Assembly: GCF_964340395.1 (NCBI RefSeq)
Contig: NC_135550.1
Span: 3,703,101-3,767,100, forward strand
Reading direction: 5' to 3'
DNA length: 64,000 bases
DNA from: Glandiceps talaboti
Lineage: Eukaryota > Hemichordata > Enteropneusta > Spengelidae
This document shows, piece after piece, positions 1 through 64,000 of the stretch. The notes beneath the pieces were generated by a model, which made no database searches, was not told the DNA's origin, and saw only the letters and a list, made by a program, of their open reading frames with translations. A program made the translations under genes and the position numbers. Positions within the stretch are counted from its first letter, which is position 1. The number at the start of each line of letters is the position of its first letter.

Positions 1-1
1 G

Positions 2-235
2 TTTGATGGTTTCGCTGATCGCCAGTTATCACAAAGTGGTCGCGGTATATTTGATAGTGATGGTTATATTGTTTCAAAGGACCCCCTTACGTGTTACACT
101 TTCACACATAGTAGAGAACCTAGCTGTAACAATGTAGTCATTAACGCCCTCTTCGCAAATAATCGCCGATGTGTCTGTCGTATATGCCACACATGGAAGC
201 AAGGTCACTCAACAGTGACCGTGATAGAAGGTTGA
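2..235 (+). CDS. Possible partial terminal exon at left edge (unrecognised)
   Basis: A frame starting at base 2 stays open for 77 codons to a TGA at 233-235. It is moderately rich in Cys and His (a CRCVCRICH-like stretch, residues 57-65). No homologue is recognised, and 77 open codons can occur by chance. It could be the last coding exon of a gene extending off the left edge, or simply non-coding sequence. Confidence 0.15.
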   Translation, partial: FDGFADRQLSQSGRGIFDSDGYIVSKDPLTCYTFTHSREPSCNNVVINALFANNRRCVCRICHTWKQGHSTVTVIEG

Positions 236-690
236 GTTGATGTTGAAGTTGAAGATTTGCAGTACTAGTGCATTCCTATCTCAGGCTTACCATTCTCCCT
301 CCAGAATAATTGCCTTTACTTAGTCTTACGGTTTGTCCTCATGCATACAGATGACTCGACCGAAGCCTGTCAATCATCCGTAGATTAGTCGGCACACCGG
401 ACAGTTCGTTTGCCTTTTGACACCATTTGCAAATGGTCAAAGTTATTCAACAACTTGACACTTTAAAGAAAAAATGAATTAACTTTACCACCAATGTTAT
501 ATGAATAGTTATAAACCTTTATTTATTTTCTACGAGATAAAAGCATATTGAAATGTCTCCATCAAACAAACCGAAACAACGTTAGTAATAAATGCAATCA
601 TTTATTTCAAAGTGTTTCGGTTTTGAAGTTACAATCACGTCGAGTTGTACATCTTGACTATTTACGAATTGACAAATAGCAGACTAAATA
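236..690. other. Intergenic, no feature recognised
   Basis: AT-rich unique-looking sequence. No open frame, repeat or RNA gene could be supported here. Confidence 0.4.
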
Positions 691-695
691 TCTAT

Positions 696-815
696 AGTCA
701 AGTTGGCAGAGAGTGGGCCGAGTTGGCAGAGAGTGGGCCGAGTTGGTGGGCCGAGTTGACAGAGAGTGGGCCGAGTTGGTGGGCCGAGTTGGCAGACGGT
801 GGGCCGAGTTGGACG
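696..815 (+). repeat. Short minisatellite, gtgggccgagttgg unit
   Basis: About six imperfect copies of a 14-20 bp G-rich unit built on gtgggccgagttgg, with or without cagaga. The open frames across it are a by-product of the repetition. Confidence 0.75.
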
Positions 816-965
816 TGCACCGGGTTTCAGGAAACCTCTCAAAGGTGTCCTAAGTCAGGACAGTTTCAGGACGGTTTCAGGACGCGTTTGCGTCTACACG
901 GGCTTCAAACTATCCCGAGTCCTACCTCAGGTAGGATTTTTAGTGCCGTGTAGATGGGGCTATTG
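816..965 (+). mobile_element. Dispersed repeat fragment (copy A)
   Basis: The segment with ggtttcaggaaacctctcaa, 'taagtcaggacagtttcagg' and a terminal gtgtagatggggcta reappears in opposite orientation at 33533-33735. Two diverged, inverted copies 33 kb apart point to a transposable-element end. The class is not determined. Confidence 0.5.
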
Positions 966-1002
966 AGTAGGTCCACATTATGCGGACTTTGCCTCCATCA
1001 AC

Positions 1003-1976
1003 AATAAGAGATAAGATAAGATAACACTTTATTTTAGCCGTTTAGAAAATTTTACATTTCTAATTTGGTATTTAAACAAAATAAAGTTAATAATGATCTA
1101 TGAAATATAAATATTAAAGTATACAGTAGTTCTAGTGTGTGTCTATTGACTACATGTATCATCCAGGTATATGTAGAGAGCGGTTATAATATCCTTATGT
1201 TTTGATTGTAGTATATATCTAAATTGCTCTCCTCTATCTAAGTTTATAAAGTTTGAGTTGAGGGTAGTGATAATACTAAACATTTTTTCTCTTTGTTTTG
1301 TATATAATTTACAATGAATTAGATGATGTCTTTCATCTTCTATTTCTTTACAATGTGTACATAGTCTGTCTTCTACTGGTGTTTTTGGTTTTGTATATCT
1401 ACCCTTCTCAATGGCAAGTTGATGGCAACTTAATCTAAATTTGGCTATTGTTTTGATGTGTTGTTTATTGTTCATTACTTTAATGTATTCTTCTTGTTCC
1501 AGGGAATTTTTGAAGTTGTTGTATGTACGTAACTTAGAGTTTTCCCTTTTGTTATTTTCATTCCATTGATTGATATAATATTGTCTAATTGAGTTGTATA
1601 GTTCTTGTTTTGTTAAATTGTTGATATTCTTGCTGTTATATAATTGTATATTGTGTTCAAAGGTAGTTAGCCATGAACCTGTGTAATCATTGTTCTCCAT
1701 GTCATTCATTGCATAATAGGCTAAGTTGTTATTGTCTAATGTCTTGAGGTATTTGTAATAGTTTATTGCTGAGTAGTATATTCTACTAATCAGTGGTTCT
1801 CTCCCAAGTTCCATTCTGCATCCTATTTTGCTCACTCTGTTGCTGACATTTAATATTTGGCGACAAAAACGTAGATGGAATTTTTCTGTCTCTGTTTTGT
1901 CCCAAGTTGTTTGATTTTGGAGAACACCCCATATTTCGCCAGCATATGTCAGGATAGGTAGCTGTGTTGTATTCAT
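1003..1976 (-). mobile_element. LINE (non-LTR retrotransposon) 3' fragment, C-terminal RT region
   Basis: A minus-strand frame (1143-1976, 277 codons) reads like the part of a LINE polyprotein after the reverse transcriptase domain. It starts with an LTYAGEIWG block and contains MELGREPL and an AKFRLSCH stretch. It ends with a CTHC-x8-H-x3-C zinc-knuckle-like motif (CTHCKEIEDERHHLIHC). Downstream on the minus strand lies a (TTATC)n-like run at about 1003-1022, typical of LINE 3' tails. The RT catalytic domain is absent, so the copy is 5'-truncated and dead. A more decayed copy of the same family lies at 4000-4815 in the same orientation. The clade is not certain. Confidence 0.75.
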
Positions 1977-2159
1977 GAGTTTTTCAATATTAGGGAGTCT
2001 TCAATAATTACAAGGGGAGGGCCGGGGAAATGCGGGAGTATTTTACGAACCAGTTCTAGGGGGTAGGGACATACTTTAGAATATTTTAGAATAAGGGAAT
2101 TAAGGGAGGCGAGGATCGTAATTTACTTTGCCTCATTGTAATGATATTTTTGATGACAG

Positions 2160-2345
2160 TTTGATGTATGTACTTGCACTACATACTACTACATACTGAC
2201 TTTGTATTTATAGCACTACACATTACTACATACTGGCTTTGTATTCATACTACTAAATACTGGCTTTGTATTTATAGCACTACACACTACTACATACTGG
2301 CTTTGTATTCATAGCACTAAATACTGGCTTTGTATTCATAGTTCA
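2160..2345 (+). repeat. Short tandem repeat, tactggctttgtatt unit
   Basis: About five irregular copies of a 25-45 bp unit built on actacatactggctttgtat, immediately left of the MITE at 2357. Confidence 0.7.
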
Positions 2346-2356
2346 TAGCAGTAATA

Positions 2357-2945
2357 TGGCGGCCCCTAGGCGACAATACAAAATCTTAATTCTTTGGTCA
2401 ACTTTTCCTTCTAAAGCACACATTTTTAGTTCCGCTGTCAGCGAAAGCTGAAAGCGTAGCTTTAGGTATAGGTGGGTATAAGGGGTATAGAGTAGAGTGA
2501 ATCATAGGTGTTCGTCAACTTTTTATATTTTCATCATCTTCTCCGAAAGTGGCAGTCAGAATTCTTCGATATTTGGTGTGCATGTTCCCTGGGGGGAGGC
2601 TATTCAGATTTGTTCATGCCAAGTTGATCTGTGCCATTTTCAATTTTTTATGATTTTTTTCTTCAAAAAATGATATTTTCATCATCTCAAATACTTCTAG
2701 TCAGATTGCTTTGATATCTGGTGTGTTGATGTACAGAGGGTAGCTTACTCAGATTTGTTAATTTCAAGTCAGCACATCTTTTCTATTTTTTATGATTTTT
2801 TTTTGTAATTTAAAGAAAAAATGAATATGTAATAAAGTTCATTCTTTGGAAAGTAAAGTTTACTGCAAAGAATTAAAAGTGTGTGCTTTAGAAGGAAAAG
2901 TTGACCAAAGAATTAAGATTTTGTATTGTCGCCTAGGGGCCACCA
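2357..2945. mobile_element. TA-flanked MITE with ~75-bp terminal inverted repeats
   Basis: The first ~75 bp (starting tggcggcccctaggcgacaa) are the near-perfect reverse complement of the last ~75 bp (ending ttgtcgcctaggggccacca). The element is 589 bp and flanked by TA on both sides, which suits a Tc1/mariner-type target site. The interior has two diverged direct repeats (about 2540-2660 and 2680-2800) and no coding potential, so it is non-autonomous. Confidence 0.8.
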
Positions 2946-3004
2946 TAAACAAACAACATGCATGAGTAGTTTTAAATATAATACCATCTAATACATAGAT
3001 ATGT

Positions 3005-3100
3005 ACATATAGATAAGATAAGATATATAGCTTTAATACAACCGTATAGAAAATTGACAATTCTATTTGGAAACAATGGGTACATAAGGGAGCCATCATT
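3005..3100 (-). mobile_element. LINE 3' tail remnant
   Basis: The sequence agataagataagatatatagc, followed by gtatagaaaattgacaattc, resembles the 3' end at 1003-1070. It is probably the tail of another insertion of the same LINE family, with no coding part left. Confidence 0.45.
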
Positions 3101-3107
3101 ATTTACG

Positions 3108-3200
3108 ACCGGGGGGGTCACTCAAAAACTGGGGAGTGAAAAGGGGGGGGTTACCCAAAAATTGGGAAGTGAAGGGGGGGGGGGGGCTACTCAAAATTTT
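3108..3200 (+). repeat. G-run-rich repeat
   Basis: Three runs of 7-13 G alternate with cactcaaaaactggggagtga-like sequence. A related fragment with a long G-run followed by tcactcaaa lies at 3794-3815. Probably the end of a dispersed repeat. Confidence 0.5.
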
Positions 3201-3441
3201 ACATGTTAAAATAGCACCAGAAAGCACTCTTTTAGTCCTTGAAATTCAAAAAATCTTTGGTATCCACCCCACTTGGCTCCCTCAAACTTTGATTCAACTA
3301 ATACCACCTAATTTCAAAATTTACCTAAAGTACTACTTTGGGTATAAGCTGCATTCATAGTTACCCCTTCCTCTTGAAATATGTTACATCCATAACATTA
3401 TAAGGAAATTCAAATTCAAAATAAAAGTTTGATATTGTAAT

Positions 3442-3595
3442 ATGTATGTATGTACGTATGTATGTATGTATGTATGTATGTATGTATGTATGTATGTATG
3501 TATGTATGTATGTATGTATGTATGTATGTATGTATGTATGTATGTATGTATGTATGTATGTATGTATGTATGTATGTATGTATGTATGTATGTAG
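3442..3595 (+). repeat. (TATG)n microsatellite
   Basis: Nearly perfect tetranucleotide repeat of about 38 units with one early interruption (tacg). The His-Thr-Tyr-Ile and Tyr-Val-Cys-Met frames on either strand are products of the repeat, not proteins. Confidence 0.97.
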
Positions 3596-3999
3596 AGTAG
3601 AGTATATTACGGCATACACGAACATAATTTATGGTCAATGATATACAGATACAATGTAACAACAATAAAATAGCACTACATATATATACAGAAACTGATC
3701 TCTACAGTAAACCGTCAGCATCCCATAGATATCTGTCACCCATCTCCTCACACTTTCAAATCAATAATCTTCTCAGGAGCAATCAAGCCAGGTAGGGGGG
3801 GGGGGTCACTCAAATTTTGTGGATTTTTGAAGCAATTCCTCCTAAGTGTAATAAAGATATTAAAGAATACTACAATGAAATAGGGTAATCTTATAACTAT
3901 ATAAGAAAAACTATTTTCTTGATTAAATTTGATACATACAGAGAACAATTATAATCTCTTTCTCCTTTTTGCTTTGGTTGCATTTTTAAAAACATTTTA

Positions 4000-4815
4000 A
4001 CAAATTTTATTCAATTTTGTAAATAAAAAAGAATACAAATCACAGGACAGACACAAGGCAAGGGTGGGAGGGGTGGCTCTGAAAAGATTTGATTGAACTA
4101 TAAATTTAAATTGCTCTTTCTTTTCCATACTATTGAATTCTGATTTGATATTATAAATGACACTAAATAATATATCTCTTTGCTTTGTATATAGTTTGCA
4201 ATGTATCAAATGACGTTCTTCATCTACTATTGTATTTGTAATTTTAACATACTCAATTAGAGTTTTGGGTTGGCTTCTCAATTGCAAGACTATGGCAGCT
4301 TATCCTGTGTTATGATGTGTTGTCTGTCATTGATAACTGTTATGTAGTTTTCTGGTTCTAGTGAATGTTTGCAGCTACTGTATTTTCTCGTCTATTGTCT
4401 ATATCCCATCTTTTATTGAAGTAAGTTCTTGTTTTGTCATATTAGTGATACTGTTATGATTGTATACTTTTATATTGCGTTCTAGAGCTCAAAGCCACGA
4501 TCCTGTGTATCAAATTGTTCTCCATGTCATTCATTGCATAGAACACTAAATTATCTGTGTCAATTGACTTCAGATGTTTGAAGTAATTTATTGCAGAACA
4601 ATAGATTGTACTTATTAGTGGCTCTCTTCCTAGTTCCATTTTACTCCCTATTTTGCTAGCTCTTTTACTAAAATTAAATGTTCAATATTCCTCGACAAAA
4701 AACACAAATGGGATTTTTCTGTTCCTGTTTTGCCCCATGTGGCTTGACTTTGGAGAACACCCCATATTTCTCCAGCATATGTCAATATTGGTATTTGTGT
4801 TGTATTTAGCAGTTT
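4000..4815 (-). mobile_element. Second, decayed copy of the same LINE C-terminal region
   Basis: Read on the minus strand, broken frames reproduce the landmarks of the 1003-1976 copy in the same order: LTYAGEIWG near 4790-4770, MELGREPLIS near 4639, an AMNDMENN block near 4520, and HLIHCKLYTKQR near 4200. Several frameshifts and stops separate them. The copy is dead. Confidence 0.7.
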
Positions 4816-5045
4816 GTTTTTTATCACGGTATTGTTAATATATGTAAGCTTATATGTATATACAGGCCTGCAACAAGGTCCTGTGTTGAATTTGGGTTAA
4901 AGTGTATTGTACACATATATACATGTATAGGCCCTACATAGATAGTTATTTATATGTTGATAGGATTATCATTTGCAATGTATATTTGCTTTTATCAGGG
5001 ACATAGAAACAGATATATAATATTTTTTCTGTTTACGTCCTAGCT

Positions 5046-5097
5046 TTCATTCATTCATTCATTCATTCATTCATTCATTCATCCATCCATCCTTCCG
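5046..5097 (+). repeat. (ATTC)n/(ATCC)n microsatellite
   Basis: About nine cattcatt repeats drifting into ccatccatcc. Confidence 0.9.
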
Positions 5098-5274
5098 TAT
5101 ATCTATCTTATTCATTTATTTTGTTGTGCCTTACCGTATCATTTCGAGAAGAATATTCGGTTATAACACAACCCTCCCCTCCGGTTAAAAATGATCGACC
5201 CCTTACCATTGAGTGAGTGACCTCTGACCGCCTTATCACAACACGGACATCTGTGTGCTAGCTGGAAAGAAAAC

Positions 5275-5399
5275 ATGGATGGCGGGAACGTTCGTCGACG
5301 TCAAACTGGTCAAGTGTTACGAGATAGTGACGAGGGTATGGAAGATTTACCTCCTGGTGTACAAAGTTACTCGAGTGGCATAGATCAGTCTCAGATAGG
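5275..5399 (+). CDS. APMAP: APMAP-like coding exon 1 (probable start)
   Basis: ATG at 5275 opens a 41-codon segment (start MDGGNVRRRQTG) with an Arg cluster then acidic residues, as in the cytoplasmic tail of vertebrate APMAP. A good donor, GG|gtcagt, at 5399/5400 leaves two bases. These join the single leading base of the exon at 15180 to make Gly just before the hydrophobic segment. The phase match and topology support it, but a short N-terminus has little sequence signature and another first exon inside the 9.8-kb intron is possible. No TATA box was identified. Confidence 0.55.
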
Positions 5400-8300
5400 G
5401 TCAGTGGATAAACCATGGATTTACATCCATGCTTGCTACTACCATGGAAGTATACTTCCATGCAACTACTAGTAAATTAGACTATGTTGACGCAGGTGCA
5501 CCGTCTGCAAGCAGGACTACTACAAAGTCTGCATTGAAGATCTTTTCCATCGATCATTGTTGTTGCAGGTAGTCCAGCTTGCAGACTGAGTCGGTACTCG
5601 ATTCTGACATAATTTTGTCTCATTTCTTCTCAAATAGTGGTATTGTCAGAATCGAGTCCCGTACTACGTCTCCACACGGACACTTGTGTCCCGAGATATG
5701 TTTCAGAGTATGATAAAATATGGATAATATTGACGTATTTTATAGGCCGATAATATGTGAAGGGGATAAAATAACACGGGTTCCTGGGATCTCGTACAAT
5801 TTAAGTCCACACCACCGTGCCCGCTTTCACTGCGCATGCGGTCGGTACAAAAACACACAGGTCAGCCCAGGTCAGGCCAGTCCTACAGTCTGGACATTCG
5901 ATCTCATTTGCATACAGTCAGAGTTGAATCACTTCAAATGACGTGTACTAGAGATATCCCATGATTCATTCTAGTTTGTATCGTCGGAGGTTCTTCAGCA
6001 AAGCCAGGTATATCTCCCATGTGTACAGAAAACTGTAGACTATTTGTGTAAAGTATGAAATCGTACTTTTAAGCATACTATTACTATTCTTCTCATATCC
6101 CATTTTAAATGATTTTGAAAATCATGCATTACTGAGAGAGGAGATAGGAATTTTGTAAAAAGTTCAAACAATTGTGTAACAAATCACTAAGAATAATTTG
6201 AAATAAGACAAGGAGACAAGAAGCACCTGTTAGCCAAATACAAAAGATATTGATTTTTGTCAATGGAAATGACAAAGGAAATTTACATGTTAACTTTTTA
6301 TAGAGAAGGGCTACCTCAGTTTGTCATTTACTTGCCTCCCAAAATCATTGCATTTGTAGTACCTGCGAACTGGGACTGCTATAGCCTTTTAATGATGATT
6401 TTGCAACTTTAGGCCTAATATCTAACCGTACTTACTAAATAAGTTTTTAGATGGTTTACATTATTGTTAATATGTAGAGCAGAAAAAGTTATTAGAAACA
6501 CAACCTTCAACAGTACAAATCAAGGGGAGTTGTGGGTAAATTACAGTACTGTGGCGCGCGTGCGCACGCATGCTATTTCATGAGTTCCTTGGAGATGCTA
6601 TCTACATAACATGAACAATGCAGTGTTATTTTTAGAATGCGCCATGTACAATGTTGCAAAGTCACTGTACAATCTACAATATTTCATAATACCATTTTGT
6701 TTGATCGATGTTTATTTGAAGATTTCTGAGTGTCATTTCCGTGAAGAAAACATACCTCTCGTAAAACAGCCAGGGCTAAGAGTAAGGTGCACAGGCTAAG
6801 CATATCACACGCATCATTCGATTTGTTATTCTACTTCGATGAAGCCCTGCAATGTAAAATCTGTCCATGCACTGATACTCAACTATTATCTCTGAACATG
6901 TAACCTTGTTTGTGTTTAGAAATTTAGTGCAACATACTCTCGACTACTGTAGGTTTTACTTGCTTGTTTTCAAACAGTATGCAAGTAAAATGTTATCAAA
7001 GCTTAAAAGCATTGTGCCACAAATCACCACATATTTAATAACTGTATGAAAATTCATGAAATTTTGCCACAGTTTTAATTTTTGCTGAACCGATTGCCAT
7101 GATGTTTGATGGGTCCATTACCTTGGGTGTCTAGTTGGGAAATTGTTCAAATCAAAACTTACCACCGGTTTGTGATTTGGGTCAAAAAACTTAAACTCAA
7201 AAACTACTGGGCAGATTGGGCTGAAATTTGGGTGAAACATTCTCCAGGGTGTTTTTACTAAGAATTGTTCGTGATATGATGGTCCCATCATTGATATGCA
7301 AATTAGGGCTAAAAATGTGTCTTTTTGGTCAAAAATCTATAATTCCAAGACCACTGAGCAGATTTGGCTGAAATTTAATGGGAATGCATTTAGGGATGTA
7401 TGGACGAAGATATATTAAGCATACTATGATTCCATGAGTGATATGCAAATTAGGTGTAAAAATGTTCATTTTTGGTCAATAACTTATATCTCAAAAAGTA
7501 CTTGGTCAATGAGTCTGAAACTTGTTGAGATGTTTCTGAAAGTGTTATTCAGCAGATTTTCTTCAAAACATACTGGCAAAATTGGCCCTAGCAACCATGA
7601 CCATGCCCTTAGCAACAGCCAGAACTTAAGAACTACTGGGCAGATTGGGCTGAAATTTGGGTGAAACATTCTTCAGGGTGTTTATACTAAGAATTGTTCG
7701 CAACATGATGAGCCCATCAGTGATATGCAAATTAGGGCTAAAATGTGTCTTTTTGGTCAAAAGTCTTTAATTCCAAAACTACCAAGCAGATTGGACTGAA
7801 ATTTTTTTTGAGGGATGCATCTAGAGATGTATAGATGAAATATTAAGCACATAATGATCTCATCAGTGATATGAATTTAGGTGTAAAAATGTGAAGTTTG
7901 GTCAAAAACATATCTCAAAAAGTACTAAGTGAATGAGTCTGAAACTTGATGAGGTGTTTCTAGAAGTGTTATTCTATATCATTTCTTTTCCTCAAAAATC
8001 TTCAACTTTGAAATTACCCAGTAGATTGAGCTTAACTTTGTTGAGAATGTGTAGATTTGTCCTCATTGATAGCTGACACAGTGAGAACAGTACATTATTA
8101 ATTAGCCATAATGTTTACTTTACTAATTCCTCTGGTGGTAAAGTGTGTAGGATGGTGAGTTTGGTTTATGACTGGATTATGTAATATGTTGTAAGACAGC
8201 TGTTTCATCACCTACCCATATAAACTGAATGTAGCTGGCATTTAAAATATTACAATAAGACAACCAAGAAAGTTAAACCTGCTACATTGATATGACCTGG

Positions 8301-11300
8301 TTCCAAATTGATTTTAAAAATATAAAGAAGTACAAAATCTTGTAGACACATCACTTTAAAGGTGATTCAAAATGCTCACATTCACTATTGCTAATTTGCT
8401 AGATGACATGTTTGTGAAATGCATTCTGGTTTTAAAACTTTAAAAAAGCGTCTGCAAACACCTTAAAATGACCTTTTTTCAGTCAGTTCCCTTTGGATTT
8501 ACTTCAAGAGTTTTCGGGTATTTCCGGTCCCACCTAGACCACAGGATTTTGTGACGTCATAAGGAGTACTCGTTAGCACTAAGGCTATGATGAGCGTAGT
8601 CAACAGGTGAATAAAACTCAATAGCGTTGTGAAAAAATACATAGCTGGTGGTTAAAATAGACAGCAGTAAACAAAAACTACAGTGTACATGTCTTATTAA
8701 CCAACATTTACCGATATTTACGCACACTCTCTGAGTAATTGTCAGTGTCTGTGGGTATAAATGCTAAAATATTATGTCCCCATATTATGGCAAAATAAAT
8801 CAAAATGGCTAGACTAGATATACATAAACACTTGTAATGTCACGTGTTTCACATTCATTGACTTTTATTTATCAGATTTTTTATTGTTTGCCGACAAGAA
8901 GCATAACAATACCATCGTGACGCGTTGACGGCATCCCGAGGACAGCATATTTTAGCCCACTCGTACTCGCGTCGTCTTTTGAACGGCGCATTTAACAACA
9001 AAGTAAACATATTTCATCTTGAATAAATATACTAGCTATTAGAATACCAATGGGAAACTTCAAGAAGGTGTATCAGGACATGCAGTGCCACAATATATTT
9101 GTTGGTCCCATAATACACTAATTGATTCGATTTGCTCCGAGTGTGTTGAAGGTATTCTAATGCTTCTTGTCGGCAAATAATAAAAAAATCAGATAAAGAA
9201 AAGTCATAGAATGTGAAACATGTTGATGCCTATTACAACCACCAGCAATGTATTTTTTCCCAACGCTGTTGGGTTTTATTCACCTGTTGACTATTCTCAT
9301 CATAGCCTTAGTGCTAATGAGTACTCCTTATGACGTCACATATACATTGCATCAAATGTCAATGAAATTTGGCACAAAAAATCAAGTCAGGTGATTCTTT
9401 GCTTTGTAATTGTGGATTTCCATCATTGGGTGTGCATCTACCATTTATACTCACTTCTTTTGTATGCAATGTAACAAATAGGCTTTGATTTCTACTTGTC
9501 TACTACACACTCTATGACACATCTAAATGTGCATGCTCCATGTGAGCGATAATTAAAATTGATAATTAATGGTTGTCAAGAGAGATATCATTTTGGGCGG
9601 TTCAGAGCATTTATCATAGATGCTTTAAACAGAATGTGAACATACTAGTATTTAAGTACTTACATTGTTGAATTAGCATTTATAAAAGAGAAGGTGAAAT
9701 TATATATGGCAAATATATATTGCGAAAAATAGCGCAAATATTGCATTGTTGCACAACTTCATGTTCAGGCCAATGATATAATTTTTTTGAAGATTTAAAG
9801 TTGTAACTAAAACAAAATTTTCATACCTAATTTCCATCATAATAATCCAGCCATCCTATGTTGGAAGTGTCCTCATCAAGACAAGTATAGCAACATCCTA
9901 ATCAAACTTTAAAGGTGATTCAAAATGCTCACATTCACTATTGGTATTTTGCTAGACAACATGTTTGTGAAATGTATTTAAAAAAAATGTCTGCAAACAC
10001 CTTAAAATGACCTTTCTTCAGTCAGTTCCCTTCGGATTTACTTCAGAGTTTTCGGGTATTTCTGGTACCATCTTACAGTGTTTCACTTGTTAAATGCTAG
10101 CAACAATTACTATTCATGTTATATTGCCCACTGAATAACCTTTGACCTTTTCATCTTCAACGTGTTTACATAAACATGACATCTCAACAAACAATTAGGA
10201 CGTACGAAGGACATTAATTTTCACGATGTTTTTATCAATTTTTGCAAACTGCCAAAGGTTTACCCTTTATGTTAGGGTGACAGGTTTCCAGTTGTGATAC
10301 AGAGTCACCTGCTAGATTGTTATTTATCTTTGGGGATGACGCACTTGGACTAATATTCCAAATGTTTAGTTCTTGAACAAGCAATTGTCTATTCATTTAG
10401 CCAAGCCAAATTTGTACATTCTTGTCCTAAACATATTGCAATGGTACATTTTAGTTGTGCAAATCGTCCTGAGATCAATAAATACTGAAACTGTGTTAAA
10501 TACGACTACTTTCCCATATGAGTGAGTGCCATCTTTTTTGTTTTTCATGTGCAAAATTCTGAAAGTGCCTGCAGTTGGCAAAATATTTTTACTCTTAAAT
10601 GTACAAGAACGAGTATGAAATCTATGTGAAAAATGTAATTCCTACAACAGAAGACACTAATTGCGTGGTGATTTTGAAAACAAAGATAACTGATGGCAAA
10701 TTGCTGACAGCTAATCAAAAATCTACACCAAATATAATGACGGATTGACATCTTTGGATTTGAATGTGAATCCCCCCAAAATATTCAGTCAATACCTGGC
10801 CTGGCCTGTACCTGGCCTGTACCTGTGTTTTGTACCGACCCCTTTCACAGTGTGTGGACTTACACGATCCTAATAAGGAATTACTAAGGAACCCATGTTA
10901 TTTACCCGATCACATTATGATATATTATCAGCCAAATACATATTATACGGAAATATTATCAATATTTTATCATGTTCTGAAACCTGGGGTGGGATGTTGA
11001 TTTTCCTATTGGGCTAACAAAACGTCAAGTCATTTATGCCCCCCTCCCCCGCCACACCGTAAAACCTAAAGGATTGACTCCTATCACTTATTTCTAAAAC
11101 ATGATGATGAGCTAGTGGTGGTGGTGACGATGATGATAATATGGAAAGCTGGTTGCGATCATCGTCAATAACTCAAAATTACACAGAAGATGCCCATAGA
11201 AATTGTCATCATCAGCTGCCAATGGTGATGATGAACTTAACCTTTGTCATCAGAGTTGCCACCACCACCACCACCACCACTACTGCCGCCACCGCAACCA

Positions 11301-14300
11301 CTACAGACGACGTTGCTGACACCACTACAGTGCACCATTGCAGACACCAACACTAGTCTGAACACATGGCTTGAAATTGGCCATGTTTTTATTTTACAAA
11401 TTTTTTGCTTTTTGTGTAATGTTTACTTCTTCTTTTTTTAAATATTTGTTTTTTGTTTATTGTTTCCTTTTTTGCCCTTTCAAAATATCTTTTCCCTACA
11501 ATGTGCCATGTAATAAAGTAATGATTTAAAAGCTGGTGTGTGTTTTTTCTCATGGTGAGTGGGACGAGGAAGGGGCACAGTTTTGAAGGGTCACCAGTTA
11601 ATTGTGTGTGCTCAGTAGAATAAACTCATAAATAATTAATAAGGTATTCATAGTAAAGCTGGTTTATTAAAAGTTAAAATTGATTTAGAAAAAACACAAC
11701 ACCATTATTTTGTTTATAATCGATTGTACATGTGTTGTTAGGAAGTCAAAGTTGTTCTCATTTAAGGAAGTATGTAGTTCAATACTGGTGGTTTGTAACA
11801 TGTCTAGTAGTGATCGTGTTCATTGTTTCTGCACCCAAATTCCACGATCTGGATCTCAAACTATATACATCTATGGCAATGATATATTCATCTAGAGCTC
11901 AAAATATATAGATCTATGGCAATGATATATTCATCTGGATCTCAAAATATATAGATCTATGGCAATGATATATTCATCTGGATCTCAAAAATATATAGAT
12001 CTATGGCAATGATATATTCATCTAGAGCTCAAAATATATAGATCTATGGCAATGATATATTCATCTGGAGCTCAAAATATATAGATCTATGGCAATGATA
12101 TATTCATCTAGAGCTCAAAATATATAGATCTATGGCAATGATATATTCATCTGGATCTCAAAAATATATAGATCTATGGCAATGATATATTCATCTGGAT
12201 CTCAAAAATATATAGATCTATGGCAATGATATATTCATCTGGAGCTCAAAATATATAGATCTATGGCAATGATATATTCATCTGGATCTCAAAAATATAT
12301 AGATCTATGGCAATGATATATTCATCTGGATCTCAAAAATATATAGATCTATGGCAATGATATATTCATCTGGAGCTCAAAATGTATAGATCTATGGCAA
12401 TGATATATTCATCTGGAGCTCAAAATATATAGATCTATGGCAATGATATATTCATCTGGAGCTCAAAAATATATAGATCTATGGCAATGATATATTCATC
12501 TGGAGCTCAAAATATATAGATCTATGGCAATGATATATTCATCTGGAGCTCAAAATATATAGATCTATGGCAATGATATATTCATCTGGATCTCAAAAAT
12601 ATATAGATCTATGGCAATGATATATTCATCTGGATCTCAAAAATATATAGATCTATGGCAATGATATATTCATCTGGAGCTCAAAATATATAGATCTATG
12701 GCAATGATATATTCATCTGGAGCTCAAAATATATAGATCTATGGCAATGATATATTCATCTGGATCTCAAAATATATAGATCTATGGCAATGATATATTC
12801 ATCTAGAGCTCAAAATATATAGATCTATGGCAATGATATATTCATCTAGAGCTCAAAATGTATAGATCTATGGCAATGATATATTCATCTGGAGCTCAAA
12901 ATATACACATCTATGGCAATGATATATTCATCTGGATCTCAAAATATATAGATCTATGGCAATGATATATTCATCTGGATCTCAAAATATATAGATCTAT
13001 GGCAATGATATATTCATCTGGAGCTCAAAATATACACATCTATGGCAATGATATATTCATCTGGATCTCAAAAATATATAGATCTATGGCAATGATATAT
13101 TCATCTGGATCTCAAAATATATAGATCTATGGCAATGATATATTCATCTAGAGCTAAAAATATATAGATCTATGGCAATGATATATTCATCTGGAGCTCA
13201 AAATATATAGATCTATGGCAATGATATATTCATCTGGAGCTCAAAATATATAGATCTATGGCAATGATATATTCATCTGGATCTCAAAAATATATACATC
13301 TATGGCAATGATATATTCATCTGGATCTCAAAAATATACACATCTATGGCAATGATATATTCATCTGGATCTCAAAAATATATAGATCTATGGCAATGAT
13401 ATATTCATCTGGATCTCAAAAATATACACATCTATGGCAATGATATATTCATCTGGATCTCAAAAATATATAGATCTATGGCAATGATATATTCATCTGG
13501 AGCTCAAAATATATAGATCTATGGCAATGATATATTCATCTGGATCTCAAAAATATATAGATCTATGGCAATGATATATTCATCTGGATCTCAAAAATAT
13601 ATAGATCTATGGCAATGATATATTCATCTGGATCTCAAAAATATATAGATCTATGGCAATGATATATTCATCTGGATCTCAAAAATATATAGATCTATGG
13701 CAATGATATATTCATCTGGAGCTCAAAATATATAGATCTATGGCAATGATATATTCATCTAGAGCTCAAAATATATAGATCTATGGCAATGATATATTCA
13801 TCTGGATCTCAAAAATATATAGATCTATGGCAATGATATATTCATCTGGATCTCAAAAATATATAGATCTATGGCAATGATATATTCATCTGGATCTCAA
13901 AAATATATAGATCTATGGCAATGATATATTCATCTGGATCTCAAAAATATATAGATCTATGGCAATGATATATTCATCTGGAGCTCAAAATATATAGATC
14001 TATGGCAATGATATGTTCATCTGGAGCTCAAAATATATAGATCTATGGCAATGATATGTTCATCTGGAGCTCAAAATATATAGATCTATGGCAATGATAT
14101 ATTCATCTGGATCTCAAAAATATATAGATCTATGGCAATGATATATTCATCTAGAGCTCAAAATATATAGATGTATGGCAATGATATATTCATCTGGATC
14201 TCAAAAATATATAGATCTGTGGCAATGATATGTTCATCTGGAGCTCAAAATATATAGATCTATGGCAATGATATGTTCATCTGGAGCTCAAAATATATAG

Positions 14301-17300
14301 ATCTATGGCAATGATATGTTCATCTGGAGCTCAAAATGTATAGATCTATGGCAATGATATATTCATCTGGGCTCATTCACACATGATATCTTCATGCTTT
14401 TTAATGGCACTAAACATGAACTTCATGAAAACATTAAAAACATATCCGAGTTTGAATTTTTTTTTGATTGCTCAAAAGAAGTGGTAACATCCCTTGACCT
14501 GGAAATTTACAGGTAAAAAGATACAACAAAAAAGACACAAACAAATAAAAAGCAACAGACACATTTCAATTCCCACAAAATCATCTTCTATCATAACTAG
14601 AGTTGAACAAAATCAATGTAATATTCTAAATACACTAACAGAAATGCCTTGCTCATACAAAATAATTAATGTTGATCAGTAATATTTTTTGTGTGTTGCA
14701 ACCTAGTTTCATTAATTTATTGGCAAATGTCTCTACTTCCATGTTAAAAGTCTTTCTTTGCTTGCACTTTATTTGCATGTATGAATGTATGTTTGGATTT
14801 CTCCCTTGAGAAAGCCATTGGTCCAGGACATTTTGGGTGGCATAATTCTCTGTAAGATTCTATATGGATAATCACATGGTTTCTTTTGTTATATCTTTGA
14901 CCGCTGTAAATTTCCAGATCAAGGTATGTTATCACTTCATTTAGAGATGATATCTTTGTGAGTTTTGATAGCACAGAACCAGAACTACACTGACAGATAC
15001 AAACCATTAACAGAATCTTAGCATGCCATATGATATCATACAATAACATTAGTATTTGATGTATGAAAAGATGTACACCAAACATGCATCTAGGTATATG
15101 TATACCTTGCATCTAATACAACATTCAATATTCTGTAGATATATATCAGTGTAATCAATTTCCTTTTTTTTTCTAACAGGTTTTTCACAGTCAGTAACGT
15201 AACATTAATATTTCTGACTGCACTTGGAATCACTGTCCTGATATTGTTCTTGTTACCTTCACCCATTCAGCCCGAGGCGTTCAGGTAATCGTACTAATAC
15301 ACAAAGTTAAACATTTCTCATTTGTAGTCTGTCTTCAGTAGTGCTATTATTAGCACTGTGTGTTGTGTGTGTGTGTGTGTGTGTGTGTTGTTTGTGTGTG
15401 TGTATGTGTGCGTGCGTGGGTGGATGAATGTGTGTAAAAGATGCAGTCAAAAACTGCAGCCCAATAGGGAACTTGAAAACCCGCCATGTTGAATGTTGCA
15501 TCATGGGAAATGTGATAATAAATACTAATCAAATAGTATTGTAAACAATATTGTTACATTGTTTGTAACCACAAATAATCAATTCATAGTTACCCTGACA
15601 ATTGTGGGAGGTTAAAGTTTATCGGTAGCTCCAGATTAGGTATTACGATAACCACAGATAATCCCATAGTCCTTTGCATCTGAGCATGCTCAGTCTGGAT
15701 TGCAAGTTCCCTAGTGCCTTGGTATTTGGTGAGAATATTACTTAGGGTGTGTAGATGGAAATTGTTCAAATGAAAATGATTTCACAGAGATGCGAGTCTT
15801 CGGTCAAATTTGTGAGTTTTGGTCAAAAGATTTAAACTCCAAAACCACTTGGCAGATTGGTTTGTAATTTGAAGGGATTAATTTTCTTAGGGGTGTGTAG
15901 ATTAAGAATTGTTCATGACATGATAATCTCATCAGTGATAGGCAAATTAGGTAAAAAAAATGTCTTTTTCGTCAAAAATCTTAATTCCAAAACTACTGAG
16001 CAGATTTGCTGAAATTTTAATGGGAATGCATCTTGGGATGTGTAGAAGAAGGTAAATTCACAACATGATGATCCCATCGGCGATATGCACATTATGTCTA
16101 AAAATCTCAATTCTGGTCAAATAACTTATATCTCAAAATCTCCATGGTGAATGGGGCTGAAATTTGGTGATCATGTGTCTGGAGGTGTTATATTGTTAAA
16201 AGATTATCGAAACAACTGGCCATAGCAACCACAACCATGCCCTTAGCAACAATCAAATGATGATGTAGACATGTATTACAAAAATAACAACAGGATTAAT
16301 AAGTGGATAAACATTCAGAAAGTGTATGAAAATATGCCTAGCAATAAGACCACATCCATAGCAACAGTGAAATTATGTATATTACGAAGATAACAACATG
16401 GATCCATAGGCAAGTGAACAGGCCTTCATAAAATGGACACATATATACCTAGCAAGAAGACCATGACCATAACAGCCAAATGACGGAATCTATTGCAAAG
16501 AACAAACTAGTGATAATACCAAACCTAATCGTTTCTAGCCATTACCCTAAAAAACATGTGCACCAAATTTTGTTCGAATTGAGCCAGATGTTTTTGAGAA
16601 AATGTCAGACGGACAGAGACAGACTGAAAGACAGACAGACAGACACACATACTTTTCACCACTAGTATATAACCTTCCTTACGGAATATACAAAATTTAA
16701 TGATTTTCTAAAACTCAAAGTTTACAAAAAGGCCTTTATTTCGTGGAGTGTGTTTCATTTTAAAGTGCAGTAGGGCTTCTTTACAAGATTTCAAAGTTGA
16801 ATAAATTACTGAGGTAACATTTTATCACCTACCAGATTTAAACTGAATGCTTTCTGTAAGGGCAAAGTCTTTTTTAAAATAGATTTTTCATTCCTACCCA
16901 CAATAAGTGTTGGGATGCAACAGAACATATGCAATTAGTTATGTTTGAAATATGTACCAAATTGAATTGAATTTGAAGAGTGCATTTTTAAGATAAAGCT
17001 GAATTACTGAAAATGATTAATTATGCAAATGAGTCATTAAAACTAAAAGGCACATCAACAAATAATTAATTGTGCAAATGAGTCAAAAAGCTAAAAGCTA
17101 CATTATCAAACTTAATATGGCACATGGACTTTCTTACCAGCTACATGCCCATGTATGTACTGAATTATATTGAAGTTGAAGCATGCATTCTTAAGATAGA
17201 AGCCTAATTATATATGCAAATAAATCATTAAACTAAGCATTTCATCAATAAGCTTTATGTGCACCATGGTATCATAAATATATATATATATATACCAAAT

Positions 17301-20300
17301 TATGCAGAACTTGAAGCTTGCACTCTTCATATATAGCCCAATTATTGAAAATCATTGATTATGCAAATGACTCAATAAAGCTAAGGACATGTTGCTCTTG
17401 TTATGTTTGAAGTATGAGCCAAATTATATTGATTTTGAAAAATGAATTCGTAAGATATAGCTAGTTACTGAAAATAATTGATTATGCAAAAGAGTCGTTC
17501 AAACTAGAAGCTATATTATCAATTTTATATGACACATGCACTTTGTTATCATCAATGTATGTACCAAATTATATTGAATTTGAAGTTTGCATTCTTCAAA
17601 TATAGCCTAATTAACTGAAAACCATTAATTATGTAAAAAGCTCATTTAACCCTAATCAGTTCTAGCCATTTTCCTAAAGAATATGTGCAACAAATTTTGT
17701 TTGAATTGACCCAGATGTTTTTTTAGAATACGATGACACAGGCAGACAGACAGACACACACACACATACGGTACACGCGCACACACACATAGCAGTAATC
17801 AATACAGGGGTAGTAAAGGTAGAAATAAGTCTGACTAGTTTTTTCCCTTAATAAAGGGTAAGTTAAAAGGTGGTTCACACTTGTTAAGTTTTGTAAGCTC
17901 AAACCACAGGAGTTGATCTGTCTGAATTTGATCATTTGCTAATTCAAACCAATGATATGACAATATTGACTTCTCAAAATTACTATTTGTACAACAATTT
18001 CAATACAGTATGATGCTAAAGATCAGTGAGTGATGTACTATTTGCTGACATCTTTTCCATCTTTCAGTTTACCAGATCCTCCCGAATTCACTGGAGTACT
18101 AGCACCAAATAAGAAACTACAGAGAGCCAAGAGATTGTTGGAAGGACAAATATTTGGACCTGAATCATTAGATTTTCATAATGGTAAGTAATATGAGTAA
18201 AATATAAAAGTGGTTACAGTTACTGTTACAATTGTGTCTAGCATCATCTAGAAATGTGAAATTTCTTTTGTTGTTTGAAAAGACTGAAAGCAACCTGTCA
18301 TGTAGCAATGTTTGGAGAGATTTTAAGAATTTTGAATTTTTGGTGAAATTTGTCCCCAATGTGCATTTTACCTAAAACATAATTCTGATAATTAGAATAA
18401 AATTTTATTCAAATAGAGTAGTATTCAAATACCGTAGTATTCAAATAGAGTAGTATTCAAATAGAATAGTATTCAAATAGAGTAATATTCAAATAGAGTA
18501 GTATTCATATACCATAGTATTCAAATAGAGTAGTATTCAAATAAAGTAGTATTCAAATAGAGTAATATTCAAATAGAGTAGTATTCATATACCATAGTAT
18601 TCAAATAGAGTAGTATTCAAATAAAGTAGTATTCAAATAGAGTAATATTCAAATAGAGTAGTATTCAAATACTGTAGTATTCAAATAGAGTAGTATTCAA
18701 ATACAGTAATATTCAAATAGAGTAGTATTCAAATAAAGTAGTATTCAAATAAAGTAGTATTCAAATACAGTAATATTCAAATAGAGTAGTATTCAAATAT
18801 AGTAGTATTCAAATACAGTAGTATTCAAATACAGTAATAATAATAATAATAATAATAATGTTGGGTTCTTATATAGCGCTTTCCCATGCCGTGCTCAAAG
18901 CGCTTTACAATTATTACCCCTGGCTCGGATCAGAACGGCACAACGGCCCTTTTAGTCTTCCTCAACTCCCCGGGGAGCATACAATCCATTGCAGCCATTT
19001 CAGCGCATAGGATTAAAGAAATTTCTTTTGTTGTTTGAAAAGACTGAAAGCAACCTGTCATGTAGCAATGTTTGGAGAGATTTTAAGAATTTTGAATTTT
19101 TGGTGAAATTTGTCCCCAATGTGCATTTTACCTAAAACATAATTCTGATAATTAGAATAAAATTTTATTCAAATAGAGTAGTATTCAAATACTGTAGTAT
19201 TCAAGTAGAGTAGTATTCAAATACCGTAGTATTCAAATACTGTAGTATTCAAATACAGTAGTATTCAAATAGAGTAGTATTCAAATACAGTAGTATCCAA
19301 TACAGTAGTATTCAAATACAGTAGTATTCAAATACAGTAGTATTCAAAGACAGTAGTATCCAATACAGTAGTATCAAATACAGTAGTATTCAAATACCAT
19401 AGTATTCAAATACAGTAGTATTCAAATAGAGTAGTATTCAAATAGAGTAGTATTCAAATATAGTAGTATTCAAATACCGTAGTATTCAAATACACTAGTA
19501 TTCAAATACCGTAGTATTCAAATACCGTAGTATTCAAATAGAGTAGTATTCAAATAGAGTAGTATTCAAATAGAGTAGTATTCATATACCGTAGTATTCA
19601 AATACCGTAGTATTCAAATACCGTAGTATTCAAATACCGTAGTATTCAAATAGAGTAGTATTCAAATACAGTAATATTCAAATAGAGTAATATTCAAATA
19701 GAGTAGTATTCAAATAAAGTACCGTTAAAGTCGTATTATAAGCCGCGGCTTATATTACAATGTTGCAAAATAAAGAACCAATTTTATTTCTTGAACTAGG
19801 GGTGCGACTTATAATATAGACTTTTCAATTTTTCAAAATGTGGATGTGGTAGAAATTCACCCGAACTCTCGGTTATGGAAAAATGGACGTCTGTAACACA
19901 ATATGAAAACTTTATTATGAAGTTTCCAAGTGTAAGAATGAAATGATAAGTGTGGCTGGAGGGGATCGGTAAGGCTGCCCGGAATGACAGCAACATCGAC
20001 GTTACGGTCACGCTACTCATCTTTCACTCGTTCCGTAAGATTCCCAAACAAGTACGGTAGACGCCGCCGATCTTCAGTCAGTCTTGGGAACGTTCTCCTG
20101 ATGTACTCAATGCAGCCTGTGGAATGGTAGAAACACAACGATGTCAGATATTTTGAAACGATCGTGTTTGGAAAAAATATAGGTTGAAAGTAGACTGAAA
20201 GATTTGGCGGTATAAATCAAATTGACATCGATTCTCTCATTCTAAGTTGAAAGGTCAACTGCGTTCATGAACTCGTAAACAAATTTAAATGATCGTCGAA

Positions 20301-23300
20301 TGACTATTGGCCGTTACGCATACGACGTCATGAAACGTCACGATACATTAGCATATATGAGAACACGTCGATGTAAACAACTCCATGCTTTGCTAGCGTG
20401 ATCACAGCTATGGTACATGAAACATGTGTTATAAAACTCACCTTTTGCTATCGTGATCACAGCTGAACAGAATGGTACATGAAACACGTTATAAATTAAA
20501 ACTCACCTTTTTCATCAATATATCCTTTCTCTTGAACTCGAACTCCAACACGTGTGAACAAGTACGAAGCGGCTTCTTGTACTCGGGGTGTGATCGGCAG
20601 CCATACAACTTTATCGGTACGATAGGTGTAAATGTCCCGATCCCTGCCGAAAGGATTGCGACACCCTTCTTTTGATATATATTGCGTAACTTTATCGGTA
20701 CGATAGGTGTAAATGTCCCGCTCCCTGCCGAAAGGAAGGGATTGCGACACCCTTCTTTTGATATACAGTGCGTAACTTTATTAGTACGATAGGTGTAAAT
20801 GTCCCGCTCCCTGCCGAAAGGAAGGGATTGCGACACCCTTCTTTTGATATACAGTGCGTAACTTTATGGGTACGATAGGTGTAAATGTCCCGCTCCCTGC
20901 CGAAAGGAAGGGATTGCAACACCCTTCTTTTGATATACAGTGCGTAACTTTATTAGTACGATAGGTGTAAATGTCCCGCTCCCTGCCGAAAGGAAGGGAT
21001 TGCAACACCCTTCTTTTGATATCCCAGTACGTGTGAAGAGGTGGTGCATAAAGTGATACTTTGTATTCAAATTTTAAACAAAAAGTATTACACTTGAATG
21101 CGTCGTTACTATTGTTTTGGTGCAAATACGAGGTGAAGCTAGCTGTGAAGTAGGGGTGCGACTTATAATACATACTTTCTATTATTCACAAATTGTTTGA
21201 TGTACCCTCAAAGCCAGCGCCTCCAAGTAGGGGTGCGACTTATAATATGTATGCGGCTTATAATACGACTTTAACGGTAATATTCAAATAGAGTAGTATT
21301 CAAATAGAGTAGAATTCAAATAGAGTTATTCTCTCTTTAGATGCAATATATACTGACTTTGATTTACTGATGACAATTCTCTCTACCTTTAGATGCAGTA
21401 TATACTGACTTTGACTGATTTACTGATGACAATTCTCTCTACCTTTAGGTGCAATATATACTGACTTTGACTGATTTACTGATGACAATTCTCTCTACCT
21501 TTAGATGCAATATATACTGACTTTGACTGATTTACTGATGACAGTTCTCTCTACCTTTAGATGCAATATATACTGACTTTGACTGATTTACTGATGACAA
21601 TTCTCTCTACCTTTAGGTGCAATATATACTGACTTTGACTTATTTACTGATGACAATTCTCTCTACCTTTAGATGCAATATATACTGACTTTGACTGATT
21701 TACTGATGACAATTCTCTCTACCTTTAGGTGCAATATATACTGACTTTGACTGATTTACTGATGACAATTCTCTCTACCTTTAGATGCAATATATACTGA
21801 CTTTGACTGATTTACTGATGACAATTCTCTCTACCTTTAGGTGCAATATATACTGACTTTGACTGATTTACTGATGACAATTCTCTCTACCTTTAGATGC
21901 AATATATACTGACTTTGACTGATTTACTGATGACAGTTCTCTCTACCTTTAGGTGCAATATATACTGACTTTGACTGATTTACTGATGACAATTCTCTCT
22001 ACCTTTAGATGCAATATATACTGACTTTGACTTATTTACTGATGACAATTCTCTCTACCTTTAGATGCAATATATACTGACTTTGACTGATTTACTGATG
22101 ACAATTCTCTCTAACTTTAGATGCAATATATACTGACTTTGACTGATTTACTGATGACAATTCTCTCTACCTTTAGGTGCAATATATACTGGTACTCTAG
22201 ATGGCCAAGTTGTCAAAGTTGTCGGTGATAAAATACAAACTGTTGCTACATTTGGAACCCCTCCTTGTGGTGAGTTAACCCTTGTGGTGAGTTAACCCTT
22301 CCTTTTGTGGTGAGATAATCCTTTTGTGGTGAGTTAACTCTTCCTTGTGGTGAGTTAACCCTTCCTTGTGGTGAGTTAATCCTTCCTTTTTTGGTGAGTT
22401 AACCCTTCCTTTTGTGGTGAGTTAACCCTTTCTTGTGATGAGTTAACCCTTCCTTTTGTGGTGAGTTAACCCTTCCTTGTGGTGAGTTAACTGTTCCTTT
22501 TGTGGTGAGTTAACCCTTCCTTTTGTGGTGAGTTAACCCTTCCTTGTGGTGAGTTAACCCCTCCTTGTGGTGAGTTAACCCTTCCTTTTGTGGTGAATTA
22601 ACACTTTTGTGGTGAGTTAACCCTTTCTTGTGATGAGTTAACCCTGTATTGTGGTGAGTTAACCCTTCCTTGTGGTGAGTTAACCCTTTTGTGGTGAGTT
22701 AACCCTTCCTTTTTTGGTGAGTTAACCCTTCCTTGTGTGGTGCGTTAACCCTTCCTTGTGGTGAGTTAACCCTTCCTTTTGTGGTGAGTTAACACTTTTG
22801 TGGTGAGTTAACCCTGTATTGTGATGAGTTAACCCTGTATTGTGGTAAGTTAACCCTTCCTTGTGGTGAGTTAACCCTTCCTTTTGTGGTGAGTTAACCC
22901 TTCCTTTTGTGGTGAGTTAACCCTTCCTTGTGGTGCGTTAACCCTTCCTTGTGGTGAGTTAACCCTTCCTTTTGTAGTGAGTTAACCCTTCCTTGTGGTG
23001 AGTTAATCCTTCCTTTTGTGGTGAGTGATCAGAACATAGTTTTAGACATGGCAGTGATCAGAACATCGTTTTAGGCACGGCAGTGATCAGAACATCATTT
23101 TAGACACGGCTGTGGTCAGAACATCGTTTTAGACACGGCAGTGATCAGAACATAGTTTTAGACATGGCAGTGATCAGAACATAGTGTTAGACATCGTTTT
23201 AGACACAGCAGTGATCAGAACATAGTTTTAGACATAGCAGTGATCAGAACATTGTTTTTAGTCACAGCAGTGATCAGAACATCGTTTTAGTCACAGCAGT

Positions 23301-26300
23301 GATCAGAACATAGTTTTAGTCACGGCTGTGATCAGAACATCGTTTTAGTCACAGCAATGATCAGAACATCGTTTTAGTCACGGCTGTGATCAGAACATCG
23401 TTTTAGTCACAGCAGTGATCAGAACATAGTTTTATACATGGCAGTGATCAGAACATAGTGTTAGACATCGTTTTAGACACAGCAGTGATCAGAACATAGT
23501 TTTAGACACAGCAGTGATCAGAACATTGTTTTAGTCACAGCAGTGATCAGAACATCGTTTTAGTCATGGCTGTGATCAGAACATCGTTTTAGTCACAGCA
23601 GTGATCAGAACATAGTTTTAGACACAGCAGTGATCAGAACATCGTTTTAGACACGGCTGTGATCAGAACATCGTTTTAGATATGGCAGTGATCAGAACAT
23701 CGTTTTAGTCACAGCAGTGATCAGAACATAGTTTTAGACACAGCAGTGATCAGAACATAGTTTTAGACATGGCAGTGATCAGAACATCGTTTTATACACG
23801 GCTGTGATCAGAACATAGTTTTAGACACAGCAGTGATCAGAACATCGTTTTAGACACGGCTGTGATCAGAACATAGTTTTAGACACAGCAGTGATCAGAA
23901 CATCGTTTTAGACACGGCTGTGATCAGAACATCGTTTTAGATATGGCAGTGATCAGAACATCGTTTTAGTCACAGCAGTGATCAGAACATAGTTTTAGAC
24001 ACAGCAGTGATCAGAACATAGTTTTAGACACAGCAGTGATCAGAACATAGTTTTAGACATGGCAGTGATCAGAACATCGTTTTATACACGGCTGTGATCA
24101 GAACATCGTTTTAGTCACAGCAGTCATCAGAACATAGTTTTAGACACAGCAGTGATCAGAACATAGTTTTAGACACAGCAGTGATCAGAACATCGTTTTA
24201 GACACGGCTGTGATCAGAACATCGTTTTAGATATGGCAGTGATCAGAACATCGTTTTAGTCACAGCAGTGATCAGAACATAGTTTTAGACACAGCAGTGA
24301 TCAGAACATAGTTTTAGACACAGCAGTGATCAGAACATAGTTTTAGACATGGCAGTGATCAGAACATCGTTTTATACACGGCTGTGATCAGAACATAGTT
24401 TTAGACACGGCTGTGATCAGAACATCGTTTTAGTCACAGCAGTGATCAGAACATAGTTTTAGTCACAGCAGTCATCAGAACATCATTTTAGACACGGCTG
24501 TGATCAGAACATTGTTTTAATCACAGCAGTGATCAGAACATAGTTTTAGACACAGCAGTGATCAGAACATTGTTTTAGTCACAGCAGTGATCAGAACATA
24601 GTTTTAGACATGGCAGTGATCAGAACATCGTTTTAGACACAGCAGCCATCAGAACATCGTTTTAGACACAGCAGTGATCAGAACATAGTTTTAGACACAG
24701 CAGTGATCAGAACATAGTTTTAGACACAGCAGTGATCAGAACATCGTTTTAGACACGGCTGTGATCAGAACATCGTTTCAGACACAGCAGTGATCAGAAC
24801 ATAGTTTTAGACACGGCTGTGATCAGAACATCGTTTTAGACACAGCAGTGATCAGAACATAGTTTTAGACATCGTTTTAGTCACAGCAGTGATCAGAACA
24901 TCGTTTTAGTCACAGCAGTGATCAGAACATCGTTTTAGACACAGCAGTGATCAGAACATAGTTTTAGACACGGCAGTGATCAGAACATTGTTTTAGACAC
25001 GGCAGTGATCAGAACATAGTTTTAGTCACAGCAGTGATCAGAACATTGTTTTAGTCACGGCAGTGATCAGAACATAGTTTTAGACATCGTTTTAGTCACA
25101 GCAGTGATCAGAACATCGTTTTAGTCACAGCAGTGATCAGAACATCGTTTTAGTCACAGCAGTGATCAGAACATCGTTTTATCAGTGTTGGACAATTAAA
25201 ACCTAAGCTTTGAAGGTGCTGAACAACAATCTTCTCCTTGTCACAGATATCATACAGATATCTACTGACACAAAATAATAGTGAGTGTCTTGAGCTGACG
25301 TAGTATCATACAAATATCTACTGACACAAAATATAGTGAGTGTCTCGATCTGACGTAGGGTCTTACTATCAGGTTGTTTTGTCAGTGACGGTAGTCACTT
25401 TGTTAAACAAAGTAACTTTCACAGACAAGCAATCAAGTAAGAGCTCTGTATAAACCTACATCATAGAGACTCACTGTTATTTTGTATTAATATAGAATGT
25501 ATATTTAACACTGCCACAAGGAGAACATTGTTTGGCAGTCCACCTACCGCTAAAACGATGTTCTGATCATTGTCATGTCTAAGTAACTGGTAGAAGGGTG
25601 GTAAAACGTGATTCTTGGTCAGGTGTTCTTGTGAGCCATATGGGTTATAGGAATGTGTCAAAAGAATTTATTGTGCATCAAACTGCAAATGTAGCTTTAA
25701 TAGAGGGCATAACTGGTCTAGAATAGCAAGAAAAATCAGTATCTTCAGTTTCATTCATCAGTTCCAAAGTCACAAATGTCTCTGACATTGTTGTACATTG
25801 AGGTGTAAAAAAAACCCTCCAAACCCAAAATGATTACATAAATTTCACCAGCTCTCCTAACTACTTTGAAAATCAAGAAGCCTTATAACTGAAACAACCA
25901 ATCTGTATTGTAGGTAAATATGAAGATGAACCCACCTGTGGTAGGCCCCTAGGAGTTCGCATGACAGAGGATGGAACACTATATGCATTAGATGCATACC
26001 TTGGACTACATAAAGTTAATACCAAGACAGGTATATAGTTTCATCTTTATTCTACAACGCAGGGTCATAATTTGGTATGTAATCATTTGAACACACTTGT
26101 TGTAATATTTTAACTTCTAAATGGGTCTGAATGACACCATAGACCTGTACTGGATGAATTTGTGCACTGGTGTAATAACTCATTCTTACTTTTAAATGTC
26201 ACCAAAACAAACAGACATGATTATTGATTTTAGGAGAACTGTTTAAAGTCCTGAGAATACCATCATATGTGACCAGAAAGTCTGTTCAAAGTCCTGAGAA

Positions 26301-29300
26301 TACATGACCAGGAAGTCTGTACAAAGTCCTGAGAATACATGACCAGGAAGTCTGTACAAAGTCCTTAGAATACATGACCAGGATGTTGAAATAGTATCAA
26401 AATACGTCATCAATAGTGTCATTCTTGATGACAAATTATAATGGGATTTTAACTGATGCTATTGTGAAGAAGCATCAGCAACATTGATATTTTTTGAGAA
26501 AACTATTATATAGTAAGTTCTTTTGAGGTTGCTAGAACAATCTTATCCCGATTCTAGAAAAAAATATATTCTTGACCTTTTCATTCATCTGTTGATTTCA
26601 GAAATTGAGTGCAAAATATAATTCACTTCAAAAGATTGTTTGTTTCAATTTGTTCCAAAATAATTAGAATACCACATACGACAGTTGTCGCTTGGTCTTT
26701 TATAATCAATAAGTCCAGAGAAAAGAAGACACAGTTTTAACCATTTAGAATCATGATTAACACCAGAGAAATGTAGAGAAATGTACGGGCCATAGACAAG
26801 ACTAGTTCCGCTGTACTATTTCCATGGTCCACATCAGATAACACCACCCCTTATGGAGCTTATGAGAATTACATATTAAGTAGAAACAACATTGGATCTT
26901 TTAGTCTACCCTCTATTAAAGTAAAATGATGATATCTGCACTTCACTTGATGCCGGCAAGAGTGTTCTGCTTGTTCTCCTCGATCTATCGGCGACCTTTG
27001 ACACTATCGACCATGATATCTTACTATCACGATTATCTGACATTGGCATCAAAGGTACCCCCCTGAACTGGTTTGCATCATACCTCTCCAATCGTCAGCA
27101 ATCTGTTCTAGTTAAGGATACTGTCTCTACCCCAACTCTTCTTCAATCAGGTGTTCCACAGGGATCGGTACTTGGTCCTCTACTCTTTTGCATTTACATC
27201 TCCCCACTTGGTCAGTTAATTCGGCAGCATGATCTTAACTTCCACCTATACGCAGATGACAGTCAACTCTACAATGCTCTTACTCCATCAGACATCTCTC
27301 TATCGGTTAGAAACATGGAAGCTGCTGCTAATGACATCAAGACGTGGATGACCAAGAATAAGCTCAAACTCAATGACGACAAAACTGAAGTCTTACTCAT
27401 TACATCGAAATTCAGTCGACCTCAAAGTCCAACTATTGATAACATCCATATTGGCGAAAGTACAATTCAACCAGCCGAAACAGCTCGTAATATTGGTGTA
27501 ACTTTCGATTCTCATCACACGTTAAAAAAGCACATATCCACAACATGTCAATCAATCTACTATTATCTCAGGAAAATTGGCTATATCCATCCCTACCTCT
27601 CCAAATCTACTTGTCAGAAACTCGTCCAGGCATTAATATCAAGCAAACTTGACAATGGTAATGCCCTACTCTATGGCTTACCCAACGATCATATCTAACC
27701 ACTCCAACATGTTCAAAACGCTGCAGCAAAAATCATCATGCGAGCCAGGAAATATGATCATGTAACACCACTCCTAAAGGAACTACACTGGCTACCAGTT
27801 CAGGACAGAATAAAGTTCAAACTTTTGCTCATGACATACAAGTCCCTCCAAGATACTTATCAGACCTTCTTCACTGGAAACAGCTACGAGAACACTGCGA
27901 TCAACAAATAAACATCTCCTATATGTACCTAAGTACAAGCTGGAATCTTATGGAGGAAGATCGTTTTCTTCTGCTGCGCCTCGTCTGTGGAATGAACTAC
28001 CAATTGAAATTCGTGAACAAGTTACAATTAGCACATTTAAAAAACACTTAAAGACTTACCTGTTTTCTCAAACATTTTGACTGTAAAGCGCCTTTGAACT
28101 CTTGTCATAGTGGAATTGGCGCTATATAAATTGCATCGATTGATTGATTGATTGATTGAAAATGCTATTACAGATACAAAGAATTGTGTGGCTCAGTGTG
28201 TATTGTACTGAGACATTGAAAATTCTGAACAGCATCTCCACTCCATGATAAATCATAAATATAGTAGTGCACTTGTACATATTTGTTAAAGTTTGCAAAT
28301 GTCAAACCGAGTGATTTTTTGTCAAAAATTACAGGTTGGGAAAAATAATGAATGAATTGTACCAGTTGACTGAAGTATTTGGTGGTGAATTTCAAATTGG
28401 TATCTAATAACAAAATATTTAATATTGTTTACCACGTGTCATTTATTTGGGGTATAATTAGTTAGTCTAGATGCTATACACTAATTGTTTTGAATCTAAA
28501 GTTCTCTCCATCCACGTCTAGTCAAATGGATCTAATCAAGGAAAAATCTAGCTTGACCACATGGTAACAAATGTGTGAACTACTGTACAAACTAAACCAC
28601 ATGGTAACAAATGTGTGAACTACTGTACAAACTAAACCATATGCTAACAAATGTGTGAACTACTGTACAAACTAAACCATATGTTAACAAATGTGTGAAC
28701 TACTGTACACACTAAACCATATGCTAACAAATGTGTGAACTACTGTACACACTAAACCACATGCTAACAAATGTGTGAACTACTGTGCAAAGTAAACCAC
28801 ATGCTAACAAATGTGTGAACTACTGTACAAACTAATTGTAGAAAGCAGATGTTATGTCATATTTCTAAATCATGTAGAAATTCTTTGCAACATTGTGTGA
28901 TATTTTGTTTGTTTTTTAGGTGATGTGACCACCCTGATATCATCTAACTTTGTTATTGATAATAAACCATTCAAATTTCTGAATGACTTAGCTGTCCAAG
29001 ATGATGGCATCATTTATTTCACTGATTCAAGTTATAAATGGGAAAGAAGAAATAATCGATATTTAATAGCAGAAGGGGGAGATTGTGGAAGGTAACTTTT
29101 TAACAAATTCTTGAATGGTGTAGTAAAAACCAGAGAAATTAAAGTTTTAAACTTTCTACTATGCTAAGAAAACTTCAACCAATGCATGATGAAAACCAAG
29201 AAAAAATAACCAGGGTCATCATTTCTGTTGGAGTAGAGGTCACAATGACTTTGAATCAAAATGGCCACCAAACACTGAACAAAAATATTGGCCATCTCCT

Positions 29301-32300
29301 TGAACACAAATGAACACCCATAGTTATTTTATTATTTCAAAATGACCAGGTACAAACTGTTCTCTTGTTTTCATTCTCAGACTAATGTGGTACAATCCAA
29401 CAACAAGACAAGTCAAAGTACTGCTTGATAACCTTTACTTTCCCAATGGAGTGGAACTTTCTGCTAAACAAGATTTCTTGTTGATATCAGAGACAACTAG
29501 AGCCAGAATACTCAAGTAAGTCCAAATCATATGAGAGAAAGTGTTTGGCAAATCAAGGTCAATCTTATGTGTGAATTAACTTAATACAATAGTATAATAA
29601 GAATGTATACTTATATATGAAGATATGAAGATATTTTATGATTTGATAAATCAAATTTAAAACTGCACTAGCTGTAACTGAAATAGTATTTATGAATCAA
29701 ACAACCAACAATTTATTCACTAGAAATTGTTAAAATATCAATAATTAGACTTTGTATGTTAATGTTAATTAGACATTGTATATGTTAAATAGACATTGTA
29801 TATGTTAAATAGACATTGTATATGTTAAATAGACATTGTATATGTTAAATAGACATAGTACATGTTAATTAGACATTGTGTATGTTAAATAGACATTGTA
29901 TATGTTAAATAGACATAGTACATGTTAATTAGACATAGTACATGTTAATTAGACATTGTACTTGTTAATTAGACATAGTACATGTTAATTAGACATAGTA
30001 CATGTTAATGTTAATTAGACATTGTATAATTATGTTAATTAGACATAGTACATGTTAATTAGACATTGTACATGTTAATTAGACATAGTACATGTTAATG
30101 TTAAATAGACATAGTACATGTTAAATAGACATTGTGTATGTTAATTAGACATAGTACATGTTAAATAGACATTGTGTATGTTAATTAGACATAGTACATG
30201 TTAATTAGACATAGTACATGTTAAATAGACATTGTGTATGTTAATTAGACATAGTACATGTTAATTAGACATAGTACATGTTAAATAGACATTGTGTATG
30301 TTAATTAGACATAGTACATGTTAAATAGACATTGTGTATGTTAATTAGACATAGTACATGTTAAATAGACATTGTGTATGTTAATTAGACATAGTACATG
30401 TTAAATAGACATTGTGTATGTTAATTAGACATAGTACATGTTAATTAGACATAGTACATGTTAAATAGACATTGTGTATGTTAATTAGACATAGTACATG
30501 TTAATTAGACATAGTACATGTTAAATAGACATTGTGTATGTTAATTAGACATAGTACATGTTAAATAGACATTGTGTATGTTAATTAGACATAGTACATG
30601 TTAATTAGACATAGTACATGTTAAATAGACATTGTGTATGTTAATAGACCATTACCCGTCTCGCGGGAGACGCCATTGAGTGCATAGCAACCACATTCGG
30701 GTGGTCAAGCTGAAGTGTCAACCGCTTAGCAACACCATTGTTCTCGACGTCACGTACAGTGCAATACGTATGATCATGGAAGTATACTTCCATGGTATGA
30801 TAGATCAAGGGAAGCAAACTTTTAAAGTATGGTTGTAAAAACGATGTGCGTATGTGAAATTCATAACTAGCCGTCAGACGTGACGGTGATTTTTGGCCGT
30901 CTGGGCGCAGATGAAGAGCGGTTGAGCATGTTGAGATTGACAGTTTCAACATGAACTTGAAAATATTACTAGAGTTGGATCCACTCGAGGATCGCAGGCC
31001 CTATGGTTGAAAACTTGCATGTCAGGTCGCGAATATTGTATTCCTATTTTTAAACAACGTCTAAAATTTGATACAATGTCATAAATTTTCCATAGACTTT
31101 TTATACGTCGCGTAGCGTCGTCTAAAAACCAACACAACAACGTGTACGCGATCACTTTACTGTATAACGTGCTGTTAATAGTTGGCAATGATGTAATTCT
31201 TAGTCCGTAATTCGTCAGCTAAATTCGTCAGGGTCCGCTAAAAACTTTGAAATCGGTTGAGAATTTTTTTCGCTGTCTTTGATTTTATCATATACATTTA
31301 TAAATGAGCTATATATATGCATTTAAAATTAAAATTTAGAGATACTATATCGTTTTATTTTACGAATTTGGACTATGAGTTCTACAACATGTTCATCGAA
31401 CTCAAGTATAAACATGGCTGACACGTACACGTGTTTCACGCATCGCCGGTGATTCCCAATTCTAGTTCCTGACGATTGTATTCCGATTTTACTCTAAGTT
31501 ATCTTCATACAGTACTAGTCTAGTTCATGACGACCGTATTCCGATTTTACTCTACGTTATTAAGGTAGGGTAAAATTGGAATACGGTCATTGGGAACTAG
31601 ACTGGTAGATATTGTTGTATGAAGATAACATGTGGTAAAATCGGAATATGATTGTCAGGAACTGACTATGATTTCCCGATCTGTGACGATAATTAAGAAC
31701 TTTTCAATTCTGAACTCTAGGACCGAAACGGGACATTGGCACTCTAAAAATGTGTAAGACTGTTAGCTTTCGTCCGTATTTGTCAACAGCGTAAATGTCA
31801 ACGGTTCATAAGGGCTTACGGCGGATGTGTAGTAGTACTACGCCACACTTCATGTGCATTGCATTCTAATATACTTACATTGAATATTGGTGACGGGAAA
31901 TGTTTCCACCATGTACATGTGTACTAATAATCAAAACTACTCGATTTTGCTTGTCATTAATTACCATTTCTCAAGATTGAAATATTATAGCCATCTAGTA
32001 TGCTGCATAAGTTTGGCACTGACAACGTATTCCCAGAAATGACTGTCAGTTCGGAAATATAATGACAGTGTGACACTGGCGTATTTTTCTTTTAACTTGA
32101 TGTTGACACGCTATATTTTCGCAACATGCTCTTTAGTTCGTGTACTTTCAATTTTTCAATGTCTTCCATGATGACTTAGGATTGTAGATGGTCACAAACG
32201 GTAGTATTTTTTTCAGACTAATGCATTGACTTTCATATGAACAACATGGCCACTCCGCAAAGCTTGACCTCCGTAGCAACCGTTGCTAGGTTATTTGCAT

Positions 32301-34315
32301 ATCTCGCGAGATCTGCCGCGAGACGGAAAATACTCTATTAGACATAGTACATGTTAATTAGACATAGTACATGTTAAATAGACATTGTGTATGTTAATTA
32401 GACATAGTACATGTTAATTATACATAGTACATGTTAAATAGACATTGTGTATGTTAATTAGACATAGTACATGTTAATTAGACATAGTACATGTTAATGT
32501 TAAATAGACATTGTATATGTTAAATAGACATTGTGTATGTTAATTAGACAGTACATGTTAATTAGACATAGTACATGTTAATTAGATGTAGTACATGTTA
32601 ATGAGTATGTCCGTCACATCAGTAGTACATTTCAATGAAATCGTGATCACATTGAGGGTGCTAATTTTTGTGTGCGGCCCAAAAGGGGGTTGTATTATAA
32701 AGGGCTCCATCCGTCTGTCTGTCCATCCGTGCATCCGGCCTTCCATAATATGTCATTTTTCAGACATGCAATATCCAATTTCTTTCAAACCTGACACAAA
32801 GGTCACATATCATATCATGTATCTTTTTTTTTATATATGCAAATTTGACCTAATGGCAGTCATATTTGTAGTTAAAAATCAATATTTACTGCATAACTCA
32901 AAAACTGTAATACACAGACAGTCTATTTGAGTGTCTAACCCCATATTATCAGATGTGAGCTATCTTGGGAGGCCTTGACTTTTGACCTTCAGGGTCAATT
33001 GTCAAAATCAAGCCAATTCCTGCCTATCACAGACATATTGTAGTGCTTACATATTGCCAATTTCTTTTAAATCATGTTTACAAGTAATATTGAAGAAAGG
33101 AACTATATATGTCAAGCATTGTTTTGATAGTTTTCCCCAGTGCTCAGTTCAAACTGGATGACATTTTCCTTGAAATCTAGGTGTTTAAAGTGAAAATATG
33201 GTACATACGTTCATAGCGATAGTCTTTCCCGTCTACAGGTAGGCTAGGCTGACTTGTCAGCCGGATAGAAAATTAGCAAGACAAGTGTATATGGAAGACA
33301 GATGATGGCCGGGATGAAACGGTTGGACAAGTTTTGGTGCAAGGAGTAGTAGAAAGTGGCAAAGTTCGTGCGACTACCACATGTATCCTGATGACTTTTT
33401 GTGCAAGTCACAGAAAATTAATTTATACACAACATGAAAGAACATGTGTTTGAAGTGTTGTATGTTGCCAGTCCGGCAGTGTGTCCCATGAAAGGACTTG
33501 TAGAATGTATGGAAAAAGTGCTATGGTCACTAGCCCCATCTACACAACACTAAAACAGGGCTTAGGACGGTTTGAGGCCCATGGAGATGTAAACATCTCA
33601 AACCTGTCCTGAAACTGTCCTGACTTAGGATACCTTTGAGAGGTTTCCTGAAACCTTCCAGACTTCGTCCTATGTACTGTCAGGACGGAGTCAGGAGGGT
33701 ACACGTGACATCTATGCCATAACCTTCGATGTCTTGAAAAGTGAGGAGACGTCATCTCTCTTATGGTCTTGTCTACTTTTGATACGAGATGATGTTAGAT
33801 TTACAAAATATCCCATATTTATCGGCGATTTCGTTGTCTTGTTTAGTCATATATAGACCTTCCACTCACATTAGTCTTCATTTCCCTAATATTGTCCTTT
33901 ATGAAGTTGTCATTCCTTGCATTCTATCTATTTCCGAGTACCAGTGTGCATGGCTTGTACAACGTTTAATTGGCCGGTATATTGAATGTTGCATTAGCAT
34001 CTTTAGCAAACGTTGCTACATTTGGTGTTTAACGCACGTCTTACAATAAATGACATCTTTATCATCTTTGAAACAAGGAAATAAACAGTTACAGTAAATG
34101 ACATTCATCAATGAAACAAAATATGTGTCGACAAGAATGCCTACGTGACGCGTATTTCCAATGGGTCAGTCGGGTACTACCTCTGGCAAATAAATATATA
34201 CTAGCATAGTACGAGCGCACATGTTGACATCGACCTGCTGTATTACATATCAACCTAAACCAGCTTTTATCGCCTTGTAACGTTGTTATCATCATCATCA
34301 TCATCATCGTCGTCG

Positions 34316-34361
<46 letters not shown>

Positions 34362-37300
34362 AAAGATTCAGTTTACTTCATTGTACATTGTAGTATACAT
34401 TCTCTTGGTGTTCTGAGTACACATGCATATATCATGAAAAGTTGAGAACAACACGTCTACGTATGTAATACAGCAGGTCGACGTCAACATGTGCGCTCGT
34501 ACTAGAAGTACCTGACTGGCCCATTGGAAATACCTTTACCCGTTGCACATGGATCGTACGTGGCTGAAGTCGCGTTTGTTGGAAAAAAACAGATACTATC
34601 ACATGTAAATTAACAGTTTTGAGATCTGATATAATGTTTGAGCTATCAATTTCGAAGGTAATAAGTATTTGACGCCAAAACGCGAGTGTGAAGCTATATC
34701 ATATTCATATTCATCTTCACTTTCAAAAGATGACCTCCACGCTCAATGTGAATATATGACGATAGCTTCACACGTTCATCATCAGTAAGATTCGAAGTCT
34801 TCCGAATGGGTACGAACACGCGTTCGGCAAATCACATATCCTTAATTGACATGTTGAAATCATGTGATTGTAATTACTTTCCCTTGATTTGCATGGATTT
34901 TTATGCTCTATTTTCATTTTTGCCAGAGTATCAAAGTATTGTTGTCATATAAAAAACTAATTTGGATGTTTAGTATGCCTTTCCCATATCTTTGAAAATG
35001 AAATATCAGTATATCATATGGGTGTACAAAACACCTATATGAGTAATGTAATAAAATACGGCCTGGCTGGGTGTGTTTTGAATCCGTGACATCAAGTGAC
35101 AAGGTGATATCACTTGGCCACTTAGTGTCATGGATTGTTTTGATTTCCCGCAGTGCCACTATCTTTGAAACCCTACTTAACACTTAACACTTACACTGGT
35201 GAAATTGACATAAATTGTCAAAATAGTGTTGTCAAGATCACAATTATCACAATGTATGTAGTTCCCTTGATAGGGGAGGGGCAATGCAATTGATTGTAAA
35301 AAATATGGTCCATGACAACAATAGTTCATGGTGCAAATTGGATACTCTGGCAAAAATAAAGAGAGCATGCAAATTCATGCAAGTCAAATGAAAATTAATT
35401 ACAATCACATGATTTCAATCTGTCAATGAAGGATATGTGATTTGCCGAATGCGTGTTCGTACCCATTTAGGAGACTTCGAATCTGATGATGAACGTGTGA
35501 AGCTATCATATTCACATTGAGCGTAGAGGTCAACTTTTGAACGTGAAGATGAATATGAATATGATGGTAGCTTCACACTCGTCGCCGAAACACGTCATAA
35601 TGGATGTCAAAGGTCACGCCTCGTACTCGTGACAGGCGGTACGAGCACGACATGCTCTGCAAGTTGAAAATTTTTTTTTTTTTAAATTTAAAAAATGAAA
35701 TAAAAAACTAACAAAAAATATATTTTGACTTTCAATTATATATAATCCTTAAAAAAATTCTGGTTTGACGAAAAATAAAACAATATTCTCAAATAAATGC
35801 AAACTTATTTCAATTAAAATAATGTGAACATGGAATAAAAGTACATAAACTGTTAAAATTAGTTTGTAAGTACGAAAAATATAAAATACTTTTGGCCTGA
35901 ACGGCTTCCCATACAAGAGGACACTCACTCAAGATTTTTAAACCAACTGTCAGACTGAATATCCGGAAATAATTCTTTTCTCAACATGTTGTACTCCACT
36001 GGAACAATTTACCAGAACATGTTATTGGAACAGGAACTGTTAAAGACTTTAAAATTGTCTTGGACCAGTACTGGAACACTATAGGGATTATATAGGCCTT
36101 TAAGGCTTTTCTCCCTTACTTGTCAAGGATGGATGTTACCATGGCAATCATATTAAATCATATTAAATCAACTTACATCACTCCAGGATAGACGCACAGC
36201 AAACAGGCTAATTTTTCTATACAGGGTGGTTGAAGGCCTAGTACCAGCAATTCAACCAGCGGACTATCTTAAACCCAAAAGTTCTATAAAAGCTAGGAAA
36301 TTTGCAGACTGTATCTCAGCTAACATTGTTGAACAAAGAGTTACCAACAACTCAAAATGCTTTGAAATTGACAATTGTAAAACTGCTCAATATAAACAGT
36401 CATTCTTTGTAAAAACACTAGTAGACTGGAACCATCTGGACAATAGTACTGTGTGCGCTAAATCTTGTGATGCCTTTAAAATGGCAGTCACTGTCAAAAA
36501 CCATTCTGACTAAATACTCTCCCCTGGTGTGTTATTCCTTACCAAGGACCAACACCATAACTATACAGATACAGATACAGATACAGATACGATACAGAAG
36601 TATACGCAGGCATTTATTTTTGGTGCTCATTCAATTTTTACGGAATGACAGCCATTATTTTTAGTAAACAAAAAATCACTATATATAATACTGCATAACT
36701 AAACAACTTCAATCATAGGCTCTATTCATAGACCATCAAATTCTAAGATATTATTTACATATTGCAGACACTTTATAGCAATTATGTGTGGTCTTTTAGA
36801 TCATGTCTATAGATAATGCAGGACCAGATAAACATACACAATCATGCATTACTTTTGGTGCTCATATATCTTTTTACTCAATGGCAGCCATATTTGTAGT
36901 GACCAATCATGTTTTACAAAAAAACGTTATTACATGGAGACTACATTATGTGTCTATTTGAGGGACTATGTCTTGTATGAAGACTTGTTTTTAGGGTTTT
37001 TTGTCACAATTAAACGAAATGTAGACACTGATACCATGCAAGTATATAAAATGATACATTTTATCTCATTGTGAACACAAATCAACATCACTGTCAGATA
37101 AAAAAATCCAAGGAACATTCAAACACAAAACTGTAGTTTATTTTAATATGTTCTCAGTCAGATAAAATGCAATATTTCATGTGTGCACCAGTTATGTGTC
37201 TGTATTTTGTTTGTGTAATTCATACCTAAATATATTGTGATAAAAACACCATTCCACCTAATTGATTTGACCGTTTGTTTTTCAAGATATTATCTGAAAG

Positions 37301-40300
37301 GACCACAGACAGGCAAAGTTGAAGTTTTTGCTGACAATCTTCCTGGACTTCCAGACAACATTAGAAGCAGTAGTGGTGGTGGTTACTGGGTTGGCCTTGC
37401 TACAATTAGAAATCCAACATTCTCATTGTATGACATCATGGCATCTAAACCATGGATAAGATCTTTACTGTTGAAAGTAAGTGATTAGTTACCAATGGGC
37501 AATGCCTGGAGGGCTGGTTGTTTTCTAGTGGTTGGCACATTTAAATTACAACCCTCAAATTATTATGCTGCAAAATCTTAATTTATTTCCATCACAATTT
37601 TGGTAAAATGAACCAGTCATCAAACTAAGTTGACAATGACTATATATAATGTTTAAACTTACAGTTGCACATTCAGAACAAACTCACCTGATCAGCTCCT
37701 TTTACACTGGAAGCAAAATGTCGTCTTGATGTGCCTGGATGTTGAGATGTTTACATCAGTCTACACTGTCACAGGTCACTCGCTCATAAGGTCTGGCCAT
37801 GTGATACCTTATAGAATGGGACTCTCACCCAGGGCTACTATAAATGACATTCTATCGCATTATAATGGACTCCAAGTGTATAATTATTTAAATGTCTGTT
37901 TCTGAATGTGCAACCTTTTAAAATGTAAATATGTTTGCATACAGTTTAAGAGTCACATGACAGACACATTTCATTTTCTAAAACATGACAGTCAGAGCAA
38001 TTGAGGTGTGATGTATGTACATATCCATACACTGTAATTGAGTTGTGTATATCCATACACTGTAGTGTAATTGAGTTTGTGATGTGTGTACATATCCATA
38101 CACTGTAATTGAGTTTGTGATGTATGTACATATCCATACACTGTAATTGAGTTTGTGATCTATATACATATCCATACACTGTAATTGAGTTTGTGATGTA
38201 TGTACATATCCATACACTGTAATTGAGTTTGTGATCTATGTACATATCCATACACTGTAATTGAGTTTGTGATGTATGTACATATCCATACACTGTAATT
38301 GAGTTTGTGATGTGTATGTACATATCCATACACTGTAATTGAGTTTGTGATGTATGTACATATCCATACACTGTAATTGAGTTTGTGATGTATGTACATA
38401 TCCATACACTGTAATTGAGTTTGTGATCTATGTACATATCCATACACTGTAATTGAGTTTGTGATCTATGTACATATCCATACACTGTAATTGAGTTTGT
38501 GATGTATGTACATATCCATACACTGTAATTGAGTTTGTGATGTGTATGTACATATCCATACACTGTAATTGAGTTTGTGATGTGTGTACATATCCATACA
38601 CTGTAATTGAGTTTGTGATGTATGTACATATCCATACACTGTAATTGAGTTTGTGATGTGTGTACATATCCATACACTGTAATTCAGAGTTTGTGATGTA
38701 TGTACATATCCATACACTGTAATTGAGTTTGTGATGTATGTACATATCCATACACTGTAATTAGTCCCCGCGGACGAAGTCCGGAACGGGGACTTATGGA
38801 TTGGGTTCCGTCTGTCCGTGCGTCCGTGCGTGCGTGCGTCCGTCCACAGCTGTTTCTTGGAGATGCCTAGACCGATTTTTTTCAAACTTGGTACAGGGGC
38901 AACATACTATGGCATACATATGCACGTCAATTTGTTTTATGATACGATCCAATATGGCCGCCTAGCAACCATTTTGTTTGCGAATTTTCCCTGTCTAAAG
39001 CCATAACTCAGACATGCTTGAACAGATCTCATTCAAAGTTGGTATTAGGACAGTGTTCTATGACATACATGTGCGTATCCATTTTCATTGTGATACGATC
39101 CAATATGGCTGCCTGGTAGCCATTTTGTCTGTGAATTTTCATGTCCAAAGCCATAACTCAGACATGCTTGAACAGATCTCATTTAAAGTTGGTATTAGGA
39201 CAGTGTTCTATGACATACATGACTGTGCATATCCATTTTCGTCGTGATACGATCCCCCATACCCAACCAATCCTTTATTGTTGGAGGCATATTCCATGTC
39301 CAACAAGCACACACAACATATCTAAGTCTGTTTGTTTTAGGTTCACAAATGTTGTTGCGTGATCAGAGTAGTGATAATTCCTTAAAACCCAATTATAGCG
39401 GGGACTATGTCATTCTCAATGACTTGTTGAGTTGTGATCTGTGTACATATCCATACACTGTAATTGAGTTAGTGATGTGTGTATATCCATACACTGTAAT
39501 TGAGTTTGTGATGTGTATGTATATATCCATACACTGTAATTGAGTTTGTGATGTATGTACATATCCATACACTGTAATTGAGTTTGTGATGTATGTACAT
39601 ATCCATACGCTGTAATTGAGTTTGTGATCTATGTACATATCCATACACTGTAATTGAGTTTGTGATGTATGTACATATCCATACACTGTAATTGAGTTTG
39701 TGATCTATATACATATCCATACACTGTAATTGAGTTTGTGATGTATGTACATATCCATACACTGTAATTGAGTTTGTGATGTATGTACATATCCATACAC
39801 TGTAATTGAGTTTGTGATCTATGTACATATCAATACACTGTAATTGAGTTTGTGATGTATGTACATATCCATACACTGTAATTGAGTTTGTGATGTGTGT
39901 ACATATCCATATACTGTAATTGAGTTTGTGATGTATGTACATATCCATACACTGTAATTAGTCCCCGCGGACGAAGTCCGGAACAGGGACTTATGGATTG
40001 GGTTCCGTCTGTCTGTCCGTGCGTCCGTCCGTGCGTCCGTCCGTGCGTCCGTCTGTCCGCAGCTGTTTCTTGGAGATGCCTGTACCGATTTTTTTCAAAC
40101 TTGGTACAGGGGCAACATGCTATGGCATACATATGCACATCAATTTGTTTTATGATACGATCCAATATGGCCGCCTAGCAGCCATTTTGTTTGCGAATTT
40201 TCCCTGTCTAAAGCCATAACTCAGACATGCTCACACAGATCTCATTCAGAGTTGGTATTAGGACAGTGTTCTATGGCATATATGTGCATATTCATTGTTG

Positions 40301-43300
40301 TCATGATACGATCCAATATGGCCACCTGGCAGCCATTTTGTTTGTGAATTTTACATGTCCAAAGCCATAACTTAGACATGCTTGAACAGATCTCATTCAA
40401 AGTTGGTATTAGGACAGTGTTCTATGACATACATGTGCATATCCATTTTCATTGTGATACGATCCAATATGGCTGCCTGGCAGCCATTTTGTTTGCAAAT
40501 TTTCCATGTCCAAAGCCATAACTCAGACATGCTTGAACAGATCTCATTCAAAGTTGGTATTAGGACAGTGTTCTATGACATACATGTGCATATCCATTTT
40601 CATTGTGATACGATCCAATATGGCTGCCTGGCAGCCATTTTGTTTGCAAATTTTCCATGTCCAAAGCCATAACTCAGACATGCTTGAACAGATCTCATTC
40701 GAAGTTGGTATTAGGACAGTGTTCTATGACATACATGTGCATATCCATTTTCGTCATGATACGATCCAATATGGCTGCCTGGCAGCCATTTTGTTTGTGA
40801 ATTTTCCATGTCCAAAACCATAACTCAGACATGCTTGAACAGATCTCATTCAGAGTTGGTATTAGGACAGTGTTCTATGACATACATTTGCATATCCATT
40901 TTCATATTGATATGATCCCCCATACCCGACCAATCCTTTATTGTTGTAGGCATGTTCCATGTCCAACAAGCAGACACAACATATCTAAGTCTGTTTGATT
41001 TAGGTTCACAAGTGTTGTTGCGTGATCAGAGTAGTGCTAATTCCTTAAAACCCAATCATAGCGGGGACTATGTCATTCTCAATGGCTTGTTGAGTTTGTG
41101 ATGTATGTACATATCCATACACTGTAATTGAGTTTGTGATGTGTGTACATATCCATACACTGTAATTGAGTTTGTGATGTGTGTACATATCCATACACTG
41201 TAATTGAGTTTGTGATGTGTGTACATATCCATACACTGTAATTGAGTTTGTGATGTATGTACATATCCATACACTGTAATTAAGTTAATGATGTATGTAC
41301 ATATCCATACACTGTAATTGAGTTTGTGATGTGTATGTACATATCCATACACTGTAATTGAGTTTGTGATCTATATACATATCCATACACTGTAATTGAG
41401 TTTGTGATGTATGTACATATCCATACACTGTAATTGAGTTTGTGATCTATGTACATATCCATACACTGTAATTGAGTTTGTGATGTATGTACATATCCAT
41501 ACACTGTAATTGAGTTTGTGATCTATGTACATATCCATACACTGTAATTGAGTTTGTGATGTATGTACATATCCATACACTGTAATTGAGTTAGTGATGT
41601 ATGTACATATCCATACACTGTAATTGAGTTTGTGATCTATGTACATATCGATACACTGTAATTAAGTTAATGATGTATGTACATATCCATACACTGTAAT
41701 TGAGTTTGTGATGTATGTACATATCCATACACTGTAATTGAGTTTGTCATCTATGTACATATCCATACACTGTAATTGAGTTTGTGATCTATGTACATAT
41801 CCATACACTGTAATTGAGTTTGTGATATACCGGTATGTACAATTTTGTCAGTGATATGTAAATTAGATCTAAAAATGTGACTTTTTGGTCAAAAGTCTAA
41901 ATTCCAAATTTGGTGAGCAGATGAGGCTGAGATTTGGTGGGAACATTATTCGGGGTGTTCATATTAAGAAGTATTCATGACATGATGATCCCATCAGTAA
42001 TATGCAAATTAGGGCTAAAAATGTGTTACTTCCGTAAAAAATTATAATTCCAAAAGTACTGAACAGATTAAGCTGATAGTTGGTGGGAGTGTTCTCAGGG
42101 GTGTTTAGATTAAGAATTATTCATGATATTGTAATTCCATCAGTGATATGTAAATTAGTTCTGAAATATCTTTTTGGTCAAAAATCTATAATTCCAAAAC
42201 TACTGAGCAGATTGGGAATTTAATGGGGAAGTCTATGGAGATGTGTACAGGAAGGTGTATTCATAACATTAGTGGTATGGAAATTAGGTCTAAAAGTCTC
42301 AATATTGGTAAAAAACTTAGATCTTGAAAACTGATGAATGATGAATGGGACTGAGGCTTAGTGGGGGAATATGTTTCTGGAAGTGTTATTCTGCAGTTGT
42401 TGTTCAACATTTTGACACAGTTGGCCCAAGCAAACATTGCCACGCCCTTAGTAATAGTGAATCATGATGGATGTTACGAAGATAACGACATGGATGGGTG
42501 AATAAAGAATAAAAAATGTATGTAAATATACCTAGGAACATATGTGCCCATGGCAACATCCTAATACAGTTGTGCTGCGATGCCATTGTGCTAGAAAATT
42601 TAGGTGCAGGATTAGGTCACTGGTGGCTGTAGGGCAGAGGTTAATATTTAAATAGGTTGTGATGCAACACAGAGGGCGTACTCATGTGATTGCGATTCAC
42701 TTCATCCCATTTTCAACTCGTCCCATTTCAACTCGCCCAATTTTAACTCGTCCCATTTTCAACTCGCCCCATTTTTAACTCGTCCCATTTTCAACTCGCC
42801 CCAACAACACTAGGAAACGTTTATAAATCTAAACGATACATGGACTCGAAGTACGGGACCGAAAAATTTACATGATTTTACCTACGTAGCCAGTTGAGCG
42901 TAGCAAATGTAACATTTCATACCAGAAAGTGGTGTGGGTTTTGGCTAAGTGTTTGCTAGATCTAGAACTTATACTAGCACAACAACTTTCCTCAGTCATG
43001 GAATATCACTTTTCACACTTTTAGGACTTAATGTTTACAACCCAAATAAGAAATAATAATGATTATAACCAGGGAGAATATTAGTGACTGACATGCTTAC
43101 GACTTCCACGCGTACGGGTTTTGGAGACGTGTCTCTTCTCCCTCGTACTTCATTAGTGGAAAACGAGATACCACACACCCTCCAAACTGAGTACTACTAG
43201 CTTCGATTTCATATATGCACAGGTAAATTATATTGTAAAGAGTTGGGGCGAGTTGAAAATGGGGCGAGTTGAAATTGGGGCGAGTTGAAAATTGCACGAG

Positions 43301-43599
43301 TTGAGTGGGACGAGTTCAAATGGGATGAGTTGAAATTGGGACGAGTTGATCCGTCACCTACTCATGTGACTCAAGGTCACATGTTACTTCATATTCTTGC
43401 TTGGTGCAAATCATGGTGTAAATCTCATAAACATTTGACCTGGCAGATCATAAACCGTTACTGTCCATGTCTGTTCTATTTCTTAGTATGTTTTTGATAT
43501 CAGGTGAACTAAGGTGTTGAACAGATCTAAAATGCTCCTCAGACTGAAAAGGTTTTGGCAGAAACTGAAATGGTTCACTAGTGCTGTAGACATGGTGAA

Positions 43600-43633
<34 letters not shown>

Positions 43634-44342
43634 TGCATATGTGAATGATGTATATAAACTTAAAGTCAAAAACCACCCGACCTATTGCAGCAGACCCCTG
43701 TTGTATGAGTCCCCCTTGATAGAGATGAACTCTAGGATCTACTGGTAAGAACAGATGTGAAGTCATTCACAATTGTTAACACATAACAGTCTGCTCTATA
43801 CTATGTCAAGTTTTATGACCATTAATAGTACACTGTACATCAGAAATCCATGTACACTAAAACCATGACTGACTCACTTTTCGAGGAAGACCAGCAGCTT
43901 GGAAGAGCCAGTGGTCCTTTATGACCAACAGTGATTTTCAAATCCATGAATTGTACACAATGACTGAACACATGAAACAATCACAAATATTTTGTACAGA
44001 ACGCCAGAAAATAATAAATGGTTTCAATAATATCTATTCCTGAAATGTAATACTTGCTTTACATTGTGTTCCTGACAGGTATTTGACCAGGAGACACTTG
44101 TCAAACTTAGCCCAAAATATGGTATGTTGGTGGAACTTGATGAAGATGGTGTTATTACCCAAAGTTTACATGATCCTACAGGTGAAGTTGTTCCTTCTGT
44201 GAGTGAAGTCTTAGAACCTACTGCCGGACAGTTGTATCTTGGGTCCTACCATTCTCCTTTCATTGCTAAGTTAGATTTGTATGGATCGGATTATACACCA
44301 CCATCTACTACAGGAAAGGACACCAAGTCAACACATTCGTAA
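5275..44342 (+). CDS. APMAP: APMAP-like strictosidine-synthase-family membrane protein (9 coding exons)
   Basis: Joined coding exons: 5275-5399, 15180-15284, 18068-18183, 22177-22269, 25914-26030, 28920-29091, 29381-29515, 37287-37476, 44079-44342. They total 1317 nt, encoding 438 residues plus stop, close to the roughly 416 of vertebrate APMAP. All internal junctions keep the frame and use GT-AG. The layout is a short basic/acidic cytoplasmic N-terminus, one hydrophobic segment (about residues 49-67) and a lumenal/extracellular six-bladed beta-propeller. Family landmarks are GPESL, a TGTLDG blade turn, CGRPLGVR, FLNDLAV..IYFTDSS, FPNGVELS, LPDNIRSSSGGGYWVGLATIR, SLHDP and LYLGSYHSPF. Vertebrate APMAP is a type II membrane glycoprotein reported to have arylesterase activity and a role in adipocytes. 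The function here is inferred from family only. Exon 1 is the least certain exon. Most introns are filled with minisatellites. Confidence 0.9.
5408..5462. repeat. Short nested palindromes, catggaagtatacttccatg
   Basis: A perfect 20-bp palindrome (catggaagtatacttccatg) lies beside a second small hairpin (ccatggatttacatccatgc). The same 20-bp palindrome recurs at about 30776-30795 inside a TIR element, so it is probably transposon-derived. Confidence 0.6.
5592..5672. repeat. Hairpin (inverted repeat)
   Basis: The arms gtactcgattctgaca and tgtcagaatcgagtcccgta face each other across about 45 bp. Short, probably a remnant of a MITE. No function inferred. Confidence 0.5.
5699..5892 (+). repeat. 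Left arm of a 5.3-kb-spaced inverted repeat
   Basis: The segment starting tttcagagtatgataaaata and ending near aggtcaggccag is about 75-80% identical by eye to the reverse complement of 10793-10988. The two arms face each other. They may be the ends of one 5.3-kb element or two MITE copies in opposite orientation. Confidence 0.6.
5893..7060. other. Intron 1 sequence, no feature recognised
   Basis: AT-rich intronic sequence. A small alternating purine-pyrimidine patch, gtggcgcgcgtgcgcacgca, sits near 6551. No gene or repeat could be supported. Confidence 0.4.
7070..8045 (+). mobile_element. Dispersed repeat family with internal ~280-bp units
   Basis: Recurring blocks such as gatatgcaaattagggctaa, followed by a tctttttggtcaaaa block and actactgggcagattgggct, repeat about every 280 bp. 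The same blocks recur at 15710-16260 and 41838-42590. A high-copy interspersed repeat of unknown class with no coding frame. Confidence 0.65.
8340..8530 (+). repeat. Direct repeat, copy 1
   Basis: The ~170-bp segment from actttaaaggtgattcaaaa to gagttttcgggtatttc is closely repeated at 9905-10075. The fold-back element at 8550-9340 begins just downstream of this copy. Confidence 0.75.
8550..9340. mobile_element. Fold-back element with long terminal inverted repeats
   Basis: The left end (tgtgacgtcataaggagtac) continues for over 100 bp as the near-perfect reverse complement of the right end. A second paired block (left about 8842-8905, right about 9160-9225, containing cttcttgtcggcaaa) shows that the arms extend further, with extra sequence in the left one. 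No coding region, so non-autonomous. A target duplication was not clear. Confidence 0.75.
9905..10075 (+). repeat. Direct repeat, copy 2
   Basis: Second copy of the 8340-8530 segment, with small indels. Confidence 0.75.
10076..10792. other. Intron 1 sequence, no feature recognised
   Basis: No coding frame or repeat stands out between the direct-repeat copy and the right inverted-repeat arm. Confidence 0.35.
10793..10988 (-). repeat. Right arm of the 5.3-kb-spaced inverted repeat
   Basis: Reverse-complement partner of 5699-5892. It shares the cctggcctg/caggtcaggccag block, the ttttgtaccgacc block and the tattttatcatgttctgaaa end. Confidence 0.6.
11100..11330 (+). repeat. Low-complexity (GATGAT)/(CCA)n region
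   Basis: Contains gatgatgat stretches and about eight accacc triplets (11256-11280). Simple sequence only. Confidence 0.7.
11846..14372 (+). repeat. 43/44-bp minisatellite (~58 copies) in APMAP intron 1
   Basis: Head-to-tail copies of a unit running gagctcaaaatatatagatc then tatggcaatgatatattcat then ctg. The two main variants differ at agctc versus atctc and by one A, and are intermixed. Rarer changes (tacacatc, gatatgttc) recur in neighbouring copies, which points to local unit duplication. There are no spacers, so it is not a CRISPR-type array. Confidence 0.97.
14373..15179. other. End of intron 1, no feature recognised
   Basis: Unique-looking AT-rich sequence leading to the polypyrimidine tract (tttcctttttttttctaacag) of the next exon. 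The open frames of up to 122 codons here lack any recognisable family. Confidence 0.4.
15180..15284 (+). CDS. APMAP: APMAP-like coding exon 2 (membrane anchor)
   Basis: Acceptor ttctaacag|G and donor TTCAG|gtaatc. It encodes residues 43-76, including the hydrophobic stretch VTLIFLTALGITVLILFLL that would anchor the protein as a type II membrane protein, followed by a Pro-rich linker (PSPIQPEAF). Confidence 0.85.
15356..15420 (+). repeat. (GT)n microsatellite
   Basis: Interrupted GT dinucleotide repeat with tgtttgtgtg and gcgtgcgtggg variants. Confidence 0.9.
15710..16680 (+). mobile_element. Dispersed repeat, same family as 7070-8045
   Basis: It repeats the blocks ggcaaattaggt, tctttttcgtcaaaaa and aactactgagcagatt, then ccatagcaaccacaaccatg. 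It ends in a gacagacagacagacacaca tail, after gccagatgtttttgagaaaa. No coding frame. Confidence 0.6.
16945..17640 (+). repeat. Degenerate ~150-bp tandem repeats
   Basis: Five diverged copies of a unit with accaaattatattgaatttg, gcattcttaagatatagcc and gattatgcaaatgagtc blocks, starting near 16960, 17158, 17294, 17415 and 17561. This is an old array, much more diverged than the minisatellites nearby. Confidence 0.65.
17641..17800 (+). mobile_element. Dispersed-repeat tail with (CA)n
   Basis: The stretch ttctagccattttcctaaag to cagacagacagacacacaca matches the tail at 16535-16650. A second end of the same repeat family. Confidence 0.55.
18068..18183 (+). CDS. APMAP: APMAP-like coding exon 3
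   Basis: Acceptor ctttcag|T and donor AATG|gtaagt. It encodes residues 78-115, covering LAPNKKLQRAKRLLEG and the family signature GPESLDFHN that opens the propeller. Confidence 0.92.
18258..18406 (+). repeat. Duplicated segment, copy 1
   Basis: The stretch gaaatttcttttgttgtttg to gataattagaataaaatttt is repeated essentially identically at 19018-19166, each time leading into the 16-bp array. Confidence 0.9.
18405..18836 (+). repeat. 16-bp minisatellite, first block
   Basis: About 27 copies of gtattcaaatagagta with variants in the last five bases (acagta, accgta, aaagta). A short higher-order block containing tattcatataccatag appears twice. Confidence 0.95.
18837..19017 (+). mobile_element. 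Retroelement-tail-like insertion with (TAA)n
   Basis: An (AAT)n run is followed by ttcttatatagcgctttccc and tcaaagcgctttacaattat, a sequence typical of LINE/SINE ends in marine invertebrates. The 149-bp segment upstream of the first array recurs just after this insertion, so it sits within a local tandem duplication. Confidence 0.6.
19018..19166 (+). repeat. Duplicated segment, copy 2
   Basis: Second copy of 18258-18406, 760 bp downstream. Confidence 0.9.
19163..19720 (+). repeat. 16-bp minisatellite, second block
   Basis: About 35 copies of the same 16-bp unit, richer in acagta and accgta variants. It is interrupted at 19720 by the TIR element and resumes at 21280-21326. Confidence 0.95.
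19722..21277. mobile_element. TA-flanked TIR element (1.56 kb) inside the 16-bp array
   Basis: Starts ccgttaaagtcgtattataa and ends with its reverse complement (25 bp: ccgtt..gccgc), with TA on each side. Removing it restores the minisatellite. The motif ggggtgcgacttataata appears near both ends as a subterminal repeat. No transposase frame is seen, so it is non-autonomous. It carries its own 86-bp tandem array at 20611-21030. Confidence 0.8.
20611..21030 (+). repeat. 86-bp tandem repeat inside the TIR element (5 copies)
   Basis: Copies of a unit with gataggtgtaaatgtcccgc, tccctgccgaaaggaaggga and cacccttcttttgatata start near 20615, 20696, 20782, 20868 and 20955. The minus-strand open frames here are repeat artefacts. 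Confidence 0.93.
21329..22176 (+). repeat. 56-bp minisatellite of duplicated 3' splice site (decoy acceptors)
   Basis: About 15 tandem copies of a unit running ttctctctacctttag|atgcaatatatactg then actttgactgatttactgatgacaa. The part ttctctctacctttag|gtgcaatatatactg is exactly the pyrimidine tract, acceptor and first 15 bases of coding exon 4, which follows the last unit. Roughly six units carry the exact exon start (gtgcaat) and the rest have atgcaat. Each also contains ctgat/ctgac branch-point-like motifs. The first unit (AG at 21339-21340) is degenerate. Confidence 0.97.
22177..22269 (+). CDS. APMAP: APMAP-like coding exon 4, flanked by splice-site arrays
   Basis: Acceptor ctacctttag|GTGCAATA and donor CTCCTTGTG|gtgagt. 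It encodes residues 117-146 (AIYTGTLDGQ..KVVGDKIQTVATFGTPPC), matching the first propeller blade of APMAP, with phases that fit both neighbours. This 93-bp exon is the only unique sequence between an array of copies of its own acceptor and an array of copies of its own donor. Confidence 0.93.
22262..23028 (+). repeat. ~19-23-bp minisatellite of duplicated 5' splice site (decoy donors)
   Basis: About 36 copies, counting the real one, of ccttccttttgtg|gtgagttaac. The last exon bases (CTCCTTGTG) and the intron start (gtgagttaac) are within the unit. One copy near 22556 repeats aacccctccttgtg then gtgagttaac exactly as at the exon end. Most copies keep GTGAGT. A few are altered (gtgaat, atgagt, gtgcgt, gtaagt). 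The last copy runs directly into the 29-bp array. Confidence 0.96.
23029..25187 (+). repeat. 29-bp minisatellite (~74 copies)
   Basis: The unit tcagaacatagttttagaca then cagcagtga has recurrent variants: tcg/tag, acac/tcac, and cagcagtga/cggctgtga. Blocks of several units recur in the same order, showing higher-order duplication. There are no unique spacers. With the previous array it fills most of intron 4. Confidence 0.96.
25188..25544. other. Intron 4 sequence with a short direct repeat
   Basis: The ~65-bp stretch from atcatacagatatctactga to gagctgacgtag near 25249 is repeated near 25308 with small changes. Nothing else is recognised. Confidence 0.5.
25547..25582 (-). repeat. Lone inverted copy of the 29-bp unit
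   Basis: The reverse complement of this segment (ttagacatgacaatgatcag then aacatcgttttag) matches the 29-bp array unit over about 31 bases with two differences. It stands alone, about 360 bp beyond the array and in opposite orientation. Confidence 0.75.
25914..26030 (+). CDS. APMAP: APMAP-like coding exon 5
   Basis: Acceptor tattgtag|GTAAAT and donor AGACAG|gtatat. It encodes residues 148-185, including the conserved CGRPLGVRMTEDGTLY and DAYLGLHKV segments. Confidence 0.93.
26277..26390 (+). repeat. 38-bp tandem repeat (3 copies)
   Basis: Three copies of a unit with tgaccaggaagtctgtacaa then agtcctgagaataca. Confidence 0.85.
26925..28160 (+). mobile_element. 5'-truncated LINE reverse transcriptase (CR1/L2-like) in APMAP intron 5
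   Basis: One frame from about 26925 to a stop at 27696-27698 encodes the palm and thumb of a non-LTR reverse transcriptase: LLDLSATFDTIDHDILLSRL, GVPQGSVLGPLLFCIYI and the catalytic YADDSQLY. The same frame continues beyond the stop with the typical QHVQNAAAKII and ELHWLPVQDRIKFKLL C-terminal blocks, then decays. The 3' end has aattggcgctatataaattg and a (GATT)n tail at 28136-28158. The endonuclease domain is missing, so it is a dead 5'-truncated copy in the same orientation as the host gene. Confidence 0.9.
28556..28832 (+). repeat. 40-bp tandem repeat (7 copies)
   Basis: The unit accacatgctaacaaatgtg then tgaactactgtacaaacta is repeated seven times with few changes, ending about 90 bp before coding exon 6. 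Confidence 0.93.
28920..29091 (+). CDS. APMAP: APMAP-like coding exon 6
   Basis: Acceptor gttttttag|GTGATG and donor GGAAG|gtaact. It encodes residues 187-242 with the strongly conserved FLNDLAVQDDGIIYFTDSSY and KWERR segments of the APMAP/strictosidine-synthase propeller. Confidence 0.95.
29381..29515 (+). CDS. APMAP: APMAP-like coding exon 7
   Basis: Acceptor cattctcag|ACTAAT and donor CTCAA|gtaagt. It encodes residues 244-287, including LDNLYFPNGVELSAKQDF and ISETTRARI, typical of the family. Confidence 0.95.
29750..30644 (+). repeat. 20-21-bp minisatellite, first block
   Basis: About 43 copies of ttaattagacatagtacatg, alternating with ttaaatagacattgtgtatg in a regular pattern. The pattern forms 40- and 60-bp higher-order units in the second half. 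Confidence 0.96.
30645..32337. mobile_element. TIR element (1.7 kb) inside the 20-bp array
   Basis: The ends are imperfect inverted repeats of about 26 bp. The left starts tagaccattacccgtctcg; the right end, read in reverse complement, starts tagagtattttccgtctcgc. The array resumes immediately after it. TA lies at both junctions, compatible with a TA target, though the exact duplication is unclear. An inner inverted repeat (31460-31670) and a catggaagtatacttccatg palindrome lie inside. No transposase is recognised. Confidence 0.7.
32338..32612 (+). repeat. 20-21-bp minisatellite, second block
   Basis: Continuation, about 13 copies, of the 29750-30644 array beyond the inserted element. Confidence 0.95.
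32680..33230 (+). mobile_element. Dispersed repeat with gtctgtctgtccatccgt-type leader
   Basis: A tccgtctgtctgtccatccg run, then cagacatgcaatatccaatt and later segments, resemble the layout of the elements at 38763 and 39960 and the gcattac/tggtgctcata segments near 36600-36900. Unclassified interspersed repeat. Confidence 0.4.
33533..33735 (-). mobile_element. Dispersed repeat fragment (copy B)
   Basis: Reverse-complement relative of 816-965. Both contain tagccccatctacac, gtcctgaaactgtcctgac and gagaggtttcctgaaacc. Confidence 0.55.
34140..34560. mobile_element. Hairpin element with a trinucleotide microsatellite at its centre
   Basis: A left arm (about 34145-34255: ttccaatgggtcag, agtacgagcgcacatgttga, cgacctgctgtattac) pairs with a right arm (about 34460-34555). 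Between them is (ATC)n followed by (GTT)n at 34283-34362. A fold-back MITE remnant. Confidence 0.65.
34680..35590. mobile_element. Long inverted repeat (~230-bp arms)
   Basis: 34684-34915 and 35345-35580 are reverse complements with scattered changes. Landmarks are gtgtgaagctat, tcatcttcac, cacgctcaatgtgaata, tacgaacacgc, cacatatcctt and caatcacatgatttcaa. The loop of about 430 bp has no recognised gene. It lies directly beside the previous hairpin. Confidence 0.75.
35915..36096 (+). mobile_element. LINE C-terminal fragment (pseudogene) a
   Basis: A frame with one internal stop reads GHSLKIFKPTVRLNIRK, stop, FFSQHVVLHWNNLPEHVIGT, then GTVKDFKIVLDQYW. This resembles the extreme C-terminus of many invertebrate LINE polyproteins ('FF..RVV..WN.LP..V'). 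Only the 3' scrap is present. Confidence 0.65.
36226..36513 (+). mobile_element. LINE C-terminal fragment (pseudogene) b
   Basis: A 95-codon frame, with a start-proximal VEGLVPAIQPADYL, then RVTNNSKCFEI and QSFFVKTLVDWNHLDNSTVC, resembles the C-terminus of a different invertebrate LINE family. A (ACAGAT)n run follows at 36563-36592, possibly its tail. No RT core is present. Confidence 0.65.
36600..37230. other. Intron 7 sequence with two diverged direct repeats
   Basis: Segments near 36612 and 36850 share a ttttggtgctcat block, an atggcagccatatttgtagt block and aaaaatcaatat-like text, as does 32860-32890. Probably interspersed-repeat debris. Confidence 0.35.
37287..37476 (+). CDS. APMAP: APMAP-like coding exon 8
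   Basis: Acceptor tttttcaag|ATATTA and donor TTGAAA|gtaagt. It encodes residues 289-351 with the family hallmark LPGLPDNIRSSSGGGYWVGL and the KPWIRSLLLK end. Confidence 0.95.
37477..38015. other. Start of intron 8, no feature recognised
   Basis: No gene or repeat could be supported here. Confidence 0.4.
38016..38762 (+). repeat. 37-38-bp minisatellite, block 1 (~20 copies)
   Basis: The unit gtacatatccatacactgta then attgagtttgtgatgtat has variants gatctat, gatgtgt and gatgtgtat. The long minus-strand frames (MYGYVHTSQTQLQC type) arise because the repeat has no stop in several frames. Confidence 0.96.
38763..39406 (+). mobile_element. AGTCCCCGC-ended element, copy 1
   Basis: Starts agtccccgcggacgaagtcc and ends agcggggact, giving a 9-bp terminal inverted repeat. 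After the start come a (CGTCCGTG)n run, a tttcttggagatgcctagac block and about two copies of a ~150-bp internal unit (tgcttgaacagatctcattc then gatccaatatggctgcc). Twenty further bases (atgtcattctcaatgacttg) separate it from the resuming array. No transposase is seen. Confidence 0.75.
39427..39959 (+). repeat. 37-38-bp minisatellite, block 2 (~14 copies)
   Basis: Same unit as block 1, between the two copies of the inserted element. Confidence 0.95.
39960..41069 (+). mobile_element. AGTCCCCGC-ended element, copy 2
   Basis: Same ends, same leader and same 3' part as copy 1, and the same junction with the array on both sides. It differs in having about five, rather than two, ~150-bp internal units (near 40228, 40378, 40528, 40679 and 40829). 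Confidence 0.8.
41090..41828 (+). repeat. 37-38-bp minisatellite, block 3 (~20 copies)
   Basis: Third block of the array, with the same variants plus attaagttaatgatg. Confidence 0.95.
41838..42590 (+). mobile_element. Dispersed repeat, same family as 7070-8045
   Basis: Blocks gtgatatgtaaattag, gactttttggtcaaaag, aactactgagcagattggg and tggcccaagcaaacattgcc match the other two copies. Confidence 0.6.
42690..43358. mobile_element. TIR element with 11-bp target duplication and subterminal inverted arrays
   Basis: The sequence tactcatgtga occurs at 42679-42689 and again at 43359-43369, as expected for a target-site duplication. Inside, the left end has about five copies of a ~17-bp unit, caactcgtcccattt. 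The right end has about six copies of the reverse complement, aaatgggacgagttg. The 669-bp element has no coding region. An unusually long duplication could suit a MULE-like or similar superfamily, but this is not established. Confidence 0.7.
43602..43626 (+). repeat. (GT)n microsatellite
   Basis: Twelve GT units. Confidence 0.9.
44079..44342 (+). CDS. APMAP: APMAP-like coding exon 9 (terminal)
   Basis: Acceptor cctgacag|GTATTT, then 87 codons and TAA at 44340-44342. It encodes residues 352-438 with YGMLVELDEDG, SLHDPTG and the final blade LYLGSYHSPFIAKLDLYG, followed by a short hydrophilic tail absent from the vertebrate protein. Seventy bases after the stop a 33-bp array begins, so that array probably lies in the 3' UTR. 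A canonical AATAAA occurs at 45887-45892, but its use is unproven. Confidence 0.95.
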   Translation, partial: VFDQETLVKLSPKYGMLVELDEDGVITQSLHDPTGEVVPSVSEVLEPTAGQLYLGSYHSPFIAKLDLYGSDYTPPSTTGKDTKSTHS

Positions 44343-44414
44343 ACAATCTTTTGTTTATTATGGAAACTATACCACTGGTATTCACTGAAGCCTGTACTAG
44401 CTATAACTTGGGTA

Positions 44415-45056
44415 TTGTTTTGGTCTATTTCATTGATGAGTTGACATTGTACAAGGTCTATTTCATTGATGTGTTGACATTGTACAAGGTCTATTTCATT
44501 GATGAGTTGACATTGTACAAGGTCTATTTCATTGATGAGTTGACATTGAACAAGGTCTATTTCATTGATGAGTTGACATTGTACAATGTCTATTTCATTG
44601 ATGAGTTGACATTGTACAAGGTCTATGTCATTGATGAGTTGACATTGTACAAGGTCTATTTCATTGATGAGTTGACATTGTACAAGGTCTATTTCATTGA
44701 TGAGTTGACATTGTACAAGGTCTATTTCATTGATGAGTTGACATTGTACAAGGTCTATTTCATTGATGAGTTGACATTGTACAAGGTCTATTTCATTGAT
44801 GAGTTGACATTGTACGAGGTCTATTTCATTGATGAGTTGACATTGTACAATGTCTATTTCATTGATGAGTTGACATTGTACAAGGTCTATTTCATTGATG
44901 TGTTGACATTGTATGAGGTCTATTTCACTGATGAGTTGACATTGTACAAGGTCTATTTCATTGACGAGTTGACATTGTACAAGGTCTATTTCATTGATGA
45001 GTTGACGTCAAGTTGTACAACTTACAAAGTCTATGTCATTGATGAGTTGACATTGT
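44415..45056 (+). repeat. 33-bp minisatellite (~19 copies) just downstream of APMAP stop
   Basis: The unit gtctatttcattgatgagtt then gacattgtacaag is 33 bp, a multiple of three. The forward frame therefore stays open for 235 codons and reads VYFIDELTLYK over and over. Sited 70 bp after the stop of the upstream gene, it is most likely untranslated. A real protein is not supported. Confidence 0.95.
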
Positions 45057-45479
45057 GATTCATTGGGACACAGATTTTAGGGTGTGAATCCAAAATCAAT
45101 TTGATTGGATTTATTACACTATACTATGTGTACTAGCTGCTACATCTTACCACTAGATGATTCAATACTGTGCAGTGTGGACGATATCACAATTGAGTCA
45201 TTATATCTAACAATACACTTTGAAAAAACATTCCAGTTGCAGCTAGTACAGCTCAATGACTGTGAATTTATATAAAGATAAAACTAGGAATTTTGAGTGA
45301 GTTACTGGACACTGACATCCTTGAAAACGAATCAGATGACATGCAATGCAATGAACCAATAGCAATAACTTATTAAAATCCTGTACATTTGAAATGTACA
45401 AGTATGCTGTAGAGGTAAGAAGAAGCTACAGTGAAAACCATATCAGGTAGTCATCAACGGCTGTTACACCTCGACATTC

Positions 45480-46110
45480 TTACACAAACTGTCATTGGTC
45501 AGAATTGAATCACATGATCTTCTTTAAATAGAATATTGCCCACGTGAGCAAAGACAAATGCCCAGCACTATTGCCCACTGAAGTTATTTTAAATGTTGCG
45601 CTTCTCTTATGTGCATGTTTTCCAATGTTGCGCGGTCGAGGTGATAAAGTAACTACAGGGAGACACAAATGTTTATTTCTTGCAGAAATTTTAATAGATA
45701 TAATTACAGAATAGCTGTGGGGACACTCAATCTCCTACAAATAATGCAGGCTATGTCCATATTAAATGCCTATATGCAAGTACAATTTCGAAATGCATCA
45801 TCAAAGTGAAACTTTTCTTCTACATGTATGATGAATGATGATGAATGAAAAGTAGGTGAATAACTGGACCAATGAGTGTATGGTGTAATAAAATTAATAA
45901 CACATGCACTTGGGCAACATCACAAATTTAAATGCCCTCGGGCTAGCACTCTTTACCAAAATTTTGATGATGCCCTCGGCAAACTTGTGCAAGCACTAAA
46001 TTGTGATATTGCCCTTGCTGGCATGTTATTATTCAATTATTGCATAGGAAGACAAGAGTGGGAAATATTTGAGCAAGTTACTCGGTGGACAGTGCAATGA
46101 CAGACAATTT
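45480..46110 (+). mobile_element. Probable dispersed repeat
   Basis: Segments such as ttgggcaacatcacaaattt, gatgatgccctcggcaaact and agcactaaattgtgatattg look like a common invertebrate interspersed repeat with internal inverted pieces. An open frame of 74 codons across it has no recognised family. Confidence 0.4.
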
Positions 46111-46231
46111 ATAAACAGGATGGAAAATTTGAATTGGGATGATAAGCAATAACTAGCTACAGAGATACAATGTATGAAGTTTGATAGCATAGCTACTGAA
46201 TATATTTAAAGTAACCCTTTGCTTATTGGGA

Positions 46232-46250
46232 GCTGGGGGGGGGGGGGGGG
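46232..46250 (+). repeat. Poly-G run
   Basis: About 18 consecutive G after gggagct. Confidence 0.9.
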
Positions 46251-46259
46251 AGTTGATGA

Positions 46260-47520
46260 CCCAAAATAAATCCTGGTACACTGTATAATGTTATCTCAAG
46301 AGCTTTTTGGTGCTGTGTAATATTTCATACCTTCACATTTTTATAAACGTGAATAAAAAACAAAGATGAAATTTTGTAATTTGAATATCTTTAGTTTTGT
46401 ATTTTTATTGATAACAGAATGCAGTTTTTTTTATGGTACATGAATACAAAATAAGCAAGTGTTTTAGCTTTGAGATCACTGCAGAGTTAAAACAGTTGGT
46501 ACTCTTACTATTTGAAAAATAGTTTGTTTGTGTTCTTTGATAAAGATATTAGAATTAGTGGATATATAAGATTCATCTAAAACAGTTAAATTTGCCATTT
46601 TAATTTTACTTTGCTTTGCATTTTGATTTTATTTTGACTTTCTTCCTATTTGAAAAATTAAAAATGGTTTTGTTTTGATTTTTTTTAGAAATGGAATTGT
46701 TCTTTTTCATTGTTTTATCACTTTTTTTATCCTGTCCCTTAAATTTTTTTTCCAGAAAATATTACGGATTATAACGATTTTCATCAGTGACAGCCATCGG
46801 TCACCATAATCAACAAGAGAGCCAACAATCAAATCAGATGTAGTCCTCATCTGGCAGAAAATATTTGGCAAGAATTCAACAAAGTTGTAAAAATTATTTG
46901 TTTTACATAAATTCATTGCTTATATGACATTACAATATAGTTACTTTGGAACGGTAAATTGGAAATGAATGTGACTTTTTCATCTGTCTACTTTGGACCT
47001 TAATAATTTCCCCAGCCCAGAGATATATAATGTGTTTTAACATTTTTTGAGTCTTGACTGCAATTTTGATTAAGAAATATTGTAGTGAATATTTACATTG
47101 CTGTTTATCTTGTTGTCGAATCACAGGTGTGGATGTAATGGCTACAATTATCAAATCACAGGGGTTGTGCACAGGGGTATGGATATAACGGCTACGATAA
47201 CCAAAACATGCCTCATTTAACTTTTAAAATCAACCCACTGAGAGTTTTAATATTTTACAGTTTTATTTGATTCTTCCCATTAGCCAATACACCAATATAG
47301 ATGTATTTCCATTGGTTTGAACAAATCTCAGAATAGCAAATTCTATGTAATTAACATGTATACTGCCTAACAAAGCAGCTAAGCTCCTCTGTCAGTTTGA
47401 GGTTATTAGGCTGCGCTGTGGCTAATCTAGTCTGCAGACACAAATTAGCTTTCAGGCTTGACACTACTGGCCACTCAAATGACAAACCATAGACAATGTC
47501 AATGGACAAACATGACATGA
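46260..47520. other. Intergenic, no feature recognised
   Basis: AT-rich sequence between the two genes. A short imperfect direct repeat (ggtgtggatgtaatggctac / ggggtatggatataacggct) lies near 47127-47190. Nothing else is supported. Confidence 0.4.
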
Positions 47521-47530
47521 TCATTTAACA

Positions 47531-48362
47531 CCAAGTCTCTAGGCTATGTCTATGAATTCACAAAGTCTCTAGGCTATGTCTATGAATTCACCAAGTCTCT
47601 CGGCTATATCTATGAATTCACCAAGTCTCTAGGCAATGTCTATATATTCACCAAGTCTCTAGGCTATGTCTATGAATTCACCAAGTCTCTAGGCTATATC
47701 TATGAATTCACCAAGTCTCTAGGCTATGTCTATATATTCACCAAGTCTCTAGGCTATGTCTATGAATTCACCAAGTCTCTAGGCTATGTCTATATATTCA
47801 CCAAGTCTCTGGGCTATATCTATGAATTCACCAAGTCTCTAGGCTATGTCTATATATTCACCAAGTCTCTAGGCTATGTCTATGAATTCACAAAGTCTCT
47901 AGGCAATGTCTATATATTCACCAAGTCTCTAGGCTATGTCTATATATTCACCAAGTCTCTGGGCTATGTCTATGAATTCACAAAGTCTCTAGGCAATGTC
48001 TATATATTCACCAAGTCTCTGGGCTATGTCTATGAATTCACCAAGTCTCTAGGCTATGTCTATATATTCACCAAGTCTCTGGGCTATATCTATGAATTCA
48101 CCAAGTCTCTAGGCTATGTCTATATATTCACCAAGTCTCTAGGCTATGTCTATGAATTCACAAAGTCTCTAGGCAATGTCTATATATTCACCAAGTCTCT
48201 AGGCTATGTCTATGAATTCACCAAGTCTCTAGGCTATATCTATGAATTCACCAAGTCTCTGGGCTATGTCTATATTCACCAAGTATCTGGGCTATGTCTA
48301 TGAATTCACCAAGTCTCTGGGCTGTGTCTATTCTCCAAGTATCTGGGCTATGTCTATATTAA
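47531..48362 (+). repeat. 30-bp minisatellite (~28 copies) with two alternating unit types
   Basis: The unit ccaagtctctaggctatgtc is followed by either tatgaattca or tatatattca. The two types alternate in recurring 60- to 150-bp patterns, so the array has a higher-order structure. Confidence 0.96.
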
Positions 48363-48376
48363 TTTTATCTTTCAAT

Positions 48377-48870
48377 ACAGTAATACTAATAGATCAGCCA
48401 TGGTATCATATAGTTTGCAGTGTGGAGGGTGGAGTAATACTAATAGATCAGCCATGGTATCATATAGTTTGTAGTGTGGAGGGTGGAGTAATACTAATAG
48501 ATCAGCCATGGTATCATATAGTTTGTAGGGTGGAGTAATACTAATAGATCAGCCATGGTATGATATAGCTATAGTTTGTAGTGTGGAGGGTGGAGTAATA
48601 CTAATAGATCAGCCATGGTATCATATAGTTTGTAGTGTGGAGGGTGGAGAAATACTAATAGATCAGCCATGGTATCATATAGTTTGTAGTGTGGAGGGTG
48701 GTGTAATACTAATAGATCAGCCATGGTATCATATAGTTTGCAGTGTGGAGGGTGGAGTAATACTAATAGATCAGCCATGGTATCATATAGTTTGCAGTGT
48801 GGAGGGTGGAGTAATACTAATAGATCAGCCATGGTATCATATAGTTTGTAGTGTGGCGGGTGGAGTGATA
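48377..48870 (+). repeat. 54-bp minisatellite (9 copies)
   Basis: The unit gtaatactaatagatcagcc then atggtatcatatagtttgta then gtgtggagggtgga occurs nine times, with shortened copies near 48520. Both strands are open because 54 is a multiple of three. Confidence 0.95.
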
Positions 48871-48960
48871 AGACGTATATTTTACAGGCCAAGTATCATA
48901 TATAACCAATTCACTTTGCTATTGAGATACATTGTTGGGTGGTCGTACCTCCTGTTGACA

Positions 48961-49122
48961 CAGACTAGGCTATGAAGTACAACCAGCTAACAATGTATCT
49001 CAATGCTGTGAACAGACTAGGCTATGAAGAACAACCAGCTAACAATGTATCTCAATGCTGTGAACAGACTAGGCTATGAAGAACAACCAGCTAACAATGT
49101 ATCTCAATGCTGTGAACAGACT
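48961..49122 (+). repeat. 52-bp tandem repeat (3 copies)
   Basis: Three copies of cagactaggctatgaagaac then aaccagctaacaatgtatct then caatgctgtgaa. Confidence 0.92.
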
Positions 49123-49575
49123 TACGTTACTATATACTTATAAGTATACAGTACAATAATGATATTTATTTTGGACAATAAATACCTCAGCACACTGATT
49201 TGTGTGTGAAATTAGTGAAAGGCCTATGATTAAATTCCAGTCTCTGGCATTACTATCGTATCAGTTGACCCATTAGGATTAAAATAGGGATAATTCTTCA
49301 TTTGTTCAGCACCTACTCTTTCTGGGGATTTATTGACAAGTGTTTCTCAGAAAGTAAATTTTAATCCTAATCCAAGAGTATAGAAAAATAAACTAAATAC
49401 TGTCATTAAATAAACTACTAAATACTAAATACTGTCATAAAATATTTTTTAGTTTACATCCAGAACACCATACCAAATTCTAAGTATATAATACAGTATT
49501 GATCAGCTGCATGCATCTCAGTTGATGTTTTATAGTACTGATAAAGTAAATTACATTGTCATGGTTGTATATACA

Positions 49576-49695
49576 GCTGACAAGGTTTATCCTGACTGCT
49601 GGCCAGGTTTATCCTGACTGCTGACAAGGTTTATCCTGACTGCTGACAAGGTTTATCCTGACTGCTGACAAGGTTTATCCTGACTGCTGACAAGG
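49576..49695 (+). repeat. 22-bp tandem repeat (~5 copies)
   Basis: gctgacaaggtttatcctga then ct, repeated about five times. Confidence 0.92.
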
Positions 49696-50647
49696 CAATC
49701 TTAAATTGAACAGAAACACTACATTTACACACCATTCTGGTTGCTATGGAGTAACTTTAATAAGCTAGCACTTAGGTAACTTGCTCAACTTTAAGATTGT
49801 GTAAAAAAAAGAAGAAGCCCCACTGCACTTGTCAAGTGTTTAGCCTACCCTATCTCATTGTCAAGACAAAGGAGATTAATAGGGTATTCATGATGTCATC
49901 ACAAGAGGTTTTCCCATAAACCCTTGCAAGAAACCCCCCAAAATGGCTGAACACATGTCAAGTACAGTAGGACTTCTCTACAAGATTTCAAAATGGTTGA
50001 AACCCAAAGTGATAGCAGTAATCAATACAAGTGTACAAAAGGCAGAAATAAGTCTGACTGAACTTTTACTTTTAGTCTACCTCTTTTATAAATATCAAAA
50101 TACTGTCTGGTATTGTGTACAGAGTATATTAAGTATTTTAAAACCACTTACAACATCAGACATTTTTGTAAGTAGCTGATGATACAAATCCCCATTCCAG
50201 TATGCATGATTGTGAGGCTTTGTTGTCATGGCAGCATCATGTGAAGGAAACCATATTAGGCAGTGTCAAAAAATTCACCACTTATGCTGTGAACAATTTA
50301 CATTGGGGAATTTTATCCTGATAGTAAATATAATGTTAATCTGATAGTTTGACCCAAAAAGTAACTTACAATATATCACATATGCCAAAGTCTATACATG
50401 TAATGTCATAGACAAAACTATTCACTATTGTTGACTTTTTAGCAAGTTTAGGTATGGAATATGACATTGGTATATACCAAATATATGAGATGCTATATTA
50501 GGCAGTGTCAACAAGAACATTTTGTGATTACAGCACTGGTAAATTTTGTAATTTTGAGATATTTTGTTCCTGATGATATTCCATAGGGTAGTGTTTTGAG
50601 TTGTTCATTCCTGGTGATTACTCCATACGGTAGTGTCTTTCAGATGT
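49696..50647. other. Region just 3' of BCKDHA, probable 3' UTR in part
   Basis: Unique-looking sequence downstream (minus strand) of the BCKDHA stop. No clear polyadenylation signal was chosen. Nothing else is supported. Confidence 0.35.
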
Positions 50648-63575
<12,928 letters not shown>

Positions 63576-64000
63576 CTACAGAATATGAAAAAAAAAATCA
63601 AATTTGCTAAATGTAACTGCTTACATGCATGCATACAAAATATTAATATAGCAATGACAATCATCTATCAATTGACAACATTCCAAGCAGGAATTCTGTA
63701 ATTGCATGATTATAAGGCTTTCATTTAAATTTCTTGTTAACTTCCTAACTTCTTGTTATTTGCTCCAGTTGATAATGCACCCTTTAAATCAGCAATTAGT
63801 AGGCAATCTGAATTACTCAACTAGGTTCCCTCTACAAAAAACACAGTTCGAACTTGTACCTAATTCATGTGTCCATCTTTGCATATTAATGAGCAAATTT
63901 GCATAGACAAATTTAACATTCAGAACATAAGGTCAGACATGCAATCAAAATTAGTGCACAGGCAATGGTTCTTAGGTATTTTCTACCAGGTAAACCTTCA
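63576..64000. other. BCKDHA intron, running off the window
   Basis: No upstream BCKDHA exon is recognised. The last 40 bp (donor-like ctaccagg on the plus strand) do not translate to a known BCKDHA segment. A tgcatattaatgagcaaatttgca fragment near 63879 looks like dispersed-repeat text. Confidence 0.4.

What the first reader, a model, noticed from the sequence alone, without database searches (positions are those of the whole stretch)
21329..23028. A coding exon enclosed between minisatellites made from its own two splice sites
Exon 4 of the APMAP-like gene (22177-22269) is preceded by about 15 tandem copies of its acceptor region and followed by about 35 copies of its donor region. The two arrays have different units (56 bp and 19-23 bp), so the exon's two ends were amplified independently. 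From memory, minisatellites spanning an exon-intron junction ('mirage' type) were described at the amphioxus Adh locus. I do not recall one exon having both junctions amplified. The result is a field of up to about 16 acceptors and 36 donors from which the splicing machinery must choose.
Basis: partly seen in the sequence, partly recalled or inferred. Interest (0 to 1): 0.92.

Follow-up and report, generated by a model that had tools for sequence, protein, structure and literature searches.

The report
Exon flanked by splice-site minisatellites
In an acorn worm, one small coding exon sits between two long tandem arrays built from copies of its own two splice junctions, a natural test of how the cell picks the right splice sites among dozens of near-identical decoys.

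Summary
The window comes from the acorn worm Glandiceps talaboti (its NCBI APMAP-like protein equals my nine-exon model, 438 of 438 residues). Exon 4 (22177-22269) has upstream 15 extra copies of its acceptor region (56-bp unit, 15 nt of exon in each) and downstream 35 extra copies of its donor region (17-23 bp). All 16 acceptors keep AG; 33 of 36 donors keep GT. Of 528 acceptor-donor pairs only the innermost keeps the frame. Most likely this is a double 'mirage' minisatellite: exon definition uses the innermost pair and the decoys leave with the introns. Special targeting of splice sites is not supported: arrays span 7 of 179 sampled junctions in two other gene families, against 7-8 of 159-179 control points inside the same introns, though a twofold effect either way cannot be excluded. 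Single-sided precedents exist: amphioxus mirages and the human ABCA7 VNTR, where transcripts keeping one repeat unit are about 2%. New here: both junctions of one exon, the copy number, the phylum, and a rate estimate. No RNA was available.

The parts
5275..5399 (+). APMAP-like gene, coding part of exon 1
   Evidence: translates to the start of P0028
15180..15284 (+). APMAP-like exon 2
18068..18183 (+). APMAP-like exon 3
21335..22191 (+). acceptor-side minisatellite, 56-bp unit: 15 decoy acceptors (21341-22121) plus the real one; ends 15 nt inside exon 4
22177..22269 (+). APMAP-like exon 4, 93 nt, phase 1-1; real acceptor CCTTTAG|GTGCA, real donor TTGTG|GTGAGT
   Evidence: same 31 residues in P0028
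22256..23026 (+). donor-side minisatellite, 17-23-bp spacing, 36 donor positions of which 33 keep GT; starts 14 nt inside exon 4
23024..25181 (+). third minisatellite, 29-bp unit, abutting the donor array inside intron 4; not junction-spanning
25914..26030 (+). APMAP-like exon 5, 117 nt, phase 1-1
28920..29091 (+). APMAP-like exon 6
29381..29515 (+). APMAP-like exon 7
37287..37476 (+). APMAP-like exon 8
44079..44342 (+). APMAP-like exon 9 with stop

Best explanation
Exon 4 of an APMAP gene carries a double 'mirage' minisatellite. Origin (inferred): in a genome rich in minisatellites, two separate tandem duplications happened to be seeded on segments that straddle the exon's acceptor and its donor, and both grew outward into the introns. 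Only outward copies leave the protein untouched, so only these persist. How it works (inferred): exon definition pairs the acceptor and donor that lie closest together. The 93-nt pair is kept, and the decoy acceptors and donors leave with introns 3 and 4. A wrong pairing breaks the reading frame (shown), so mis-spliced messages should be removed by nonsense-mediated decay. The cost of the decoys is then leakage rather than wrong protein, which lets such arrays persist at about the density of arrays elsewhere in the same introns (shown in a sample, within about twofold).
For: Arrays and register. Gene model equals the annotated Glandiceps protein, 438 of 438 residues. The 31 residues of exon 4 are present, with no residue missing, in the 13 homologous proteins that I picked from the listing and aligned with P0028. 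Decoys are not weaker in signal: 25 of 35 decoy donors score at least as high as the real one on a consensus table recalled from memory, and 8 of 15 decoy acceptors have the identical 41 nt upstream. Only 1 of 528 pairs keeps the frame to the normal stop; 172 of the 528 change the length by a multiple of three. Junction-spanning arrays elsewhere: 7 of 179 junctions (95% interval 1.6-7.9%) against 8/179, 7/179, 7/165, 8/162, 8/160 and 7/159 at points 20-120 nt into the same introns. In a second gene with such an array (L039, 141 bp x 2), the annotated myosin-Id P0148 uses the innermost donor. Human precedent with RNA: the ABCA7 VNTR contains the exon 18 donor in 12 to about 427 units; retention of one unit is 2 +/- 1% of transcripts at steady state (PMC5954066, passages and section 21 read). 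[quoted passage not shown]).
Against: No Glandiceps RNA was seen; the NCBI proteins may be homology-guided predictions. From memory (Reed and Maniatis 1986; Eperon 1993), two-exon test constructs with identical 5' splice sites favour the intron-proximal copy, which here would be the wrong one. In ABCA7 the 2% is a steady-state figure, blocking decay raised the premature-stop transcripts, and in 90% of the cases of one brain region the alternative forms together, mainly exon 19 skipping, exceeded the canonical one, so an array beside an exon need not be harmless. Predicted local RNA structure does not make the real sites more open than the decoys (real donor ranks 35 of 36, real acceptor 15 of 16). 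The 1-of-528 result is partly expected, because intron sequence usually has stops in every frame. Both junctions of one exon being hit is a rare coincidence under independence: about 0.15% of exons if each junction has a 4% chance (inference); the 7 sampled hits lie in 7 different exons.
Confidence: 0.77

Rival explanations
1. Splice junctions are preferred seeds for minisatellites in this genome, for example through R-loops, pausing or motif-dependent slippage, so the double array reflects targeting.
For: Two arrays on one exon; 7 more junction arrays among 179 sampled junctions; the same kind of array is reported at several amphioxus genes. The sample interval (1.6-7.9%) still allows up to about 1.8 times the control rate.
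Against: Control points inside the same introns are spanned as often: 45 of 1,004 non-independent control tests against 7 of 179. A second method gave 5 of 135 at junctions against 3-9 of 135 at points 10-100 nt into the intron. The other 14 junctions of this gene have none.
Confidence: 0.1
2. The arrays are functional: the repeated U1 sites and the repeated branch-point/polypyrimidine units recruit splicing factors and strengthen or tune inclusion of exon 4, perhaps with allele length as a dial.
For: All 15 decoy acceptors and 32 of 35 decoy donors keep their core dinucleotides. In human ABCA7, array length changes skipping of the downstream exon.
Against: High identity among units can come from recent homogenisation alone. 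No comparison with other hemichordate genomes was possible. Junction arrays occur at about the background rate, so no selection needs to be invoked.
Confidence: 0.08
3. The arrays are noisy and harmful: much of the transcript is mis-spliced into frameshifted or exon-skipped forms, and expanded alleles lower gene output, as with long ABCA7 alleles.
For: ABCA7: downstream exon skipping averages 12-45% by tissue and rises with array length. Exons 4 and 5 are both divisible by three, so skipping either alone keeps the frame (for exon 4; exon 5 by its length of 117).
Against: No RNA was seen. In ABCA7 the decoy-donor product itself is only about 2% at steady state.
Confidence: 0.12
4. The arrays, or their copy numbers, are an assembly artefact.
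For: Tandem arrays are error-prone in assemblies, and raw reads could not be inspected.
Against: The arrays are 0.77-0.86 kb; the assembly has 590 Mb in 47 contigs, which suggests long reads; the units carry scattered, distinct variants rather than one copied unit.
Confidence: 0.03

Closest known systems
Amphioxus 'mirage' minisatellites (Adh3, BflGb6, BflGb9, PGBD5)
   Same: Tandem units that straddle an exon-intron boundary and repeat its splice signals; in BflGb6 the boundary units escape the homogenisation of the inner ones, as the odd outermost unit does here.
   Different: Cephalochordate, not hemichordate. The passages read (globin and PGBD5 papers; Adh3 only as cited there) describe no exon with separate arrays at both junctions. 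Copy numbers there: BflGb6 6 and 3 units in two haplotypes, BflGb9 a duplicate, PGBD5 2 or 7 and 3 or 6 units by assembly. Here both junctions of one exon are amplified, with 16 and 36 copies.
Human ABCA7 intron 18 VNTR (25-bp unit including the exon 18 donor)
   Same: Donor-side array whose unit starts with the real splice donor; dozens of like donors downstream of the exon.
   Different: One side only. It is known to vary in length between people and to raise skipping of the downstream exon; neither could be tested here.
Recursive splicing (ratchet points)
   Same: Six of 16 acceptor units, the real one included, read AG|GT (G as first exon base), so an acceptor is directly followed by GT.
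   Different: The following GT (GTGCAA) lacks the GTRAGT consensus of a ratchet-point donor (consensus recalled).

Membership tests
mirage minisatellite | tandem array whose unit spans an exon-intron boundary | tested here: met
   both junctions of exon 4; exonic 15 nt and 14 nt lie within the units
mirage minisatellite | units repeat the splice signals | tested here: met
   16 of 16 acceptors keep AG; 33 of 36 donors keep GT
mirage minisatellite | normal splicing is not disturbed | not testable with these tools
   no RNA; only the annotated protein with exact exon 4
mirage minisatellite | copy number varies between or within individuals | not testable with these tools
   one assembly only
mirage minisatellite | reported host lineage: amphioxus (not treated here as defining) | tested here: not met
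   Glandiceps talaboti, Hemichordata
recursive splice site | acceptor directly followed by a strong donor (AG|GTRAGT) | tested here: not met
   5 decoys and the real unit read AG|GTGCAA
ABCA7-type donor VNTR | unit contains the exon's donor | tested here: met
ABCA7-type donor VNTR | array length changes skipping of the next exon | not testable with these tools
   needs RNA from several alleles

The most novel reading that the evidence does not exclude
The paired arrays act together as a multivalent splice-site amplifier. Some 33 U1 sites and 16 U2AF/branch-point units concentrate splicing factors around a 93-nt exon, so it is defined more reliably than its single sites would allow, and allele length tunes gene output.
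Probability: 0.06. Interest if true: 0.9.

Novelty: new variant of a known kind. Interest (0 to 1): 0.6.

Why it matters
To my knowledge, choice between splice sites of equal strength has mostly been studied with engineered duplicates. This exon is a natural contest of 16 acceptors against 33 donors in which one of 528 pairings gives the protein, in an animal whose sampled genes include milder versions, from two copies upward. If RNA shows that the innermost pair is nearly always used, exon definition and proximity must override site strength and copy number to a very high degree. If it does not, the leakage per decoy can be read directly. The sample also suggests, within about twofold, that duplicating a splice site on the intron side is close to neutral, which bears on models of intron gain from mirages and on human VNTRs such as ABCA7.

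Tried and rejected
Hiding of decoys by RNA structure: rejected on local folding; the real sites are no more open than the decoys. Preferential seeding at junctions: not supported. A test at 6,000 random positions of the 264-kb neighbourhood gave 24% inside tandem duplications and 5.5% in terminal units; it was kept as background only, because that region is array-rich. Amphioxus as the source: rejected. Scanning the ORFs of the 264 kb against Pfam was prepared but not run.

Controls inside exons: points 30 and 50 nt inside the exon were spanned in 7 and 3 of 179, because some arrays have long units that reach that far; with the second method points 10-40 nt inside gave 1 of 135 each. So the edge of the arrays relative to the junction is not sharp in the first method.

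Rows dropped: 74 of 78 myosin places and 31 of 102 transporter places were used. Of their 210 ends, 179 passed the splice-signal thresholds; the acceptors of 11 first-exon transporter matches were left out beforehand. L078, which on reading looks like an eighth case, is not in the count of 7; L055 has an array with donor-like units that starts beyond its donor and is not counted either.

Limits: exon ends in the sample are my own calls from domain matches plus splice signals; flanks were 140-250 bp, so copy numbers there are lower bounds; the six control offsets re-use the same introns and are not independent; in the own-gene check both ends of exon 2 were one base off, which should not alter the result.

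Full report
What is there. The window is G000:C2:3703101-3767100 of a 590-Mb, 47-contig assembly. Nine exons read from the window give a 438-residue protein identical to the NCBI record 'adipocyte plasma membrane-associated protein-like [Glandiceps talaboti]', so the organism is an enteropneust hemichordate. The protein carries Str_synth, SGL and SSL_N domains, and the Str_synth search found one place in the genome among five scored candidates. Exon 4 is 22177-22269, 93 nt, phase 1-1.

The arrays. Upstream, 21335-22191 is a 56-bp array (15.4 copies, 96% matches) in which a full unit holds 41 nt of intron end and the first 15 nt of exon 4; the outermost unit is 52 nt. There are 16 acceptors including the real one; all keep AG, and 8 of 15 decoys share the real site's 41 upstream nt exactly. 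The first exon base is G in the real copy and in five decoys and A in the other ten. Downstream, 22256-23026 is a 21-bp array (36 copies) in which a typical unit holds the last 14 nt of exon 4 and the donor. Of 36 donor positions 33 keep GT, and 25 of 35 decoys score at least as high as the real donor. A third array of 29-bp units abuts it (23024-25181). Within the 3,847 bp from 21335 to 25181 only 64 nt, the core of exon 4, are outside arrays. The match of the exon ends to the units is not chance (0 of 100,000 shuffles each).

What wrong choices would do. All 16 x 33 = 528 pairings were translated with the other eight exons. Only 22177/22269 reads to the normal stop, although 172 pairings change the length by a multiple of three. 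Leaving out exon 4 keeps the frame (407 residues), but its 31 residues have no gap in any of the 13 homologous proteins compared. Intronic stops are common, so the single open pairing is partly expected; its value is that mis-splicing should be visible to nonsense-mediated decay.

Is it special in this genome. The window is 39% tandem repeat, and the 264 kb that include it 29% (the 264 kb hold 15 kb of withheld bases). In these 105 exons with 179 scored junctions, 7 junctions (2 acceptors, 5 donors) are spanned by a tandem array in the same geometry. Points 20-120 nt into the same introns are spanned in 7-8 of 159-179; points 30 and 50 nt inside the exons in 7 and 3 of 179, where long-unit arrays still reach. 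A second, lag-match method on the myosin set gave 5 of 135 at junctions, 3-9 of 135 at points 10-100 nt into the intron and 1 of 135 at points 10-40 nt inside the exon. With 7 of 179 the interval is 1.6-7.9%, so a twofold effect either way is not excluded. Reading the cases bears them out: for example L087 repeats the myosin P-loop codons with their donor, L057 repeats 58 bp across a donor, L036 repeats an acceptor. So junction-spanning arrays are fairly common here and occur at about the rate found for other points of the same introns. The seven hits lie in seven different exons, and none reaches the copy numbers of exon 4 within the flanks fetched. The other 14 junctions of the APMAP gene have none.

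How it most likely works. Shown: the arrays, the signals, the frame logic, the annotated use of the innermost sites at APMAP exon 4 and at the myosin-Id junction of L039 (P0148). Inferred: introns 3 and 4 are about 4.0 and 3.6 kb, long enough that exon definition should rule, and the closest acceptor-donor pair is the real one. The best experimental parallel is human ABCA7, where the exon 18 donor lies in a 25-bp VNTR of 12 to about 427 units; transcripts that retain one unit are 2 +/- 1% at steady state, while longer arrays raise skipping of the next exon, which is 12-45% by tissue (PMC5954066, passages and one section read). By analogy I predict over 90% innermost splicing at exon 4, a few per cent frameshifted by the first decoy donor (17 nt), and, for long donor alleles, in-frame skipping of exon 5. 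Against this, memory of two-exon constructs (Reed and Maniatis 1986; Eperon 1993; not read here) says that identical 5' sites favour the intron-proximal copy; if that held here the gene would fail, so the locus is a real test. Local folding does not single out the real sites.

Comparison with known things. 'Mirage' minisatellites were described in amphioxus Adh3 and then in globin genes and PGBD5 (PMC3087553 and PMC3902484, passages read; the Adh paper itself is not held). The globin paper notes that both 5' and 3' boundaries can be affected, with its examples in different genes, and proposes that mirages can create introns. Our case meets the structural definition. It differs in lineage, in having both junctions of one exon amplified, and in copy number. 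The listings of ten searches, some aimed at other questions and some capped, showed no report of a double-sided case; this is weak evidence because most subscription papers are not held.

Verdict. Real, well-formed, a new variant of a known kind. The striking claim of two self-made arrays stands; the implied special mechanism of formation is not supported. The lasting interest is as a natural experiment on splice-site choice and as a sign that duplicated junctions may be close to neutral in a minisatellite-rich animal genome.

Noticed in passing
38066-38762, 39427-39959, 41090-41826: The same 38-bp unit forms three separate arrays in intron 8, interleaved with arrays of about 150-bp units.
   Followed up: no
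29762-30649 and 32337-32602: Two arrays of the same 20-bp unit in intron 7, about 1.7 kb apart.
   Followed up: no
51054-55258 and 57102-59119: Two very large arrays (104 and about 49 copies) with the same 40-42-bp unit, 1.8 kb apart, beside a minus-strand exon of a branched-chain keto acid dehydrogenase alpha-like gene.
   Followed up: partly
42705-42803 and 43244-43349: Two arrays whose 16-bp units are reverse complements of each other, about 440 bp apart, so an inverted pair of minisatellites.
   Followed up: no
26925-27698: Reverse-transcriptase fragment (PF00078) of a retroelement in intron 5.
   Followed up: partly
L057 and L078 (C12:385591-393739): Two exons about 7.5 kb apart on C12, apparently of one myosin gene, each have a repeated donor region; L078 is my reading and was not in the automatic count.
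   Followed up: partly
L039 and P0148: A 141-bp duplication across a myosin-Id donor; the annotated protein uses the innermost donor.
   Followed up: yes
P0029 at the exon 4/5 boundary: Saccoglossus APMAP has one extra residue at the place of the Glandiceps exon 4/exon 5 boundary, possibly a shifted splice site in that lineage.
   Followed up: no
G000:C2 against the NCBI contig of P0028: Held contig C2 is 33,936,675 bp while the longest contig listed for P0028 is 33,943,121 bp; the C5 length matches that of P0148's contig exactly. Reason unknown.
   Followed up: no
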